DNA from: Bacteroidales bacterium
GTDB lineage: Bacteria; Bacteroidota; Bacteroidia; Bacteroidales; UBA932
Assembly: GCA_017428245.1 (NCBI GenBank)
Contig: JAFRRF010000001.1
Coordinates: 1 to 64,000, forward strand
Direction: 5' to 3'
DNA length: 64,000 nucleotides
The notes beneath the pieces are model-generated. The model had not been told where the DNA came from, ran no database searches, and saw nothing but the letters and a program-made list of their open reading frames with translations. Positions 1-64,000 of this stretch are shown one piece after another. Numbering within the stretch: the stretch's first letter is position 1; every line of letters begins with the position of its first letter. Position numbers and translations under genes: made by a program.

Positions 1-48
1 CGTCCTTCGGCCCGTCCTTCGGCCCGTCCTTCGGCCCGTCCTTCGGCG
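1..48. repeat. 12-bp tandem repeat at the 3' part of the Rpn-family gene
   Basis: Four consecutive 12-bp units of cgtccttcggcc (the last ends in g instead of c) lie at the very edge of the window. On the minus strand each unit encodes Ala-Glu-Gly-Arg, so the array lengthens the protein by four residues per copy without changing frame. The array probably continues past the window edge. Such arrays change copy number by slippage. Confidence 0.9.
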
Positions 49-863
49 AGCCCTATGGCGTGCCCCTCTTCGTGCCCTTTTTCCCAGCCTTCGGCTTTTC
101 CTGTCTCGATTTCAATCATCATACTCTGATACTTGTCCAAATCGATTTCGTAATCACGCCACTGGTCCTCGGTCAGATCGTCTTCCACCGTCGTGACGAC
201 ACGACGGAACATCGCTTTCGTTTCTTCGGGAATGTGCTTCAGCGCGTCGATTTCGGCGAGCCGCTCTTCGGTCGTTTTCATATTTTCACTCATTGAACGG
301 AGTAAAAATAGCAATTTTTCGTAAGATTCCCGACATTCCGCCAGCGTTTTTGCGCGGATACAGGGTATCTGGAGCGTGATGATGTTCAGCAAGTCTGAGT
401 ATACACGGCCGTTCCGGCTGTTGCACAGCAGGATGTCGCTGCGAAGATGAGGTTCTTTCTCATAGGTAAAATCCATCAGACAGATGGCGTACACCCGCTT
501 GATCATCGCGTAGTCCCATTCGTTCGAATGCCTTCCCATCCGGTCGATCAGACGACAGGCATAATAGACAAGGCGGTTGGCCATATCTCGGCGGGAAGCC
601 TTCTGCATCTCCACCAGATACTGGTCACCATTTTCGTCTTCGCAGAGGACATCCAGCAGGCATCGTTTCATGTCCGGACGGTCGGGAACGACTTCCGGGT
701 TCAAATAGCGGATCTCCCGTATCGGGACTTCCGGATTCAAAAGCAAATTCAGGAATCCCTTCAAGAGATCTTTCGTCTCCTCGCGGCCGAACAAATACTT
801 GAATCCCCAATCGACAAAAGGATTGATCGGCCTCTTTCTCGCAGAATAATCTTTTCTTTCCAT
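1..863 (-). CDS. Rpn-family recombination-promoting nuclease / PD-(D/E)XK transposase-like protein, C-terminus outside window
   Basis: The minus strand is open from an ATG at 863 to the window edge, giving 287 codons with no stop. The start reads MERKDYSARKRPINPFVDWG and continues with FKYLFGREETKDLLKGFLN, the conserved opening of the PD-(D/E)XK transposase-like family (Rpn/PDDEXK_2). A nuclease-type core follows: LLDVLCEDENGDQYLVEMQ (about residues 68-86), with Asp, Glu and Gln in the expected places. These proteins are DNA nucleases that raise RecA-independent recombination in the characterised E. coli members. The C-terminus is charged and ends in Ala-Glu-Gly-Arg repeats. The gene stands alone, downstream of smpB on the same strand, with its own promoter. 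Family assignment is strong; the biological role here is unknown. Confidence 0.85.
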   Translation of the reverse strand, partial: MERKDYSARKRPINPFVDWGFKYLFGREETKDLLKGFLNLLLNPEVPIREIRYLNPEVVPDRPDMKRCLLDVLCEDENGDQYLVEMQKASRRDMANRLVYYACRLIDRMGRHSNEWDYAMIKRVYAICLMDFTYEKEPHLRSDILLCNSRNGRVYSDLLNIITLQIPCIRAKTLAECRESYEKLLFLLRSMSENMKTTEERLAEIDALKHIPEETKAMFRRVVTTVEDDLTEDQWRDYEIDLDKYQSMMIEIETGKAEGWEKGHEEGHAIGLAEGRAEGRAEGRAEG

Positions 864-890
864 CACACAGATCTTTATTGGTTCGTCCAG

Positions 891-929
891 CAAATATACG
901 TCCGGACGACCCTCAAATAAAAACTCGGA
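891..929 (-). promoter_or_regulatory. Promoter of the Rpn-family gene, within a duplicated promoter cassette
   Basis: On the minus strand TATATTTG (898 to 891) fits the Bacteroidota -7 element TAnnTTTG and ends 27 bp before the ATG. A 24-bp block at 906-929 lies just upstream. The same arrangement, with identical 9-bp and 24-bp blocks and a 6-bp variable spacer, occurs at 2114-2152 before the hicA remnant. Confidence 0.7.
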
Positions 930-966
930 GGAAAGATTAACCGTTTTCCAACTATTTTGGGAAAAT

Positions 967-1425
967 CTATTCCCGCTCGTCGTGGCGGCGGAGATCCTTT
1001 TCCTTGATGGTCTCCCGCTTGTCGAACTCCCGCTTGCCGCGGGCCAGGGCGATGTTGAGTTTGGCATAGCCGTTTTCAGCGATGAAAAGGCGGGTGGCGA
1101 CGATCGTGAGGCCTTTTTCCTTGACGGCGCGCGCGAGTTTGCGGAGTTCCTTCTTGTTGAGCAGGAGTTTTCGGTCGCGCTTGGGATCCTGGCGGCTGAA
1201 GGCGGAGCCCCACCAGTATTCGGCCACGTTCATATTCTTGACATAGAGCTCGCCATTCACGAAATAGCACCAGCTGTCGACCAGCGAGGCCTTCCCCGCC
1301 CGGATCGACTTGATTTCCGTCCCATTCAGCACGATGCCGGCGGTGAAATGTTCGAGAAATTCATACTCGAACCCCGCCTTCTTATTGCGGATCTCAACGG
1401 TGCTCTTCTTGTCTTTCTTTGCCAT
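967..1425 (-). CDS. smpB: SsrA-binding protein SmpB
   Basis: A 152-residue protein that binds tmRNA and delivers it to stalled ribosomes in trans-translation. The family core is clear: [20 protein letters not shown] near the N-terminus, [19 protein letters not shown], and [19 protein letters not shown]. The charged tail ends DLRRHDERE and is the part that enters the ribosomal decoding site in known SmpB. I chose the internal start MAKKDKKS at 1425, not the longer frame from 1467, because the extra 14 residues have no family match and would overlap the promoter element at 1434-1441 and the end of hicB. The tmRNA gene itself is not in this window. Confidence 0.95.
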
Positions 1426-1433
1426 AGGGACTG

Positions 1434-1441
1434 CAAAGGTA
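1434..1441 (-). promoter_or_regulatory. smpB promoter -7 element
   Basis: The minus strand reads TACCTTTG, a match to TAnnTTTG, only 8 bp before the smpB ATG at 1425. Transcription would begin a few bases from the start codon, so the leader is very short or absent. The element also argues against the upstream ATG at 1467. Confidence 0.6.
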
Positions 1442-1466
1442 GTGAAAATGTTCGGGACTGACAGCA

Positions 1467-1865
1467 TTATAGGTGAACCGACAGCAACTCTTCCCCTAGA
1501 CGATGAAGTGCTTTCTCAATTTTCAGGATTTGCGCCTTTCTCGGAACAGATTTGCCTTTGGCATAGTGCCAAAGCTGTTTTTGATTAATCCCCGTCAAGC
1601 GTTCCAATCCCGACTTAGAGAAGATACCATTATATAAAGAAAGCAAGCTCTTCACATCCATCGTGAATGTGATGTCGATATCTCCCTCCAGTCCTTTGGG
1701 TAAATCACATCCCAATTCTTTGCAAGTTTCGATATAGGCATCCAACGCCGCAATCATGTTTTGCTTGATTTCTCCAAGCGAGGAACCGGTTGCCACAACA
1801 CCGTCTATACCATCAATATAGGCAGAATAATTATGATTAATGCATTCAATCGTAGCCTTCAACAT
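1467..1865 (-). CDS. hicB: HicB family antitoxin
   Basis: A 132-residue protein with the HicB partial RNase-H-like fold at the N-terminus ([20 protein letters not shown], then [20 protein letters not shown]) and a helix-turn-helix region at the C-terminus (about residues 85-125, [19 protein letters not shown]) that would bind the operator. HicB proteins neutralise the mRNA-cleaving toxin HicA and repress the operon. The upstream partner gene (1907-2049) is damaged, so this antitoxin seems to be an orphan. A gap of 41 bp separates the two, and both lie downstream of the promoter at 2114-2152. Retention of an intact antitoxin after loss of the toxin is a common decay stage; a repressor role remains possible. 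Confidence 0.85.
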
Positions 1866-1906
1866 ACTCGTATTATTTATTACAACCCTTTATGTCTCAT
1901 CGCAGA

Positions 1907-2049
1907 TCATTTAAGCCCGGCTTCACGAAATATCGATTGCAGTGTTCCCTCTGCAAGGTCATCATTAGCTTTTCCGGCTATTATTATAGGTCTCTTAGCC
2001 ACCCTCTTGTAGAACTTATGATGATCACCTCCTTCACTTTCTTCGTCAT
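1907..2049 (-). pseudogene. hicA: hicA toxin remnant with internal deletion and frameshift
   Basis: The minus strand starts at ATG 2049 with MTKKVKEVI, a typical HicA N-terminus, but that frame stops after 20 codons. A second frame then supplies GDHHKFYKRV, KRPIIIAGKANDDL and AEGTLQSIFREAGLK, the conserved middle and C-terminus of HicA, up to a TGA at 1907-1909. The frames join around 2020-2030. About 14-16 residues of the normal protein, including the conserved Gly-Trp stretch before the catalytic His, are missing at the junction. This fits an internal deletion that also shifted the frame. An active short protein is unlikely. It precedes hicB, as expected for hicAB. Confidence 0.75.
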
Positions 2050-2113
2050 ACACTGTAAAGAACCTGGTTACAAAAATAACTATTTTTCTATTATTTTTAG
2101 CTTATCACCTCGA

Positions 2114-2152
2114 CAAATATACTGCTGCACGACCCTCAAATAAAAACTCGGA
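2114..2152 (-). promoter_or_regulatory. Promoter of the hicAB remnant, second copy of the duplicated cassette
   Basis: The minus strand carries TATATTTG at 2121 to 2114 and the same 24-bp upstream block (2129-2152) found at 906-929. A TTTG at 2140-2137 could be the -33 element, though the spacing is a few bases short of the usual 19-20. It would serve the broken hicA and the intact hicB. Confidence 0.65.
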
Positions 2153-2210
2153 TATGAGATTAACTGCTTTTCAAAAAAATGAAGGTAATTATCAATAATC
2201 TGCCGAAAAA

Positions 2211-2242
2211 TTTGCTTTTCTTCAAGAATAGATATATCTTTG
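2211..2242 (+). promoter_or_regulatory. Promoter of the SPFH/Arc operon
   Basis: TTTG at 2211-2214 and TATCTTTG at 2235-2242 are separated by 20 bp, a full match to the -33/-7 architecture known for Bacteroidota sigma factors. The ATG of the SPFH gene follows 27 bp later. Confidence 0.75.
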
Positions 2243-2269
2243 TGATATCAAATTAATATCATTTCAATT

Positions 2270-3208
2270 ATGGAAACCAAGGAATTCGAATTTAAAGGCT
2301 TTAAAATCAGCGGCTTCATTGCCCTGTTCCTGATTCTTGCCGTTATTGTGGCTGATATTTTCATCTTGCGTTCGGCAGCGGCTTCGGCCAACCCCGAACG
2401 GATTTTCGGCCTGACGATCCCTATCTCTTTCCTGCTGATCATCTTACTGGCCATCGGTATGGTGAAACTCGAACCCAACGAAGCCCGGGCACTGGTGTTC
2501 TTCGGCAAATACCGCGGCACGCTGCGGGAGAACGGCTTCTGGTATATCAATCCCCTGCTCTCCAAGAAACGGGTTTCGCTGCGTGCACGGAACTTCGACG
2601 CCGAGGCGATCAAAGTCAACGACAAGAGCGGTAACCCCATCCTCATCGGCCTGGTGCTGGTCTGGCGCGTCAAAGACGTGTACAAGAGCCTCTTCGAGAT
2701 CGACTCGCAGACAATGAGCAATCAGGGCAGCCTGAGCTCCACGATGAAAGCCTTCGAGAGTTTCGTCAAAGTGCAGGCCGACGCGGCGCTGCGCCAGGTG
2801 GCCGGCCGCTACAACTACGACGAGAACAGCAACCCCAACGAGAACGATGTGACGCTCCGCTCCGGTGCCGATGAAATCAACGACGAACTGACAGACACCC
2901 TCAACGAGCGTCTCTCCATCGCCGGTATCGAAGCCATCGAGGCCCGCATTAACTACCTGGCCTACGCTCCGGAAATCGCCGCCGTGATGCTCCGCCGCCA
3001 GCAGGCCGACGCCATCATCGCCGCCCGCGAAAAGATCGTGGAAGGTGCCGTGTCGATGGTCAAACTGGCCCTCGACCACCTCAAGGAAGAAGGCGTGGTG
3101 GAACTCGATGAAGAACGCAAGGCCGCGATGGTGAGCAACCTGCTGGTCGTCCTCTGCTCGGAAGACAACGCGCAGCCGATCGTCAACGCGGGTACCTTAT
3201 ATAATTAA
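2270..3208 (+). CDS. SPFH/band 7 (stomatin-like) membrane protein
   Basis: A 312-residue inner-membrane protein. Two hydrophobic segments open it (about residues 14-36 and 50-68), then a band 7/SPFH domain from about 70 to 250: [29 protein letters not shown] and [19 protein letters not shown]. The C-terminal part carries the usual charged helical stretch, including [24 protein letters not shown] proteins oligomerise into membrane rings or microdomains and often control partner proteases; the partner here is not apparent. It has its own promoter and is followed 12 bp later by a small Arc-like gene, a pairing I know from other Bacteroidales genomes. Confidence 0.9.
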
Positions 3209-3220
3209 TTTACGCGCGCG

Positions 3221-3379
3221 ATGACCAAGGAAGGCACCAAGAGTTTCGTACTGCGGATCGACGCCAAGACTTTCGAGGCGTTGGAACGCTGGGCTGCCGA
3301 CGAGTTCCGCAGCACCAACGGGCAACTGCAGTGGCTGATCGACGAAGCCCTGGTGCGGGCGGGACGGAAAAAGAAATAA
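3221..3379 (+). CDS. Small Arc-family-like DNA-binding protein paired with the SPFH gene
   Basis: A 52-residue ORF starting with MTKEGTKSFVLRIDAKTFEA and ending VRAGRKKK. The pattern of a short beta strand (SFVLRID) followed by two helices (TFEALERWAADEFRS and GQLQWLIDEALVRAG) is that of ribbon-helix-helix proteins of the Arc type. It starts 12 bp after the SPFH stop, with no promoter between, so the two genes are very likely co-transcribed. It may repress its own operon, but no operator was identified. Too short for default gene finders to be sure of, but the codon use and spacing support it. Confidence 0.75.
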   Translation: MTKEGTKSFVLRIDAKTFEALERWAADEFRSTNGQLQWLIDEALVRAGRKKK

Positions 3380-3384
3380 ATTGC

Positions 3385-3392
3385 TATCTTTG
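3385..3392 (+). promoter_or_regulatory. pgk promoter -7 element
   Basis: TATCTTTG, a match to TAnnTTTG, lies 36 bp before the pgk ATG and immediately after the stop of the Arc-like gene. No convincing -33 TTTG is visible because the preceding sequence is coding. Confidence 0.6.
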
Positions 3393-3428
3393 TGTTCCAT
3401 CAGGGACAGAAAGACAATTTAACAGCAT

Positions 3429-4682
3429 ATGAAACAGATTGATTCCTACGACTTTACGGGCAAGAAAGCGATTGTCCGCGTCGACTTCAACGTTCCCCTC
3501 AACGAAAAGTTCGAGATTACCGACGACACCCGCATCCGGGCAGCCATCCCGACCCTCAAGAAAGTGCTCGCCGGCGGCGGCTCACTGATCATTATGTCGC
3601 ACCTCGGCCGGCCGAAGGGCCCGGCAGAGAAATTCTCGCTGAAACATATCCTGGGCCGCGTCGAGGAGTGCCTCGGCGTGCCGGTGCAGTTTGCTCCGGA
3701 CTGCCAGAAGGCCGATGAGCAGGCTGCCGCCCTCAAGCCGGGCGAAGTGCTCGTGCTCGAAAACCTGCGCTTCTACGCGGAAGAGGAAGGCAAACCCCGC
3801 GGATTGGCGGAAGACGCCACCGACGAAGAAAAGAAAGCCGCGAAGGCGGCCGTCAAGGAAAGCCAGAAGGCTTTTACGAAGAAGCTGGCCTCCTACGCCG
3901 ACTGCTACATCAACGACGCTTTCGGCACGGCACACCGTGCCCACGCGTCCACGGCCCTCATCGCGAAGTATTTCCCTGAGGACAAAATGTTCGGCTACTT
4001 GATGGAAGGCGAGATCCGCGCCATCGACAACGTGCTCAAGAACGCCAAGCATCCGTTCACGGCCATCATCGGCGGTTCGAAGGTCTCCTCGAAGCTCGAG
4101 GTGCTCAAGAACCTGGTGACCAAGGTCGACAACCTGATTGTCGGCGGCGGCATGGGCTACACCTTCATCAAAGCCGAAGGCGGCTCCATCGGCGACTCGC
4201 TCCACGAAGACGATCTGATCCCCGACGCGCAGGAAATCATGGCCCGGGCCAAGGAACTCGGCGTGAACCTCTCCCTCTCGGTCCAGACCCGCGTGGCCGA
4301 CGAGTTCAGCAACGAAGCCAACGTACAGGTCGTGCCCTCGCACGAAATTCCTGACGGTTGGATGGGTATGGATGCCGGCGAAAAGTCGATCGAGAACTGG
4401 ACGAAGATCATCCTCGAATCCAAGACTATCCTTTGGAACGGCCCTGTGGGCGTGTTCGAGATGCCGAACTTCGCGAAAGGTACGCTCAAGATCGCCGAAG
4501 CCCTTGCTGAAGCGACCGCAAAAGGCGCTTACACCCTCGTGGGCGGCGGCGACTCCGTGGCGGCCGTCAACCAGATGGGCTACGCCGACAAGGTAAGCTA
4601 CGTCTCCACCGGCGGCGGCGCTATGCTCGAGGCCATCGAAGGCAAAGACCTCCCCGGCATCGCTGCTATCCGAGAAGCCTGA
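3429..4682 (+). CDS. pgk: Phosphoglycerate kinase
   Basis: A 417-residue cytosolic glycolytic enzyme that transfers the acyl phosphate of 1,3-bisphosphoglycerate to ADP. Conserved features are present: VRVDFNVPL near residue 17, the basic SHLGRPKG loop, [15 protein letters not shown], the GGSKVSSKL hinge/nucleotide region, WNGPVGVFE (about 337-345) and the nucleotide-binding GGGDSVAA loop (about 371-378). The length is normal for bacterial enzymes, with a slightly expanded Lys/Glu-rich stretch around residue 130. It has its own promoter, and a lactonase-family gene follows after 9 bp, suggesting read-through. Confidence 0.97.
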
Positions 4683-4691
4683 CGCCTCCGT

Positions 4692-5822
4692 ATGGAACTG
4701 ATTGTCGGGACCTACGGCAGACGGCTGCTGCTGCTCGAACTGGGCGTCGCCACGTTCGATGTCCTGGGCACCAGCGCGTTTGAAGCGGAGAATACCTCTT
4801 ATCTGGCACTTTCGCCCGATAAGAGGTATCTTTTTGCCACATTGGAAAGCGGCGACGACTCCGGCGTCTACTCCTTCCGGGTACACCCCTACGACCGCCT
4901 CAAGCCGCTGCCGAAAGGCCGCATCGAACGGATCTCGGAGATTCGCGGCACCTCGCCCGATCCCTGCCATCTGGTCTACATTCCGGGCTATTTCAACCAG
5001 TGCGGCGATCCCGACAACGGCGCGCTGCTGACGGCCGACTATTCCGGCGGGACCGTGACCCTGTTTCCGGTCCGCTCGGGCAGCATCGAACCGGCCACGC
5101 AGGTCGTGCATTTTGAAGGCCACGGCCCGGTCGCCGGCCGGCAGGAAAGCCCGCACATCCACCAATTGGTCCCGTTCGGGAACCTGCTGCTGGCCGTCGA
5201 CCTGGGCGCCGACTGCATCCACGTCCTGCGTCTGTTCGACGGCACGGTTCGTCCGCTCTGCGACGGACGCCTCGACCGTGCGCTGCGGCTCGAGCGTCTG
5301 TTCGACATCCCCGCCCCCGCCGGCAGCGGCCCGCGCCACCTGGTCTTCAACCAGGACGGCTCCCATTTCTACGTCATCACGGAGCTGAGCAACGAAATCC
5401 TCGTCTACGCCATGCCCGACTATACGGCAGCGGGCGACCGCCCGGTCCTGGTACAGCGGTTGCCCGTGGGTGACCCGATGTTCGCGACCCAGGCGGGCGG
5501 TGACATCCAGTTAAGTCCCGACGGCCGCCACGTCTATGCCTCGCTCCGCAACGGCGACGACGGCCTGGCCATCGCCGAAGTGCAGTCCGACGGCTCGCTA
5601 CGGCGCATCGGCTACCAGCATACCGCCGCCCACGTGCGGGACTTCTTCTTCCTTTCCGAAGGCCTGCCTCCGGGCGAGTTCCTGGTCATCTTCTGCAAGA
5701 ACGGACGCTGCATCCAACTGTTCAAGCGCGACGCCGCCACCGGTGCACTGCACCTGTACCGCGAGATTCCGGTCTGGGCCAATTTTGGGGAACCCGTCCA
5801 CGGGGTCGTGTACAGCCGCTGA
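4692..5822 (+). CDS. Lactonase-family beta-propeller protein (6-phosphogluconolactonase-like)
   Basis: A 376-residue protein of the seven-bladed propeller lactonase family (COG2706 type). Typical blade motifs are YLALSPDKRYLFATLE, SGPRHLVFNQDGSHFYVITE and GGDIQLSPDGRHVYASLRNG, and the conserved SPHIHQ-type stretch appears as ESPHIHQLVPFGN. Members include the YbhE-type 6-phosphogluconolactonase and 3-carboxymuconate cyclases; which substrate applies here cannot be read from the sequence. No signal peptide is visible, so it is probably cytosolic. It begins 9 bp after pgk and is followed 17 bp later by the next gene, so all three are likely one unit. Confidence 0.85.
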   Translation: MELIVGTYGRRLLLLELGVATFDVLGTSAFEAENTSYLALSPDKRYLFATLESGDDSGVYSFRVHPYDRLKPLPKGRIERISEIRGTSPDPCHLVYIPGYFNQCGDPDNGALLTADYSGGTVTLFPVRSGSIEPATQVVHFEGHGPVAGRQESPHIHQLVPFGNLLLAVDLGADCIHVLRLFDGTVRPLCDGRLDRALRLERLFDIPAPAGSGPRHLVFNQDGSHFYVITELSNEILVYAMPDYTAAGDRPVLVQRLPVGDPMFATQAGGDIQLSPDGRHVYASLRNGDDGLAIAEVQSDGSLRRIGYQHTAAHVRDFFFLSEGLPPGEFLVIFCKNGRCIQLFKRDAATGALHLYREIPVWANFGEPVHGVVYSR

Positions 5823-5839
5823 TGCGTGCATAGCTGACA

Positions 5840-6388
5840 ATGGAAGAACAGGAGTATCTTTCCCAATACGAGCGCCGGCTCCAGGATTCGCTGGTGAGCC
5901 TCTGTACCGCCTACGAGATGATGGGCGGCGTGCTGCTGGAGAACGACGACATCGAATGCAAATTCACTGAGGCGCTGGCCGAGCCCTATCTCGCGGAAGC
6001 CATCCGGGAATACAGGCAGTATCCGGAAGCATCCGTGGCCTGGGCGGGTTATCTGGGGATGGCGATTGCCCGGCTTTGGGACTCCGACTGGCAGGCCTAC
6101 CAGCAGGTCCGCTACACCGACCTGCAAGGCCCCCGCGGCTTCGACGATATGGACGAGCAGATCGTGCAGCGCGTGCTCGGCTACGAACTCGACAGCGAGC
6201 CCGCCCGCCGCATCGCCGACATCCTCTCGAACTGTGCCGTCGAAGCCCTCACAATGATCCGTCACGAGCACATCGAGCCGCAGAGCCCCCGCGCCTACTA
6301 CGTCTTCGCCCGCACCATCCAGGTCCTCTACCGCATCGGCGCTTCCATCGAGCTTTTTCTGCTGGGTTATAAACTCGAGCGGCTTTAG
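5840..6388 (+). CDS. Hypothetical protein, soluble and helical
   Basis: A 182-residue protein I do not assign to a named family. It appears all-helical and acidic, with no signal peptide and no catalytic motif that I recognise. Noticeable stretches are LCTAYEMMGGVLLENDDIE, a central VAWAGYLGMAIARLWDSDW and a hydrophobic C-terminus (FARTIQVLYRIGASIELFLL). It lies 17 bp after the lactonase gene and probably ends the pgk transcript. The next gene has its own promoter. Confidence 0.7.
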   Translation: MEEQEYLSQYERRLQDSLVSLCTAYEMMGGVLLENDDIECKFTEALAEPYLAEAIREYRQYPEASVAWAGYLGMAIARLWDSDWQAYQQVRYTDLQGPRGFDDMDEQIVQRVLGYELDSEPARRIADILSNCAVEALTMIRHEHIEPQSPRAYYVFARTIQVLYRIGASIELFLLGYKLERL

Positions 6389-6409
6389 GGGAATTCGTTG
6401 AAATTTGTC

Positions 6410-6417
6410 TATCTTTG
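6410..6417 (+). promoter_or_regulatory. Promoter -7 element of the methyltransferase gene
   Basis: TATCTTTG sits 6 bp before the ATG at 6424, so the predicted start of transcription falls at or next to the start codon. The mRNA would be leaderless or nearly so. Confidence 0.6.
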
Positions 6418-6423
6418 TAGGAT

Positions 6424-7341
6424 ATGACGATCGAACAACCATCTGCGGCGTGGAAAGACTATGAGCTGATTGATTCGGGCGACTTCTCGAAGCTCGAGCG
6501 ATGGGGGCCGTATGTGACCATCCGGCCGGAGCCGAAGGCTTTGTGGCCGAAGGCGCTTTCCGATGCGGAATGGCGGCGGCTGGCCCATACGGAGTTCAAG
6601 CCGGGTGCCGGATTCGGTAAAGCCGGGAAGGAAGACAGCGGCACGTGGACTATGCTCCATAAGATGCAGGAGCAGTGGACGATCGCCTACCCCGCCGTGG
6701 GCTTCAACCTGCGGCTCGGCCTGACGGCTTTCAAGCACGTGGGCGTATTCCCGGAGCAGGCGCCGAACTGGGATTTCATCTACCGGACAGTCCGGGAAAT
6801 CGCCGGTTCAGCCCGGGCAGCGCAGCCGGCGGCAGCGCCGAAGGTGCTCAATCTGTTCGCCTACACCGGCGCGGCGTCGCTGGCCGCCCGCAAGGCCGGC
6901 GCCGAGGTCACGCACCTCGATGCCGTGCGACAGGTGGTCACCTGGGCGCGGGGCAATATGGAGCTCAGCGGTTTGGACGGCATCCGGTGGATCATCGAAG
7001 ACGCGCTGAAGTTCGCCAGGCGGGAGGCCCGCCGGGGCAACACGTACCAGGGCATCATCCTGGACCCGCCGGCCTACGGCCACGGCCCCGACGGCGAACG
7101 GTGGAAGCTCGACGAATGCCTCTACGAACTGCTGCAGGCCTGCGCTGCGATCCTAGCGCCCGAGAACAGTTTCCTCGTCCTGAACCTCTACTCCAACGGC
7201 TACTCGGCCGTGCTGGCCGACACGCTGGTACGCAACGCCTTCGGCACGAAATCTGCGCAACTCGACTACGGCGAACTCGTCCTCCGCGACCGCGCCGGCC
7301 GCGCCCTTCCTTTAAGCGTCTTTTCACGATTAATAAGATAA
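6424..7341 (+). CDS. Class I SAM-dependent methyltransferase, RlmI/RlmK-like
   Basis: A 305-residue protein. The SAM-binding glycine motif is KVLNLFAYTGAASLAARKAG (about residues 141-160), followed by the acidic VTHLDAVRQVVTWARGN motif and the catalytic-type LDPPAYGHG (about 212-220). The last is close to the motif of the RlmI/RlmK group that methylates 23S rRNA. The usual N-terminal PUA domain is not evident; instead there is about 100 residues with DSGDFSKLERWGPYVTIRPE, which in this group holds a small barrel. Probable role: base methylation of rRNA; the site is not known. The gene has its own promoter. Confidence 0.85.
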   Translation: MTIEQPSAAWKDYELIDSGDFSKLERWGPYVTIRPEPKALWPKALSDAEWRRLAHTEFKPGAGFGKAGKEDSGTWTMLHKMQEQWTIAYPAVGFNLRLGLTAFKHVGVFPEQAPNWDFIYRTVREIAGSARAAQPAAAPKVLNLFAYTGAASLAARKAGAEVTHLDAVRQVVTWARGNMELSGLDGIRWIIEDALKFARREARRGNTYQGIILDPPAYGHGPDGERWKLDECLYELLQACAAILAPENSFLVLNLYSNGYSAVLADTLVRNAFGTKSAQLDYGELVLRDRAGRALPLSVFSRLIR

Positions 7342-7347
7342 TTCTAT

Positions 7348-7470
7348 GATGACCTGTTACCGTTTCAAGACCGTCTGCGCCCACGCAGTCGTGAGTGGGA
7401 GGGGCCCATCGCTTGCGATGGGAGGGATAGGGCCCAAATGGCCCGTAGTCTTGAAACGGTAACAGTCATC
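7348..7470. repeat. Inverted-repeat element between the methyltransferase and lgt genes
   Basis: Two 17-bp arms, tgttaccgtttcaagac (7355-7371) and its exact complement (7448-7464), are extended outward by gatgac/gtcatc with one extra base on the left. Between them lies a second palindrome, cccatcgc-tt-gcgatggg (7405-7422), and two copies of gggccc-type sequence. The whole could fold into a long branched stem. It resembles a small non-coding inverted-repeat element (MITE-like) or an elaborate terminator/leader for lgt. No target-site duplication is clear. Confidence 0.7.
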
Positions 7471-7488
7471 AAGCATAATCATATCTGT

Positions 7489-8400
7489 ATGATAGATTTC
7501 TTATCCGTCACCTGGAACGTCGACCCGATCATCTTCAAGATCGGGCCGCTCACCCTGCGCTGGTACTCGCTGCTGTTCGTGGCAGGTTTCCCGCTGGGCT
7601 ACTGGTTCTTCATCAAGTTTTACAAACGCGAGGGCGTGGACACCAAACTGCTGGAACCTCTGCTTTACGCGCTGCTCATCGGCACCATCGTGGGCGCCCG
7701 GCTCGGCCACTGCCTGTTCTATGAACCCTCCTACTACCTGACGAAGGCACACTGGGTCGAAATTTTCATGCCCTGGCGGGGTGGCCTGGCCTCACACGGC
7801 GGCGCCATCGGCGTAATGCTGGCCGTATGGTGGTATGTCCACCGCTACGGAAAGAAAAACGGCTTCGACATACTCTGGCTCTTTGACCGCCTGGTAATCG
7901 CAGTAGCCTTCGCCGGCTGCTTCATTCGCCTGGGCAACCTGTTCAACTCCGAGATCTACGGCGACGTAACCGACCTGCCCTGGGGCTTTATCTTTGTCCG
8001 TCGCGGCGAGACCCTGCCCAAGCATCCTACGCAGATCTACGAGGCGCTCTCCTATCTGATCCTCGGCATCTTCCTGGCCCTGATGTACCAGAAGAAACTC
8101 GACAAGCTCTACCGCGGCTGGTTCTTCGGAATGTTTTTCCTCGTCTGCTTCGGCATGCGTTTCCTGATCGAGTTCATCAAGGAGCCGCAAGTGGGCTTCG
8201 AAGAGAATATGACCATCAACATGGGTCAGTCGCTCAGCATCCCGTTTATCCTTGCGGGCATCGCCCTGCTGGTGTATGCCTATACCAAAAAGATTCCGGC
8301 CCGGAGGATCGAACCCGAGAAGACGAACTACCGCCCGCTTTCCAAGGAACAGCGTCTGGCGCAACAACAGCAGCAGCAACACAAGAAGAGCAAGAAATGA
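7489..8400 (+). CDS. lgt: Prolipoprotein diacylglyceryl transferase
   Basis: A 303-residue inner-membrane enzyme that adds diacylglyceryl from phosphatidylglycerol to the lipobox cysteine of prolipoproteins. Seven hydrophobic segments are visible. The signature region is WRGGLASHGGAIGVMLAVWW (about residues 95-114), followed by RLGNLFNSEIYGDVTDLPWG and HPTQIYEAL. I start at MIDFLSV (7489); the upstream in-frame ATG at 7438 would place coding sequence in the inverted repeat. The C-terminus has a Gln/Lys-rich tail (QQQQQHKKSKK), longer than in many homologues. It overlaps the next gene by 4 bp (ATGA). Confidence 0.95.
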   Translation: MIDFLSVTWNVDPIIFKIGPLTLRWYSLLFVAGFPLGYWFFIKFYKREGVDTKLLEPLLYALLIGTIVGARLGHCLFYEPSYYLTKAHWVEIFMPWRGGLASHGGAIGVMLAVWWYVHRYGKKNGFDILWLFDRLVIAVAFAGCFIRLGNLFNSEIYGDVTDLPWGFIFVRRGETLPKHPTQIYEALSYLILGIFLALMYQKKLDKLYRGWFFGMFFLVCFGMRFLIEFIKEPQVGFEENMTINMGQSLSIPFILAGIALLVYAYTKKIPARRIEPEKTNYRPLSKEQRLAQQQQQQHKKSKK

Positions 8401-9479
8401 GACGCATCCTGCTGACAATCATTTTGGCGCTCTCCTGCGTGGTGGCGCAGGCGCAGGCACCCTTGCAGTGCCCCGCGCAACCGCAGCCCGCATCCGACGC
8501 CGACTCCCTACTCACCATCGCGATGTGCGGCGACATTATGATGGGCACCACCTACCCCAGCGTCCGTCTGCCGCAGAACGACGGAGCCGATATCTTCGCC
8601 GACGTGAAGCAACTCTTCCTCGACGCCGATCTGGCAGCCGGCAACCTGGAAGGAGTAATCTGCGAGGGCGGTATCTGCACCAAGAACACTTCTGCAGCCA
8701 ATAATTACGCCTTCCGGATGCCTGAAAGCTACGTACACCTGCTCAAGGACGCCGGCTTCGACTACCTCAACCTGGCCAACAACCACACCAACGATTTCGG
8801 CACCTACGGTCTGGAACGTACCCGCACGCTGCTCGAGAGAGAAGGCATCCGTTACAGCGGCCTTCCCGACTGCGAAAGCACCGTCGTCGAAAAAGACGGC
8901 GTCCGCTACGGCATCTGCTCGTTCGGACACAACTCCTATACGCTGAAACACACCGACACGGCGTCCGTGACACGGATCGTCACGGAACTGCGTCCGCAGT
9001 GCGATATCCTCGTAGTTACTTTCCACGGCGGGGCGGAAGGATCGAAATTCTCCCACCTGCCCAACGGCCCCGAGACCTATCTGGGCGAAAACCGCGGCAA
9101 CCTGCGGACCTTCGCCCACCATTGCATCGACTTGGGCGCGGATATCGTCTTCGGCCACGGCCCGCACGTGACGCGCGCGCTGGAATGCTACAACGGCCAT
9201 CTGATTGCATACAGCCTCGGCAACTTCTGCACCACTTTCGGCGTGAACCTGTCCGGAGTCAACGGCTATGCGCCCGTGCTTGTGGCCCGCATCACCCGCG
9301 ACGGCCAGTTTGTCGAGGGACGCATCCACTCCTTCATCCAGACCCAGGGCACCGGCCCGAAACTGGATGCTTCCGACAAGGTCGCACAGCATATGCGCAG
9401 CCTCTCGGAAGCCGATTTCCGCGGCCAGTACGGCCTGGGAATCTCCGATAACGGAACTTTGACTAGAAAAACCCGATAA
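8397..9479 (+). CDS. CapA-family putative metallophosphatase (PgsA/CapA-like), secreted
   Basis: A 360-residue protein with a signal peptide (MRRILLTIILALSCVVAQAQA). The CapA metallophosphatase fold is indicated by MCGDIMMGTTYP (about residue 43), NLANNHTNDFGTYGLERT (about 123), VVTFHGGAEGSKF (about 207) and VFGHGPHVTRALE (about 251); the Asp, Asn and His residues match the metal site. Founding members take part in poly-gamma-glutamate export, but most family members in Bacteroidota have no known substrate. It is translationally coupled to lgt and ends in a 1-bp overlap with the next gene. Confidence 0.85.
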   Translation: MRRILLTIILALSCVVAQAQAPLQCPAQPQPASDADSLLTIAMCGDIMMGTTYPSVRLPQNDGADIFADVKQLFLDADLAAGNLEGVICEGGICTKNTSAANNYAFRMPESYVHLLKDAGFDYLNLANNHTNDFGTYGLERTRTLLEREGIRYSGLPDCESTVVEKDGVRYGICSFGHNSYTLKHTDTASVTRIVTELRPQCDILVVTFHGGAEGSKFSHLPNGPETYLGENRGNLRTFAHHCIDLGADIVFGHGPHVTRALECYNGHLIAYSLGNFCTTFGVNLSGVNGYAPVLVARITRDGQFVEGRIHSFIQTQGTGPKLDASDKVAQHMRSLSEADFRGQYGLGISDNGTLTRKTR

Positions 9480-10564
9480 TGTCGCCGATTACGCTTCTAC
9501 TGCTCTTCCTGCTGGGTGCGATGGGCATCTCCTTCCTCTGCTCGATCCTCGAGTCAGTGCTGCTCTCCACACCCATCTCCTACATCACGATGCGGGAAGA
9601 CGAGGGCTACAAGCCCGCCACGCGTTTTATGCAATACAAGGACGAGAGCGCCCGGCCGCTGGCCGCAATCCTGGCCCTGAACACGATTGCCAACACCGTC
9701 GGCGCAGCCGGCGTGGGCCGGCAGGCCCAGTTGCTCGGCGGCTCCGAACTGTTCGGGTGGATGTCGGCCATCACCACGCTGCTCATCCTGATCTTCGCCG
9801 AAATCATCCCGAAGACCATCGGCACATCGTACTACCGCAAGCTGATGGGCTTCACGACGAGCGTCCTGCGTGTCCTGATCGTGCTGATGTACCCGATCGT
9901 GATCCTCATCGAACTGATTACGCGCATCTTCCAGAAAGACGACGATGAAGCCTCGGTGAGCCGCGAGGAAGTGTCGGCAATGGCCAATGTGGGCGAAGAA
10001 GAGGGCGTGATCGACAAAGACGAGAACCGCATCATCCAGAATGTCATCAAACTCGACAATGTGAAGGCCTACGACGTGATGACGCCACGGGTGGTCGCAC
10101 AGATTGCCTCGGAGAATATGACCCTGCGCAACTTCTACAAGGACAAGGACTTCGAGCACTACTCCCGCATCCCCGTCTATAGCGAAAGCCCCGAATACAT
10201 CACGGGTTACATCCTCCGCAGCGAGGCGCTCGAATGCCTGGCCGAAGACAAGTTCGACATGCGCCTGAGCGAGATCAAGCGCGACGTCACCTTCTTCAAC
10301 GAAGAACAGTCCGTGGCTGACATCTGGGACACGCTCCTGGCCAAGAAAGAGCAGATCGGCCTGATCATCGACGAGTACGGCTGCTTCCAGGGTATCCTTA
10401 CGCTCGAAGACATCATCGAGACCATCCTCGGCCTGGAGATCATCGACGAGAACGACGAGGTCGCCGACATGCAGCAGTTCGCCCGCGAACGCTGGCAGCG
10501 GCGCGCCAAACGTTTCAAGGAAATCCAGCTTCCTGTCGAACCCTCCGACAACGACGACGATTAG
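9479..10564 (+). CDS. CNNM/hemolysin-family transporter with CBS domains
   Basis: A 361-residue membrane protein. The N-terminal DUF21/CNNM domain (about residues 1-165) contains four hydrophobic stretches and the conserved FCSILESVLLSTPISYI and ALNTIANTVGAA motifs. A CBS pair follows (about 195-320), opening with YDVMTPRVVAQIAS and ending DEYGCFQGILTLEDIIETILG. The C-terminal CorC_HlyC domain is absent. CNNM proteins are implicated in magnesium or sodium transport. The 1-bp overlap with the CapA-like gene and the 4-bp gap to miaA point to one operon from lgt onward. Confidence 0.88.
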   Translation: MSPITLLLLFLLGAMGISFLCSILESVLLSTPISYITMREDEGYKPATRFMQYKDESARPLAAILALNTIANTVGAAGVGRQAQLLGGSELFGWMSAITTLLILIFAEIIPKTIGTSYYRKLMGFTTSVLRVLIVLMYPIVILIELITRIFQKDDDEASVSREEVSAMANVGEEEGVIDKDENRIIQNVIKLDNVKAYDVMTPRVVAQIASENMTLRNFYKDKDFEHYSRIPVYSESPEYITGYILRSEALECLAEDKFDMRLSEIKRDVTFFNEEQSVADIWDTLLAKKEQIGLIIDEYGCFQGILTLEDIIETILGLEIIDENDEVADMQQFARERWQRRAKRFKEIQLPVEPSDNDDD

Positions 10565-10568
10565 CCGT

Positions 10569-11432
10569 ATGCTTCCCGAAGGCTACGACCTGATCTGCAT
10601 TCTCGGACCCACGGCCTCCGGAAAGACACGCTATGCGGTCCAACTGGCCCGGGAGCTCGACGGAGAGATCCTATCCGGCGACTCGCGGCAGGTGTACCGC
10701 GGGATGGACATCGGCACGGGCAAGGACCTGGCCGACTATGGCGAAATCCCCTACCACCTGATCGACATTGTGGACGCGGGAGAAAAATACAACATCTTCC
10801 AGTACCAGAAGGACTTCGAGCGGGCGTACCGCGACATCGTAGAGCGTGGAAAGACCCCGATTCTCTGCGGCGGCAGCGGCCTCTACATCGAGGCCGCCAC
10901 CTGCGGATACCATCTCCCCGACGTGCCGCCCGACCCGGCGCTGCGCGCCGAACTGGAGCAGCAACCCACCGAAGAGCTCATTGCCCGCTACGAGAAGCTC
11001 CGCAAGCCCCACAACACCACCGACTACGACACGCGGCAACGCCTCATCCGCGCCCTGGAAATCGCCATCTGGGAAGAGTCGCACCCCGTGGTCCGCTCGG
11101 AATTCCTGCCCAAAAAGACGAAATACATCGGCATCGCCGTCTCACGCGAAGAGCGCAACGCACGCATCGACCGGCGTCTCCGCGCCCGCCTCGACGAAGG
11201 CCTGATAAACGAAGTCCGCGGCCTGCTCGACCGCGGACTCAAACCCGAAGACCTCCTATATTACGGCCTCGAGTACAAATACGTCACCCTCTACCTCACC
11301 GGCGCCCTCCCCTACGACGAGATGGTCATCAAACTCCAGACCGCCATCCACCAGTTCGCCAAACGCCAGATGACCTGGTTCAGAGGGATGGAGAGAAGGG
11401 GGATCAGAATTGAATGGGTCGAACCGGCGTAG
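10569..11432 (+). CDS. miaA: tRNA dimethylallyltransferase
   Basis: A 287-residue enzyme that adds dimethylallyl to N6 of A37 in tRNAs reading UNN codons. The P-loop is LGPTASGKT (about residues 12-20), followed by DSRQVYRGMDIGTGK (about 38-52), VDAGEKYNIFQY and LCGGSGLYIEA, and the tRNA-contact region VSREERNARIDRR. The end, FAKRQMTWFRGM, is the normal C-terminus. Its last 29 bp overlap tail-to-tail with the end of the PHP phosphatase gene on the other strand. Confidence 0.96.
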   Translation: MLPEGYDLICILGPTASGKTRYAVQLARELDGEILSGDSRQVYRGMDIGTGKDLADYGEIPYHLIDIVDAGEKYNIFQYQKDFERAYRDIVERGKTPILCGGSGLYIEAATCGYHLPDVPPDPALRAELEQQPTEELIARYEKLRKPHNTTDYDTRQRLIRALEIAIWEESHPVVRSEFLPKKTKYIGIAVSREERNARIDRRLRARLDEGLINEVRGLLDRGLKPEDLLYYGLEYKYVTLYLTGALPYDEMVIKLQTAIHQFAKRQMTWFRGMERRGIRIEWVEPA

Positions 11433-12087
11433 CGAGCGACGCGCGGAACGCCCCCAGGCTATGCAGATCCGAACCGGAACAAGTATAGTATCCTGCTTTC
11501 AAAAGGAAGCGCGCTTTCCGGGCAGGCGCTTCGCCATACATACCGCATAAAGAAGGCAGGTTGAGCTGAAACTCCACGCCGGAGTCGTGAAGGCGGTGGT
11601 AATCCGTTTCCTCCATATAATAATAACGCTCCGGATGAGCCAGCAGGGGGTGAAAGCCACGTGCCCTGACCTGTTCCAGCAACTCCATGAAATTCATTGG
11701 AGCATTGTAGTATGAGGTCTCTATGAGCAGTCTGTCGCCTGCATCGCCGATCGGCAGCAACTCGCCCCGTTTCAGCCGCTCTTCGAACAAGGCGTCGAGC
11801 ATATGCTCGGCAGCCAGATGCAGCCGGACTGAGCCGGTCCACAGCCGCTGCAGGTCTTCAAACCGCGCTTGCAGCCCGGCCGGTGTATTGGGGAAATCCT
11901 CCATCACGTGGGGCGTCAGCCATACTTCCCGGATGCCTTGCTCCTCATACCAGCGCAGCACTTCCAAAGCGGCTTCGGGAGAAGGAATTCCGTCGTCCAC
12001 ACCCGGAAGGATATGGCTATGCCAATCCGTCCAGCCGCGCAGGATACCGCGTGCAAGCAGGGACTTTTTCCGGGAAAAGGGCCACAT
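11404..12087 (-). CDS. PHP-domain tyrosine-protein phosphatase, CpsB/YwqE type
   Basis: A 227-residue member of the PHP phosphatase family that dephosphorylates bacterial tyrosine kinases. Metal-binding motifs are visible: DWHSHILPGVDDG (residues 21-33), LTPHVMED, LLIETSY, LLAHPERY and CSGSDLHSLG. It is the last gene of the polysaccharide locus, about 22 kb downstream of the wzc-type kinase gene, and the natural substrate would be the Tyr-rich tail of that kinase. It starts 6 bp after the OmpA-family gene. Confidence 0.9.
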   Translation of the reverse strand: MWPFSRKKSLLARGILRGWTDWHSHILPGVDDGIPSPEAALEVLRWYEEQGIREVWLTPHVMEDFPNTPAGLQARFEDLQRLWTGSVRLHLAAEHMLDALFEERLKRGELLPIGDAGDRLLIETSYYNAPMNFMELLEQVRARGFHPLLAHPERYYYMEETDYHRLHDSGVEFQLNLPSLCGMYGEAPARKARFLLKAGYYTCSGSDLHSLGAFRASLATPVRPIQF

Positions 12088-12093
12088 CGCCCG

Positions 12094-13953
12094 TCAGTCT
12101 TCCTGAATCATATAGCGGATCCGCACCTTCACGCAGCGGTTGAGCTTGGCGTTCAGACCGCGCGTGCTCGGATCGTTCACCGTCCGGATGCCGTCCTGGT
12201 TGTTGATCAGATAAATCTGCGACTTGACGTCCTGCAGCTCCTTATGCCCGGTAAGCCAGGAGATCACGGTATTCGCGCGGTTCTCGGCAAGTGCTGCATT
12301 GCGCTCCGTACCCACATGACTGGCATCCGCGCCGGAATAGTTGTCCTGGCTTGTAGCCAGACCCTCAACCTGGATGAGCATCACGATGCCTTTGTCGAGG
12401 ATTTTCCGCACACGGGCGACAGCGGCTTCGTCGGTAAACTGCGAAACATAGCCTTCGTTGGCGTGCAGCGCTGCGTAAACATCGGCAAAACTCACCAGTT
12501 CATCGCCTTCGCCGATATCCATAAAGCGGGTGACCGTCTCCAGGCCGGCGTGGGCGTTCAAACCATAAGAATTGGTCTCCTGATAGTTTGCACTGCTGAG
12601 CAGGTGCTGGCCCAGTGTGGCGTCGTCAATACGATACTTCCAGACATTCAGGTTATCGAAGATCGGAGCATAGTAGTAGCCCGCCTTATCCCGGAACTCG
12701 TTCATCGTCTCGTAGTCGAGGCTCAACGAGATCGGAGTCCCTTCCAGCATCTCATAGCCGCGGGGGACGAAATCGACGGCAAAATCGCGGTCGGCTGTTT
12801 CCGTAGGCAGATCGACCGTAGCCAATCCATTGAGCGACTGCCCGGCGAGAATTCGGGCGGCCGCCTTTTCGGTGTCGGCATATCGCTTCTGGGTGAAGAT
12901 GCCGCCGGCCAGATAGTCGATTGCATTGACGGCAGAGGTCGAAATCTGTGGCGCATCGTTGCGGCCCGAGTAGTTGTTCGGATAGAACACGAAGAAAGTG
13001 AGCGTACCGTTGCGGACCGGTTTTTCCCGCTCGATGATCGCTTCTTCCTCCTTGACTTTCATCACCTGGATCTCCCGCTCCGTACGGGAATCCCGATAGA
13101 CCGTCGTCATCACGCGGTTCCAGCCGTTGCTGCCTTTCTTGCCGAGATAGAAGGTGAAACCCACGTGGAGACCCAGGTTCGCATCGATCTTGTGGGCGGC
13201 GTGATCGGCCTGGCCGTATTCCAGATCGAAGTTGGTCTGGTAAACCAGGGCGCGGGCTTTGATGTCGAGGGAAAAGCGTTTGTCGGGTGTAAAGAAACGG
13301 CTGTACTGAAGTTCCGTATGGGCGCTCAACTCGTTGTCCGAACCGTAAGCGTGGTTATATCCCATATGGTGGACTCCGCCGACACCGGCGCTGAGCATCC
13401 ACTGGTTCATCAGCCGGCGGCTGCCGATTCCTTCGTAGCCGTAATACATTCTCGAAAGGTTCAGAATCGCCGAAAGGCTGACATCCCACCACGGCGTCTT
13501 CATCAGCCGGTAGTCGGCACCGGAAACGTCTTGATAGCCATAGTGACCGGTCTGATAGGCCGTATAGCCCCGCGAGTTGGACTGGATGAATTCCGCCTTC
13601 AGGGCCACCCACGGCATAAACCACTTGCCGACACCCACGCTCCAGTCGGGCGAAATCGTCCCCTTGAAGGGGCCGAGATTGGAGTAGTCTCCACGGAAAG
13701 TGTGGACGCCTCCCGTAGCAAAAACAAACCAGTTCTTCCCAAAGCGGTTGGTGACCACCCGGTACGGGTCCACCAGCGTATCTTTCTGCAGAAAGACATA
13801 CTCCTGCGGTGCCATCGTCACCGTGTCGCGATAGACTTCCCGATAGTCCTTGTACTTGTCATCGATCTGCGCCTGCATCGGTAACGCCGCCATCACGCCG
13901 ACCAAGACGAGGACGAGCCGGCGCCATTTCCTTTGAAATCCTTTCATAGCCAT
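12094..13953 (-). CDS. OmpA-family outer-membrane protein
   Basis: A 619-residue protein with a signal peptide (RLVLVLVGVMAALPMQAQ). The first half (about 40-320) is rich in alternating aromatic and polar residues and looks like an outer-membrane barrel (for example GKNWFVFATGGVHTFRGDYS). The second half ends in an OmpA-type peptidoglycan-binding module with IQVEGLATSQDNYSG, ERNAALAENRANTV and a final basic strand; the classical motif is degenerate. It lies 9 bp after the acetyltransferase gene and just before the phosphatase gene. Position suggests a role in anchoring or exporting the polysaccharide; this is inference. Confidence 0.8.
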   Translation of the reverse strand: MAMKGFQRKWRRLVLVLVGVMAALPMQAQIDDKYKDYREVYRDTVTMAPQEYVFLQKDTLVDPYRVVTNRFGKNWFVFATGGVHTFRGDYSNLGPFKGTISPDWSVGVGKWFMPWVALKAEFIQSNSRGYTAYQTGHYGYQDVSGADYRLMKTPWWDVSLSAILNLSRMYYGYEGIGSRRLMNQWMLSAGVGGVHHMGYNHAYGSDNELSAHTELQYSRFFTPDKRFSLDIKARALVYQTNFDLEYGQADHAAHKIDANLGLHVGFTFYLGKKGSNGWNRVMTTVYRDSRTEREIQVMKVKEEEAIIEREKPVRNGTLTFFVFYPNNYSGRNDAPQISTSAVNAIDYLAGGIFTQKRYADTEKAAARILAGQSLNGLATVDLPTETADRDFAVDFVPRGYEMLEGTPISLSLDYETMNEFRDKAGYYYAPIFDNLNVWKYRIDDATLGQHLLSSANYQETNSYGLNAHAGLETVTRFMDIGEGDELVSFADVYAALHANEGYVSQFTDEAAVARVRKILDKGIVMLIQVEGLATSQDNYSGADASHVGTERNAALAENRANTVISWLTGHKELQDVKSQIYLINNQDGIRTVNDPSTRGLNAKLNRCVKVRIRYMIQED

Positions 13954-13962
13954 ATTTTTTAT

Positions 13963-14556
13963 CTATTTTTTCGGGTAACACTGAACGGCCATATAGCCGT
14001 CGTCAAGATCTGCAATCTGCCGGACCTCCGTCGCGCGATGGCACGATTTGATGGAGGGCTGGTTTTCGGGAGCAATGGTGGCCTGCATCTTCAGGCCTGC
14101 AGCGTGACAGATTTCGGCGCAACTGGCCCAAATCGCCGTACCAATGCCTTGGTTCTGGTACGCACGGTCCACGATCAGCCCGGCAAAGGCACGGCCGATG
14201 AAAAACCCGCGCAAAAAGAAATAGCCGGCCATCCGGCCGTCCGGCGCCGTGACCTGCATCATCAGAAATGCCGGATTGCGCCAAAGCCGGCGCAACGTCT
14301 TCGCATCGAAGAGATGCGGATGGAACCATATCAGGTTTTCGGCCGGCTGGGCGTTCAAAAATGCATTCAGCTCCGGCAAATCCATTTCTTCCAGCAAAGA
14401 GTAACGATAACCGGCAACTTCCCTTCGCTTCAATATCTCAGTCGCTTTTTCCGGAAGCCGACGGTACCGGATCCGGAACAGAAGCCCATTCACGTCTTCC
14501 ACCCGATTCCAGAGTCCCGGACATTTCCGTTTAAGAGCAATCAATGCGGCGATCAT
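13963..14556 (-). CDS. GNAT-family N-acetyltransferase
   Basis: A 197-residue protein with the GNAT acetyl-CoA-binding motif GLIVDRAYQNQGIGTAIW (the QNQGIG turn), preceded by RMAGYFFLRGFFIGRAFAG. The N-terminal third (FRIRYRRLPEKATEILKRRE) is unlike other GNATs. It overlaps the upstream glycosyltransferase by 4 bp. In this context it may acetylate an amino-sugar nucleotide for glycan synthesis, but the acceptor cannot be predicted. Confidence 0.82.
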   Translation of the reverse strand: MIAALIALKRKCPGLWNRVEDVNGLLFRIRYRRLPEKATEILKRREVAGYRYSLLEEMDLPELNAFLNAQPAENLIWFHPHLFDAKTLRRLWRNPAFLMMQVTAPDGRMAGYFFLRGFFIGRAFAGLIVDRAYQNQGIGTAIWASCAEICHAAGLKMQATIAPENQPSIKSCHRATEVRQIADLDDGYMAVQCYPKK

Positions 14557-15713
14557 TTCAATACGCTTTTATAGAAATCTTTGAGACACTGCCGGACATA
14601 CGACTGCTCATAGCGGTCGGAGACCAGCTCCCGCGCAGTGGACGCCATCGAATGAACCAGGGCAGGATTGGTTACGAACCGTTTCATCGCTTCATACAGA
14701 GCTTCTTCGTCGTGGACAGGAACGATGACACCGTTTTTCCCGTCGCGGATAATCTCACGGGAACCGTTGATATCTGTTACGATGGAAGCCAGCTCCATAG
14801 CCCCCGCTTCGATCACCACATTCGGAAAACCTTCCCGATAGCTGGGATGGATGAGCGCATCAGCAGCAGCATACCACGGACGCACATCGGCCTGCCAGCC
14901 ATCCGATACGTGAATGCGGGAAGAGGAGGCAATCAGTTGTTTCGCAGAATCCGAAAGAGGATTCCCGTCCGGTTCTTCGGCGCCCACCAGAAGCAAATGA
15001 ACGTCAGCGCCATAGTGTTCCAGCAGGCGGAAGGCCCGCACCAGTTCGACAAGCCCCTTGTCCCGGTCGAAACGGCCGACGAAAAGGAAAGCGAAAGCAC
15101 TGCCGGAAATCCCGTACGACGCACGGATTTCAGAAGCCTTGTGCAAAATAGCGGCCGTCCGGGTATAAAACTCCATATCGACACCACGCATATTACCATT
15201 CCCGAGCACCTTGAGCGGCTTTCTCGTGACACCGGAGGTGAGCAAGTCGTTCCGGACACCCGCCCCTTCCGGGATCACGTGCGTCGCGCACGCAGCCGTC
15301 AGTTTGTCGGTCAACCAGAACACATTGCGCCGCCAACCCTTCGCATAGGGGAACAGAAGCCCCGTGAACATATGTACCCGGACCGGCACCCGCGTCAGCC
15401 AGGCAGCAAGCATCGAGAGCAGACCGGCCTTCGGTGAAATGGAATGGACCATGTCGGGTTTTTCACGCCGGAATACACGAATCAGCCGGAAGAGCGACAC
15501 CAGATCCCGCAGCGGTGCCATCTTCCGCTCCATAGGAACGGCGATGGTACGCACACCCTCTCGACGTGCAATCCGATCGAGCTCCGGCAGCGGCGAGGAA
15601 AGTGCGATGACTTCATAGTTGTCGGACAATTCCCGAAGAAAACCCCGGCAAAACAAATCCAGCGACAAAGGCACCGTGGCCGTCCGTATGATTTTCTTTT
15701 TCAACCTCAACAA
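14553..15713 (-). CDS. Glycosyltransferase family 4
   Basis: A 386-residue GT-B enzyme. The N-terminal domain shows PDMVHSISPKAGLLSMLAAW and RVHMFTGLLFPYAKGWRR, typical of the WbpH/PglA-like GT4 group that acts on undecaprenyl-linked sugars. The C-terminal nucleotide-sugar domain has LFVGRFDRDKGLVELVRAF and the acceptor/donor motif HPSYREGFPNVVIEAGAMEL (E-x7-E). It would add a sugar in an alpha linkage. It begins directly after the DUF5683-like gene and is coupled to the acetyltransferase gene by ATGA. Its GC content is closer to the genome backbone than that of the genes at 19-30 kb. Confidence 0.9.
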   Translation of the reverse strand: MLRLKKKIIRTATVPLSLDLFCRGFLRELSDNYEVIALSSPLPELDRIARREGVRTIAVPMERKMAPLRDLVSLFRLIRVFRREKPDMVHSISPKAGLLSMLAAWLTRVPVRVHMFTGLLFPYAKGWRRNVFWLTDKLTAACATHVIPEGAGVRNDLLTSGVTRKPLKVLGNGNMRGVDMEFYTRTAAILHKASEIRASYGISGSAFAFLFVGRFDRDKGLVELVRAFRLLEHYGADVHLLLVGAEEPDGNPLSDSAKQLIASSSRIHVSDGWQADVRPWYAAADALIHPSYREGFPNVVIEAGAMELASIVTDINGSREIIRDGKNGVIVPVHDEEALYEAMKRFVTNPALVHSMASTARELVSDRYEQSYVRQCLKDFYKSVLK

Positions 15714-16547
15714 TTAAAACTTGTACACCACGCCGACGCCGTTCTCTCCGGTGGCAGGTTCCACTTTCAAGCGACTGGCACCGTCGCCCACAACGGCATC
15801 GAAGATTCCGAAAAGCCAGATACCCGCCATCGCGCCCAACGAAATGTTGCGGACCAATTTGTAGCCGTCCGCCTTGCTCTGCCAACTGTCGGCAGGAAAC
15901 TCACCGGCATCCGCACGCTTCTGATAGCCATACGCCTTCAACTGGAAGACAGCAGCCGCCGCGCCCAGTGCGACTTCGGAACCGAGAATCACCAAGCCTT
16001 TGGCCGTGTTGCCCTTATATAGCTGGCCGACGCCAGGCACCACACTCATCAGCGCAGCCAGCCCGTTATTGGCCGATTCTATCCCGTAACAGTCGAACAC
16101 CACGTTGCGGTTCTTCTCCGAAACCGCGAACAACTGGTCGTGTTCCCAACGAAACTCCTGGTCATTGAAATCCTCGAAAGTCAGATAGGAATCCACCCGC
16201 TGGGCCAGCACTACGGCTTCTCCTTCCGCATCCCGGAAGGCAATCCGGTAGGTCACCGGCACACCGGCACCTGCCACCAGCGAGTCGAGCTGCACAGAAC
16301 TCCGCTCCACGCGATACTTCGAAGCCACATAGTGAATCAACGGATCGAAACGCCCGTCCATCAAACGATTATAATCGGCATCCGCCTGATGGAAAGCCTT
16401 GAATACATAGCTGTCGTTTGTCCGCTTCCGGTTCATCGCCTCTTCTCCTTTCTGCACCCACTCCGGCTTGACACCCGCCAAAGCGTCCGGAGCCGGAAGC
16501 AACCAGACAACTGCGAGTAATACAAAAAACCGATTAAATAATGACAT
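15714..16547 (-). CDS. Secreted/membrane protein of the DUF5683 type
   Basis: A 277-residue protein starting at MSLFNRFFVLLAVVWLLP (signal peptide ending near ALAG). The distinctive part is SVVPGVGQLYKGNTAKGLVI (about residues 185-204), a TM2-like loop with hydrophobic segments on both sides, as in DUF5683 proteins of Bacteroidota. A third hydrophobic stretch, LGAMAGIWLFGIFDAVVG, lies near the end. Its function is unknown. The internal start at 16547 was chosen because the longer frame from 16586 would add a non-family stretch and overlap the preceding gene. It interrupts a row of glycosyltransferases, perhaps marking the edge of the variable cassette. Confidence 0.75.
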   Translation of the reverse strand: MSLFNRFFVLLAVVWLLPAPDALAGVKPEWVQKGEEAMNRKRTNDSYVFKAFHQADADYNRLMDGRFDPLIHYVASKYRVERSSVQLDSLVAGAGVPVTYRIAFRDAEGEAVVLAQRVDSYLTFEDFNDQEFRWEHDQLFAVSEKNRNVVFDCYGIESANNGLAALMSVVPGVGQLYKGNTAKGLVILGSEVALGAAAAVFQLKAYGYQKRADAGEFPADSWQSKADGYKLVRNISLGAMAGIWLFGIFDAVVGDGASRLKVEPATGENGVGVVYKF

Positions 16548-16579
16548 AATCCTAATTTTGTCCCAAAAATACATAAAAA

Positions 16580-17674
16580 TCAACACGCATATTCCTGCAA
16601 ATACCGCCTGGCGGTCTCTGCAACATCATACGCTGCCGCTCGAACCCGGCACTTCGCGCCGACCTCCGCCGCAAAAGAAGGATCTTCACACACCTGCCGA
16701 ATCAGTTCCGCCAGCCTTCGGTCATCACCGAAAGGGAATAACAGGCCAGCGCCGGATACGAGGTCGTGGACGCCAGGAACGTCGCTGGCGATAAGAGGCC
16801 GGCCTGCGGCCATCGCCTCCAACAACGAAAGCGACATCCCCTCATAGGCCGTAGAGAGCACAACAACATCGGCGGCCGCCAGGAGCTGCGGCACGTCAGG
16901 GCGGATGCCAAGAAAGATTACCCGCTTATCAAGCCCCATCTCCGAGACAAGCTGCTTGCAGTCATTCAGGTATCTGCGGTCTTCGTTCGTTTCGGAGCCG
17001 CCGGCGAGGAACAAACAATATTCTTCAGAAAGATTTGTAAGGGTACGGATCAAGGTCGGGTGGTCTTTTTGCGAACGAAAGGCGGAAATCATCAGAATCT
17101 TGCGCCCTTCTTGAGACGTAATATCCTCCGATGGGATGGCCTCAGCGTATTTGGACACGTCAATTCCATTGGGAATCACCGTCAATCTGTTTGTCAAGTC
17201 CGGATGAGCCAACCACGCTGCCAGAGCTTGCCTTGTTTCTTCCCCCACACAAATTATACGACGATATCGTCCATACATCCACCGATCCACGGGCCGATAC
17301 CCACGCCACCGACGCCGACGATTATCGGTATTATGCTCGGTAGTCACGAGCCGGAGATGCTGGAAACAAGAAGCCACGGCCAAAAGTAGCTGGCAGGACG
17401 TATTATGGGCATGGACCACGTCATATCGATTCTTGCGCAACACTCGCATCAGTTTAAACAACAACAACGGATTGCGCATCGCTTGCCATCCCTCCGACAG
17501 AGCACAGACTGGAATGCTCGCCGCCCCAGCCTCTGCCTTCAAAGGGGTCTCCGTCCCGTCAAACAAGAGAATCTCAACCTCATTGCCAGCCAATTTCATC
17601 TGCTTCGACAAATCCACGACCAATCGCTCAGCGCCGCCGGTCCGCAAGGAAGTGATGACTTGGAGAATCCTCAT
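16580..17674 (-). CDS. Glycosyltransferase family 4
   Basis: A 364-residue GT-B enzyme. It opens MRILQVITSLRTGGAERLVV, the standard GT4 start with the GGAE acceptor loop, and has VTTEHNTDNRRRRWRGYRPV, VIPNGIDVSKY and the donor-side motif LSTAYEGMSLSLLEAMAAGRP with the two conserved Glu residues. The closest styles are capsule GT4 enzymes of the WcaL/EpsD sort. It overlaps the upstream GT2 gene by 4 bp. The glycosidic linkage and donor are not predictable. Confidence 0.9.
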   Translation of the reverse strand: MRILQVITSLRTGGAERLVVDLSKQMKLAGNEVEILLFDGTETPLKAEAGAASIPVCALSEGWQAMRNPLLLFKLMRVLRKNRYDVVHAHNTSCQLLLAVASCFQHLRLVTTEHNTDNRRRRWRGYRPVDRWMYGRYRRIICVGEETRQALAAWLAHPDLTNRLTVIPNGIDVSKYAEAIPSEDITSQEGRKILMISAFRSQKDHPTLIRTLTNLSEEYCLFLAGGSETNEDRRYLNDCKQLVSEMGLDKRVIFLGIRPDVPQLLAAADVVVLSTAYEGMSLSLLEAMAAGRPLIASDVPGVHDLVSGAGLLFPFGDDRRLAELIRQVCEDPSFAAEVGAKCRVRAAAYDVAETARRYLQEYAC

Positions 17675-18624
17675 AAGATATAAGGAGGCAAAGCCTGGAA
17701 TTCAGCCGTGTGTACGGCTTTACAGCCATCACGCAATCCCCGGAAATAAGAACCGATCTTACCGGACACGCACATAGCAGGAATCAACCAAATAGTCTTG
17801 AAGCCAAATGCGACAGCCGCTAGAAATCGCGACCACGCAGTATCTTTTCCGTTCCGATAAATGCTTCGCCACCAAATCATAAAAGATGCTTTCGTTCGAA
17901 TATAGATTCGTTCCGGGCTATTCCGGAATGCAGCGCTGGATGATCCGGCATCCAGGTTCTGGATTCCGGAGTCAAAAAGCACACCCAGCCGGCCGCCGTT
18001 TTGATACAACTTGTAGGTTTCAAGCGCATCGTCGCCATAAGCAAAGCCCAACGAGTCCAACCATTTTTCATCTGCAAGATGAATACGTTCATACGCATCT
18101 TTTCGCCACATCATCGCAGGTCCGCCGCAACTCTGCGACCAATAGAAAGACTTTGACGGACAATTGTGATACGAAAACGAACCATTCCGATGAATCTTGA
18201 ATGCCCATTTTCGACTCCAATGCGGAAACACCATATTGGTAATCGCGGCAAACACCTTCTTTCCGAAACCCATCTTATGGTTCTGAAAAACATCCGCCCC
18301 AACGCAATCCGCATCATTTTCAGACAAGGCCTTCAGCATCCGTTCCGCGCTATCCGGTGCCAGCAGCACATCATCATCCAGCAGTAAGATACACGGACTC
18401 TTGATTTCGCTGTATGGAAGTATTCGCTGAGCCATCATCCCCTTTCTTATCCAGACATACTCTTCGTCTCCAACCGTAAAATCCGGCCTAGAATACCCCT
18501 CGGCAATATATATTACCACTCGCTCAGGTTGTACTGTTTGCAGGCGGATAGACTTAAGTTCCTGTCGGAATTTCTCTCCAGCAGTCCCGAGAGTCCGGAT
18601 GGCGATGGAATAGGAAAGTTTCAT
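17671..18624 (-). CDS. Glycosyltransferase family 2
   Basis: A 317-residue GT-A enzyme. The metal-binding DxD motif appears as ILLLDDDVLLAPDSAERML, and the later catalytic-site acid may lie in SLGFAYGDDALETYKLY. Upstream is QTVQPERVVIYIAEGYSRPD. Start is set at MKLSYSIAIRT (18624), which gives an ATGA overlap with the preceding gene; the longer frame from 18669 has no family match. A hydrophobic segment near the end (FLAAVAFGFKTIWLIPAMCV) could anchor it to the membrane. Confidence 0.85.
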   Translation of the reverse strand: MKLSYSIAIRTLGTAGEKFRQELKSIRLQTVQPERVVIYIAEGYSRPDFTVGDEEYVWIRKGMMAQRILPYSEIKSPCILLLDDDVLLAPDSAERMLKALSENDADCVGADVFQNHKMGFGKKVFAAITNMVFPHWSRKWAFKIHRNGSFSYHNCPSKSFYWSQSCGGPAMMWRKDAYERIHLADEKWLDSLGFAYGDDALETYKLYQNGGRLGVLFDSGIQNLDAGSSSAAFRNSPERIYIRTKASFMIWWRSIYRNGKDTAWSRFLAAVAFGFKTIWLIPAMCVSGKIGSYFRGLRDGCKAVHTAEFQALPPYIL

Positions 18625-19769
18625 CCTTGCCTTTTCTGTCGCACTAAATCCGCAAACAACTCCATCCACATCGGGATAATCTTTTCTATTGCGAAATCCT
18701 TCGACCGTTCTAACGCAGCCGCCCCCATTCGTTTACGCAGATCCTTGTCTTCAATCAAACGGCATATTCTATCCGCCAAAAGTTTCTCGTCCCCTACGGG
18801 TACTAGAAAACCGTCAACACCATCGGTGATGATATCTTTGGGACCGCAGGGACAGGCATAGGAAACAACAGGGAGGCCACAGGACATGGCCTCCAACATA
18901 ACGTTTGGCATTCCTTCAAACCTTGACGACAGCACAAAAATAGAGGACTGAAGCAAGTGTTTCAATGCTTCAGCCGTTAGACCATCGAGCCGGACAACAC
19001 GATTCAATGACAGATCAGCGATCAACTTTGCCAGGAGTTGCTTTTCTGCCCCGTCTCCGTAAATATCCAACATCCAATCCGGAAAACGTTTCGCCACAAT
19101 AGAATAAGCGCGTATGAGCGATGTAAAATTTTTCTGATAAGTCAATCTTCCAATCGCAATGACTTTATTATCAGACAATAATGAGCGATACGCCAATGTG
19201 GCATCCAGAGGGTTGTGGATTACAGAGACCCGATTGGAATTGTTCCACTTAGCCTGTTTATCCTCATAAGTCTGCACCACTATCTTGTTATACTTTGGGA
19301 GAGAAAACAAACGTTCATAAAGATCACTGAATCTCGCAACAACATTGGAGAAAAAACCGTCGGCCATTAACTTGCGATAATCCCGTGTATAGCGGAATTC
19401 CCGTATTGTAACCCACTCTCCTATAATACGCGGCAGAAAGTTCTTCTCAGATTGCCCCACGGAAATCACTACATCTGGGCAGATTTGACGCAACTGTCCA
19501 GTCAATCTTCTCTTATGTAACCTTCGTTTTACTATGATACATTTTAACACATTCCATCGGGACATCCAATCGTCTTCATAATAATTGACAGCAAGGTCAA
19601 TGAAATGTACACAAGGTAAAAGCTCGAACACACGCCTCCCGGAATTATCCGCCACAATCACCCACACCTCATTGCCCGGCTCTCGCGCCAAAGCATTGGC
19701 TTTCGTAACAGTCACCTTTTGGATGCCACCGACATAATTAATACTGTCCAGACAATAAACGACTCTCAT
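18621..19769 (-). CDS. Glycosyltransferase family 4
   Basis: A 382-residue GT-B enzyme. Start and core are typical: MRVVYCLDSINYVGGIQKVT, VIHNPLD, VIAIGRLTYQKNFTSLIRAY and VLSSRFEGMPNVMLEAMSCG, with the E-x7-E motif and the GPKDII loop used by GlcNAc- and Gal-transferring relatives. From this gene on, base composition becomes visibly AT-rich toward 30 kb. A 33-bp gap separates it from the next GT2 gene. Confidence 0.9.
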   Translation of the reverse strand: MRVVYCLDSINYVGGIQKVTVTKANALAREPGNEVWVIVADNSGRRVFELLPCVHFIDLAVNYYEDDWMSRWNVLKCIIVKRRLHKRRLTGQLRQICPDVVISVGQSEKNFLPRIIGEWVTIREFRYTRDYRKLMADGFFSNVVARFSDLYERLFSLPKYNKIVVQTYEDKQAKWNNSNRVSVIHNPLDATLAYRSLLSDNKVIAIGRLTYQKNFTSLIRAYSIVAKRFPDWMLDIYGDGAEKQLLAKLIADLSLNRVVRLDGLTAEALKHLLQSSIFVLSSRFEGMPNVMLEAMSCGLPVVSYACPCGPKDIITDGVDGFLVPVGDEKLLADRICRLIEDKDLRKRMGAAALERSKDFAIEKIIPMWMELFADLVRQKRQG

Positions 19770-19802
19770 ATATCATATATCTGATTGCTGCTTGTTACAT
19801 AT

Positions 19803-20789
19803 CTAGTTAAGCAAGCAACGACCAATATGGGGAAAAAGCCATAAGGAAAGTGAAAACACTTTTTCAAGTAATGGAATGGACCGTGACATAACATACTCCC
19901 ATACTGTTCGCTTTCTAAAAGGTAGGCATATCTCCATAAAAGAAGAATAATACTCTGTCCCCAACAAACCTGCCCGATGTGTCGTCATAACTCTATATAT
20001 TTTCCTTAAATAAGCGACACGAAAAAGATCTTTACTATTTGGAACAGTATACTGTTCAAGAGTTATTCTGTGAGCAAAATTCAAAAAAACATCCTCTTTA
20101 GTAATACTAGACGAAATACTAGTTTTCCTATAATAATACTGATATAAATCTTTATTTATGAATACTGCCTTTCTCGTTCTCAGATAAACTCTATAATTAA
20201 AGCATACATCTTCCGCTATCTTGGCGAATTCAAATCGCAAATCTCCAATAATCTCCCTTGAATACAGTTTATTCCAAACAGGTTCAAAAGGATCCCCCCG
20301 GTCTATCGTCATTTTATTATCCATTATACGCTTTGCCAAATAGCGAGGCGTTAATACTTCGAAAAGAGCATGATGGGGAACCCCATCCTCTACTGAGCAT
20401 AGAACGTTCCCGTGTGTATCAATCCGCTTAAACCCGAATCCAACCCAGTCTACAGTGCCGGAAGATATGGCGCGATACGCCGTTTCCAGGGTCTCCGGCA
20501 CAATAGAATCATCACTATCCACAAATAAGATGTATTCCCCATTTGCCTTGTCCAGACCTGTATTCCGAGCAAAACCCAACCCTGCATTCTTTTGATGGAT
20601 AACACAAAAGCGGTTATCTATCTGACAAAACTCATCGCAGATCGCCCCAGACCCATCCGTGGATCCGTCATCGATAATGATTACCTCAATATCAGAATAT
20701 GTCTGCGCTGCAATGCTCTCAAGACACCTGCCAACATAATCTTTGACATTATAAACCGGAACAATAATGCTAATTAAACTATTATTCAC
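19803..20789 (-). CDS. Glycosyltransferase family 2
   Basis: A 328-residue GT-A enzyme. It opens with LISIIVPVYNVKDYVGRCLE, has VIIIDDGSTDGSGAICDEF and the nucleotide-sugar metal motif ANGEYILFVDSDDSIVPETL (DSDD). The second half is divergent and ends in a hydrophobic stretch (IPLLEKVFSLSLWLFPHIG). It is similar in layout to the neighbouring GT2 gene at 20835-21869, suggesting an older duplication. The gene is AT-rich. Confidence 0.9.
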   Translation of the reverse strand: MNNSLISIIVPVYNVKDYVGRCLESIAAQTYSDIEVIIIDDGSTDGSGAICDEFCQIDNRFCVIHQKNAGLGFARNTGLDKANGEYILFVDSDDSIVPETLETAYRAISSGTVDWVGFGFKRIDTHGNVLCSVEDGVPHHALFEVLTPRYLAKRIMDNKMTIDRGDPFEPVWNKLYSREIIGDLRFEFAKIAEDVCFNYRVYLRTRKAVFINKDLYQYYYRKTSISSSITKEDVFLNFAHRITLEQYTVPNSKDLFRVAYLRKIYRVMTTHRAGLLGTEYYSSFMEICLPFRKRTVWEYVMSRSIPLLEKVFSLSLWLFPHIGRCLLN

Positions 20790-20834
20790 TTCGTACGCTA
20801 AATAATCAGATAAAAAAACTCGACGATAGTGTTT

Positions 20835-21869
20835 TCAAAACTCTCGGCAGAATTTGATGACTTTCCATAAACAATTATAAAAGAGACGCCCCCTCCTTGA
20901 ACTTGCTTGGTTATCAATAAGTCTTAAAACGGAATAGCCCAAATACGGAAAATGGAAAACAGCAAGAGATGCCATTTTTATCCTGATAGGAATCCTCTTT
21001 TCTTTTAAATAATCATGAATGGTGTTCTTATAATATTCTTTACATTCTTTGAATATGGCGTTTTTGTTTTCGCCCTTCAAACTACGAGCTTTCGACGTCG
21101 TCATTTTTTTGAACAGCTGATCAAGAAGAATACCTCGATACGGCTCTTTATCTGGAGGCAAAGCAACATAATTCATATAATATATTTTTGGCCAAATACT
21201 ATAGTACTGCGCCTCCTTTGAAATCTGCGAATCGTGAGAATACCAGTGATAAAAAATCCCCTCTGTGCAAATAAAACTCTTGCAATGAATAAATGATTGT
21301 ATATTATAATCCAAATCCTGGGCGATAGGAAACGGTCTTGCCCGGACCCCCGCCAAGCTTTGCACCCTAAATAACTTATTCCAAATATTTGGATAGGGGT
21401 AGTCATAGTGAGCCAATAATCTCTTAAATAAGTCCTCTGAGGATCGTTCAATCCATTGGCATTCTATCTGGCCACAGCAATCCTCAAAACGACTAATTGT
21501 TTTCTTTCTTCCGACAATAGCCATATCGTATCCGTCTTTGCTGGTAATAGCGCGATACATCTGCCGTATCATATCGAAATGGAAATAATCATCAGAATCT
21601 GAGAAAAAAAGGAAATTTCCTCGCGCGACATCCTGACCGGTATTACGTGCCGCCCAAAGGCCTTTATTGGGCTGATGTATAACCTTGGCTCGAGAATCTT
21701 TGGCTGCATACTCATCGCAAATCCGGCCAGAAGAATCCGTTGAACCGTCGTCCACTAATAATATCTCCAAATTACGGTATGTTTGGTTGGCTATGCTATC
21801 CAAGCATTTGGGAAGATACTCCTCAACATTATATACCGGAACAATTACCGAAATCAATTCTTCTTCCAT
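20835..21869 (-). CDS. Glycosyltransferase family 2
   Basis: A 344-residue GT-A enzyme opening ELISVIVPVYNVEEYLPKCL, then ILLVDDGSTDSSGRICDEYA and NFLFFSDSDDYFHFDMIRQM. It is a near relative in architecture of the next downstream GT2. Its first 16 bp overlap the end of the GT2 gene at 21854. Features of the second half, such as YPYPNIWNKLFRVQSLAGVR, recur among capsule GT2 enzymes. The donor sugar is unknown. Confidence 0.9.
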   Translation of the reverse strand: MEEELISVIVPVYNVEEYLPKCLDSIANQTYRNLEILLVDDGSTDSSGRICDEYAAKDSRAKVIHQPNKGLWAARNTGQDVARGNFLFFSDSDDYFHFDMIRQMYRAITSKDGYDMAIVGRKKTISRFEDCCGQIECQWIERSSEDLFKRLLAHYDYPYPNIWNKLFRVQSLAGVRARPFPIAQDLDYNIQSFIHCKSFICTEGIFYHWYSHDSQISKEAQYYSIWPKIYYMNYVALPPDKEPYRGILLDQLFKKMTTSKARSLKGENKNAIFKECKEYYKNTIHDYLKEKRIPIRIKMASLAVFHFPYLGYSVLRLIDNQASSRRGRLFYNCLWKVIKFCREF

Positions 21870-22654
21870 AGGGCGATACCTGATTCAACTGCATAATGAA
21901 ATGCACAGCGAATACGGCTAAAGAATGTGGTGTGTTTGAGGGACATTTCCAGACGGCGCATCTTGGCAAAACTGCGAGGACTGTCTAGATACTGTCTCCA
22001 TATATTGCGGGACATACTGTCATCCATTTGGTATTGCACGAGACAAAAACACTCGTTGACAACAAGTAAGGGGTATTTATCCGTTACCTGCAGCAGCATA
22101 TACACAGGATTGAAATTCTTCTCTCCCGGGAAGCCTTCCATCGGAGCAACCTCTCGCATCAGATTAGTGCGCATCACCTGCTTGGAGTCGCCACGATGAA
22201 TGCTCTTTGCGTAAAGTTCTGGAAAAAAACACTCGGCCATCCCTTGAGGAAAAAGGCCTCCTATTGGCTTCCCTGTCTCCATATCATAGTCCAAACCCAA
22301 GAGGCCACAATATTTGTCTGAACCCTTTCTTCCCCATATCAATATGATCTTCTCCACTGCATCAGCCGGCATTGCATCGTCGCTGTCGATACAAACATTG
22401 AGTTCCGTCTCTATTGTAAGATATGCAACATTATACCCTGTATAGAGGCCGCCATTTTCTTTGTAGATATAACGAATGGGGATGATGTTTTCTTCTTTCC
22501 ACTGAGCTACAAGGTCGTTTGTCCCATCGGTAGAGCCATCATCAATGACCAGCCACTCAAAATCATCGGAAGTCTGGGAGCACAGACTTTGATAAAGCCG
22601 CGGCAACGTATGGGCGCGATTATAAGTCGGAGTGAAAACGGTCAGAGTCTTCAT
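21854..22654 (-). CDS. Glycosyltransferase family 2
   Basis: A 266-residue GT-A enzyme. It starts MKTLTVFTPTYNRAHTLPRL and has LVIDDGSTDGTNDLVAQWK and the DxD motif ETELNVCIDSDDAMPADAVE. A later block, GLLGLDYDMETGKPIGGLFP, is typical of the WfgS/WfeV-type subgroup often found in O-antigen loci. I chose the start at 22654, 5 bp after the EpsG stop; the longer frame begins inside the EpsG coding region. Confidence 0.88.
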   Translation of the reverse strand: MKTLTVFTPTYNRAHTLPRLYQSLCSQTSDDFEWLVIDDGSTDGTNDLVAQWKEENIIPIRYIYKENGGLYTGYNVAYLTIETELNVCIDSDDAMPADAVEKIILIWGRKGSDKYCGLLGLDYDMETGKPIGGLFPQGMAECFFPELYAKSIHRGDSKQVMRTNLMREVAPMEGFPGEKNFNPVYMLLQVTDKYPLLVVNECFCLVQYQMDDSMSRNIWRQYLDSPRSFAKMRRLEMSLKHTTFFSRIRCAFHYAVESGIALWKKN

Positions 22655-22659
22655 TTCTT

Positions 22660-23751
22660 TTACCAAAACACGAACCACATAAAAACAGAGAAAGCCGCAT
22701 AAGCTATCAACACCCATCCGGCAAACCGATCCTGGTCCTCTCGGACAGGAAGATTAACAAGCGGATAGGCAATGATGATGGGGCACATAAACCACGAAAG
22801 ATAGGCAAAGCGGTTGCTGAACGCAGAACGGATGACCATAATCCAAAATGCGTTGCATAGGCAGTATGTAACACATAAAGCATTATACCAATTGTCGGTG
22901 ATACCCTTACGAGTACATACATACCACGCCATCACAACCGGCATAGTGCTATACAGCAAAAAATCCCAGCGGAAACCCTCCTTCGAGAACTCCGAAAAAT
23001 CTTTAATAGTCTGTGTATATTGCGTCATCCTGTCATCGAACCCCAATGAAGCAAAGAAATTTGTCGCCGCATCGCCAAAAACCAACGACAGAAAGATTGA
23101 AGCAACCCAGAAGGCGATGGCATAACGCACATCTTTTAAAAGGAAAATGCCCACAAGAATTGCAATGATCGGGAGCATCGCACTCCGATGGATTCCCACT
23201 GCGAGCAAAGCGAACAAAGCACCGGGAATCCACTTATCATCCATCAAGAAACTGAAGGCCAACAGAACTAAATGACAGGCCAGCCCATTCCGAAGCCCAT
23301 TGGTGGCAAATGTAAAGAACATCAACGATGTCAAGACAAATAACATCCCGAGCATCGGATCGGAAGGCATCAAACGTTTTACCGCCCAAAAGGCAGAAAG
23401 GACATAACCAGCTGCCACAATCGTAAAAAACGTATGAATGCTGAAACCCGCGGCTTTGCATCCATTCATCAACCATTGCCAGATCCACTCACTACTCCAA
23501 TCCATCGAAATATGGCGGGCATCCATCTTGGAATACTCCAGAGCATAATTGACCATATCCCCAAAAGCGCTACTGACAGGACGAAAACCGATCCAAAAAG
23601 TCAGTGCGATACAAAGTAGTAACGGTAAAACAATAGAACTGCCCTCGAGTTGATGACGATTGTCCGGCGAAGAGATACGAATTCCTCCGACGATAATAGC
23701 AATAGCTGCCATTATTCCCGTAAAGAATTCCTGATAGTAAGAAGGATTCAT
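22660..23751 (-). CDS. EpsG-family putative polysaccharide polymerase
   Basis: A 363-residue membrane protein with about ten hydrophobic segments, first seen in FFTGIMAAIAIIVGGIRI. The EpsG family (Wzy-like) signature is approximated by FRPVSSAFGDMVNYALEYSK (the aspartate-rich loop of these proteins) and FATNGLRNGLACHLVLLAFS. Such proteins are thought to join repeat units on the periplasmic side. I take the start MNPSYYQEF at 23751, which gives an ATGA overlap with the GT32 gene; the frame from 23838 would begin inside that gene. No Wzx flippase gene is evident in the locus. Confidence 0.82.
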   Translation of the reverse strand: MNPSYYQEFFTGIMAAIAIIVGGIRISSPDNRHQLEGSSIVLPLLLCIALTFWIGFRPVSSAFGDMVNYALEYSKMDARHISMDWSSEWIWQWLMNGCKAAGFSIHTFFTIVAAGYVLSAFWAVKRLMPSDPMLGMLFVLTSLMFFTFATNGLRNGLACHLVLLAFSFLMDDKWIPGALFALLAVGIHRSAMLPIIAILVGIFLLKDVRYAIAFWVASIFLSLVFGDAATNFFASLGFDDRMTQYTQTIKDFSEFSKEGFRWDFLLYSTMPVVMAWYVCTRKGITDNWYNALCVTYCLCNAFWIMVIRSAFSNRFAYLSWFMCPIIIAYPLVNLPVREDQDRFAGWVLIAYAAFSVFMWFVFW

Positions 23752-24452
23752 CTCTTCTTCCTGATTATTCTCCGCAGGAGCCGCTTGACAAAAACCTTCC
23801 AGGCCGCTTCGGGCTTCATCCATGATTTGGCGTACCAATGAATTGAGTGGGTGTTTTCCGTTTTGCGCAATCTGCCCGTCAAATCATCGAAAGGATTGAA
23901 CCATTCAGGAGGATAAACATCGATTCCGGCGATATGCTCTATCGTTCCATCGCCTTTAAGACCAGCAGCAACGAGTAGTTCCGTTACCATCGGAATCATT
24001 GTATATGGATTAAGTGTTCCGTCTTCCCGTGAGAAAGACATAGTTTCGTAGCGAGAAAGTATCTCTTGATAAAGCGGCATTCCAGGTTCTGCGGCAAGTC
24101 CCAGGCCCGGCGCAACAGCGATACGATCATTATTCTCAATCTCAAGACCCATAAGCGGACCTCTTGCCAGCACATCGTCCATTGGCCGGATCAATTCGAC
24201 ATCCGTATCGAAATACACTCCACCGTATTTGTACAATACCCAAAAACGGGCATAATCGCTAACAAAAGCATATTTCCCTGCAGCATAGGCGTCAGCCGTA
24301 TAGGGCAGTATGTTGACATCAAAGTTGCCTTCATTCCACTCCTTTATTTCGTAGTCCGGCAAATACTTCCGCCAACTTGCAATGCACTTCTCGGCCAATG
24401 GCGGAAGCGGATTTCGCCCGAACCAGCAATAATGAATGAACTTGGGAATCAA
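23748..24452 (-). CDS. Glycosyltransferase family 32 (capsular polysaccharide synthesis type)
   Basis: A 234-residue enzyme. It begins IPKFIHYCWFGRNPLPPLAE, a hallmark of GT32, and contains KYAFVSDYARFWVLYKYGGV followed by YFDTDVELIRPMDDV, whose DxD motif binds the metal and nucleotide sugar. Family members transfer mannose, galactose or related sugars. It overlaps the upstream GT4 gene by 4 bp and has a relative in the same locus at 27767-28543. Confidence 0.88.
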   Translation of the reverse strand: MIPKFIHYCWFGRNPLPPLAEKCIASWRKYLPDYEIKEWNEGNFDVNILPYTADAYAAGKYAFVSDYARFWVLYKYGGVYFDTDVELIRPMDDVLARGPLMGLEIENNDRIAVAPGLGLAAEPGMPLYQEILSRYETMSFSREDGTLNPYTMIPMVTELLVAAGLKGDGTIEHIAGIDVYPPEWFNPFDDLTGRLRKTENTHSIHWYAKSWMKPEAAWKVFVKRLLRRIIRKKR

Positions 24453-25657
24453 AGTAATGAAAACAATTGTTCAGTCTTAGCCTCGTTCCCATAATCGTGA
24501 GCGAGACAAAAAGCGGATAAATAAGATTGTTTTTCCCGATCGGAGACTAACACCGCAATTCCTTTGGCGCAACCCTCATTGTCCAGCGGAACGATTACTC
24601 CGTCCTTCCTGTCTCGAACTTGACTATGAGCCGTAGGATAATTGGTAATAACCACCGGCTTTCCCAGGATTTGCGCTTCGCGGACAGTAACGGCATTGCC
24701 TTCATAGCGAGATGGCTGGACATAAATGTCACAAGCTCTCATATATGGATAGGGATTCTCCTTTTTCCCGAGTAGAATAACATGGTCTTCCATTCCAGCT
24801 TCCTGGATCTTTCGGCGAATCAAAGACTCGTCACCACCATAACCGATAATGTACCATCGCACAGAGAACCCATCATTCAAGATTCTCCTACAGATGTCTG
24901 GCACATTGTCATAGTTTTTAGCTGCCGAAAAACGACCAACGGAGAGAAGATTGACAACTCCTTGTTCACGCGGCATTTCCTTCTCTATCTCCTCGGAAGA
25001 TATAATCTCTGATCGTTCTCTTACCAACTTCGGAGACAATACATTTGGAATCTCCACAATCTTATGCTCCAACAAAGGAAACACCTTAAGAAAAGCCCTC
25101 GTCACATCAGGAGAAATTGAAACTATCTTATCGTAACCGGTCCAAACAGGGAGTTCCAAGGCCTGATTAACATCAATCTGGGAATAATCGGTATGAATCC
25201 AAGCAGCTTTTTTCTTGGCCCGGACTCTCTCCATCACAATATTATGTGGCGTTAGGAAACTGACGGCCAGATCGTATTCTTTTTGAGGTAAAATGGGCGG
25301 AAGCAGAGAAACGAGATTCTTCATCACGTATGAAAAGATGGCACTTCCATCTTTAGGGTGTTCTCGCTTCGCGTATCGAGCAAACTGCCACTTGGCCCTT
25401 AGTCGTGCCAGCACAATCCGCCAATAACCGTCTCCCAGCACTTCTTTCAAAGGGCGTTCAATCTGAGCATATTCGGGTATCTCAGGAAGTATATGGACTT
25501 GTGGCGGAATCATTTTCATCAACTCCCCTCGGTGATTATAAACGAACAAGTCTACATCTACACGGCTGAAATCGAGTGCCCCCAGCAGTCCGATTAAACT
25601 CCGCTCGGCACCGCCGAGCTCGAGGTAATGGATGGCAAAAAGAAGGTGGGATTTCAT
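24449..25657 (-). CDS. Glycosyltransferase family 4
   Basis: A 402-residue GT-B enzyme. It opens KSHLLFAIHYLELGGAERSL and has AWIHTDYSQIDVNQAL, VNLLSVGRFSAAKNYDN and the E-rich donor motif YVQPSRYEGNAVTVREAQIL. Related in arrangement and phrasing to the GT4 at 26618-27766 (both share LDFS/LDYS-VDVDL and a nearby MIPPQV). The two GT4 genes flank the pyruvyl-transferase gene. It overlaps that gene by 4 bp. Confidence 0.9.
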   Translation of the reverse strand: MKSHLLFAIHYLELGGAERSLIGLLGALDFSRVDVDLFVYNHRGELMKMIPPQVHILPEIPEYAQIERPLKEVLGDGYWRIVLARLRAKWQFARYAKREHPKDGSAIFSYVMKNLVSLLPPILPQKEYDLAVSFLTPHNIVMERVRAKKKAAWIHTDYSQIDVNQALELPVWTGYDKIVSISPDVTRAFLKVFPLLEHKIVEIPNVLSPKLVRERSEIISSEEIEKEMPREQGVVNLLSVGRFSAAKNYDNVPDICRRILNDGFSVRWYIIGYGGDESLIRRKIQEAGMEDHVILLGKKENPYPYMRACDIYVQPSRYEGNAVTVREAQILGKPVVITNYPTAHSQVRDRKDGVIVPLDNEGCAKGIAVLVSDREKQSYLSAFCLAHDYGNEAKTEQLFSLL

Positions 25658-26616
25658 TGGGGAAGCCGGTTAATAAGGTCTTCAATCCTTTCATTCAAGC
25701 CGTCCGGTCTAGGGACATACACATACTCCCGTTGAAAAATGGCGCAAAACGCGATGGCATGGAAGGAATTGGTCACAACGCAATCAGCGTTCTTGATTAA
25801 AGAGAGGAACGATTCGGGACCTGCTATCGTGAAATTTTTGTCGGCATAATGTTGCTTAAAAGGACTGATGGAAAAGATTTGCAGATTTCGACTTTTTGCG
25901 ACACGCTTGGCTTTCTGTCTGAGTGCCGAGTCTGAGAAAAAGTCATAGACCAACAGATAGCGCTCGCCATCTCCTGTTCCATCATAAAGCTCCATCCATT
26001 TTTCGGCCGATAGCAAAAAAACCGGGTCTTCTTCTCTAACCCCATCGGTGATGCCTAGTTGCTTTAGAATAGTAAGTCCAGAGTCCTCTCTAACGGATAC
26101 CTTGTCAAATCGGGAGAGGTTTGTCCGAACAAAATCCTCAGTTCCTGATTGGAGCTCCGTAGTAGCAAAACTGGCCGCATAACTCTCGCGCCGAATCGTT
26201 TTGGGCCCGAAATCCAGATAGAAAGCCGGATCTGTCCCATTCGGGAAGAACGTATTCCAAATCTGATCACTTCCTGCAATATAAACATCAGCACAAGGGG
26301 GTTCTTCACGTAAATCTTGAATGCTATGATAAACCCTTTCCGTTAAAGAAATATGCTTATTTGAAAAAGCAACAAAGTTCTTATGTCTTTTCTTGGAGCG
26401 AATCCGTTGCGGAAAACGAAGAAAGAATATTGCCCATTCCTTAATTGATAACCCTGGCCAGTAGAAAACACGAAATGAGGGATCCATATAGGGAGGGCGG
26501 TAATCGATGACGGAAACATTGTTTCCTTGCTCCTGAAGATACTTGGCCAACGCATAGGTCTGCAAGCGGGCCCCATGGTTATCCGTATTACTGCAGGTGA
26601 TAGTGCAGATCTTCAT
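25654..26616 (-). CDS. Polysaccharide pyruvyl transferase
   Basis: A 320-residue protein of the polysaccharide pyruvyl transferase family (CsaB/WcaK type). The N-terminal TCSNTDNHGARLQTYALAKY, the ADVYIAGSDQIWNTFFPNG loop, YAASFATTEL and the C-terminal VVTNSFHAIAFCAIFQREYV are family marks. The enzyme adds a pyruvate ketal from phosphoenolpyruvate to a sugar, giving a negative charge to the glycan. It lies between two GT4 genes, each flanked outside by a GT32 gene. A gap of 1 bp separates it from the upstream GT4. Confidence 0.88.
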   Translation of the reverse strand: MKICTITCSNTDNHGARLQTYALAKYLQEQGNNVSVIDYRPPYMDPSFRVFYWPGLSIKEWAIFFLRFPQRIRSKKRHKNFVAFSNKHISLTERVYHSIQDLREEPPCADVYIAGSDQIWNTFFPNGTDPAFYLDFGPKTIRRESYAASFATTELQSGTEDFVRTNLSRFDKVSVREDSGLTILKQLGITDGVREEDPVFLLSAEKWMELYDGTGDGERYLLVYDFFSDSALRQKAKRVAKSRNLQIFSISPFKQHYADKNFTIAGPESFLSLIKNADCVVTNSFHAIAFCAIFQREYVYVPRPDGLNERIEDLINRLPQ

Positions 26617-26617
26617 C

Positions 26618-27766
26618 TTAATCTTCCAACAAGAGTTGGTTTACTTTTTCGCTTTCCATTTCTGCCGTTCGGTTTTCTTCTTTTCGCGTATTCTCAATCA
26701 GCCGGTTTTTCAAAGCTGGATTCTCAATGATGCTCAAGATCTTGTCAGCGACGGATTCCGGCGTCATTTCGGCAATCAAGCCGTTTTCTCCGTCGATTAT
26801 CTGATCATATGCTGAAGGAAAGTTTGTGGTGACAATGGGCTTGTGAAGTATTTTGGCTTCGCTAAGCGTAAGGCCGAAGCCCTCAAAAGAAGATGTTTGA
26901 ACATAGATATCACATGCCTTAAAAAAAGGATACGGATTTGACTGCAAACCGGCCAGGACAATGTGATTCTTCAGCCCCTTATGATTTATCAAGGTTTCTA
27001 TGTTCTTGCGTTCGGCCCCTTCTCCAACAAAGGTCCAAACAAAATTCAAACCTTTATCTTGCAAAAGACTGGCTGTCTCAACGGCAAGAGGGTAGTCTTT
27101 TGGGGGAACGAGACGTCCAACAGTCAAAAACTTTAGCGGTGCCGAGAGGGGGAAAGATTCCAGTGGCATATCCGCCATTTTTTGAATTAGACCCGCATTA
27201 AGGATGTCTTTAATAACCCGAATACTTTTAGGAGAGACAAATCCCGCATCGGAAAGCATGTTAGGGAGGACGTCGGAAACGGTACAGACTCCGGTCATCC
27301 GGTCATAGAATGGACGGTTGAAATTTGGGCGATAACCAGCCTTCGTCAAGTCTGTATTAATCCATGCCCACTTTTTTGTTGCGCGCACCTTCTCTGCGAC
27401 ATAATAGGTGGGGAACCCCTGCTGATAAGCGATTGCGACATCATAGCTCTTGGAAGGTGCTGGGTGAACTGATGACATTATCTGCCAGTAAGTTTCTGCC
27501 CCATGCCGAGTTATTCCTAAACAATGTTGCTTTCTTGTTTCCAAGAATAAAAAGCCATGACAACATCTGGATCGCCAGGAAGTCACCTTCGGAACAGGAA
27601 TGGTAGACACTTGGGGCGGAATCATCTGTTCAAAGAGACCACCTTTTTTCACAATCATCAAATCCACATCCATTGAAGAGTAATCTAGCAAAGGAAGGAG
27701 CGAAACGAGGCTTTTTTCAGCCCCTCCGCAATCTAAGGAATCGATTACGAATAAGACCTTTTTCAT
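26618..27766 (-). CDS. Glycosyltransferase family 4
   Basis: A 382-residue GT-B enzyme opening KKVLFVIDSLDCGGAEKSLV, with KWAWINTDLTKAGYRPNFN, LKFLTVGRLVPPKDYPLAVE and the donor-site YVQTSSFEGFGLTLSEAKIL (E-x7-E with a Lys where many relatives have Ala). It is a relative of the GT4 at 24449-25657. The end contains a charged tail. It begins directly next to the stop of the upstream GT32. Confidence 0.9.
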   Translation of the reverse strand: MKKVLFVIDSLDCGGAEKSLVSLLPLLDYSSMDVDLMIVKKGGLFEQMIPPQVSTIPVPKVTSWRSRCCHGFLFLETRKQHCLGITRHGAETYWQIMSSVHPAPSKSYDVAIAYQQGFPTYYVAEKVRATKKWAWINTDLTKAGYRPNFNRPFYDRMTGVCTVSDVLPNMLSDAGFVSPKSIRVIKDILNAGLIQKMADMPLESFPLSAPLKFLTVGRLVPPKDYPLAVETASLLQDKGLNFVWTFVGEGAERKNIETLINHKGLKNHIVLAGLQSNPYPFFKACDIYVQTSSFEGFGLTLSEAKILHKPIVTTNFPSAYDQIIDGENGLIAEMTPESVADKILSIIENPALKNRLIENTRKEENRTAEMESEKVNQLLLED

Positions 27767-28543
27767 TCAGTCCGTCTTACGGAGGACATAATGATAACGG
27801 CGAAGAAGCCGTTCAAGCAGGGCAACCATTCTCCATTCTATTTTATAGCGCAAATTGTAAACGGGTTCTGCTGATTTTCGATCCCGCCATGATCCTAAAG
27901 CAAGGTGTCGACAAACGGTTTCGTCCCTGACTGTTAGAGCATCAAAATAGTGGCTCGGGTATATAACGAGCCCATCTTTACACAACTGGACTTTTTGAGA
28001 GGAAGGCCTTTCATCATACCCGTACAATCGGGCGATTTCTGACTGAACATATGGTAGTAATACAGGAGAGTATCTCAATGACATAGGCAGACGTTCATTC
28101 TGAGATTGCACAAAATGTCGACCTTCGAAGTAGTCTAAGCAATCCTTTACGAAAGGATGTCCCTTTTCTGCCCCGAAGCAATGCGATGTCAGATATTGAG
28201 AGGAAAGTCGACCTTCGAAATGAATTGAGAATTCCTTACCGATGAACGCGGCGTTTTGAAGCATCGGCGTAAGTGACCGGAACAGTTGGACGTCCGTATC
28301 CATGTAAACACCTCCGTATTGATATAAGGCGTATAGCCTTACATAATCGGCAGCGAAGGCCCATTTTCTTTTTGCGAGAGCCTCTTCCACATAATCTGAA
28401 TCCAACACATTGAGAGAAGCCACATCCCATAGGCGGAAAGAGAAGTCGGGAAGAAAAGCTTTCCAACTCGCTAAGCAAGTTTCAACTTCAGAGGGAAAAG
28501 GTTCTCCGGAGAACCAGCAATAATGTATTATCTTAGGGATCAT
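27767..28543 (-). CDS. Glycosyltransferase family 32 (capsular polysaccharide synthesis type)
   Basis: A 258-residue enzyme. Start at MIPKIIHYCWFSGEPFPSEV (28543) gives a 4-bp overlap with the preceding GT2, and the longer frame from 28576 is discarded. The core KWAFAADYVRLYALYQYGGV and YMDTDVQLFRSLTPML carries the DxD motif. It is a relative of the GT32 at 23748-24452; both lie next to related GT4 genes in mirror order. The C-terminus is basic (LLERLLRRYHYVLRKT) and may touch the membrane. Confidence 0.88.
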   Translation of the reverse strand: MIPKIIHYCWFSGEPFPSEVETCLASWKAFLPDFSFRLWDVASLNVLDSDYVEEALAKRKWAFAADYVRLYALYQYGGVYMDTDVQLFRSLTPMLQNAAFIGKEFSIHFEGRLSSQYLTSHCFGAEKGHPFVKDCLDYFEGRHFVQSQNERLPMSLRYSPVLLPYVQSEIARLYGYDERPSSQKVQLCKDGLVIYPSHYFDALTVRDETVCRHLALGSWRDRKSAEPVYNLRYKIEWRMVALLERLLRRYHYVLRKTD

Positions 28544-29499
28544 TGTTTCTTGCGCAAAGAATAATACAACCTCCAAAGGTGGTAATTTTGGAAAATAAAT
28601 GCCGTTTTCATTCGTTCTATGAAACCGACCTTAGTAAACTTCCAAATGTCTCGATGAGATTCCCGGTTAAAATTGAACCACTCACGATCGTTATCGAAAA
28701 CAGCGCGATAATCCTGTTTATTGCCAAAACTAAGGTAGTTCAGCATCGTGCGATAGGTTTTTGTTGTTCCGGCACCTAGGATATTGCCTATCATGGAGAT
28801 GTTGCTTGTCTGTCTTTCTAGCATCGCCTTTGAACGATTTGGAGCGGTTGTGATAGAGTTCGGCCTGATACGATAGTGATACAAACAATCAGGGGTAGCG
28901 GCAATACTTCGGGCGAAATAATAGACCTGGATTATCACAAACAAATCCGTTCCATGATCAGGCGGTATCACTCTATCAAAGAAATCCAAAGACAGAGCTG
29001 TCTTGCGAATCAAATGTCGCCAAAAAGCAACAGCCATTCGGTCTTTCTGATGAAATCGCCTAAGACATTCTTGCGGAGTTGAAGAACGGCGATAATTTGT
29101 CTTTTTTTGACAATCATTATGTTCGATAAAGCAATTATTCACTACAATATCGGCATTTTGATCGCACGCCGTCAGATACATTTTCTCAAACATATCTAGT
29201 TCACACCTGTCATCTGGATCACAGAATCCAACATATTCCCCAACCGAATGTTCAACCCCCGATCTAATGGCCCAATAATAGCCTTTATTCCTTTCGTGAT
29301 TAATTATCTTTACCATCGGTTTCCTATGGGGGTATCTGTCAAGAACAGATTTCAGTATGTCTATTGATCTGTCAGGGGTACCGTCATTGATAAAGATGAA
29401 CTCCATATCCTCCAGTGTCTGCTCCATAAGAGAGCGTACGCTGCACTCGATATACTGCTCAACCTTATAGACAGGGATTATTACAGAGACCTTGGGCAA
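28540..29499 (-). CDS. Glycosyltransferase family 2
   Basis: A 319-residue GT-A enzyme. The core is PKVSVIIPVYKVEQYIECSV, FIFINDGTPDRSIDIL and GEYVGFCDPDDRCELDMFEK, where the usual DSDD is DPDD. I set the start at a TTG (29499), which makes the protein begin exactly where GT2 proteins usually do (as Met-Pro-Lys-Val-Ser-Val) and puts it 4 bp after the upstream stop. The only in-frame ATG (29565) would overlap the upstream gene by 62 bp and add 22 residues with no GT2 match. The TTG start is my inference. Confidence 0.82.
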   Translation of the reverse strand: MPKVSVIIPVYKVEQYIECSVRSLMEQTLEDMEFIFINDGTPDRSIDILKSVLDRYPHRKPMVKIINHERNKGYYWAIRSGVEHSVGEYVGFCDPDDRCELDMFEKMYLTACDQNADIVVNNCFIEHNDCQKKTNYRRSSTPQECLRRFHQKDRMAVAFWRHLIRKTALSLDFFDRVIPPDHGTDLFVIIQVYYFARSIAATPDCLYHYRIRPNSITTAPNRSKAMLERQTSNISMIGNILGAGTTKTYRTMLNYLSFGNKQDYRAVFDNDREWFNFNRESHRDIWKFTKVGFIERMKTAFIFQNYHLWRLYYSLRKKQ

Positions 29500-29503
29500 A
29501 GTG

Positions 29504-30475
29504 TTAAAAATGCAAATAGTTAAATGGAACTCTACCGACTGACGCCGCAAACCGGGGGAAGCCACTGTTATACATACAACCAGTCTGCAGAAGCGTGATT
29601 CGGCAAGACTGTTTTAGCAAGAATAAATCCTCAAATGGTTTAATCTGCACATCGATGTCCGCATCCTTATCTCTTGTGAAATCCATGTGATCTCTCTTTC
29701 CTTTGACAACATATACAAAAGGGAAGCGGCTGATTCTTTCTATAAAAGACGAGCTATCAGAGGTTACAAAAATGTGCTTGGAGGAAAAATAGCCATCTTC
29801 ATACAACTCGAGAATTTTATTGATGCAACGATTTATCAAAGCATCCCTTTCCTTAAGCCCCAAAGTGGGATGGTTACCCTCCGCCAAATCCCCCAGCAAG
29901 CTTTGGAAACGGAGCACGACAGACTCATAATTCTTTTCCCAGGACTTTGTTATCCCAGCAACTTTTGATGAGAGAAGAGGAGATGGTTTGAAAAGTTCGC
30001 GGAAAAGACTAAAGAATTCTTTTTCAGCAAAGCAAGAGTTGCCATAAACATGAATTTGTTTCCAATGCTTTTTCGGAAGGCATTCATCCATTATGGATAA
30101 TTGCCAGTTATAGGATCGATGCGACGGCATACTACTCGAAAGATAAATATTAACATCAAGTGAATCAATGACAGAATAGGAAATCTGAGAATTATCTATG
30201 CACCAGTCATATTCATTTGGCAGTAGAAACAGGGACAAATCGCAAGGATAAATGTAGTGTAATTTGAAATTCAACTGATGCTCTTTACAATAACTATATA
30301 TTGAAAGAATGTGCCTAAAACGATCTGCTAACCCTCCATGGTGCTGAACGCCATCAATCATGACGACGACAGCTCCATAGAAACGAGGTATAGTAAGGTA
30401 ATGAAGCCGGTAATAATCCCAACGGGTTTTCACTAAATGGTGATTGTAACTTTTCTGCATGCTTAAAACGGACAA
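29504..30475 (-). CDS. Putative glycosyltransferase, fucosyltransferase-like
   Basis: A 323-residue protein I cannot place firmly. The N-terminal HHGGLADRFRHILSIYSYCK resembles the donor-binding GGLxxR region of fucosyltransferases of the GT11/GT23 and NodZ kind, and KHIFVTSDSSSFIERISRF and LLKQSCRITLLQTGCMYNSG fit the later GDP-binding loops. No signal peptide. It lies between Wzt and the GT2 genes in the AT-rich part of the locus. Fucosylation would be reasonable but is an inference from weak similarity. A 41-bp gap separates it from the ABC ATPase gene. Confidence 0.5.
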   Translation of the reverse strand: MSVLSMQKSYNHHLVKTRWDYYRLHYLTIPRFYGAVVVMIDGVQHHGGLADRFRHILSIYSYCKEHQLNFKLHYIYPCDLSLFLLPNEYDWCIDNSQISYSVIDSLDVNIYLSSSMPSHRSYNWQLSIMDECLPKKHWKQIHVYGNSCFAEKEFFSLFRELFKPSPLLSSKVAGITKSWEKNYESVVLRFQSLLGDLAEGNHPTLGLKERDALINRCINKILELYEDGYFSSKHIFVTSDSSSFIERISRFPFVYVVKGKRDHMDFTRDKDADIDVQIKPFEDLFLLKQSCRITLLQTGCMYNSGFPRFAASVGRVPFNYLHF

Positions 30476-30516
30476 AGAAAAAACCTCGTCCCAGAATCGT
30501 TATGAGGACATACGAA

Positions 30517-31785
30517 TTATTCTGAACACAAGCCTATGAAACCTTCTTCATTTAGTCGTAACGGGTGGGCAAAAGCATCACAGAACCCGTTAATGTTGAG
30601 CGTAAGACAATTAATTGCTACAAAGAAATTTTGGATATAGGGTTGGTGAAGCATTAAATCAACAAGGTACTCCCCGTCTGCCAAGTACTTAGGAAGCCGG
30701 ACATGCTTAATAATCTCAAAAGTTCCAGTCGGAAGATCAAGAAGTTTACCCGTATATTGCCCTTCGATAAGCGCCGCCATCGGCGTTCCATCCATTTTCT
30801 TGATGATGAACTTCACTTCGCACTTCATTGCTTCTTGGGTAGTTCCCCGAATTACGATGTCCAGGAATTCCTGTCTCGGTTTAAGTGAGGTGCGGTTAGC
30901 TGGAGTGCCGTTGATGAGGATTTCTTTTAAGTCGAGATACGACTTCTTTTTCTGAATGCTGTCTATGATTAGTCCGTCTTCTGCCAGGGAAGAACCATTG
31001 ATATAATAATCCACCGCCTCATTCACCCCTCCATCAAACGCCATCCCCCCATCCTCCAACACTACCCCCCGCTGACACAAACTCCTCACCGCCGCCATAT
31101 TATGACTGACAAACAACACCGTCCGGCCCTCCCCACGCGAAACATCCTGCATCTTCCCAATCGCCTTCTTCTGAAATTCTGCATCTCCCACAGCCAAGAC
31201 CTCATCGACCACGAGAATCTCCGGTTCCAAAAAGGCAGCAACAGCGAAACCCAAACGCACAGTCATGCCAGAAGAGTATCGCTTAACCGGAGTGTCAAGG
31301 TAGCGCTCGACGCCGGCGAAATCGACGATAGCGTCGAGTTTGCGCGAGATTTCGGCGCGGGTCATGCCCATGATGGCGCCGTTCATATAGATGTTTTCGC
31401 GGCCGGTCATTTCCTGGTGGAAGCCGGTGCCGACTTCGAGCAGCGAGGCGATGCGGCCCTTTGCGCGGATAACGCCTGTTGTCGGGGCAGTGACGCGCGA
31501 GAGGAGTTTGAGCAAGGTACTCTTGCCAGCGCCGTTCTTCCCGATGATTCCCACAACCTCGCCTTGCTTCACTTCGAAGTTGATGTCGCGCAGGGCCCAC
31601 ACGAAATCGGAGTTGCCGCGATGCGCCCGGTCGTTTGTCTCGCCGATGCGCAGATACGGGTCTTCCTTGCGCAGGATCTTCGTCTGCCACCAGCGGTTCA
31701 GGTCGTGCGACAGCGTACCTGTGCCCACTGAACCCAAGTGGTAGAGTTTCCCGACATTTTCAAACTGAATGGCGATATCCGACAT
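30517..31785 (-). CDS. wzt: Polysaccharide ABC transporter ATP-binding protein, Wzt type
   Basis: A 422-residue protein that powers export of a finished glycan with the Wzm permease. The nucleotide-binding domain (about residues 1-250) has Walker A IIGKNGAGKSTLLKLLS, signature YSSGMTVRLGFAVAAFL, Walker B LVVDEVLAVGDAEF and the His switch FVSHNMAAV. The rest (about 262-422) is a carbohydrate-recognition-type C-terminal domain. Start is MSDIAIQFEN at 31785, sharing one base with the ATPase stop. The N-terminal part is GC-rich like the backbone, whereas the C-terminal part is AT-rich like the glycosyltransferase genes; the switch lies near 31000, at the domain border. Confidence 0.92.
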   Translation of the reverse strand: MSDIAIQFENVGKLYHLGSVGTGTLSHDLNRWWQTKILRKEDPYLRIGETNDRAHRGNSDFVWALRDINFEVKQGEVVGIIGKNGAGKSTLLKLLSRVTAPTTGVIRAKGRIASLLEVGTGFHQEMTGRENIYMNGAIMGMTRAEISRKLDAIVDFAGVERYLDTPVKRYSSGMTVRLGFAVAAFLEPEILVVDEVLAVGDAEFQKKAIGKMQDVSRGEGRTVLFVSHNMAAVRSLCQRGVVLEDGGMAFDGGVNEAVDYYINGSSLAEDGLIIDSIQKKKSYLDLKEILINGTPANRTSLKPRQEFLDIVIRGTTQEAMKCEVKFIIKKMDGTPMAALIEGQYTGKLLDLPTGTFEIIKHVRLPKYLADGEYLVDLMLHQPYIQNFFVAINCLTLNINGFCDAFAHPLRLNEEGFIGLCSE

Positions 31786-32912
31786 CAGGCAAAATAGATA
31801 TGTCTGAGCCACCAGGCATAAATAGGATCTTCCATCGTAATGACACGGCCAAAATCATCCAGAATGTCGAGCCGGACCAGGACCTTTTTTGCCCTTTGCA
31901 CCGTAAGACTGTTTTTAAGTCCATATTTTTCAAGGACGCTGGCGGAAGTCAATTGCACGACGCCATCGACAATCGCGTGCAGGAGGTTCTGCTGCGTAAT
32001 GGTCAACGTCTGGGTCAACGCCAGATTCAAGCCGGCCTGCGACTCGACAAGGGACTGAAAGGCATCGGCAATCATTTCGTCTTCACAGACCTGCGCCGTG
32101 CGGTTCCATACCATCTCGCTGAGCTGTTGAATATAGTAAGGGTTGTCTTCCGTCAGTTCCGCAATCTTCAAGCACTGCACCTCCGAGATGGATTTCCCCG
32201 TTTCCCGAAATTTCGAAATGATGAAGGGAGGCCAATGCACACGCGCTATCTTATCCAAAAAAATGTTTTGGCCGAACTTGTAGAAAGGCTTCCCTGGGTT
32301 GGTGAAAATCTCCGTCATCATATGCCGCCTGCTGCCATACAGACAATAAGCGACCCGTTGATGAAGTTGCCAGTGGGAACGCAGTTTCGCTTGAAACGCT
32401 TCCGGATCATCAAAACAGGCTATCTGCTGAAACTCATCGATACAAACGACCAGCGACAGCTTCTTTTCTTCTGCAATCCGTTCGGCCAGGTCCAGCACTT
32501 CATCGGCATTGTTCCGGACAGGTTTTTTCGTAAAAGAAAAAGAGACGGAATTCTGAGGATCACCGACGCTCAAGACCGGCATCAGGGACGACAAATACCG
32601 ACGCGCGGCCGACATCATCTCTTCCCAGCGGGACGATGTCGATGTCAGCACACACTCAGCAAGTTTCTCATAAAACTCCTCTTCTGAACGCACATTGAAG
32701 ATATCCAGATGGCATATCCGCAATTGCTTGTCCCGTTCTGCAGCCCGTTCGCTGGCCCGTCTCACCAGGGAGCTCTTTCCCCACCTTCTCGGTGAGATCA
32801 AAACCGTATTGGTCAGATTACAAAAATTATCGACCATCTGGGCACATTCTTGTTCCCGGTCCATAAAACAACTGCCCGCTGCAATCTTGCCGAATACAAA
32901 AGGTGATCTCAT
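31785..32912 (-). CDS. AAA-family ATPase (ATPase_2/archaeal-type, Bacteroidota group) between wzm and wzt
   Basis: A 375-residue P-loop ATPase. It opens MRSPFVFGKIAAGSCFMDRE, then Walker A in LISPRRWGKSSLVRRAS (about residues 44-60), Walker B LVVCIDEFQQIACFDD and the arginine/sensor region YCLYGSRRHMMTEIF. The C-terminus has a winged-helix-like domain (LTSASVLEKYGLKNSLTVQR). Relatives form a large group in Bacteroidota with no established function. Start is 32912, since the frame opened by TTG at 32933 overlaps the -7 element. It has its own promoter and sits inside an ABC transporter gene pair, so it looks like an insertion. Confidence 0.85.
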   Translation of the reverse strand: MRSPFVFGKIAAGSCFMDREQECAQMVDNFCNLTNTVLISPRRWGKSSLVRRASERAAERDKQLRICHLDIFNVRSEEEFYEKLAECVLTSTSSRWEEMMSAARRYLSSLMPVLSVGDPQNSVSFSFTKKPVRNNADEVLDLAERIAEEKKLSLVVCIDEFQQIACFDDPEAFQAKLRSHWQLHQRVAYCLYGSRRHMMTEIFTNPGKPFYKFGQNIFLDKIARVHWPPFIISKFRETGKSISEVQCLKIAELTEDNPYYIQQLSEMVWNRTAQVCEDEMIADAFQSLVESQAGLNLALTQTLTITQQNLLHAIVDGVVQLTSASVLEKYGLKNSLTVQRAKKVLVRLDILDDFGRVITMEDPIYAWWLRHIYFA

Positions 32913-32930
32913 CTTGTTACATTTTTGATA

Positions 32931-32964
32931 CAAAATTAAGCATCTTTTTTGTTATAACAAAAAA
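32931..32964 (-). promoter_or_regulatory. Promoter of the ATPase gene overlapping a 20-bp palindrome
   Basis: On the minus strand TTTG (32961-32958), a 19-bp spacer and TAATTTTG (32938-32931) give a textbook Bacteroidota promoter. Its -33 side is embedded in a perfect 20-bp palindrome, T6-GTTATAAC-A6 (32945-32964). The palindrome could be an operator, or a terminator-like hairpin after the wzm stop. The ATG lies 18 bp after the -7 element. Confidence 0.75.
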
Positions 32965-32971
32965 TGTACAT

Positions 32972-33814
32972 CTAAACCGTATCCATAAAATTGCGCTCCA
33001 CGCGGTTGAACACGATGAGCGAGATGAACAGCATCACCAGCATAAACACCGTGCTATAGAGCAGTCCGCCCCACGACAGGGTGCCGCAGCCCAGGCATCC
33101 GTACTTGAATGCCTCGAAAATCGGCGTCAGCGGATTGAGTTCCAAAGCGGTGCGGATGCGGCCCGTCGCGGCGCTGAGCGGATAGATGATCGGCGTGGCA
33201 TACATAAAGAGCTGAAGCCCGAAGGCGACCAGGAACTTCAGGTCGCGATACTTGGAGGTGACCGAAGAGATGATCAGGCCCCAGGAGAGAGCGTGGAAAG
33301 CCAGCAACAGCACAAGGAACGGGAACAACAGCAACGCTGGGCGAATCGGCAACTGCACGCCCGCAATCCGGTAGCCGATATAGACCAGGATGAACAGCAC
33401 CAGCTGGATCAGCAACTTCAGCAGATTGGAGGTCAAGCCGGCCAACGGCACCACCAGCCGCGGGAAATAAACCTTCCCGAATACCGAAGCATTGTTGGTA
33501 AACACATTCGACGAAGCGTTGAACGAATCGCTGAAATAGTTCCAGAGCATAATGCCCGACAGGTAAAACAGCGGCTGAGGAGCGCCGTCAGTTGAAATCT
33601 TCGCCAGGCCACCGAACACGAACATATACATAATCGTGGTCAGCACCGGCTGGATCAGGAACCAGAGCGGTCCCAGAATTGTCTGCTTGTAGAACGTGAC
33701 AATATCGCGCCGGACATACATATACCACAAGTCGCGGTAGCGCCACAGACTCTTCAGATCGAGGTCCAGCAGCCGCTTCTTCGGTTTGATGACCAGAGTC
33801 CAGTCGTCCGTCAT
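32972..33814 (-). CDS. wzm: Polysaccharide ABC transporter permease, Wzm type
   Basis: A 280-residue inner-membrane protein of the ABC-2 type with six hydrophobic segments. It has the basic N-terminal helix LWYMYVRRDIVTFYKQTILG and the first transmembrane stretch PLWFLIQPVLTTIMYMFVFG, and ends in VFNRVERNFMDTV. It would form the channel for glycan export with the Wzt ATPase encoded downstream. The gene starts 3 bp after the stop of the tyrosine kinase gene. Its GC content is like that of the backbone. Confidence 0.92.
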   Translation of the reverse strand: MTDDWTLVIKPKKRLLDLDLKSLWRYRDLWYMYVRRDIVTFYKQTILGPLWFLIQPVLTTIMYMFVFGGLAKISTDGAPQPLFYLSGIMLWNYFSDSFNASSNVFTNNASVFGKVYFPRLVVPLAGLTSNLLKLLIQLVLFILVYIGYRIAGVQLPIRPALLLFPFLVLLLAFHALSWGLIISSVTSKYRDLKFLVAFGLQLFMYATPIIYPLSAATGRIRTALELNPLTPIFEAFKYGCLGCGTLSWGGLLYSTVFMLVMLFISLIVFNRVERNFMDTV

Positions 33815-33817
33815 CGC

Positions 33818-36205
33818 TTATTTGGCGTAGCCGTATTTCTGGTAACCGTACTTGTGATAGCCGTATTTATGATAGCCATAGTGACCCGAGGCCAAGTCGG
33901 TGCCATTGAGAATAATGGTCAGGTTGGCATAGCGCTTCTCGTCGTACCACTGCTGGATTTCAGGCAGCAGGGAGCGCTCCAGCATCTTGGCGCGAATCAC
34001 GAAGAGGGTCAAGTCGACATACCGGTTGATAATCGCGGAATCGGCTACCATCTCCACGGGCGGACAGTCGATGAACACATAATCGTATTGTTCGCGAACC
34101 GTTTCAATCAACTGCGCAAAGCGAGGGGTGTAGAGCAGCTCCGTAGGATTGGGCGGCAGCGTGCCGCACGGCAGGACATCCACTTTGCCAAGCGGAACGA
34201 TCATACTTTGCACATCGTCCTTCTTGCCGCTCAGGTAGCCCGAGATGCCGTCGGAGGGACTGCCCACATAGCTGGAAAGCGAACCTTTGCGCAAGTCCAG
34301 ATCGATGGCCAGCACTTTCTTGTCCTTGAGGCCGACCGCCGTCGAAAGATTGGCCGAAATGAAAGTCTTGCCGCTGCCGGGTGTGAGCGAAGTCAGCATC
34401 ACGACCTTATGCGCGGCATCGAAGCCCAGCAGGAATTCCAGGTTGGATCGGACCACGCGGAAGGCTTCGTTCATGATGTCGCGGTTTTTCTCTGCAACGA
34501 GTACCTCCGGAGCCTGTGTCGTCTTGGTTTGCTTTCGCCAGAACCATTTCTTCTTTCCTCCGGCCAGCGGAATCTCTCCTGCAAACGGGACGGTGAGCTG
34601 TTTCAGGTCTTCACGACCCTGCACGGAGGTCTTGAACATTTCCCGCAGCGCCAGAACGGCGGCCGGAATGGCCAAGCCCAGCAGCAGGGCGTACAAATAG
34701 ATGGTCTTGGCCACCGGCTCTACGGGCTTCCAGCTGCCGTGAGCCGGCTCGATGAGCTGCGTGTTATAGGCAGTGAATGCCTGCGAGAGCTCGTTCTCCT
34801 CACGCTTCTGGAGCAGGAACAGGTAGAGTTCCTCCTTTACTTTCTGCTGCCGTTCCACCGAGAGCAGGTACTTCTCCTGTTGCGGGGCGGTAGCTACACG
34901 ACTGACGGCCTGCCTGCGCGTTGCCTGCAAGGCTCGCTGCTGGTTTTGGAGCAGCGCGATCTCTCCGTTCAGCGCTTCGGTAATCGAGGCGCGGAGCACA
35001 GCAAGTTGTTTGTTCAGATCGGCCACGAGCGGGTTTCGGGCAGAGGTGTAAGCCAGGTGGTTGTTGCGCTGCAGGAGCAACGTGTTGTATTCCGCGATTT
35101 TTTGTACGATAACCCCGTTCCCGATGCCCGAATTGAAAGGAATCTGCTGCGAATCATCCTGGTTGCTCACCACGTAGTCGTGCACCATACGCAGTTGGTG
35201 AATCTGGTGTTCCAGCGCGGCGCTCTGCTGTTCCGATTCATTGGCCTGCGACAGGGCCATGGCGCCGGACGAGCCCGGATCGAGGATCAGGTTCGACGAT
35301 TTATAGTCGGAGATATCCTGCTCCACGCTGCCCAGTTCCCGTTCAATGACGGCCAGTCGTTCGCGGATGAATTCGTTGGTGCTGACGATCTGGCGGTTGC
35401 GTTGCTGCATCCACTTCTCGTTATAGACCGTCACGAGCGTATTGAGCACATCCTCCGCGCGCTGGGGCGACACATCGCGGAAACGGATGTCGATAATCGA
35501 TGAGTTGTTGCCGCGCAATTGCGGGGAAATGCGGTTGCGCACATTGTTGGTCTTTGCATCAAAACCCGTGCGTGTGACGTTCAGCTTGCAATGGGCCCCC
35601 TCCTTATAGTAAGGCGAGCCTACAATTGCCAGCCGTCCGATCGGCGTATCAATCGTATCGCCGAGCCGTGCGCTATACCCGTCGAGAGACACCTCTTTCC
35701 CCCGCCGCAGGTCTGCCACCGTTACCGTACTGTCAGCCTGCAGCGCGACTATGAGCGAAGCGCTTTCCTGGTCGTTTATGTCGAGAAAATGCACCTGCAG
35801 GGGCAGGTCTCTGCCATACATCACCGGATCGTAGAACTTGCCGTCCCGGGAATAATCCACGTCGAGCTGCAACCGTTTTACCACTTCGTCGACCACGACG
35901 CCTGAATTGAGCATCAACAGTTCGTTGGTCAGATTGGTGGACGTCTGCGAAAGGCCCAGTTCCTTGAACATGGCTTCCGTGCCGGCCGATTCCTTGTTGT
36001 CTTTCACCATGATCGAGGCGGTACGCAAATACACGGGCCGCTTATGCACGGTCAAATAGAATCCGATGGCAAACGCCACAGCCAGCGAAATGGCGAACCA
36101 GTACCAGTTGCGCAGCACCAAAGCCAGGATGTCTTTGATCATGACGGCTGCGCTGCCACTTTTCCGCGCGGAAGGTGCCGTCGTACGAATGATTTCTCTG
36201 TCCAT
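33818..36205 (-). CDS. wzc: Polysaccharide co-polymerase with tyrosine autokinase domain, Wzc type
   Basis: A 795-residue inner-membrane protein. The Wzz-type N-terminal region begins at ALVLRNWYWFAISLAVAFAI (first membrane segment), with a long periplasmic coiled coil (about 240-460) and a second membrane segment near IYLYALLLGLAIPAAVLALR. The kinase domain has Walker A MLTSLTPGSGKTFISANLST, the VLAIDLDLRKG motif and YDYVFIDCPPVE. The tail carries eight tyrosines in GYHKY-type repeats (33830-33890) and is the usual site of autophosphorylation. It controls chain length and assembly with Wza, and the PHP phosphatase at the operon end would remove the phosphates. Confidence 0.95.
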   Translation of the reverse strand: MDREIIRTTAPSARKSGSAAVMIKDILALVLRNWYWFAISLAVAFAIGFYLTVHKRPVYLRTASIMVKDNKESAGTEAMFKELGLSQTSTNLTNELLMLNSGVVVDEVVKRLQLDVDYSRDGKFYDPVMYGRDLPLQVHFLDINDQESASLIVALQADSTVTVADLRRGKEVSLDGYSARLGDTIDTPIGRLAIVGSPYYKEGAHCKLNVTRTGFDAKTNNVRNRISPQLRGNNSSIIDIRFRDVSPQRAEDVLNTLVTVYNEKWMQQRNRQIVSTNEFIRERLAVIERELGSVEQDISDYKSSNLILDPGSSGAMALSQANESEQQSAALEHQIHQLRMVHDYVVSNQDDSQQIPFNSGIGNGVIVQKIAEYNTLLLQRNNHLAYTSARNPLVADLNKQLAVLRASITEALNGEIALLQNQQRALQATRRQAVSRVATAPQQEKYLLSVERQQKVKEELYLFLLQKREENELSQAFTAYNTQLIEPAHGSWKPVEPVAKTIYLYALLLGLAIPAAVLALREMFKTSVQGREDLKQLTVPFAGEIPLAGGKKKWFWRKQTKTTQAPEVLVAEKNRDIMNEAFRVVRSNLEFLLGFDAAHKVVMLTSLTPGSGKTFISANLSTAVGLKDKKVLAIDLDLRKGSLSSYVGSPSDGISGYLSGKKDDVQSMIVPLGKVDVLPCGTLPPNPTELLYTPRFAQLIETVREQYDYVFIDCPPVEMVADSAIINRYVDLTLFVIRAKMLERSLLPEIQQWYDEKRYANLTIILNGTDLASGHYGYHKYGYHKYGYQKYGYAK

Positions 36206-36213
36206 AACTTATC

Positions 36214-37029
36214 TTACTTTGCGGGGGCGGGCCAGAAATGGGCCACCAGCGTCACCAAAGAGACCAGCAGCGAGGGAATCGACACCCAGAACCCGAAAGA
36301 GTGGAAATAGGTGGCGTTCACGTCCGACTGATACTTGCGCTTCTTGTTGGGCTCAACGTAAATCAGATCGTTCTGCTGGATATAATAAACGGGGGAATTG
36401 TAAACGCTTTCGGTCTTGGTCAAGTCGATGGAATAAGCGTGCTGGGTTCCGTTCTCCGTACGGAGCACCAGCACATTCTCACGCTTGCCGTCGATGGTCA
36501 GGTCACCGGCCAGGGACAGCGCCTCGAGAATGGTGATCTGGTCGGTCGGAATCTCGATGCGGCCGCGGCGCCCCGTCTCTCCGAGTACCGAGAACGAAAG
36601 CCCGGCATACTCCACGATCACCGTAGGGTCGAGCAACAGTTTCGATTGAATCAGCTTGTATTTCACCAGATCGGCCACCTCCAGGCGGTTAAGGCCTTCC
36701 ACATGGACCGGGCCGAGCGTCGGCATCTCGATGTCGCCTTTCGGATCGACAGTATAATACCGGTATCCGCGGTCGTTTCCAGCACCATAGTTGTTATTGA
36801 CGGTCGTCAGGTTAAAGAGGTCGGCCAGCTCACGGTCCCGGCTGAAGACATTGATCTGCAAGCGGTCGCCCGGCTTCAGGGTGAGCTGCTGGGGTTCCTG
36901 CACCTGCATGGGCACATCGCGCTGAAGGTCTTGCAGATAGCTCACCTGTGCCGTCTCTGCGCAGGCGGCAAGCAAGAACATCGCCAGAACGCTTAAGCCA
37001 ATGGCGGACATTCGGCCAAGATTATTCAT
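36214..37029 (-). CDS. wza: Polysaccharide export outer-membrane lipoprotein, Wza type
   Basis: A 271-residue lipoprotein. The lipobox is LAMFLLAACAETAQ (Cys at about 23). A polysaccharide-export domain follows with LKPGDRLQINVFSRDRELAD and PKGDIEMPTLGPVHVEGL, then SLBB-type repeats including VLGETGRRGRIEIPTDQITI. The C-terminus contains a hydrophobic helix, FWVSIPSLLVSLVTLVAHFW, as in other Bacteroidota members. It forms the export pore in the outer membrane. It is followed after 8 bp by the kinase gene. Confidence 0.93.
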   Translation of the reverse strand: MNNLGRMSAIGLSVLAMFLLAACAETAQVSYLQDLQRDVPMQVQEPQQLTLKPGDRLQINVFSRDRELADLFNLTTVNNNYGAGNDRGYRYYTVDPKGDIEMPTLGPVHVEGLNRLEVADLVKYKLIQSKLLLDPTVIVEYAGLSFSVLGETGRRGRIEIPTDQITILEALSLAGDLTIDGKRENVLVLRTENGTQHAYSIDLTKTESVYNSPVYYIQQNDLIYVEPNKKRKYQSDVNATYFHSFGFWVSIPSLLVSLVTLVAHFWPAPAK

Positions 37030-37081
37030 AACGCAATCTTTTGAAAATCAATAAAAATAGCTACGCTGACAGTCTTGCAGG

Positions 37082-37147
37082 GCAAAACCGCGGTTTCGCA
37101 AGGAAAAAGCGGCTATGGAAAAAACCGCCCATATTTTTGCAAAATTA
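37082..37147 (-). promoter_or_regulatory. Leader between upxY and wza: hairpin and possible internal promoter
   Basis: The 115-bp gap between these genes contains a hairpin-forming palindrome, GCGAAACCGCGGTTTTGC on the minus strand (37099-37082), and a TAATTTTG element (37147-37140) that overlaps the upxY stop. This could be an internal start site and a pause or anti-termination site for the rest of the operon. In known UpxY systems the target lies in the leader upstream of the antiterminator gene, so function here is inference. Confidence 0.45.
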
Positions 37148-37684
37148 GCACAAATGTTGGATTTTTTCAAGCCAGGCGCGGGGAATCTGCGCCCTGGCCC
37201 ACAGGAAACCCGATAAGCCGACCACCACATAATACTTGCCGAGCAACTCCAGGACGTGGCCTTCCACGCCTTTCAGCGGGCCTTCCGTGACCCGGACCGG
37301 CTCGTCCAGTTCGACCGGCTGGTTGATCAGGCCGCCTTCGTCGATGGCATAGTCGAAGACCCGGCGGAAGTCGTCCATTTCTTTGTCGGGGACAATCATC
37401 ATTTTGTGCGTGGCGCAGTCGACGAGGTATTGCATCGGGAGGCGATATTCGGCTACGAAAGAACAAGCGAGATCTTTGGTGGCACGGAGGAACACCAGAT
37501 TGGGGGCCAGGGGCTTTTCGGCCGTGCGGCTGCCGCCCCGGCCCGGGCGGGAGACTCGGGTCTCCATCGTCGGAACAAAGTTCTCGATGCCGCGGGCGGT
37601 CAACCAGTCCCGGATCTTTATCTCCTGCCGGAAGTACCGGGTACGGGCAACGAACCAGTGCTGTTTGTCATCCTTGTCTGCCAT
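37145..37684 (-). CDS. UpxY-family transcription antiterminator (NusG-like)
   Basis: A 179-residue NusG-like protein. The N-terminal NGN domain begins HWFVARTRYFRQEIKIRDWL and ENFVPTMETRV; the C-terminal KOW motif is VRVTEGPLKGVEGHVLELLG. UpxY proteins act on their own capsule operon to stop premature termination. It is the first gene of the locus. No UpxZ-type inhibitor gene follows, in contrast to the B. fragilis arrangement. It has its own promoter divergent to the SGNH hydrolase gene. Confidence 0.88.
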   Translation of the reverse strand: MADKDDKQHWFVARTRYFRQEIKIRDWLTARGIENFVPTMETRVSRPGRGGSRTAEKPLAPNLVFLRATKDLACSFVAEYRLPMQYLVDCATHKMMIVPDKEMDDFRRVFDYAIDEGGLINQPVELDEPVRVTEGPLKGVEGHVLELLGKYYVVVGLSGFLWARAQIPRAWLEKIQHLC

Positions 37685-37712
37685 TCCTGTAACTTGTGTC
37701 TTTGACCGAAGT

Positions 37713-37744
37713 CAAAAATAGCGCAATTTTGCTAAATTTGCAAA
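37713..37744 (-). promoter_or_regulatory. Promoter of the polysaccharide operon
   Basis: TTTG (37744-37741), a 20-bp spacer and TATTTTTG (37720-37713) on the minus strand give a full -33/-7 match. Translation of the UpxY-type protein starts 28 bp later. No flanking inverted repeats of the invertible-promoter kind were seen. Confidence 0.75.
37733..37740 (+). promoter_or_regulatory. Promoter -7 element of the SGNH hydrolase gene
   Basis: TAAATTTG lies 26 bp before the ATG and between the two elements of the divergent operon promoter, so the two transcription units share the same 50 bp and may compete for polymerase. A well-spaced -33 was not found. Confidence 0.55.
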
Positions 37745-37766
37745 CGACACATCTTACCTCGACACG

Positions 37767-38855
37767 ATGAAACGAATCCTTCCTCTGCTTATCCTGCTGC
37801 TCGCCGCCGCGGCCCCGGCCTCCGCCCAGAAGGCCTCTGAACTTAAATATGTCGATGCTCAGACCCTGATGCTGATCAATCAGGGCTACGACAACACGGC
37901 CCTTCCCTATTCCCGCCTGCCGGAAGATCTGAAGGCGCGTACCCGCAAGGGCGTGTGGGATCTCGGCCTCAACTCGGCCGGCCTGGCCATCCGCTTTTCG
38001 ACCGACAGCCGCACCATCGGCTTCCGCTGGACGCTGCTCAACAATTTCATCATGCACCACATGGCCGGCACGGGCATCCGGGGCATCGATGTGTACCGGA
38101 TCGACGAGAACGACCACTGGCAGTTCGTCGGCACGGCCATTCCCAACGGGAAAGACAGCACCAAGACCCAGATAGCCGTCAGCGGGATGGACGGCCTGGA
38201 CCACGACTATATGGCCTACCTGCCGCTGTACGACGGCGTGACGAAAGTCGAGGTGGGCGTGACCAAAAACGCACACGTAGGTTTGCCGCACCGCGACATT
38301 CTGGTCAAGGGCCGGGAGAAGCCCCTGGTCTTCTACGGCACGAGCATCACCCAGGGCGGCTGCGCCTCACGGCCGGGCATGGTCTATACCTCGATCATCA
38401 GCCGCGCCCTGCAGAAAGAGTGCGTCAACCTGGGATTCAGCGGCAACGCACGAATGGACAAATCGATGGCCGAAGCCGTGGCCCGCATCGATGCCGACCA
38501 GTATGTCATCGACTGTCTGGAGAACTGCACGCTGAAAGTGATGCAGGACAGCGCCTGGTATTTCCTGACGTATCTGGCGAAACAGCGGCCGGACGCCCCG
38601 ATCTATCTGGTCGAGCACATCTGGTTTTCCCACGCAGCCGTCAACAAGGACGTCCACGACCAGATTGCCGAGAAGAATGCCTACTGGCACGAAATCTATC
38701 TGAAGCTTCTGAAAGAAGGTTACACTAACTTCCGTTACATTCCGGCCGACCATCTGACCGGACCGGACGGCGAAGGCGCCGTGGACGGCTGCCACCAGAC
38801 CGACCTGGGCTTCCTGCGTATGTCAGAGGAGTTCCTGCGGCACCTGCGGAAATAA
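37767..38855 (+). CDS. Secreted SGNH/GDSL hydrolase (carbohydrate-esterase-like)
   Basis: A 362-residue protein with a signal peptide (MKRILPLLILLLAAAAPASA). An N-terminal beta domain (about 25-175) as in Bacteroidota SGNH proteins precedes the catalytic domain: block I LVFYGTSITQGGCAS (Ser replaces the first Gly in the usual GDS motif), block II NLGFSGNARM (Gly/Asn oxyanion), block III near DCLENCTLKV and block V VDGCHQTDLGF with catalytic Asp-x-x-His. Likely removes acetyl groups from polysaccharides. It is transcribed divergently from the polysaccharide operon and may edit such glycans, but that is inference. Confidence 0.88.
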   Translation: MKRILPLLILLLAAAAPASAQKASELKYVDAQTLMLINQGYDNTALPYSRLPEDLKARTRKGVWDLGLNSAGLAIRFSTDSRTIGFRWTLLNNFIMHHMAGTGIRGIDVYRIDENDHWQFVGTAIPNGKDSTKTQIAVSGMDGLDHDYMAYLPLYDGVTKVEVGVTKNAHVGLPHRDILVKGREKPLVFYGTSITQGGCASRPGMVYTSIISRALQKECVNLGFSGNARMDKSMAEAVARIDADQYVIDCLENCTLKVMQDSAWYFLTYLAKQRPDAPIYLVEHIWFSHAAVNKDVHDQIAEKNAYWHEIYLKLLKEGYTNFRYIPADHLTGPDGEGAVDGCHQTDLGFLRMSEEFLRHLRK

Positions 38856-38918
38856 CCGTCAGCCAGTTCCGGCAAAGAAAAGGGCCGGTTTTCTTGGCCG
38901 AAAGCGTTCAAAAACGAA

Positions 38919-38953
38919 TCCGGCAAAGCAATCGCTGGAAAACCTTTGCCGGA
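38919..38953. terminator. Hairpin between convergent SGNH hydrolase and U32 peptidase genes
   Basis: Arms TCCGGCAAAG (38919-38928) and CTTTGCCGGA (38944-38953) are exact complements around a 15-base loop. The position between two converging genes suggests a bidirectional terminator, although there is no clear run of T in either direction. It might also be another small palindromic repeat. Confidence 0.5.
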
Positions 38954-38960
38954 ATTCAAC

Positions 38961-40940
38961 CTATTTGGCACTATCAGGCAGGACTACCATCTCGCAGCGG
39001 CCGCAGTCGAAATGCAACCGGAGGCGGTTGCCCTGATTGACGAGATAAAGTGGCTCAGACCCCCGATCAAGTCGGGGGTGACGATTAGCCGTCATGCCCG
39101 GCTTGGCCGGGCATCTAGTTACTGAGGCGCTGCCCCAAACCCCGTCGCTCCGGCCTGCTATTCCACAAGGCTCTCCCACACAGCCATCGCCAGCGGCTGT
39201 TGCCGCCTTCTCACAAAGTCCCAGTTCCCAGCGGATGCAATACCGGCTGCGGAGCAGTTCGCCAGGAATGCCGAGCGTAGAGACGTTGTGGGACGCGGCG
39301 CCGGGCCGCGGCGTATGCGGCACCTCGCGCCGGGGACGGTTCTCCGCCAACTCCTGCAGGCGGGTCGCCAGGTCGCGTCGCAACTGATTGAGGAACGCGG
39401 CGGAATAGAATCGGACCGGATCGGCCTCGACCGAGGCCACGGTGAAGGCGAAGGGCCCCGCGTGCTTGCCCAGTTGCCGGCGCAGGCTTTCCAGCGCCGC
39501 TTCCGGCTTGTCGGCCAACGGCGCGTCGTCGCGGAAACGCAGCTCCGCCGTCAGCCCGTCTTCCGTCGTCGCCGTGACGGTCGTCACCGGATCGTTCCCC
39601 GTCATGCCCGGCTCGACCTCCGGCGTCATGCCCGGCTCCGTCCGGGCATCTCCGCTCCGCCAGTCAATCTTCACGTCGATCACCCGCTTCGGCATATTCT
39701 TCTCCAGTTCCCGCTCGAAGGCAACGTTCAGACTGCGGTACACCCGCACCCCGGGCATCAGCCCGACAGGCTCGCGGAGCGTCACGCGCTCGCCCCGCAC
39801 CACCTCGGCCCGCGCACCGGTCACCTCGCCGCCCGGCAGCACGAACGAAAGTCCGTCGCCGTTGGCCAGGGCACGGGAAGAGCGGACCACGATCTCACGC
39901 CCCCGCACATCGGTGATCTCGCCGATGTATTCGCCCAGCGACTTGGCCGCATCTTCGCTGGCGACCTTTCCCCTGCGGCCGTCCAGGAAGGCTTCCGTGA
40001 ACCCCCGGTGGAAACTTTTTTCCGGGTCGGGCGTGAATCCGCCTTCCAGCCGGCCGGCAGAGGCCTTGCGGTAGAGATGCCCGGTCAAGCCGGGCATGAC
40101 GCCAGAAGTCAAGCCGGGCATGAAGCCAGAAGTCGAGCCGGTCGAAGCGATGAATTCATCGATCACCTGGCGGTAATACCGCACGACGTTCTTGACATAC
40201 GAGGCATTCTTGAGCCGGCCCTCGATCTTGAACGAGGTGATGCCGGCGGCCACCAGATCGGGGAGGCGCTTGTCGAAACGCAGGTCCCTGGGAGAAAGCA
40301 GGGTCCGGTCGCGCACGAGAACGTTCCCGTCGGCATCCACCAGATCGTAACGGGAACGGCAGGCCTGCGCACAGACGCCGCGGTTCGCACTGCGGCCCGC
40401 GAGATGCTGGCTCAGGTAGCACTCTCCGCTATAGCCCACGCAAAGGGCGCCGTGGATGAAGAATTCCAGCTCGCAACCGACGGCCGCACGGATGGCGCAG
40501 ATCTGCTCCAGCGTGAGCTGGCGCTCCAGCACCAGCCGCGAGAAGCCCAGCGCCTCCAGCTCGCGCGCCCGCTCAGGCGTGCGGATGGCTGTCTGCGTGG
40601 AGGCGTGCAGCTCCACGGGCGGAAGCGGACGCTCCAGCAGGCGCAGGTCCTGGACGATGAACACATCGACTCCGGCTTCGTAGAGCGCCCACATCAAGCG
40701 CTCTGCCTCGGGCAGTTCTTCGTCTTTGACAAGCGTGTTGACCGTAGCGTGGATCTTCGCGCCGTAGAGATGAGCGTAGCGGCACAGACGGGCGATATCT
40801 TCAACGGAGTTGCCCGCAGCCGCCCGCGCACCGAACGCCGGCCCGGCGATATAAACGGCATCGGCACCACAGTCGATCGCCGTGATGCCGATATCCGCGT
40901 TTCTCGCCGGAGCGAGAAGTTCCAGTTCCTTTAGTTGCAC
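38961..40940 (-). CDS. Peptidase U32 family protein with in-frame palindromic insertions
   Basis: A 659-residue protein. It starts with a GTG at 40940 (VQLKELELLAPARNADIGIT), overlapping the end of the TPR gene. The family core is GADAVYIAGPAFGARA, ALYEAGVDVFIVQDL, the signature ELEFFIHGALCVGYSGECYL and GVCAQACRSRYDLVD with its Cys residues, which in relatives bind an Fe-S cluster. Such proteins serve in tRNA/rRNA hydroxylation (TrhP, RlhA) in E. coli. Three insertions, with residues such as MPGLTSGVMPGLTG, EPGMTPEVEPGMTG and PGMTANRHPRLDRGSE, come from palindromic repeats in frame (see separate entries). Normal family ends (PLYLVNQGNRLRLHFDC) follow. The reading frame stays open throughout, so the gene is probably functional. 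Confidence 0.88.
   Translation of the reverse strand: MQLKELELLAPARNADIGITAIDCGADAVYIAGPAFGARAAAGNSVEDIARLCRYAHLYGAKIHATVNTLVKDEELPEAERLMWALYEAGVDVFIVQDLRLLERPLPPVELHASTQTAIRTPERARELEALGFSRLVLERQLTLEQICAIRAAVGCELEFFIHGALCVGYSGECYLSQHLAGRSANRGVCAQACRSRYDLVDADGNVLVRDRTLLSPRDLRFDKRLPDLVAAGITSFKIEGRLKNASYVKNVVRYYRQVIDEFIASTGSTSGFMPGLTSGVMPGLTGHLYRKASAGRLEGGFTPDPEKSFHRGFTEAFLDGRRGKVASEDAAKSLGEYIGEITDVRGREIVVRSSRALANGDGLSFVLPGGEVTGARAEVVRGERVTLREPVGLMPGVRVYRSLNVAFERELEKNMPKRVIDVKIDWRSGDARTEPGMTPEVEPGMTGNDPVTTVTATTEDGLTAELRFRDDAPLADKPEAALESLRRQLGKHAGPFAFTVASVEADPVRFYSAAFLNQLRRDLATRLQELAENRPRREVPHTPRPGAASHNVSTLGIPGELLRSRYCIRWELGLCEKAATAAGDGCVGEPCGIAGRSDGVWGSASVTRCPAKPGMTANRHPRLDRGSEPLYLVNQGNRLRLHFDCGRCEMVVLPDSAK
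39060..39114. repeat. In-frame palindromic element A in the U32 gene
   Basis: Contains two neighbouring palindromes: CCCCCGA-tcaag-TCGGGGG (39060-39078) and ATGCCCGGC-TTG-GCCGGGCAT (39094-39114). On the minus strand the segment is read as KPGMTANRHPRLDRGSE. Together with adjacent low-conservation sequence up to about 39205 it separates the conserved LGLCEK and PLYLVNQG blocks, which lie close together in ordinary U32 proteins. Confidence 0.8.
39601..39649. repeat. In-frame palindromic element B in the U32 gene
   Basis: Two copies of gtcatgcccggct begin at 39601 and 39625, the second forming ATGCCCGG-ctccgt-CCGGGCAT (39628-39649). On the minus strand this encodes TEPGMTPEVEPGMTG. It shares the ATGCCCGG/CCGGGCAT arms with elements A and C. 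Confidence 0.8.
40077..40145. repeat. In-frame palindromic element C in the U32 gene
   Basis: Begins with ATGCCCGG-tcaag-CCGGGCAT (40077-40097), then two near-identical units of about 24 bp containing ccagaagtc. The minus strand reads it as SGFMPGLTSGVMPGLTG. It is a partial tandem expansion of the same repeat. Confidence 0.8.
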
Positions 40941-41866
40941 TTCAGCGTGGTGATCTGATAGCGGGCTGCCTCGCCGAACTTGGCGTCCTGCGCAATCTGC
41001 TTGAAGTAACCGCAAGCCTTGGCATTGTCACCGGTGGCGACCAGCGCCGTAGCCAGCTGATAGATGATCTGGTTCTTGTCCTTGGCGTCGGGGCTCATCG
41101 AGAGATAGGCCTCGAAAGCTTCGGCGGCCACTTTGTTCTGCTTGAGCGAGGAGGCGCTGATACCGATGATCTTCTGGGCGTTGGCGTTGTCCACATACTG
41201 CGTGGACTTCTGGGCGTTCTCGAGGGCGCCTTTCATATCCTTGGCCTTCTGGCAGGCGACGGCCTTCTTCACATAGGTGTTGGAAAGCTGCTTGGCGGCG
41301 GCATCCTCTTCACCGTTCTTGGAAGCGAGTTCGAAAGCCTTGACGGCATCGTCGAGTTTGCCCAGGGCGACGAGCGCCTGGCCTTTGCGGAGATGTGCGG
41401 CACCATTTTCAGGATCGGCGTCGATCACTTTCTGGTAGGCGGCCACGGCACCTTCGTAATCCTTGGCGTTGAGCAGGCTGTTGGCGTCGGCCAGCTGGAT
41501 CTGCGGGATCAGGGTCTTGGCTTCATCGGCCACCTCATCGTCGCCGAGTTCCTTGCCGATCTTGATCGCCTCTTTGAATTTGGCGACAGCCTCGTCGAGT
41601 TTCTTTTCGTTTACAAGTTCCTTGGCAAGGGAGATATACAGTTTCGGGATGATTCCTTTGCACTGATTGACGATTTCCTGTCCTTCTTCTCCGAGTTTGC
41701 CGGCCATGTCCAATGCCTGCTGGAACAGGTCGATGGCTTCGGCCTTGCTGTTTTCAATGGCGGCAGCGGCATTGTTGTAGAGTTCAGTGGCTTTTTCCAG
41801 ATCCTGCGCTGCAGAGATGCCCATCGTACAGAGGGCGACAACGATCGTTAAGAGAATTTTTTTCAT
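40931..41866 (-). CDS. Secreted tetratricopeptide-repeat protein
   Basis: A 311-residue protein with a signal peptide (MKKILLTIVVALCTMGISAA) and tandem helical repeats. TPR pairs are visible at ATELYNNAAAAIENSKAEAI, VNEKKLDEAVAKFKEAIKIG, LLNAKDYEGAVAAYQKVIDA (a canonical unit), GKLDDAVKAFELASKNG and KDMKGALENAQKSTQYVDN. A periplasmic scaffold or protein-interaction role is likely; no catalytic domain is seen. It has a TAATTTTG promoter, back to back with the DUF3109 gene. The U32 gene overlaps its 3' end by 10 bp. Confidence 0.85.
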   Translation of the reverse strand: MKKILLTIVVALCTMGISAAQDLEKATELYNNAAAAIENSKAEAIDLFQQALDMAGKLGEEGQEIVNQCKGIIPKLYISLAKELVNEKKLDEAVAKFKEAIKIGKELGDDEVADEAKTLIPQIQLADANSLLNAKDYEGAVAAYQKVIDADPENGAAHLRKGQALVALGKLDDAVKAFELASKNGEEDAAAKQLSNTYVKKAVACQKAKDMKGALENAQKSTQYVDNANAQKIIGISASSLKQNKVAAEAFEAYLSMSPDAKDKNQIIYQLATALVATGDNAKACGYFKQIAQDAKFGEAARYQITTLKCN

Positions 41867-41913
41867 CGTTTATGTGTTTTTGTTCGAATGTAGGGTCTAT
41901 GCATAAAGGCTGC

Positions 41914-41941
41914 CAAAATTATCAACTATTGTGTAATTTTG
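41914..41941. promoter_or_regulatory. Back-to-back promoters of the TPR and DUF3109 genes
   Basis: TAATTTTG is present on the minus strand (41921-41914) for the TPR gene and on the plus strand (41934-41941) for the DUF3109 gene, only 12 bp apart. The upstream parts of the two promoters overlap, which would make them compete. Confidence 0.6.
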
Positions 41942-41955
41942 CAAAACTTTTTGCG

Positions 41956-42555
41956 ATGAACCTGCCTTCCATCATCCAAATCGGGGATATTCTGGTGTCT
42001 TCCGAGGTGCTTACGGAGCATTTCTGCTGCGACTACGAGGTATGCCGCGGAGCCTGCTGCATCATCGGCGACAGCGGCGCACCGCTGCTGGAATCCGAGA
42101 CGGCGGAACTCGAGCGGAACTATCCGCGTTACGAAGCCTGGATGAGTGTGGAGGGACGCCAGAAGGTGGAGTCCGACGGATTTTTCGAGATAGACGTGGA
42201 CGGCGATCTGGTGACGCCGCTTCTCCACGGCAGCGAAGAGTGCGCTTTCACGCGTTTCGAAGGGGAAAACTGTTTCTGCGCCATAGAGCGGGCACACTGC
42301 GCCGGCCGCTGTCCGTTTGTCAAGCCCATTTCCTGCCGGCTCTATCCGATCCGGGCTTCCGTGCTCCGCAACGGGCTGACCGCCCTCAACCTGCATCGAT
42401 GGGAGATCTGTCGCTGCGCCTTCGAGAAAGGCCGCAAAGAAAGGGTCCCCGTCTACAAATTCTTGCGGGAACCCCTGATCGATGCCTACGGGCAGGCTTT
42501 CTACGACGAACTCTGCGAGGTCGCCGCGGCCGTAGCTGCCGGAGCCGGTCTCTGA
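41956..42555 (+). CDS. DUF3109 family protein, cysteine-rich
   Basis: A 199-residue protein recognised as DUF3109 by its cysteine pattern: EHFCCDYEVCRGACCIIGDS near residue 25, then ENCFCAIERAHCAGRCPFVK, PISCRLYPIR and WEICRCAFEKG. The cysteines fit binding of an Fe-S cluster or zinc, related to the YkgJ/FliB-like pattern. Function is unknown. I start at MNLPSIIQIG (41956), because the longer frame runs through the promoter and the neighbouring gene. It converges on the DUF2007 gene with a hairpin between. Confidence 0.85.
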   Translation: MNLPSIIQIGDILVSSEVLTEHFCCDYEVCRGACCIIGDSGAPLLESETAELERNYPRYEAWMSVEGRQKVESDGFFEIDVDGDLVTPLLHGSEECAFTRFEGENCFCAIERAHCAGRCPFVKPISCRLYPIRASVLRNGLTALNLHRWEICRCAFEKGRKERVPVYKFLREPLIDAYGQAFYDELCEVAAAVAAGAGL

Positions 42556-42597
42556 CGGCCGGGGCCGGTTGAAACTGGCCGAGACATCGGCCGTCAG
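42553..42597. terminator. Nested hairpin between convergent DUF3109 and DUF2007 genes
   Basis: Outer arms TGACGGCC (42553-42560) and GGCCGTCA (42590-42597) enclose an inner imperfect stem, ggccggttgaaactggcc. The outer arms take in both stop codons. A bidirectional terminator is likely, though no U-tract follows. Confidence 0.55.
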
Positions 42598-42827
42598 TCG
42601 TTGTCGGTCTCGGCGGCCGCGGCGTTCTCGGCGTTCTCGAGAATCATCTGCGCCGATTCCAGATCGTAATCGTGAACCTGCAACTGGATGCCGTGACGGC
42701 CCATCTGGACGCCCGGGTACGAACTGTTGAGATTCATGACGACGGCTTCGATGCCTTCGCTCTCAAGAAGCCCCTTGGCAATCTGGGCTTCGTACTCATT
42801 GTAGTATTCGGCAACGGTTTTCAACAT
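42594..42827 (-). CDS. DUF2007-type small protein (putative signal-transducing)
   Basis: A 77-residue protein. EYYNEYEAQIAKGLLESEGI, AVVMNLNSS and IQLQVHDYDLESAQMILENA match the DUF2007 pattern of a small alpha-beta fold related to the PII-like/ferredoxin-type proteins. Function is unknown. It lies 20 bp after the small membrane-protein gene on the same strand, so the two may be co-transcribed. Confidence 0.8.
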   Translation of the reverse strand: MLKTVAEYYNEYEAQIAKGLLESEGIEAVVMNLNSSYPGVQMGRHGIQLQVHDYDLESAQMILENAENAAAAETDND

Positions 42828-42847
42828 AACGGTTTCCTCCCTTGACG

Positions 42848-43333
42848 TTATTCGGTTTCTCCTTCGCGCTGCTGCTGGCGGACCCGGTAATTGAGGGCGC
42901 TCAAGATGCGGAGCAGATCCTTTCGGTATCCTTCTACATAGACAGGCACGTCGCCGGTCTCGAAGGTGATGCGGTCTTCATACATCCGGGTAAGACGAGC
43001 ATAAGCGCTCTTCTTGATATAGGTCACGCAACCGGGCTCCCGCTTTTCGACCACATAATCAAGGTCTTTCATCACACCGTCGACCAGTTCGGCATATTTT
43101 GTGAAGTCTCCGTCGAGGGCTACGTCTTTCCGGTAGAAACTCAGTTTGGGGTAGATGGCGGCCACGGCCACGAAGAACAGGGCGATTTTCGGAAGCGATC
43201 CCTCCTTGAAGAGGTCGACGAACGAAAGCCCCGCCATCTTCTGGGCGGAGAACAGATAGACGATGCCGACGATCAGGAAAAAGATGACGGCGAAATAGAC
43301 CAGGTATTTAAGGGCGCGGATCAGGTATTTCAT
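42848..43333 (-). CDS. Hypothetical protein with two membrane segments
   Basis: A 161-residue protein I do not recognise. Start chosen at MKYLIRALKYLVYFAVIFFL (43333) because the frame from 43384 begins within the promoter region. Two hydrophobic segments, about residues 7-29 and 45-62, are followed by a soluble domain that includes YAELVDGVMKDLDYVVEKRE and DVPVYVEGYRKDLLRILSAL. This suggests a small inner-membrane protein with a cytosolic tail. Probably co-transcribed with the DUF2007 gene. Confidence 0.7.
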   Translation of the reverse strand: MKYLIRALKYLVYFAVIFFLIVGIVYLFSAQKMAGLSFVDLFKEGSLPKIALFFVAVAAIYPKLSFYRKDVALDGDFTKYAELVDGVMKDLDYVVEKREPGCVTYIKKSAYARLTRMYEDRITFETGDVPVYVEGYRKDLLRILSALNYRVRQQQREGETE

Positions 43334-43368
43334 AGCGACTTTCAATTGGTAATCTTTACAAAAATATA

Positions 43369-43376
43369 TAATTTTG
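43369..43376 (+). promoter_or_regulatory. Promoter -7 element of the coiled-coil protein gene
   Basis: TAATTTTG on the plus strand, 28 bp before the ATG at 43405. Upstream is an A/T-rich run but no clear TTTG. Confidence 0.55.
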
Positions 43377-43404
43377 CGATACAAACCGGTAAAAAAGGAA
43401 AATT

Positions 43405-44340
43405 ATGGAAGAGTTGGATGAAGAGATGATCCAGTTTGAAAAGGATCACCCGAGCAAGAAAAACAGCGGCGGAGGCGGAAACGCCGGTGCTGTGCGGACG
43501 ATGGCCATCGTGCTGGGCGTCGTCGCGGCAGCCCTGCTGGCAGCCCTCCTCGTGATGATGAGCAAGAAGAACGCCCTGGTGAAGGATCTTAACATCGATA
43601 AGCAGAACCTCACCAACGAACTCATCGCCCTCCAGGGCGATTATGAAGCCCTGAGCACGACCAATGCGGCCATCAACGACTCGCTCAACGTCGAGAAAGA
43701 GAAGGTCGGGCAGCTGATCGAACGGCTCCAGAAGACCGAGGCGACCAACCGCGCCAAGATCCGCCAGTACGAACAGGAACTCGGTACGCTGCGTTCCATT
43801 ATGAAAGGCTACATCCGGCAGATCGACTCGCTCAATACCCTCAACGTCTCGCTGCGCAACGACGCGGCGGCGGCCCGTCGCGAGGCCCAGGAAAGCAAAC
43901 GCCAGTATGAAGACCTGCGCACTACCACCGACGAACTTTCGAAGAAGGCTTCGGCCGGCAGCGTGGTCAAAGGCCGTGGCTTCAACCTGGTGGCCATCAA
44001 CGAATCGAACAAGGTAACCGACCGCAGCAGCCGGGCCCGCAAGCTCCGCGCCTGCCTGAGCCTGATCGAGAACACCATCGCCGAACGCGGCTGGCGCACG
44101 ATCTATATCCGGGTCAAGGGTCCGGACGACGTGCTGATGACCGACGACGGCGGCAAGGTCTTCACCTGCGGCGGAGAATCGATGGTTTATTCGGCTTCGC
44201 GCGAAGTGGATTACCAGGGCGAGGAAGTCGAGATCTGCCTCTACTTCGCTTCTTCCCAGGGATTCGAGAAGGGCAAGTACACGGTGGATGTCTACACCAG
44301 CGAGACCAAGCTCGGTTCGGCTGAAATGATCTTGAAGTAA
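43405..44340 (+). CDS. Hypothetical membrane-anchored coiled-coil protein
   Basis: A 311-residue protein. A short charged N-terminus with a Gly-rich linker (SGGGGNAGAV) precedes one transmembrane segment (about residues 33-52, AIVLGVVAAALLAALLVMM). A long coiled coil follows (about 60-185, for example VEKEKVGQLIERLQKTEATN). The last 125 residues look like a beta-rich domain (GWRTIYIRVKGPDDVL, VEICLYFASSQGFEKG). The form suggests a periplasmic sensor or cell-envelope structural protein; no family name can be given. It is followed 7 bp later by hemW. Confidence 0.7.
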   Translation: MEELDEEMIQFEKDHPSKKNSGGGGNAGAVRTMAIVLGVVAAALLAALLVMMSKKNALVKDLNIDKQNLTNELIALQGDYEALSTTNAAINDSLNVEKEKVGQLIERLQKTEATNRAKIRQYEQELGTLRSIMKGYIRQIDSLNTLNVSLRNDAAAARREAQESKRQYEDLRTTTDELSKKASAGSVVKGRGFNLVAINESNKVTDRSSRARKLRACLSLIENTIAERGWRTIYIRVKGPDDVLMTDDGGKVFTCGGESMVYSASREVDYQGEEVEICLYFASSQGFEKGKYTVDVYTSETKLGSAEMILK

Positions 44341-44347
44341 GCCCCGT

Positions 44348-45421
44348 ATGGCGGGCGTCTACGTCCACTTCCCCTTCTGCGCCACGAGGTGCATTTACTG
44401 CGATTTCTACGCGCGGGTCGGAAAGGACTGGAAGCCTTACATCGAGGCGCTGCTCACCGAACTTTCCGAGCGGAAAGATTTCTTGAAGGGCGTTCCCCCG
44501 ACGACACTCTATTTCGGCGGGGGAACGCCTTCCCTTTTGCCCGCCGGGGAACTTGCGCGCGTCGCGGATGCGGTGCGCACGACCTTCGGCGTATCGGATT
44601 TCGAAGAATTCACGCTCGAAGTCAATCCCGACGACGTGACGGCGGAGCGGGCGGCGGCCTGGCGGTCGATGGGCGCCGGCCGCGTGAGCGTGGGTGTCCA
44701 GTCGTTCTGCGACACGCATCTGCGCTGGATGCATCGCCGGCATACGGCAGCGGAGGCTGTCACGGCGGTCGAAACGTTGCGCAGGGCCGGTTTCGACAAC
44801 CTCTCGCTCGACCTGATCTTCGGCTTCACGGAACTTTCCGACGACGACTGGGCCGCCAGCATCGCGGCCGCCCTCGCCCTGCGGCCGGAGCATATCTCCT
44901 GCTATCAGATGATGGGACGTCTGGCCGATTCCGACGAAGACCGCTGCCGGCGGCAATATGCCCTGCTGCAGGAGCGTCTTTCCGCCGCCGGATACCGTCA
45001 GTATGAAGTGTCGAATTACGCTTTGCCGGGATACGAATCCCGTCACAACAGTGCGTATTGGGCGCGCGAGCCCTATCTGGGCTTGGGAGCCGGTGCACAT
45101 TCGTTCGACGGCGATCGGCTCCGCTGCTGGAACACGCCCGACATCGACGCTTATGCCGCTTCCCGTCCCGGCGGCGAGGAACGGTTGTCCGACCGGGAAG
45201 TCCTGGAAGAAAAACTGATGTTGTCGCTTCGGACCGTCCGCGGCCTCGACCTGTCTTCCCTTACCGACCCGGAGTTGGGCAGCGTAAAAAAAGCGACCCT
45301 GGAGGAACTCTCCAGGGCCGGTAAACTGATTGTCGAAGGTTCCCGGATCCGGATTCCGGAAGGGGAACTTTTTGTCTCGGACTGGATTATCAGCCGATTA
45401 TTCCCGGAACATACGGCGTAA
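44348..45421 (+). CDS. hemW: Radical SAM heme chaperone HemW (coproporphyrinogen III oxidase-like)
   Basis: A 357-residue radical SAM enzyme. The cluster-binding CX3CX2C motif is in VHFPFCATRCIYCDFYAR (Cys 11, 15, 18). Further family marks are TLYFGGGTPSLL, EFTLEVNPDDVT, RVSVGVQSFCDTHLRWMHR, NLSLDLIFGF and YEVSNYALPGYESRHN. HemW proteins bind heme and deliver it to respiratory enzymes rather than oxidise coproporphyrinogen. The gene is followed tail-to-tail by the fumarate reductase cytochrome b gene, whose product binds heme, with 32 bp overlap. Confidence 0.93.
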   Translation: MAGVYVHFPFCATRCIYCDFYARVGKDWKPYIEALLTELSERKDFLKGVPPTTLYFGGGTPSLLPAGELARVADAVRTTFGVSDFEEFTLEVNPDDVTAERAAAWRSMGAGRVSVGVQSFCDTHLRWMHRRHTAAEAVTAVETLRRAGFDNLSLDLIFGFTELSDDDWAASIAAALALRPEHISCYQMMGRLADSDEDRCRRQYALLQERLSAAGYRQYEVSNYALPGYESRHNSAYWAREPYLGLGAGAHSFDGDRLRCWNTPDIDAYAASRPGGEERLSDREVLEEKLMLSLRTVRGLDLSSLTDPELGSVKKATLEELSRAGKLIVEGSRIRIPEGELFVSDWIISRLFPEHTA

Positions 45422-46091
45422 GGCCGCAGAAACCGTTTGCCTTGCAGAAGGCGAAGATGGCCACCACAGCGAAGCCCAGCATCAGCAGGGTCACGTAGAT
45501 ACCCGTGATCCACTTCCAGCGTTTCAGCCAGATGTTGTTGTTCCAGCCGAGGGTCTGGAGTGCGCTCCAGAAACCGTGGGTGAGGTGGAACCAGAGGGCG
45601 ACGAACCAGACGAGATAGAGGCAGAGCATCCACCATTTGCCGAAGACCTGGCCCATCAGCTGATACGGATCGGCTTCGCCGGCGCCCAGCCAGTTCTGCA
45701 ACTGCATCTTGGCCCAGAACTGTCCCAGATGCAGGAAGATGAAGCAGAGCACGATGAGACCCAGCACGAACATGTTGCGCGAAGACCAGGAGTCCGTCCT
45801 GGCCTTGTTGGGAACTTCATAGCGCTGCTCGCCGCGGGCCTTGCGGTTGCCGATGGTCAGGATGAAGGCGTACGCGATGTGGACGATGAAGAACGCCGCC
45901 AGAACGGGGACGACCACGTTGACCCAGCCCATCGAGAGAATCTCGCAGATCGTACCGTAAACCACGCTGTCGGGGTCGAAGACATAGGTCAGGTTCATCA
46001 CCATATGGAAGGTGAGGAAGAGGATGAGGCAGAGTCCGCTGACGCTCATAATCAGCTTTTTGCCGATGGAAGACTTGAATATGTTTGCCAT
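45390..46091 (-). CDS. frdC: Succinate dehydrogenase/fumarate reductase cytochrome b subunit
   Basis: A 233-residue inner-membrane protein with five hydrophobic segments. It opens MANIFKSSIGKKLIMSVSGL and FLTFHMVMNLTYVF, the family start of the Bacteroidota diheme type, with heme-ligand His residues such as HMVMNL, FIVHIAYA, IFLHLGQFW and LWFHLTHGFW. It anchors the complex that reduces fumarate with menaquinol. In relatives the flavoprotein and Fe-S genes follow at once; here the next gene on this side is hemW on the other strand, so those genes lie elsewhere or are missing. It has its own promoter. Confidence 0.9.
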   Translation of the reverse strand: MANIFKSSIGKKLIMSVSGLCLILFLTFHMVMNLTYVFDPDSVVYGTICEILSMGWVNVVVPVLAAFFIVHIAYAFILTIGNRKARGEQRYEVPNKARTDSWSSRNMFVLGLIVLCFIFLHLGQFWAKMQLQNWLGAGEADPYQLMGQVFGKWWMLCLYLVWFVALWFHLTHGFWSALQTLGWNNNIWLKRWKWITGIYVTLLMLGFAVVAIFAFCKANGFCGLTPYVPGIIG

Positions 46092-46122
46092 AAGATCTAT
46101 TAATTGTTTTCGGTTAATTATG

Positions 46123-46170
46123 CAAAGATAATCCGAAACTTGATAAAATCATAATAAATGGTTACTTTTG
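46123..46170. promoter_or_regulatory. Divergent promoters of frdC (minus) and pyrH (plus)
   Basis: Minus strand TATCTTTG (46130-46123) lies upstream of frdC. Plus strand CTTG-type -33 (TTG at 46140-46142), a 20-bp spacer and TACTTTTG (46163-46170) precede pyrH. The pyrH ATG is 4 bp after the -7 element, so the pyrH mRNA is probably leaderless. Confidence 0.7.
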
Positions 46171-46174
46171 TTTT

Positions 46175-46888
46175 ATGAAATACAAGCGAATCCTTCTCAA
46201 ATTGAGTGGCGAGGCAATCGGCGGCCCGGACGGCGTCGGCCTCGACGAAAACGTAATGGCAGCGTATGCGCGGCAGATTGCAGCCGTCGTAGGTGCCGGC
46301 ACGCAGGTGGCGATCGTCATCGGCGGCGGCAACATTTTCCGCGGCCTGAGCGGCACCCAGCGCGGTTTTGACCGTGTCCGCGGTGACCAGATGGGTATGC
46401 TGGCCACGGTGATCAACAGTATCGGCCTCTCCCTCTCGCTACGCAACGCGGGTCTCGACGCCGAAGTGTTCACCTCCACCCCGATGCGCCCGATGGCGAA
46501 ATACTATATGCGCGACGAAGTCGATGCCTATATGAAGGCGGGCGGCGTGGCCGTGATCGCCGGGGGCACCGGCAATCCTTTCTTCACCACCGACTCGGCC
46601 GCGGCGCTCCGCGGATGCGAGCTTCGCTGCGACGCTTTGCTGAAAGGCACGAAAGTTGACGGCGTGTACGACGCCGACCCGGTGAAGCATCCCGAAGCCC
46701 GGCGTTACGAGACGCTGACCTTCGACAAGGCCATCGCCGACAACCTCAAAGTCATGGACCAGACGGCCTTCACCCTGTGCAAGGAGAACGACCTGCCGAT
46801 CATCGTATTCAATATGAACGACGAGGGCACGCTCGAAAAGGTGGTCGAGGGAACCGGACGCTGCACCGTGTTGAGCAATAAAGAATAA
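46175..46888 (+). CDS. pyrH: UMP kinase
   Basis: A 237-residue enzyme that phosphorylates UMP to UDP. Motifs: ILLKLSGEAIGG at the N-terminus, VAIVIGGGNIFRGLSG (about 49-64), GDQMGMLATVINSIGL, VIAGGTGNPFFTTDSAAALR and LKGTKVDGVYDADPVKHPEA. It is the normal hexameric bacterial type. The frr gene follows after 16 bp, the usual bacterial neighbour, and both are probably one operon. Confidence 0.97.
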   Translation: MKYKRILLKLSGEAIGGPDGVGLDENVMAAYARQIAAVVGAGTQVAIVIGGGNIFRGLSGTQRGFDRVRGDQMGMLATVINSIGLSLSLRNAGLDAEVFTSTPMRPMAKYYMRDEVDAYMKAGGVAVIAGGTGNPFFTTDSAAALRGCELRCDALLKGTKVDGVYDADPVKHPEARRYETLTFDKAIADNLKVMDQTAFTLCKENDLPIIVFNMNDEGTLEKVVEGTGRCTVLSNKE

Positions 46889-46904
46889 AAAAGAACATAC
46901 CGCT

Positions 46905-47468
46905 ATGATTGAGAAAGCACAAGCCGTGATCGACGCTGCCCGGGACAAGATGCAGAGCGCCGTCACCTATCTGGAAGAAGATCTGAAGACCTACCGGGCA
47001 GGCAAGGCCAATCCGGCCGTGTTCAACAGCGTCGTGGTCAATTACTACGGTACGATGACCCCGATTCCGCAGGTGGCCAGCATCGGTACGCCCGACGCCC
47101 GGACGATGCTTATCCAGCCGTGGGACCGGACGATGCTTCACCCCATCGAGAAGGCCATTATGGACGCCAACCTGGGATTCACGCCGCAGAACAACGGCGA
47201 GACGATCCGCATCAACGTGCCCGCCCTCACCGAGGAGCGCCGCAAAGAGTTGGTGAAGAAGGCCCGCACCGCCGGTGAAAACGCCAAGGTCGGCGTGCGC
47301 AACGCCCGCCGCGACGCCATCGAGACGCTCAAGAAGCTCCAGAAGGAAGGACTTCCCGAGGACAGCGAGAAGGATTTCGAAGACGAAGTCCAGAAATTGA
47401 CAGACAACTTCTCCAAGAAGGTCGAGGAAATCCTCGTCGCCAAGGAGAAGGATATGATGACGGTGTAA
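46905..47468 (+). CDS. frr: Ribosome recycling factor
   Basis: A 187-residue protein that, with EF-G, splits the post-termination ribosome. The helical domain I (EDLKTYRAGKANPAVFNSVV and PALTEERRKELVKKARTAGE) and the beta domain II (YYGTMTPIPQVASIGTPDAR) are clear, and RNARRDAIETLKKLQKEG is the typical third helix. It ends with a hairpin terminator candidate at 47512-47549. Confidence 0.97.
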   Translation: MIEKAQAVIDAARDKMQSAVTYLEEDLKTYRAGKANPAVFNSVVVNYYGTMTPIPQVASIGTPDARTMLIQPWDRTMLHPIEKAIMDANLGFTPQNNGETIRINVPALTEERRKELVKKARTAGENAKVGVRNARRDAIETLKKLQKEGLPEDSEKDFEDEVQKLTDNFSKKVEEILVAKEKDMMTV

Positions 47469-47511
47469 GACCCTGCGGCCCGTCCGCATCGGACAAAAAA
47501 CCGATTGATCC

Positions 47512-47549
47512 GTGCCCCGGCTGCCATTCGGCGGCTGGGGCACGTTTTG
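47512..47549 (+). terminator. Terminator candidate after frr
   Basis: GTGCCCCGGCTGCC and GGCGGCTGGGGCAC can pair over 14 positions with two mismatches around an ATTC loop, followed by gtttt. The location 44 bp after the frr stop fits transcript end. The surrounding 160-bp gap has no other clear gene. Confidence 0.55.
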
Positions 47550-47614
47550 GCCATCGGCCGTTCCCCGAAGGCCGAAATCAGCAGCCGGAAAGGAGAGATT
47601 GGAGAAAAAATGTA

Positions 47615-47622
47615 TAACTTTG
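47615..47622 (+). promoter_or_regulatory. Promoter -7 element of the holB operon
   Basis: TAACTTTG, 7 bp before the ATG at 47630. The predicted transcript starts at or only a few bases before the start codon. A properly spaced -33 was not found. Confidence 0.55.
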
Positions 47623-47629
47623 TACGATT

Positions 47630-48676
47630 ATGCGCTTTACGGAGATTATCGGGAACGAGGCGCTCAAAGAGTCGCTGGTGAAGATGGTTCAGGGGAACCG
47701 TCTGGGACACGCCATCCTCTTCACGGAGGAGAGCGGCGGCGGGGCTTTCGCCTTCGCCCTGGCACTGGCCCAGTACGTCAACTGCCGCGACCGGAAGCCG
47801 GAGGATTCCTGCGGCGTCTGCAACTCCTGCCACAAATACCAGAAGCTCATCCACCCCGACCTGCATTTCGTATTTCCGGTCAGCAGCAGCAACTCGCTGT
47901 CGGAAAGCGAGAAGAAAGGACCGATCTCCGACTACTTCCTGCAGCCCTTCCGGGAACTGGCCCTGGCCAACCCCTACTTCACCGAACAGCAACTCTACGA
48001 CGCCATCGGCATCGAAAACAAAAGCGGCCTGATCAGTGTCAACGAAGCGAAACGCATTTTCGAGAAACTCTCGCTGCGCGCTGCCGAAGGAGCCTGGAAG
48101 ACAATGATCATCTTCCTCCCGGAGAAGATGAACGCCGAAGCGGCCAACAAGCTGCTCAAACTGCTCGAGGAACCGCCGCAGGGCACGCTGTTCCTGCTGG
48201 TGTCGCACAACCCGGAACGCCTGCTGCCGACCATCCGTTCACGCTGCCAGCCCATCGCGCTGCAGCCGCTCTCCCGGGAGCAGCGACGGCAGCTGGAAGG
48301 CGACAGCGACGACCAGGCGGATTACCGGGAAATCGCCAACTCGCTGCTTGCGGCGGGCCTGGCCAAAAAGATCATCGACCTGTTTCCGCAGTGTGAGATG
48401 CTCGCCGACCTGGGCCGCGAGAAACAGCGGGAATGGTGTCTGTTTATGGAAAACTATGTAAGAAAAATATATCTGGTTGCCCGCGGGCTCGATTCACTGG
48501 CCGACCTGTCCGGCCAGGAAGAGACTTCCGTCCGCGACTTCGCCGCGAAGGTCAAGCCTTCGTTCTATGAAAAGGCTTTCGCCGCGCTGGAAGACGCACT
48601 CTCGGCCATCGGCAGCAACGTCAATCCGAAACTGACGTTCTGCGATCTGGGCAACCGTCTGTTATTAGCCTTGTAA
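47630..48676 (+). CDS. holB: DNA polymerase III subunit delta' (clamp-loader)
   Basis: A 348-residue AAA+-type clamp-loader protein. It begins FTEIIGNEALKESLVKMVQG, has a degenerate P-loop region (LGHAILFTEESGGGAFAFAL), the zinc-binding Cys set in NCRDRKPEDSCGVCNSCHKY, the Walker-B-like EKMNAEAANKLLKLLEEP and the arginine-finger-type SRCQPIAL. As in other delta' proteins the ATP site is not expected to be active. It is followed after 1 bp by ricT. Confidence 0.9.
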   Translation: MRFTEIIGNEALKESLVKMVQGNRLGHAILFTEESGGGAFAFALALAQYVNCRDRKPEDSCGVCNSCHKYQKLIHPDLHFVFPVSSSNSLSESEKKGPISDYFLQPFRELALANPYFTEQQLYDAIGIENKSGLISVNEAKRIFEKLSLRAAEGAWKTMIIFLPEKMNAEAANKLLKLLEEPPQGTLFLLVSHNPERLLPTIRSRCQPIALQPLSREQRRQLEGDSDDQADYREIANSLLAAGLAKKIIDLFPQCEMLADLGREKQREWCLFMENYVRKIYLVARGLDSLADLSGQEETSVRDFAAKVKPSFYEKAFAALEDALSAIGSNVNPKLTFCDLGNRLLLAL

Positions 48677-48677
48677 T

Positions 48678-49871
48678 ATGGAAGATATCGTCATCAAGGA
48701 AACAGGAACCAAGACATACGACTGCTCCCGCGGCTGCGACGTGGAGCGCACGCCGATCGGCGAACTGAAGGTCCACTACAATCCCCGCTGCTGCAAGCTG
48801 AGCAGTTACAACTGGATGGAGGGCATCACCCAGACCCCGTACAACGACCTGTTCGAGGTCCGCTTCAAGAACACGCGGAAGATCGTCTTCCGGAACACCT
48901 CGGGCCAGATCATCAAGAAAGGAGACCTGGTGGTCGTGGAAGCGCCTACCGGGCACGACGTAGGCATCGTCACGCTCGAAGGCCCGATCGTGGTCGAACA
49001 ATTGATCCGCCATCACATCGACCCCGAGACATACGAGTTCCGGCGCATCTACCGCAAAGCCAAGATCCTCGACATCGAGCGCTGGCAGGAAGCCATCGCC
49101 CGCGAACAGAAAACGATGATCCGCGCCCGCCAGCTGGCCGCCCGTCTCGGTCTCGACATGAAGATCGGCGACGTGGAATTCCAGGGCGACGGCACGAAAG
49201 CCATCTTCTACTACATCGCCGACGAACGCGTGGACTTCCGGCAGCTGATCAAGGATTTCGCTGAAGAATTCCATATCCGCGTGGAAATGAAACAGATCGG
49301 CGCCCGCCAGGAAGCCGGGCTGATCGGCGGCATCGGCGTTTGCGGCCGGGCGCTCTGCTGCTCGAAGTATATGTCCGATTTCCAGTCGATCACCACGCAG
49401 GCAGCCCGTGTCCAGGATCTCTCGCTCAATCCGCAGAAACTGGCCGGCCAGTGCAGCAAGCTCAAATGCTGCATCAACTACGAAGCTTCCACCTACGTGG
49501 ATGCCCAGCGGCAACTTCCCGAGGTACGTGGTCCGATCGAACTGGAAGATGGCCCGGCGTGGCTGATGAAGACCGACATCCTCAGGGGCATTATGTATTT
49601 CTCCTACGAGCAGGGCAGCCTGTCCAATCTCTACCCCGTCTCCGGCGTCCGGGTCCGGGAAATCCTGGCCGACAACAGGAAAGGCGTCAAGGGTGCGTCT
49701 TTGCAGGACAGCGGGGCAGACGCCCGGCAGGCCGACTTCATCAGCGCCGTGGGCGACGACAGCATCACCCGCTTCGACGAGCAGAAGAAGCGCCGCGGCA
49801 ACCGCAGGAAAAACGGACAGCGCCAGCGACAGGGAAACCGGAAAAGGACGGCAAATGACGGCAAGCAATAA
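48678..49871 (+). CDS. ricT: Iron-sulfur regulatory complex protein RicT (PSP1 domain)
   Basis: A 397-residue protein. The central PSP1 domain includes YEFRRIYRKAKILDIERWQE and TKAIFYYIADERVDFRQLIK; the Fe-S Cys pattern is in GVCGRALCCSKYMSDFQ and QCSKLKCCINYEAS. RicT works with RicA and RicF in Bacillus, affecting RNA processing; in Bacteroidota its partners differ. The C-terminal 50 residues are Lys/Arg-rich and look disordered. It overlaps the lipoprotein gene downstream by 17 bp. Confidence 0.9.
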   Translation: MEDIVIKETGTKTYDCSRGCDVERTPIGELKVHYNPRCCKLSSYNWMEGITQTPYNDLFEVRFKNTRKIVFRNTSGQIIKKGDLVVVEAPTGHDVGIVTLEGPIVVEQLIRHHIDPETYEFRRIYRKAKILDIERWQEAIAREQKTMIRARQLAARLGLDMKIGDVEFQGDGTKAIFYYIADERVDFRQLIKDFAEEFHIRVEMKQIGARQEAGLIGGIGVCGRALCCSKYMSDFQSITTQAARVQDLSLNPQKLAGQCSKLKCCINYEASTYVDAQRQLPEVRGPIELEDGPAWLMKTDILRGIMYFSYEQGSLSNLYPVSGVRVREILADNRKGVKGASLQDSGADARQADFISAVGDDSITRFDEQKKRRGNRRKNGQRQRQGNRKRTANDGKQ

Positions 49872-50340
49872 GCCCATCCTGCTCCTGCTGCTGGCATTTG
49901 CCCTGACGGCCGGCTGCAGCAAGCCCGCCGGAGACTATCTGTTCGTCTCCGCCGAAAAAGCGCGCACGCAGGGTGGAACTTACGAGTTCCACTTGTCGCT
50001 CGACTCCCTGCATACCTATACTACGGACCTGGCTGCCCGTATCGTCACCAGCAAGGTTCCGACACAGGAAATCAGCCTCGACGTCCATATCACGGCTCCC
50101 GACGGAACGACCTCCATCGAACGGCTGACGCTTTCCCTGCAGGAGTCTCCCGGCGTGCAGCGCATCGCCGGAAACGGTTCGGTCACAGACTTCCGCTGGC
50201 CCTGGCATACGAGCCGGATCGACGGTCCCCGGGCGGGACGCTGGCAAGTGCGGATTACGCCGACCGATGCGGCGCTTTCCGACGCATTCTACGGGATCGG
50301 ACTCTCATACGAAGGAAAACCATGGGAAAAGGGAAACTGA
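49855..50340 (+). CDS. GldH-like lipoprotein
   Basis: A 161-residue lipoprotein with a clear signal and lipobox (ILLLLLAFALTAGC, Cys at about 20). The remaining part is beta-rich: TYEFHLSLDSLHTYTTDLAA and ISLDVHITAPDGTTSIERLT. Its place right after ricT and before trmB is the one usually held by the GldH lipoprotein of Bacteroidota, and the DLSL/ITAPDG pattern is consistent with that family; sequence similarity alone is modest. GldH is linked to gliding in Flavobacteria but occurs widely in non-gliding Bacteroidales. Start at 49855 was chosen as the signal peptide start; it overlaps ricT. Confidence 0.6.
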   Translation: MTASNKPILLLLLAFALTAGCSKPAGDYLFVSAEKARTQGGTYEFHLSLDSLHTYTTDLAARIVTSKVPTQEISLDVHITAPDGTTSIERLTLSLQESPGVQRIAGNGSVTDFRWPWHTSRIDGPRAGRWQVRITPTDAALSDAFYGIGLSYEGKPWEKGN

Positions 50341-51059
50341 GAAAATTCCGCGAAAACGAGACCTTCAGCTGTCTCGTCCAACCCGCGACGGAAGAATTGC
50401 TGGGCCGCGACCATCCTTTGAAAGGGAGCTGGAAACAGCAGATGTTCCACAACGACCGGCCCATCGTCCTGGAACTGGGATGCGGCAAGGGAGAATATAC
50501 CATCGCCCTGGCTGAGCGCTTTCCCGACAAGAACTATATCGGCATCGATATCAAGGGAGCGCGGCTCTGGAAAGGTGCCAAGTATGCCACTGAGCACGCT
50601 ATGGGAAACGTCGCCTTCATCCGCACGCGGATCGAATTCATCGAATCACTGTTCGGTCCCGGTGAAATCGACGAGATCTGGATCACCTTCGCCGATCCGC
50701 AGGAGCGCAAGCCCCGCAAGCGGCTCACCCATCCCCGTTTTCTGGAAAGCTACCGCAGGATGCTGGCTCCGGGCGGCGTGATCCACCTGAAGACCGACAG
50801 CCGCCTGCTGCACCATTTCACACTGGAGACAGCCCGCTGCAACGGACTGACCGTCCTGGAACACAACGAAGACATCTACGGCACGGGGCGCGCCGACGAA
50901 CTGCTTTCCATCCAGACCTTCTACGAGAAGAATTTCCTGGCACAGGGCATTCCGATCACCTACCTGGCCTTCCGTCTCGACAACGAAAAACTCCTGGTCG
51001 AACCGGAGTGGGACCAGGAGCCTTATGAGCAGACCTACAAGACGCTTACGCGTTCGTAA
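50322..51059 (+). CDS. trmB: tRNA (guanosine(46)-N7)-methyltransferase
   Basis: A 245-residue SAM-dependent methyltransferase acting on G46 of tRNA. The SAM-binding motif is IVLELGCGKGEYTIALAERF (about residues 48-67), then NYIGIDIKGARLWKGAKYA, ITFADPQERKPRKRLTHPRF (the catalytic-region Asp-Pro) and the C-terminal RADELLSIQTFYEKNF. It begins inside the 3' end of the lipoprotein gene (19 bp overlap) and ends 3 bp from the convergent porin-like gene. Confidence 0.94.
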   Translation: MGKGKLRKFRENETFSCLVQPATEELLGRDHPLKGSWKQQMFHNDRPIVLELGCGKGEYTIALAERFPDKNYIGIDIKGARLWKGAKYATEHAMGNVAFIRTRIEFIESLFGPGEIDEIWITFADPQERKPRKRLTHPRFLESYRRMLAPGGVIHLKTDSRLLHHFTLETARCNGLTVLEHNEDIYGTGRADELLSIQTFYEKNFLAQGIPITYLAFRLDNEKLLVEPEWDQEPYEQTYKTLTRS

Positions 51060-51062
51060 GCT

Positions 51063-51650
51063 TTAGAATCTCAATCCGACAGAAATCTCGAAAGAGCGCT
51101 GTTTGTTGTTGAGCGTAGGGAACGATTCGATCTCCGACAGTTTCCCGAGATTCCAGTTTACCTTTCCGCAAATCTGGAATTTGAAGACATCGATGCCGAT
51201 ACCCATACTCACGCCATATTCGATGCCTTTGAGGTGGTCGACGATATCCTTGCGCGTCGTTTCACCGATACCCTCCCAATTTCCTTTGAGGGCATTGCGC
51301 ACCTTGACGCCAAGATACGGACCGGCAAGCAGGTAAGGACGGGCAATCAGCAGATCCGGTCCCCACTGCACATTGAGAGGGAGCTCCACATAACTGATAC
51401 GCAGGTTGGCATTATCCTGTACATTGACGCTTGAAACCTTGTACATCAATTCAGGCTGGAAGGAAAAGCCGCTGACCGTTTCGGTCTGATAACCGACACC
51501 GGCCTGCCAACCGCTACGGCCACCGCTTTTCAAAGCCTGGACATTGGAAAACTGATAGTTATACCCCGCCTTGACAATCACGCTCTGGGCTCCGGCCGAC
51601 AGAAGGCTCAGACCCAGGATGCCGACAAACAGTAAAGCAATTCGTTTCAT
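51063..51650 (-). CDS. Outer-membrane beta-barrel protein (porin-family), paralogue of 52663-53232
   Basis: A 195-residue protein with a signal peptide (KRIALLFVGILGLSLLSAGA). The mature part is made of amphipathic strands: VIVKAGYNYQFSNVQALKSG, FSFQPELMYKVSSVNVQ, YVELPLNVQWGPDLLIARPY and LLAGPYLGVKVRNALKG, ending in the barrel C-terminus SFEISVGLRF. It matches the eight-stranded PF13568-type of Bacteroidota. I set the start at 51650. Function unknown; it is a relative of the neighbour at 52663. Confidence 0.85.
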   Translation of the reverse strand: MKRIALLFVGILGLSLLSAGAQSVIVKAGYNYQFSNVQALKSGGRSGWQAGVGYQTETVSGFSFQPELMYKVSSVNVQDNANLRISYVELPLNVQWGPDLLIARPYLLAGPYLGVKVRNALKGNWEGIGETTRKDIVDHLKGIEYGVSMGIGIDVFKFQICGKVNWNLGKLSEIESFPTLNNKQRSFEISVGLRF

Positions 51651-51693
51651 TTTTCGTTCTATTGGTTTTGCCGATAAAGATAACAAAAAAAAA

Positions 51694-52659
51694 TCAAACC
51701 GTGCGGACAGCCATCAGTCCGGCCAGTTTTTCGAGACAGGAACGGGCCTCAGAGACCGGGAGGGAAACCAGTGAACCGACGGCAGACTTCAACTCTGCGT
51801 CGAGCCTTTCCCGTGCATACCCCAGCCCGTCGTAGGAACTCACCAGCGCAATGGCATCGCCTGCCAGGGCGGCGTCGGGATTTTTCATCCGCCGAAGGAT
51901 TTCCCGGACCACTTTTTTCGGAGCGCGGGCGAACAGCCCCAGCAAAGGCAACGTTATTTTCCGCTCCATGATGTCTTGTCCCACGGGTTTTCCCGTTGAA
52001 AGCCCGGGAGAGTAGTCGAGCATGTCATCGCGCATCTGGAAAGCCTGGCCGATGTGGAAAGCATAGTTCCGGCAGGCCTCGATTTCGGCCTCGCCGGCCT
52101 CCACGGAATACGCGGCACTCAGGATGGACGCCTCGAAGAGTGAGGTCGTCTTGTTGTAGATGATCCGACGGTAATCCTCTTCCGTCGTATCGAGTTTTTC
52201 CGCTTTCTCCAATTGAAGCATCTCGCCGCACGCCAGGTCGCCCAGACACTTCGAGAAAATGTGGAGCACCCGCTTGTCGGGATGGTCGATAATCAGATCC
52301 ATAGCCCGGGAGAGCCAGAAATCTCCCAACAGCACGGCGGTGGTGGGCGAATAGAGCGCCATCACCGTGGGAGCGCCCCGGCGGGTCGGGGAATTGTCGG
52401 CCACGTCGTCGTGAAGGAGCGTGGCCGAGTGCAGCAGTTCGGAAGCCACCGCACAATGAATCACATTCTCATTGCAAAAGCCCCGAAGGGCTTTTGCAAT
52501 AAGTAACGTGAAAGTGGGACGGAGCTTTTTGCCGCCGTGGCCAAGCAGATACCGGTTGGCCTTTTCAAGCAGGGGAATCTCCGAATCAAGACTCCCGGCA
52601 AAAAGCGATTGGAACCGGTTCCAATCCTGTCCCAGAGAGCGTTGAATCTCCTGGATCAA
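51694..52659 (-). CDS. Polyprenyl synthetase family protein
   Basis: A 321-residue trans-prenyltransferase. The first Asp-rich motif is in LLHSATLLHDDVADNSPTRR, the second in GQAFQMRDDMLDYSPGLSTG, and the GGKKLRPTF loop lies near residue 39. Such enzymes make the side chain of menaquinone (octaprenyl type) or other polyprenyl diphosphates; chain length cannot be told from sequence by eye. The gene contains a perfect 13-bp inverted repeat (52471-52500). It lies 43 bp upstream of the first barrel gene and 3 bp after the second. Confidence 0.9.
   Translation of the reverse strand: MIQEIQRSLGQDWNRFQSLFAGSLDSEIPLLEKANRYLLGHGGKKLRPTFTLLIAKALRGFCNENVIHCAVASELLHSATLLHDDVADNSPTRRGAPTVMALYSPTTAVLLGDFWLSRAMDLIIDHPDKRVLHIFSKCLGDLACGEMLQLEKAEKLDTTEEDYRRIIYNKTTSLFEASILSAAYSVEAGEAEIEACRNYAFHIGQAFQMRDDMLDYSPGLSTGKPVGQDIMERKITLPLLGLFARAPKKVVREILRRMKNPDAALAGDAIALVSSYDGLGYARERLDAELKSAVGSLVSLPVSEARSCLEKLAGLMAVRTV
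52471..52500. repeat. Perfect 13-bp hairpin inside the polyprenyl synthetase gene
   Basis: ATTGCAAAAGCCC (52471-52483) and GGGCTTTTGCAAT (52488-52500) are exact complements around CGAA. It encodes LIAKALRGFCNEN on the minus strand, a region where relatives are only weakly conserved and no insertion relative to the family is evident. In mRNA this would be a very stable stem near the 5' end of the gene. Confidence 0.85.
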
Positions 52660-52662
52660 GGA

Positions 52663-53232
52663 TTAAAAAGTAAAGCCGATGCAAAGCTCGATCGTGTGCG
52701 GAGCTTTCAGGTCGGGGAATTCCTTGGTGTCGGCGATCGCGCCGAAATTCCAGTTGTACTTGGCGGTGAACTGCAGGATCCAGAGATTGATGCCCGCACC
52801 GAGGCCGAGACCGTACTCAACCTTCTTCAGATGCGATTTCACATCTTCATTGGTCTTCCAGTTTCCGCCGAGCGTACCGGCTGCCACGCCCACATAGGGA
52901 CCGGCGAAGACGAACGGATACAGATGGTCGGAGTGACCGAAATTGTAACCCATCTGGACATTGAGCGGGAGCTCGATATAGCCGCGCTTCAGCGTCTCTT
53001 TGTCATACTCGAAACCGATGACCTTGTACAGCAGTTCCGGCTGGAAAGTGAAACCGAAACCGTCGGGAATCACGGTCTGGAAACCGACACCGGCCTGCCA
53101 TCCGAAAGGACGGCTGTCGATATTCTCAATTTTGGTGAAGTTGGCGCCGGCCTTGACGACAAGACCCTCGGCATTTGCGGTCAGTCCACCCAGCAGGAGC
53201 AGGCTGACAAGAACCAGGAAAAATTTTTTCAT
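52663..53232 (-). CDS. Outer-membrane beta-barrel protein (porin-family), paralogue of 51063-51650
   Basis: A 189-residue protein with a signal peptide (MKKFFLVLVSLLLLGGLTANA). The barrel strands LVVKAGANFTKIENID, GWQAGVGFQTV, FTFQPELLYKVIGF, YIELPLNVQMGYN, FAGPYVGVAAGTLGGNW and the C-terminal TIELCIGFTF line up with those of the second barrel gene. The two are probably a duplication separated by the polyprenyl synthetase gene, which starts 3 bp downstream of this gene. Confidence 0.85.
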   Translation of the reverse strand: MKKFFLVLVSLLLLGGLTANAEGLVVKAGANFTKIENIDSRPFGWQAGVGFQTVIPDGFGFTFQPELLYKVIGFEYDKETLKRGYIELPLNVQMGYNFGHSDHLYPFVFAGPYVGVAAGTLGGNWKTNEDVKSHLKKVEYGLGLGAGINLWILQFTAKYNWNFGAIADTKEFPDLKAPHTIELCIGFTF

Positions 53233-53247
53233 GATCTGTAATAAAGG

Positions 53248-53565
53248 TTAAATGATTTTTTCGATGTGTTTTTCTATCTCCGCCTGCGGAACGGCGCCCA
53301 CCATACGGTCGACCAACTCGCCGCCCTTGAAGAAAAGGAGGGTCGGAATGTTGCGGATGCCGAACTTCATCGGAATATCCGTGCTTTCATCGACGTTGCA
53401 CTTGACGACGGTGAGTTTGCCGTCATACTTCTCCGCCAGTTTGTCGACCACGGGAGAAAGCATCCGGCAGGGGCCGCACCAGGTGGCCCAGAAATCCACG
53501 AGCACCGGGAGGGAACCCTGCTCGACGATTTCGGCGAAATTGGAATCGGTTAATGCTTGTGCCAT
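53248..53565 (-). CDS. trxA: Thioredoxin
   Basis: A 105-residue protein with the active site WATWCGPCRM (about residues 28-37) and the normal fold: PVLVDFWATWC, VVDKLAEKYDGKL, VKCNVDESTDIPMKFGIRNI (cis-Pro) and PTLLFFKGGELVDRMVG. A cytosolic disulfide reductase of normal length. It is followed after 15 bp by the barrel gene, but a separate promoter-like TACCTTTA precedes it. Confidence 0.95.
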   Translation of the reverse strand: MAQALTDSNFAEIVEQGSLPVLVDFWATWCGPCRMLSPVVDKLAEKYDGKLTVVKCNVDESTDIPMKFGIRNIPTLLFFKGGELVDRMVGAVPQAEIEKHIEKII

Positions 53566-53618
53566 ATTTCGTATTGTTTTTTGAATTCTGCGATAAAGGT
53601 AATCATTTTTTCGGAATG

Positions 53619-53912
53619 TCAGATACTCTGCTCGATATTCCAGACGAATGCCCGTACGCCCACCGATTTGTTGCGGGCGTCGAGTTTGCGGACCGTCAGC
53701 AGCAGTTCGTCGACCTTTTCGTCGGGAACGACCGTGATGACGGCCGAGTTCATCTCGGGCCAGGTATGCGTACCGCGACGCGGCTCGCCGTCGACGGAGC
53801 CCCGCCCCTGCACCTGCTCAAAGAACGTAAAGCCTCTGATGCCCAGTTCATCCAGCATATACTCTACGCGGGATGTGAAGGCCTGGTTGAATACGATAAA
53901 CACACTTTTCAT
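53619..53912 (-). CDS. PG0541-family transporter-associated PII-like protein
   Basis: A 97-residue protein starting MKSVFIVFNQAFTSRVEYML at 53912, with GIRGFTFFEQVQGRGSVDGE and MNSAVITVVPDEKVDELLLT. It is a small alpha-beta fold of the nitrogen-regulatory PII type, recognised as the PG0541 group that travels with RND pumps in Bacteroidota. The 4-bp overlap with the pump gene indicates one operon. It could sense a ligand and control the pump; that is inference. Confidence 0.8.
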   Translation of the reverse strand: MKSVFIVFNQAFTSRVEYMLDELGIRGFTFFEQVQGRGSVDGEPRRGTHTWPEMNSAVITVVPDEKVDELLLTVRKLDARNKSVGVRAFVWNIEQSI

Positions 53913-56900
53913 TTTGCTGCCTCCTGATCGGGATTCAATTGCATGAAGATAAATTCCTTGCGGCGCTTTTCTTCCTTGTCGCGCTCGCCGTGGCGGGAGA
54001 TCAGGCCGTAGACCACCGGCACGATGATCAGCGTGACGAAGGTCGAGACCAGCAGACCGCCGATCACCACGATGCCGAGCGGATGCCACATCTCGGAGCC
54101 CTCACCGCCGCTGAGTGCCATCGGAAGCATACCGAGCAGGGTCGTGAAGGCCGTCATCAGCACCGGACGCAGACGGGAGGCGCCCGAAAGGGCGATCGCC
54201 TCGTTGAGCGCGTGCCCGCGGTCGCGCATCAGGTTGATGTAGTCCACCAGCACGATACCGTTCTTGACCACGATACCCACGAGCATCACCACGCCCAGTG
54301 CGCCGATCATATCGAGCGACGTACCGGTAATCCAAAGGGCCAGCACCACGCCCGAGAGGCCGAACGGGATGGAAAGCAGGATGACTGCCGGTTTGCTGAG
54401 ACTCTCGAACTGCGACGCCATCACGATATAGACGAGCAGGATAATCAGCAGCAGCAGCGAGAAGATGTCTTTGAAGGTCTTCTGCTGGTCGTCGAAGTCA
54501 CCCGCCAGCACCACCGAGATGCCCGACGGATGCGGGATCTGGTCGACCTGCGCCTGGATGGCGGCCGCCAGTTCGCCGAGCGACGTCTCGTACGGCATCG
54601 AGATGACGCGCACGTAACGCTGGCGGCTCTTGCGGTCGATGGTCTGGGGCGCCCAGTACTCCTCGATCGTGGCAATCTCGCTGAGTTTGATGCGGGCACC
54701 GGTCGCCGTCGGGATCGAGAGGTCCTGGATGTCGGTGATGGAATTGCGGTCCGCTTCCTTGAGCCGGACCACGATATTGTATTCGTCGCCGTCTTCTTTC
54801 AGGAAACCGGCCGTGAAACCGGCCACGCGGTTGCGGATATACTGCGACACCGTCGCCGTGTTCAAGCCGTGGATGGCTGCTTTCTCCTTGTCGACGATGA
54901 CCTTGAGTTCCGGACGGTCCTTGTCGCGGGAAACGCGGACGTTACGGGCACCCGGCACATTGTTTACAATGGCCTGGCGGACTTCCTCCGCATAGAGGTT
55001 GGTCTCGTCGAAATCGTAGCCGTAGATCTCCACGTCCACGGTGGAACGGCCGCCGCCGCCCATACCGCCCGAGGCATTGACCTGGTATTCGATGATTTCA
55101 GGATAGCGGGCAAGTTCCGTACGGATCACCTCGCCGATCTGCTCGATGCTGCGCGTACGCTCGTATTTCTTGTTGCAGACCACCGTCATCTGGATCTTGT
55201 AGTTGGTGGTCGAAGAGAAGAGGGCGCCTACCGAACTCTCGTCGTTCGAACCGGCCGAGGTGGAGATGCGCTGCACTTCCGGAACCAGTTCGCGGATGCG
55301 CTCTTCCAGGACGCGGGCGGTCTTGACCGTCTCTTCGATGCGGGTACCGCGCTGCAGTTCGATGGAGGCGCTCAGACGGCCGTTGTCGCTGCTGGGCATG
55401 AACTCCGTACCGATCTTGCCCATAACCATCGGGAGCATCGACACCACGAAGAAGGCGATGGCGATCAAGATGGTGATCAGTTTGTGCGACAGGCACCAGC
55501 GCAGCAGGTTGGCGTAGGCCTTGTCGACTTTGTCGAGGAAGGCGACCACGATGCGGTCGTACCAGGTCTTCTTCTCGCGGCCCTCGATCAGCTGGCCGTT
55601 CTCGTCGATACGGACTTCCCGGGCCTTGAGGACTTTCGAGCAGAGCATCGGGATGAGCGAGATGGCCACCAGCGTCGATGTCGAAACCACGATGGTCACG
55701 ATCCAGCCCAGTTCTTTGAAGAGAATACCCGCCAGGCCGGTGAGCATCGTAAGCGGAATGAACACGGCCGCGATGACGAGCGTCGTCGCGATGACGGAAG
55801 TCCACACCTCGTTGGTCGCGTAGATGGCCGCCTCGTGCGGCGAAGAGCCGCGGTCGATGTGCTTGGTGATGTTCTCAAGTACCACGATGGCATCGTCCAC
55901 CACCATACCGATGGCCACCGTCAGGGCGGACAGCGAGATGATGTTGAGCGAACTGTCGGTGAGCATCAAATAGACGAAAGCCACGATCAGGGCGATCGGG
56001 ATGGTCAGGCCGATGATCAGGGTGGCGCGCCACTTGCCCAGGAAGAAGAACACGACCAGCACCACGAATAGCAGGGCGTACAGGATGGACTCCTCCAGGG
56101 AACCGATGGCGTTCTCGATCTCTTCGGACGAGTCGTAAATCATCTTGATCTCGACATCCGAAGGGAGTGAACGCTGGATCCGGGCGAGTTCCTTTCGTAC
56201 GTCCTTACAGACCTGTACGGTATTGGAACCCGACTTCTTGGCCACCATCAGACGGACGGCTTCCTTGCTGTCCACCTTCTCGTCGAGCGAGAGGTCCTTG
56301 ATGGTATCGCGCACCGACGCCAGGTCGCGGACGAAGACTTTCTGCCCCAGCGGCGTGGTCGAGACCACGATATCGGCGATGTCGGCGCTCTGCTCATATT
56401 CGCCGCGCACCTGCATCTGGTATTGCTGGCGGTCCATCTTGACCGTACCGCTCGACAGGTTCAGGTTGTTCACGCTCACGGCGTTGGCCACCTGTTCGAG
56501 CGTCAGGTTGTAGGCGTCGAGCTTTGCCTGGTCGATGTCGATATAGACATAGCGGTCGGGTGCACCCGACACCGACACGGAGCCGATGCCGTTGATGCGG
56601 TTGAGCTGCGGAACCACCTCGTCGTTGAGAATCTTCTCCAGACCGGGATAGCTTTCCTTTGCCATCACGGAATACTGGATGATCGGCATCAGGCTCGAAT
56701 TGAGCTTGAACATCACCGGGCTGGCGCAGCCTTCCGGCAGATTGCTCTTGACCATGTCGATGAACGACCGCACGTCGTTGGACGCTTCGTCGCGGTCGGT
56801 CCCCCACTCCAGTTCCAACGAGACGACGGACATATTGTCGCGCGAGGAAGAAGTGAGCTCTTTCAGGCCGTCGACCGAGGTAAGGCTGTTTTCGATGAGC

Positions 56901-57094
56901 TTGGTCACGTTGGTCTCGATCTCGCTGGCGGAGGCGCCCGGATAAGTGGTCATCACCGTGATGTACGGCGGATCCATCTCCGGGAACTGGTCGATCGGCA
57001 GTCGCGACAGCGAGAACACGCCGATGACGATCACCGCCACGAAAATCAGCGCCGTGGTGACGGGCTTTTCAATGGCTGACTTGTAGATACTCAT
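53909..57094 (-). CDS. RND efflux transporter permease
   Basis: A 1061-residue inner-membrane pump of the AcrB/MexB superfamily. It opens with the first membrane segment (VTTALIFVAVIVIGVFSLSR), PEMDPPYITVMTTYPGASA (periplasmic start) and shows the transmembrane-proton-relay segment VAIGMVVDDAIVVLENITKH with two Asp. Other marks are AVFIPLTMLTGLAGILFKE and MLVGIVVKNGIVLVDYINLM. Twelve transmembrane stretches can be counted. It would expel drugs, bile acids or other small molecules; the actual substrate is unknown. It overlaps the adaptor gene by 4 bp. Confidence 0.93.
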   Translation of the reverse strand: MSIYKSAIEKPVTTALIFVAVIVIGVFSLSRLPIDQFPEMDPPYITVMTTYPGASASEIETNVTKLIENSLTSVDGLKELTSSSRDNMSVVSLELEWGTDRDEASNDVRSFIDMVKSNLPEGCASPVMFKLNSSLMPIIQYSVMAKESYPGLEKILNDEVVPQLNRINGIGSVSVSGAPDRYVYIDIDQAKLDAYNLTLEQVANAVSVNNLNLSSGTVKMDRQQYQMQVRGEYEQSADIADIVVSTTPLGQKVFVRDLASVRDTIKDLSLDEKVDSKEAVRLMVAKKSGSNTVQVCKDVRKELARIQRSLPSDVEIKMIYDSSEEIENAIGSLEESILYALLFVVLVVFFFLGKWRATLIIGLTIPIALIVAFVYLMLTDSSLNIISLSALTVAIGMVVDDAIVVLENITKHIDRGSSPHEAAIYATNEVWTSVIATTLVIAAVFIPLTMLTGLAGILFKELGWIVTIVVSTSTLVAISLIPMLCSKVLKAREVRIDENGQLIEGREKKTWYDRIVVAFLDKVDKAYANLLRWCLSHKLITILIAIAFFVVSMLPMVMGKIGTEFMPSSDNGRLSASIELQRGTRIEETVKTARVLEERIRELVPEVQRISTSAGSNDESSVGALFSSTTNYKIQMTVVCNKKYERTRSIEQIGEVIRTELARYPEIIEYQVNASGGMGGGGRSTVDVEIYGYDFDETNLYAEEVRQAIVNNVPGARNVRVSRDKDRPELKVIVDKEKAAIHGLNTATVSQYIRNRVAGFTAGFLKEDGDEYNIVVRLKEADRNSITDIQDLSIPTATGARIKLSEIATIEEYWAPQTIDRKSRQRYVRVISMPYETSLGELAAAIQAQVDQIPHPSGISVVLAGDFDDQQKTFKDIFSLLLLIILLVYIVMASQFESLSKPAVILLSIPFGLSGVVLALWITGTSLDMIGALGVVMLVGIVVKNGIVLVDYINLMRDRGHALNEAIALSGASRLRPVLMTAFTTLLGMLPMALSGGEGSEMWHPLGIVVIGGLLVSTFVTLIIVPVVYGLISRHGERDKEEKRRKEFIFMQLNPDQEAAK

Positions 57095-58113
57095 TGGGCG
57101 TTGTCTCCTGCTACGTTGAGTTTCGAACCGTCCACCAGTTTGGCCTGGCCCACGACGACGAGCCGGTCGCCCTCGTGCAGTTCATCGCTGATGATTTCAA
57201 TATTCTCGTCGAAACGCTGTCCGAGCGTCACGAAGACCCGTTTGGCCACGCCGCCGTCGTCCAGGAAGACATAGCGGTCGTTCGAGCCCGTAAGCTTAAG
57301 CACGGCCTGGTAGGGCACCACCATGGCGCGGGCCATGCCCAGCGACATTTTGGTCCGGACATACATACCCGGACGGAGTTTCAGCCCGCTGTTGGGGATC
57401 TTGAGCCGCGCCTGGAAGGTGTGGGAGGCAGGATCGACCGTCGGATACACGATGTCGATCGTGGCGGGGAAGGTCTCCCCGGGATAGATTTCCGAGGTAA
57501 GCGTGACCGCCATGCCTTTCTTCACGTTGGGATAGTAGCTTTCCGGAATGGCGATCAGGGCTTTGAGCGTGTAGATCTGCGTCAGCACGAGGATCGGCTG
57601 CCCGCTGTAGAGTTCGCCGTCCTCATAGTTCTTGGCCGAGATCACACCGGCGAAAGGTGCTTTCACGTAGGTATTCTTCTCCAGGAATTCCAGGGTTTCC
57701 TTGGTCTGCTCATAGCTGAGGCGCGTCTGGTCGTAGACCTGCTGGGACACCGCACCGCTCTCGCGGAGCGACTCCATGCGTTCCATCTCCACACCCAGGT
57801 TGGTGTAGGTCAGCTTCGTGGTCGTATATTGGTTCTGGTCCATCCGCACCAGGTTCGCACCGGCACCCACGGAAGTGCCGACCTCGACATAGATATGCTC
57901 GATCTTTCCGGTCAGGGACGGCGAAACGTTGAGCGTCTGCCAGCCCTGCAGCGTAGTGGAGAACTCGAGTTCACGGGAAATGTCGGACATGGCAAGCGGC
58001 GCCGTCTCAACCAGCTGTGCACGCTGCTCCATCACCTGTTGTTGCTGCTTTCCGCCGCAGGCGGCGACGATGAAGGCTGCAGCCAGGACCCATACATATA
58101 AGATGTGTTTCAT
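57091..58113 (-). CDS. RND periplasmic adaptor lipoprotein (membrane-fusion protein)
   Basis: A 340-residue lipoprotein (VLAAAFIVAACGGKQ; Cys at about 19). The barrel-sandwich segment FSTTLQGWQTLNVSPSLTGK and VEVGTSVGAGANLVRMDQNQ, the hairpin around VEMERMESLRESGAVSQQVY, and the closing YVKAPFAGVISAKNYEDGEL are as in AcrA/MdtA types. It joins the pump to the outer-membrane channel. It lies 9 bp from the channel gene upstream. Confidence 0.92.
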   Translation of the reverse strand: MKHILYVWVLAAAFIVAACGGKQQQQVMEQRAQLVETAPLAMSDISRELEFSTTLQGWQTLNVSPSLTGKIEHIYVEVGTSVGAGANLVRMDQNQYTTTKLTYTNLGVEMERMESLRESGAVSQQVYDQTRLSYEQTKETLEFLEKNTYVKAPFAGVISAKNYEDGELYSGQPILVLTQIYTLKALIAIPESYYPNVKKGMAVTLTSEIYPGETFPATIDIVYPTVDPASHTFQARLKIPNSGLKLRPGMYVRTKMSLGMARAMVVPYQAVLKLTGSNDRYVFLDDGGVAKRVFVTLGQRFDENIEIISDELHEGDRLVVVGQAKLVDGSKLNVAGDNAQ

Positions 58114-58122
58114 ATCGGGATG

Positions 58123-59421
58123 CTATTTATTCAAAAGTTGTTCAAGGGATACCTGCGCGTTGATGATTTCCAGCAGCGACTGTACATAGTTGCTCTGGGC
58201 CGCGATCAGGTTGGTGCCGGAGTTGGTCACGTCGAGGCTCGACGCCACACCGTGCTCATATTTCTTGGCGATATTGTCGAAGACGCGGCGGGCTACCGCC
58301 ACGTTCTGCTTCTGGATTTCGTATTTCTCGACGGCGCTGCGCAGGTTATACAGCAGTTGCCGGTACTGGACATTGAGGGCCAGTTCGGTGTCTTCCAACG
58401 TGTTGAGCTGCTTTTTGTACGAGAGCCGCGCGTCCTTGATCGCCGCATAGCTCTTGCCGAAGGTGAAGAGCGGAATGTTGACCTGGGCACCGATCATATT
58501 GGGCGGCGTCATGTTCATCGTCGCCTCGTCGCTGAGGTTGTGCCGCTTGTTGTACTGGTGGTAAACGCTCAAAGTCGGGCCGTTCGACCAGCCGGTCAGG
58601 GCAATCTGCTTGCGGGCAAGCTCGGTACTCTCTTTCAGGAGACGGTAATCGTAGTTGTCGTTGACGTCAAAATCCGAAGCCAGCAGGTCGGAGGTCGTAC
58701 GGAGGTTCAGCAGGTCGTCGATGCCCTGCGTGAGGACGATTTCCACGTCGTCGGCAAGACAGAGCTGGAGCCGCAGCGAGTTATAAACCATCTCCAGCGA
58801 GCGCTGCGTGGTCTTGATCGTGCTCTCCATCGTGGAAACCTGCACCTGGAGCTGGTCGGCATCGGTCTGCTCGGCCACGCCCACGTCCACCGATTTCTGG
58901 GTGATCGCGTGGAGCTTCCGCATGCTCTCGAGGTTCTCCTCAAGCAGGCGGATCGTCTCTTCCGTCACCAGGGCGGAAAAATACAAAGTCTCCACCTGGT
59001 TGGCAATCTCCTTCTCCGACTTCTCGAGCGTGATGTCGGCCATCTTGCGCGAGATGTCGGCAATGCCCAGCGACACAATCTGCGCACCGCTCAGGCCGAT
59101 GGCCGTCGAAACGTTGAAAGTCATATACGGCGTCATCGAAATCTTCATCGGGCCGAGGTCCATCTTGTAGCCCAAGCTGTTCGAATAGGAAGAACTGGCG
59201 CTCACCTGCGGCAGCATCGAGGCGATGGCCTGCCATTTCGTGGCCTGCGCCTTCTGGATATCGATCGACGCATTGGCCAACGTACGGTTGTGCTCGACCG
59301 CATATTGCTGCGCCTCGGCCAAAGACAAAGCCACCCTCGAAGGACCTTCCTGTGCGAAAGTCTGCAAAGACAGCAGAACGGACAGCACGAAAAATCCAAT
59401 TTTTAGAATATTATCTCTCAT
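58123..59421 (-). CDS. TolC-family outer-membrane efflux protein
   Basis: A 432-residue protein starting with a signal peptide (MRDNILKIGFFVLSVLLSLQ). Two repeats of the TolC fold are visible: SLAEAQQYAVEHNRTLANAS with AIASMLPQVSASSSYSNSLG in the first half, and ARKQIALTGWSNGPTLSVYH with AALEKYEIQ-type helices in the second. The final NAQVSLEQLLNK is standard. The start at 59421 is preferred to 59463, which lacks a signal peptide. It begins the efflux operon. Confidence 0.92.
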   Translation of the reverse strand: MRDNILKIGFFVLSVLLSLQTFAQEGPSRVALSLAEAQQYAVEHNRTLANASIDIQKAQATKWQAIASMLPQVSASSSYSNSLGYKMDLGPMKISMTPYMTFNVSTAIGLSGAQIVSLGIADISRKMADITLEKSEKEIANQVETLYFSALVTEETIRLLEENLESMRKLHAITQKSVDVGVAEQTDADQLQVQVSTMESTIKTTQRSLEMVYNSLRLQLCLADDVEIVLTQGIDDLLNLRTTSDLLASDFDVNDNYDYRLLKESTELARKQIALTGWSNGPTLSVYHQYNKRHNLSDEATMNMTPPNMIGAQVNIPLFTFGKSYAAIKDARLSYKKQLNTLEDTELALNVQYRQLLYNLRSAVEKYEIQKQNVAVARRVFDNIAKKYEHGVASSLDVTNSGTNLIAAQSNYVQSLLEIINAQVSLEQLLNK

Positions 59422-59451
59422 TTTCACTTGTTTTTCCTCAAAATCAAGGCG

Positions 59452-59500
59452 CAAATTTACCACAAAAAATGCGCCGAACCACCATTAATTCGTATCTTTG
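59452..59500. promoter_or_regulatory. Divergent promoters of the efflux operon and the M28 peptidase gene
   Basis: Minus strand TAAATTTG (59459-59452) lies 30 bp before the TolC-type ATG. Plus strand TATCTTTG (59493-59500) lies 24 bp before the peptidase ATG. The upstream TTTG elements are not well placed. No TetR-like operator repeat was seen here. Confidence 0.6.
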
Positions 59501-59524
59501 TATATTGTGTAAAGAATTTTTTCA

Positions 59525-61081
59525 ATGAAAAGAATCTCCGTTTTCGCACTCGTGGCCGTTGCTGCCATTTGCTGCACTTTCAGCGCATACGCGCAGGACA
59601 AAGTCGTCAAAAAGATCATTGAAACAGGCACCACCGACAACCGGGCCATGGTGCATATCGACCACCTGGCCAACCGCATCGGCGGCCGGCCCATCGGCTC
59701 CGCTGCGCTCACCGAGGCCGAAGCCTGGGCGAAAGAGCAGTTCGAGTCTTGGGGACTCGAAGTGATGGTCCAGGAAGCCGGAGAGATCAACGTCGGCTTC
59801 AACCGCGGCCCCTGGTTCGGCCGGATGCTGGGCGATGAATCGCTGAACCTGCACTTCGCCACGCCCGCCTACACGGCCGGCACGCGCGGCAAACAAAGCG
59901 GTCACGTGCTCATCGAGCCGAAGTCGCGTCGCGAACTCGAACGGATGAAGGGTGCGCTCAAGGGCGCCTGGGTCCTGCTCGACGCCGAGTCCGACGGTAT
60001 GGCCATCAACACCACCGCCGCCGCCAACGAGAAACGGGCCGAGGTTATCGCCAAGAACGAGGAAATCGACCGGGAGAACAACGAGATCCGCCGCTGGAAC
60101 TACGAGCACCGCGACAGCGAACCCAAGAAACTGAAGGAATACGAGAAAAGTGTCGCGCCTTTCTATCAGGAAATGGTAGAGGCCGGCGTGCTGGGTTTCA
60201 TCCGCTCCGCGCAGGTTCCGCTCAAGATTATGTACGACCGCGCCGGCTGCTATGACATCACGATGGAAACCTTGCCGACCGTATGCGACATCATGCTCGA
60301 CGAGGCCCAGTTCAAGGTCGTCAAGCAGAAAGTGCTGCGCAAGGACATCTTCCAGCTCGAATTCGACATCCGCAACCACTTCTACCGCGGCCCGGTGAAA
60401 TACCATAATATCATCGGCATCCTGCGCGGCAGCAAATATCCGAAGGAATACGTGATGGCCGGCGGTCATCTCGACGCCTATGACGGCGGCACCGGCGCCG
60501 TGGACGACGGCAACGGCACCACCGTGACGATGGAAGCCGCCCGTCTGCTGGCCACCTCGGGTGCCAAGCCCAAGCGCACCATCCTCTTCTGCCTCTGGAC
60601 GGGTGAAGAGTACGGCCTGCTCGGTTCGAAATACTTCGTGGAAAACAAGACCGTTCCCCTGGATAAGATCTCCAACTACATCAATCGCGACGGCGGCCCG
60701 CTCTGCGCCACGAGCGTGACGGTTCCCGCCGCCATGTACGACGACTACGTGGCCATCTGCAAGCCGCTCGAGAACCTCAACCCCGAGTTCCCCTTCACCG
60801 TCAATAAGCGTGAAGGACAGCCGCAGCCGCGTCCTACCCGGGCCGGCGGCAGCGACCACGCCTATTTCGCAATGAACGGCGTGCCGACCATCGGCTTCCG
60901 CGAGACCGACCCGAAGGGCTACAATTTCGAATACGGTGAAATCTGGCACACCGAACGCGACATCTTCAACAAACTGATTCCCGAATACCTCGAGCACTCC
61001 GCCGTGGTTACGGCCGTCGTCCTCTACGGCATCGCCAACCTCGACCATCTGCTCTCGAGAGAGGGATTGTACAAAGAGTAA
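59525..61081 (+). CDS. Secreted M28-family zinc peptidase
   Basis: A 518-residue protein with a signal peptide (MKRISVFALVAVAAICCTFS). The catalytic half has the zinc ligands in MAGGHLDAYDGGTGAVDDG (about residues 310-328), LWTGEEYGLLGSKYFVE (Glu-Glu) and the final GGSDHAYFAMNGVPTIGF and YGEIWHTERDIFNKL. A regulatory or PA-like domain precedes it (residues about 120-280). It would release amino acids from peptides at or outside the cell surface. It has its own promoter and a strong terminator after the stop. Confidence 0.9.
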   Translation: MKRISVFALVAVAAICCTFSAYAQDKVVKKIIETGTTDNRAMVHIDHLANRIGGRPIGSAALTEAEAWAKEQFESWGLEVMVQEAGEINVGFNRGPWFGRMLGDESLNLHFATPAYTAGTRGKQSGHVLIEPKSRRELERMKGALKGAWVLLDAESDGMAINTTAAANEKRAEVIAKNEEIDRENNEIRRWNYEHRDSEPKKLKEYEKSVAPFYQEMVEAGVLGFIRSAQVPLKIMYDRAGCYDITMETLPTVCDIMLDEAQFKVVKQKVLRKDIFQLEFDIRNHFYRGPVKYHNIIGILRGSKYPKEYVMAGGHLDAYDGGTGAVDDGNGTTVTMEAARLLATSGAKPKRTILFCLWTGEEYGLLGSKYFVENKTVPLDKISNYINRDGGPLCATSVTVPAAMYDDYVAICKPLENLNPEFPFTVNKREGQPQPRPTRAGGSDHAYFAMNGVPTIGFRETDPKGYNFEYGEIWHTERDIFNKLIPEYLEHSAVVTAVVLYGIANLDHLLSREGLYKE

Positions 61082-61100
61082 GCAGTCTGTCCCATTACAG

Positions 61101-61135
61101 AAAAAGTCCCCGGGAAGTTTCCCAGGGACTTTTTT
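61101..61135. terminator. Bidirectional intrinsic terminator
   Basis: AAAAAGTCCCCGGGAA and TTCCCAGGGACTTTTT pair over 16 positions with one mismatch around a 2-base centre, ending in a T-run on each strand. It lies 20 bp after the M28 peptidase stop and before the stop of the convergent small outer-membrane protein gene, serving both. Confidence 0.9.
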
Positions 61136-61153
61136 CATTTTTAGGGACGGTTT

Positions 61154-61657
61154 CTAGAACTTGAAGGCCAGACCGGCGTTCGCCCAGGTGCCGAAATTGG
61201 AATAGTTGAATTCGGCAGAGAAAGCGACACTCTCGGAGAGGAACAGACGGATGCCGGCAATCGGCCCATAGCAGAAGCCCAACTGGGAATGAGCGTCATA
61301 AAAACGCACGCCCAGACCCGCGACGACACCGGCGTGTACCTCAAAAATATTCGTTATCCTGAGGCCATACGTTGCACGCGGGGTTATAGCGAGGTCATTA
61401 TAGATATAATGATATTCACCGCCGTAATTCCAATAACGGAAACCGGCCTGGGCACCGACGGTAAAATGACCTTTCCACCAGCTGTCGACGACCACATAAT
61501 CACCGTAAAGGGTGCCGCCGATACCGGGATAAATACCGGCCTGCGCACCGAGAAGCAGCGTTCCATTCCTGAAGGGGTCTTCAATGGCCTTGGCCGTATT
61601 CGGCACAACCATCATCACAGCCGCCATAACAAACAAAGTAGCAAACAGTTTTTTCAT
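61154..61657 (-). CDS. Small outer-membrane protein (porin-like)
   Basis: A 167-residue protein with a signal peptide (MKKLFATLFVMAAVMMVVPN). Barrel-type strands follow: LLLGAQAGIYPGIGGTLYGD, FTVGAQAGFRYWNYGGEYHY, ATYGLRITNIFEVHAGVVAG and AFSAEFNYSNFGTWANAGLA, and it ends in Phe (LAFKF) as barrels do. Not closely similar to the pair at 51-53 kb. Promoter element TATCTTTG lies at 61696-61689 on the minus strand. Confidence 0.78.
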   Translation of the reverse strand: MKKLFATLFVMAAVMMVVPNTAKAIEDPFRNGTLLLGAQAGIYPGIGGTLYGDYVVVDSWWKGHFTVGAQAGFRYWNYGGEYHYIYNDLAITPRATYGLRITNIFEVHAGVVAGLGVRFYDAHSQLGFCYGPIAGIRLFLSESVAFSAEFNYSNFGTWANAGLAFKF

Positions 61658-61688
61658 ATCGATCGAATTTTGGTTTGGTTTTGTTTGG

Positions 61689-61696
61689 CAAAGATA
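61689..61696 (-). promoter_or_regulatory. Promoter -7 element of the small outer-membrane protein gene
   Basis: TATCTTTG on the minus strand, 31 bp before the ATG. The element lies 15 bp after the stop of the TetR-type gene, showing that the genes are separate units. Confidence 0.65.
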
Positions 61697-61711
61697 GCAA
61701 AAAAACCGGAA

Positions 61712-62635
61712 CTACCGGGTGAGTCTGGTTTTGAGCCGCTGGCGGGCCTTGGTGACGGAGGCGGGGGAAATGCCCAGAAGGACGGCCTGCTCCGATACGG
61801 AGAACTTGAGATGGGAGAGGATGAACACGCGGATATCTCCTTTTGTGAGCCCCGGATACTTTTCCCGGAGCGATTCCGGGGTAAGGGCGAATGAATTACG
61901 GAGCACGCGTTCCAATTCTCCCCATTCGCTGTCCTGAATGTATCTGGGTGCGGCGTGGAGCTGCTGGAGAAGGTGATTCTGGTCGGCCAGCGCATGCATG
62001 ATCAAGTAGGACTGCATATCGCCTTCAGGTCCGGCTCCGGACTGGGGGATATACTTCTCACGCTCATCGGCCCCTGCACGGATAACCATCAGGAAGGCCC
62101 GCACGTTCTTTCCAAGGATTTCGGACACCTGGGGGATGTTGAGCTGGCTGCCGCCCCGGGTACAAGCCTGGGCAAGGCCAAGGGCTATCAGGGTGAGCTG
62201 GTAATAGAGCATTTCCGCCTCGCGGGGTTGAAGACCGAAGGACTTCTCTATGGCGGCCATACTCTCCGGCTTAAACCCGATGTGGGAATCTATATAGTCT
62301 TCAAAAGAGTCCAAAGGCGTTTCCGCTTCCATAATAAGGGAATAGAGCTCGGGCTCATCCATCGCAAACCACAGAAGAGCCATGCCGAATCCCTTGAACG
62401 GCGGATTGAGTCTGAATCCGGCACCCACACGCTGCCGGTACTGCTTCCAGGCCTCTTCCTTTACGGCTTCCCTCACCCCCTTGATGGACCCGAAGGAGGA
62501 GAAAACGGGGTTGACACCGCAGCCCAGTGCGGCGCACAGGTTCCGGGCAGTAAGTGCCGCTGCTCCTTGTGAACGCACCAGACCAAGTGCGGCATTGAGG
62601 ATTCTTTCCTTTGTGACGGTAACGGGCCTTGCCAT
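61712..62635 (-). CDS. TetR-type regulator with an extra C-terminal helix-turn-helix
   Basis: A 307-residue protein. Start at MARPVTVTKERILNAALGLV (62635). The N-terminal TetR helix-turn-helix covers about residues 5-55 (TARNLCAALGCGVNPVFSSF), with a helical ligand-type domain to about 210. The C-terminal 65 residues (YPGLTKGDIRVFILSHLKFS, then ISPASVTKARQRLKTRL) form a second helix-turn-helix as used by many Bacteroidota regulators with a W-F-F-L-P-LT-IA-IS pattern. It faces the receptor gene across 165 bp with repeated TGTCCA. It probably controls that gene and itself; the signal is not known. Confidence 0.85.
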   Translation of the reverse strand: MARPVTVTKERILNAALGLVRSQGAAALTARNLCAALGCGVNPVFSSFGSIKGVREAVKEEAWKQYRQRVGAGFRLNPPFKGFGMALLWFAMDEPELYSLIMEAETPLDSFEDYIDSHIGFKPESMAAIEKSFGLQPREAEMLYYQLTLIALGLAQACTRGGSQLNIPQVSEILGKNVRAFLMVIRAGADEREKYIPQSGAGPEGDMQSYLIMHALADQNHLLQQLHAAPRYIQDSEWGELERVLRNSFALTPESLREKYPGLTKGDIRVFILSHLKFSVSEQAVLLGISPASVTKARQRLKTRLTR

Positions 62636-62661
62636 AACGATTGTTCCGTATTTATTTTCTA

Positions 62662-62796
62662 CAAAGGTAGGAAATGGTCTGGCACTGTCCAATAGTTTCC
62701 GGATCGGAATCGCGCAATTGTCCACTTCATTGTCCACATCGGTTTTTATTCCGGAACGCAATATACTCTAACTTTGCAGCCGAAAAAATATGGACA
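62662..62796. promoter_or_regulatory. Divergent regulatory region with repeated TGTCCA sites
   Basis: Promoter elements: minus TACCTTTG (62669-62662) for the regulator and plus TAACTTTG (62769-62776) for the receptor gene. TGTCCA is found at 62686-62691, 62719-62724 and 62731-62736, and its complement TGGACA at 62791-62796, close to the receptor ATG. The last two direct copies start 12 bp apart within TTGTCCAC. These are good candidates for operator half-sites of the TetR-type protein. Confidence 0.6.
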
Positions 62797-62800
62797 GTCT

Positions 62801-64000
62801 ATGAAAAAAGCGTTTGTTATCCTAATGGCCGTCACGATGGCCCTCCCTGCCCTTGCCAAAGAAGACTGGAAAGGAAAAGTGGTGGACGGAAAAGGTGAGC
62901 CCCTGGCCTATGCCAACGTGGCAATCCTTTCTCAGGCAGACTCGACGGTAGTGTGCGGCGTCGTTACCCGGGAAGACGGAACCTTCAATATAGCGACAAA
63001 TGAGACCGGCGGCATCATGATGGTGGCCCTTCTTGGCTATAAGACCGTTTATCTCGCTCCTTCCGACGGCGCGGTAATTACTTTGGCCGATGATGTGGAA
63101 ATGCTCCAGGGGGCTGTTGCCACCGCCGTGATGCCCAAGACAAAACTCACGGGAGAGGGCCTTCAGACCAATGTCCGCGGCTCCGTGCTGGAAAATGCGG
63201 GATCGGCCAACGACGTGCTTGCAAAGACGCCCGGACTTATCAAAAGCAGCAACGGGCTGGAGGTTATCGGGAAAGGCTCTCCGCTGGTATATATCAACGG
63301 GCGCAAGGTTACCGACAGCAGTGAACTCGACCGTCTGCAGAGCAACGAGATCCAGAGCGTCGAGGTGATAACCAATCCCGGCGCGCAGTACGACGCGACG
63401 GTACGTGCCGTAGTCCGCATCCGGACCGTCAGGCGCCAGGGAGACGGATTCGGATTCAGCCTGAACGCCTCCGACGCCCAGTCCCTGCGCTGGGCCAAAG
63501 GAAACGATTCCTTTGGAGCCGTCAATCTCAATTACCGCACGGGCGGCCTCGACGTATTTGGCGGAATCAACTATTCCAGGAACACGTCCCGCCAGGAAAG
63601 CGACATCCAGAAGCGGACATTCGGCCTCACCCCGGCCGGAGAAGACTGGCTCTTCGAGAACAAAGGCACGCTCCTCAACGAATATTCCGGCAGTTCCGTC
63701 TATGGCAACGCAGGCGTGAACTATCAGATGGCCGACAACCATTTCCTCGGCGGCAAAATCGAATGGGGACGGCACCTCACGTATGACGTCCATACGGAGG
63801 TCAACGACAATGTGTATGAAAACGGCACACTCACAGACAGGCTCAGGACCATCTCCGACGATTCCATGGGAGAACAGACACCCTATAACCTCGGCGCGAA
63901 CCTCTATTACAATGGCGTCGTTGGAGATAAACTGGGAATAGATGTAAACCTGGACTATTACGGGGCCGATGACAGTTCAAGATCGGTCTCGGCTGAACAG
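62801..64000 (+). CDS. TonB-dependent-receptor-type outer-membrane protein, cut by window edge
   Basis: 400 codons are visible with no stop. A signal peptide (MKKAFVILMAVTMALPALAK) is followed by a carboxypeptidase-regulatory-like domain (WKGKVVDGKGEPLAYANVAI, GVVTREDGTFNI) and a plug-like region (NDVLAKTPGLIKSSNGLEVI, GSPLVYINGRKVTD, VEVITNPGAQYDAT). Barrel strands then begin. This is the outer membrane beta-barrel family of Bacteroidota (PF14905 type), often a receptor without a SusD partner. A typical total length would be 700-850 residues. It is divergent from the TetR-type gene. Confidence 0.88.
   Translation, partial: MKKAFVILMAVTMALPALAKEDWKGKVVDGKGEPLAYANVAILSQADSTVVCGVVTREDGTFNIATNETGGIMMVALLGYKTVYLAPSDGAVITLADDVEMLQGAVATAVMPKTKLTGEGLQTNVRGSVLENAGSANDVLAKTPGLIKSSNGLEVIGKGSPLVYINGRKVTDSSELDRLQSNEIQSVEVITNPGAQYDATVRAVVRIRTVRRQGDGFGFSLNASDAQSLRWAKGNDSFGAVNLNYRTGGLDVFGGINYSRNTSRQESDIQKRTFGLTPAGEDWLFENKGTLLNEYSGSSVYGNAGVNYQMADNHFLGGKIEWGRHLTYDVHTEVNDNVYENGTLTDRLRTISDDSMGEQTPYNLGANLYYNGVVGDKLGIDVNLDYYGADDSSRSVSAEQ

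Follow-up and report, generated by a model that had tools for sequence, protein, structure and literature searches.

Wzm/Wzt-type O-antigen ABC transporters, with the A. aeolicus proteins (8dku, 7k2t) and the E. coli O8/O9a systems as prototypes, are the closest described relatives of the exporter considered here. A 2005 study by Cuthbertson, going by its title, reportedly assigned the determination of substrate specificity in E. coli O8/O9a to the C-terminal domain (CTD) of Wzt, and the two halves of the protein are therefore functionally separable. In the prototype, according to the available text of PMC9445017, the recognition domain (CBD) recognises the capped end of the chain, and the A. 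aeolicus CBD touches both the H-loop helix and a hinge helix comprising residues 226-240. Capsule and O-antigen clusters, as described in the available part of PMC6249986, are exchanged whole through conserved flanking genes. Here we present a wzt gene from the window, by which the whole analysed stretch of 64,000 nucleotides is meant. It is highly probable that its product is a natural two-part chimera, in which the ATPase half carries the history of the exporter genes and the recognition half was replaced by recombination, together with wzt-proximal biosynthesis genes. The features of the locus are collected in Table 1.

Table 1. Coordinates of the wzt gene, its parts and its neighbours in the window.
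Feature	Positions	Strand	Remarks
wzt	30517..31785	(-)	ATP-binding subunit of Wzm/Wzt-type polysaccharide ABC exporter (422 aa), carrying a C-terminal domain of the glycan-recognition type; ATG at 31785, stop side at 30517
Motor half (NBD), codons 1-252	31030..31785	(-)	History common with wzm/wzc/wza in the G032 comparison
Internal tract, codons 161-220	31126..31305	(-)	Higher synonymous divergence, lower GC3
Recombination junction, codons 252/253	31027..31032	(-)	Codon differences from G032; change point at 252
Exchanged half, residues 253-422: hinge helix, linker, beta-rich CTD	30520..31029	(-)	pS against G032, amino acid identity
Hinge helix, residues 254-263 in the model	30997..31026	(-)	Exchanged side; DSSP on the model and alignment to A. 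aeolicus
wzm, membrane subunit (ABC2_membrane)	32972..33814	(-)	Backbone side; Pfam 1.2e-18
Wzc-like chain-length/tyrosine kinase	33818..36205	(-)	Backbone side; 96.9% identical to G032
Wza-like export protein (Poly_export)	36214..37029	(-)	Backbone side; 97.4% identical to G032
wzt-proximal cassette: GT4, pyruvyl transferase, GT4, GT32-like (Gly_transf_sug), GT2, one protein without family match	24449..30475	(-)	
Distal cassette, CpsB-like to EpsG and GT32-like	11404..24452	(-)	Much kept in order in G034

The window protein contains an ABC ATPase domain with an ABC_tran match (7.8e-22 in Pfam), in which G82, N84-T90, S171-G173, D194-E195 and H228, which we take to be the motifs named Walker A, signature, Walker B and H-loop, are invariant in a 25-sequence alignment. 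Full-length A. aeolicus Wzt (8dku_A) aligns to residues 60-401 at 1.1e-60 by phmmer. The AlphaFold2 model from a 25-sequence alignment reached a mean pLDDT of 77.9 and a pTM of 0.50, with weak confidence in parts of the NBD and pLDDT mostly about 90 or above in the CTD block, and DSSP on the model gave a helix at 254-263, then a low-confidence linker, then a beta-rich CTD. The top solved matches of the model in Foldseek were A. aeolicus Wzt chains of full length, among them 8dku_A, best by E-value, and 7k2t_A with a TMt of 0.75. Taken together, the phmmer alignment, the beta-rich model and the fold matches identify a beta-sandwich CTD homologous to that of solved Wzt. Among curated families the CTD found no relevant match, the CTD alone giving one irrelevant weak hit in Pfam (E 0.017), and the best 25 of 183 NCBIfam matches of Wzt all lay within the NBD or slightly beyond it and under their cut-offs.

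The modelled helix 254-263 would correspond by position to the A. aeolicus hinge helix, provided that the chain numbering is native, and a putative docking helix lies on the motor side at about 231-237, where L236 and C237 are invariant in 25 sequences. A Wzm permease is encoded next to wzt, with one inserted ATPase gene between the two. Judged by domain order, homology and the neighbouring wzm, the window protein appears to be of the CBD-bearing kind, with cap binding putative, and by analogy its CTD probably recognises a glycan. In the cassette Pfam detected a pyruvyl transferase and a GNAT acetyltransferase; a methyltransferase, kinase or Kdo transferase was not found.

The inserted gene (31785-32933, minus strand; ATPase_2, 4.7e-10) encodes an AAA ATPase, and its TGA stop overlaps the wzt ATG. 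It is absent at the G032 site, where wzm and wzt nearly abut, and gave no hit in the other loci searched; two distant paralogues occur in the same genome, on contigs C56 and C39. Upstream of the ABC-exporter locus lies a gene for a UpxY-family antiterminator (37145-37684, minus strand; NF033644, 118.8 bits, cut-off 100). The ABC-transporter-type cluster also contains an EpsG-family protein (22660-23838, minus strand; PF14897, 7.4e-28), and EpsG-like proteins are usually tied to the other export route. A dispersed genus repeat of about 94 bases (window ~7363-7456), with identities of 77-95%, has many copies in G032 and G021; in G034 the copies cover 36-46 bases.

Wzt was searched for in 40 genomes of the genus, 13 of which have a completeness of 90% or more and a contamination of 5% or less, and matches with E<1e-100 were obtained in 5 of the 40, the window's own included (G000, G032, G034, G021 and G030). 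The comparison that decides the matter is with G032, whose Wzm is 99.6% identical to that of the window. Synonymous differences (pS, a Nei-Gojobori type count) between the two amount to 0.24 in wza, 0.30 in wzc and 0.20 in wzm. Within wzt, pS is 0.214 in codons 1-160 (dN 0.003), 0.488 in codons 161-220, 0.233 in codons 221-245 and 0.837 in codons 246-422, and the contrast between CTD and NBD is strong (Fisher p 2e-22). Codons differing from G032 number 7 of 32 in codons 221-252 and 15 of 16 in codons 253-268, which places the break at codon 252/253, near 31029. This position immediately precedes the hinge helix, so that the helix falls on the recognition side. Over residues 256-421 the CTDs of the window and G032 are 63% identical in amino acids; both are members of a single family and remain together in the CTD tree with 77% bootstrap support, and the pair therefore represents two diverged alleles, not unrelated domains. 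G021 and G034 retain the NBD, wzm, wzc and wza, with motor halves 92% and 90% identical to the window's in amino acids and Wzm identities of 90.7% and 90.0%, respectively, and the window CTD found no match, hence no detectable kinship, in the CTDs of either. In a wider survey that counted the window's own genome, the window's CTD family occurred in 8 of 398 genomes of the bacterial family and in 3 of 395 drawn from across the class, and the window NBD at E<=1e-70 was found in 22 of the 398. The motor half outside codons 161-220 thus has one history with wzm, wzc and wza; that of the recognition half is different, and the two meet at the domain border.

The small number of genus genomes with a Wzt match, many of the genomes being incomplete, would also be compatible with the entire exporter and cassette having arrived together and the domain break being secondary, and exchange of whole polysaccharide loci via conserved flanks is known from the available part of PMC6249986. 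Such a whole-locus transfer is nevertheless very unlikely, as the window and G034 have both flanks in common, wza, wzc and wzm are common to the window, G032, G034 and G021, and the identity to G032 drops inside wzt, not at a gene border.

The base composition of the gene is not smooth, and the change within wzt near 31000 expected from the preliminary description was borne out: GC falls from 0.596 at 31250-31749 to 0.430 at 30500-30999, with the drop centred near 31000-31100. GC3 is 0.72 in codons 1-250 and 0.47 afterwards, a difference of 0.249, and by tract it measures 0.78 (codons 1-160), 0.61 (161-250) and 0.47 (251-422). A single-step model of GC3 was stronger than 2000 of 2000 codon permutations, and its best change point, codon 162 (~31302), lies within the NBD; the 2-lnL range spans codons 158-249. 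The same description had set the junction exactly at the domain border and a backbone-like GC-rich side before it; the synonymous break at codon 252/253 agrees with the former, but the main step in composition, at codon 162, does not, and the NBD is indeed GC-rich, but the AT-richer AAA ATPase gene (GC 0.493) interrupts this side directly before wzm (0.553), with wzc at 0.565.

The displacement of the compositional step is accounted for by the internal tract, a second conflicting tract, because of which the composition drops in two steps and, taken alone, places the step at codon 162. Across codons 161-220 the synonymous history conflicts with that of both sides, and the amino acids are hardly altered. 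Compared with codons 1-160, pS in the tract is 0.488 against 0.214 for window and G032 (Fisher p 0.0009) and 0.95 against 0.51 for window and G034 (Fisher p 1.6e-8); between G021 and G034 the tract is the less diverged of the two (p 0.008), all three tests being on rounded counts. The sequence pattern is consistent with an exchange within the NBD that was either older or separate.

Comparison with 94 distinct Wzt genes shows that the GC3 split is typical of the family and not extreme, as the window ranked 25th: GC3 was higher in the NBD in 86 of the 94 (mean difference +0.162), and 25 reached the window's value. One could attribute this to translational selection, the conserved ATPase half favouring GC-ending codons without foreign DNA, and the breadth of the bias across the 86 genes, AT-rich Flavobacterium included, is in its favour. 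It is the least probable of the alternatives weighed here. None of 215 other long ORFs from the same 94 loci (at least 380 aa, on wzt's strand, with the first 250 codons compared with up to the next 170) reached 0.249, the mean differences being -0.021 for the 107 upstream and -0.005 for the 108 downstream; the split in Wzt tracks the difference in GC between upstream and downstream flanks (rho 0.59, n=89); and the synonymous break at codon 252 would be left unexplained.

The same break recurs widely. Among 28 close pairs of Wzt genes (NBD nucleotide identity at least 0.80, Fibrobacter and Flavobacterium pairs among them), identity breaks at codons 231-264 in 26, with a median of 244.5 over all 28. 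To the right of the break, identity is at most 0.46 in 19 of the 26 broken pairs and 0.51-0.67 in the other 7, including window and G032 with a CTD nucleotide identity of 0.61. In the Fibrobacter pair L044/L062, the NBD is 92% identical in nucleotides and the remainder 38%, with Wzm at 97.5%. In the 2 unbroken pairs, L136/L137 (NBD 0.80, CTD 0.84) and L071/L077 (0.98 and 0.98), NBD and CTD are similar to about the same degree.

Separate trees for the two halves, built for the 23 loci of the window's CTD family, were found to be incongruent and reject each other (AU p 1.2e-6 and 3.3e-6), the groups common to both being window/L118, L133/L135/L039/L134, L136/L137, L041/L042 and L051/L113. The CTDs of the 94 loci form 42 clusters, 14 of which have at least two members (66 loci); placing these 66 loci on the NBD tree takes 36 changes, where 13 would be the minimum, a count that the poor resolution of that tree (9 of 91 inner branches starred) may have inflated. 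As the loci were collected with the window's protein, its CTD family is over-sampled. Over 43 of the 94 loci, the stronger correlate of Wzm is the NBD (partial Mantel r 0.49, p 0.001), the value for the CTD being 0.13 (p 0.045).

A recognition half that merely evolves much faster than the ATPase half, by diversifying or relaxed selection and with no exchange, could be suspected from the far stronger constraint on NBD residues and from the window and G032 CTDs being one family that pairs in the CTD tree. We regard this account as improbable: the synonymous sites of the CTD are almost saturated in this pair, whereas those of the NBD, wzm, wzc and wza are not; the unbroken pairs L136/L137 and L071/L077 show that the CTD need not change faster; right-hand identity falls to 0.46 or less in 19 of the 26 broken pairs; and the tree topologies conflict and the third-position composition differs. 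The wzt mosaic is real, confirmed by the stepwise synonymous divergence inside the gene and the incongruent trees.

Whether the recognition domain travels with the cassette can be judged from the neighbourhood of wzt, beginning with G034, where the left flank and the exporter genes are the same. In a tblastn comparison with G034:C5, the distal cassette matches in order at 47-74% (11404-18669) and 65-79% (21854-24452), with 37-47% matches for the three genes between 18669 and 21854, and for the gene at 24449-25657 a counterpart of 65% identity lies at 37.3-38.5 kb. The genes at 25654-30475 gave no hit, or weak ones (24-31%, and one 37-residue stretch at 43%), in G034:C5 10000-62000. With the distal cassette kept and 25654-30475 lacking a counterpart there, it is chiefly the wzt-proximal block that differs along with the CTD. 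The G032 contig stops 2.8 kb past wzt, and the two genes present there are only weak glycosyltransferase matches to the window's, at 26-33%. An identity of 88% is seen at about 12-14 kb of the window.

Across loci, the comparison covered 111 pairs in which the NBDs reach an identity of 0.76 and 2.5 kb of downstream sequence is available, a gene being counted as shared at 55% identity or more. Such matched pairs told more than the Mantel tests given below, after which the thresholds were chosen. A downstream gene is shared by 5 of 5 pairs with a kept CTD, 3 of 18 intermediate pairs (window and G032 belong to this class) and 6 of 88 pairs with a replaced CTD (kept versus replaced, Fisher p 9e-6, the pairs not being independent). 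The kept class, defined by CTD similarity, comprises five pairs from 7 loci, with 4/4, 5/6, 1/3, 1/3 and 1/5 downstream genes in common. Upstream genes are shared by 5 of 5, 12 of 18 and 50 of 88 pairs, respectively, and mean upstream sharing also drops (0.80, 0.41, 0.25), which makes general relatedness a confounder. Per position, downstream genes of at least 40% identity are shared 9-16% of the time with alike CTDs (normalised score at least 0.4) versus 1-2% with unrelated CTDs, relatedness included. The partial Mantel correlation between CTD and cassette is weak (r 0.12, p 0.05) and that between NBD and cassette is no weaker (r 0.14, p 0.052), both over the 43 of 94 loci that have at least 4.5 kb of downstream sequence and, no further than 3.5 kb upstream, a wzm scoring above 100 bits. 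Several loci have a CTD family in common and zero downstream genes in common. The link between CTD and cassette holds at short range and then fades.

The first gene after wzt in the window (29504-30475) has no Pfam match and, by an overlap filter, is absent from the downstream gene sets in the pair, Mantel, per-position and CTD-linked-family counts; tblastn gave no hit for it in the 2.8 kb of G032 or in G034, and a homologue in G021 at 44%, below the 55% sharing limit. A search for capping enzymes compared the 23 loci of the window's CTD family, of which 21 have 5 kb or more downstream, with 59 other loci. Two small gene families near the start of the cassette were found only with the window's CTD family (5/21 vs 0/59 and 4/21 vs 0/59, uncorrected for multiple testing or relatedness). 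Their members are the first called gene after wzt in L043, L048, L049 and L050 (the family of five, its fifth member not listed) and in L039, L133, L134 and L135. No clear function emerged for them in Pfam, one member matching NTP_transf_5 just under the cut-off, and these two families directly after wzt are candidates for CTD-linked enzymes.

The preliminary description had proposed that the recognition domain is exchanged with the glycosyltransferase cassette and the motor kept. This is supported in the main, and both the uneven codon composition and the incongruent half-trees favour it. The retention of the motor stands, since its history is that of wzm, wzc and wza and that of the CTD differs, and the contrast between kept and replaced CTDs in downstream sharing speaks for a linked cassette; the proposal is limited by the distal part much kept in G034 and by the weak overall correlation. 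Joint exchange of the CTD with the neighbouring wzt-proximal biosynthesis genes is supported, not proven.

The chimera would have arisen by homologous recombination, for which the highly conserved 3' part of the NBD may have served as one anchor and a cassette gene in common, or the far flank, as the second. Such a swap would be tolerated because the H-loop helix (~231-237), the surface facing the recognition domain, is conserved and remains with the motor, and the hinge helix and linker would travel with the domain that uses them. The predicted outcome is an exporter fitted to a new glycan with no need for the motor to be rebuilt. On balance, we favour the view that the Wzt NBD/CBD border is a recurrent natural exchange joint in Bacteroidota and Fibrobacterota, with the conserved docking face of the motor as a universal socket and with hinge helix, linker, recognition domain and neighbouring biosynthesis genes as the swapped unit, so that recombination at one set position within a single gene redirects the exporter. 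If this is general, there would be many natural, presumably working chimeras showing where motor and recognition domain can be joined, and the CTD, more than the NBD, is predicted to mark the glycan made by its own locus. Typing on whole wzt sequences would blend two histories.

A literature search of titles and abstract openings, with the survey of Mann and others 2019 outside its coverage, returned no paper on natural recombination at the Wzt NBD/CBD border. The window case joins the specificity of the CTD with flank-mediated locus exchange at almost base resolution, the variable stretch starting at the domain joint of the exporter. Like the Wzm/Wzt prototypes, it has the same domain order, homology over NBD and CTD, a hinge helix between them and wzm neighbouring wzt; it differs in the AAA ATPase gene between wzm and wzt, in a CTD that by itself has no relevant Pfam hit and in cap binding that is only putative. 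The E. coli O8/O9a work concerns function, whereas the present analysis maps natural recombination joints in many genomes from sequence alone. As in the whole-locus exchange described in the available part of PMC6249986, a variable cassette, AT-rich in the window, lies between conserved flanks, but unlike in the cases described there, the variable stretch ends inside an exporter gene, at a domain border, and not in a flanking gene. Overall, the wzt mosaic adds a clearly resolved variant to a type of modular exporter that was already known.
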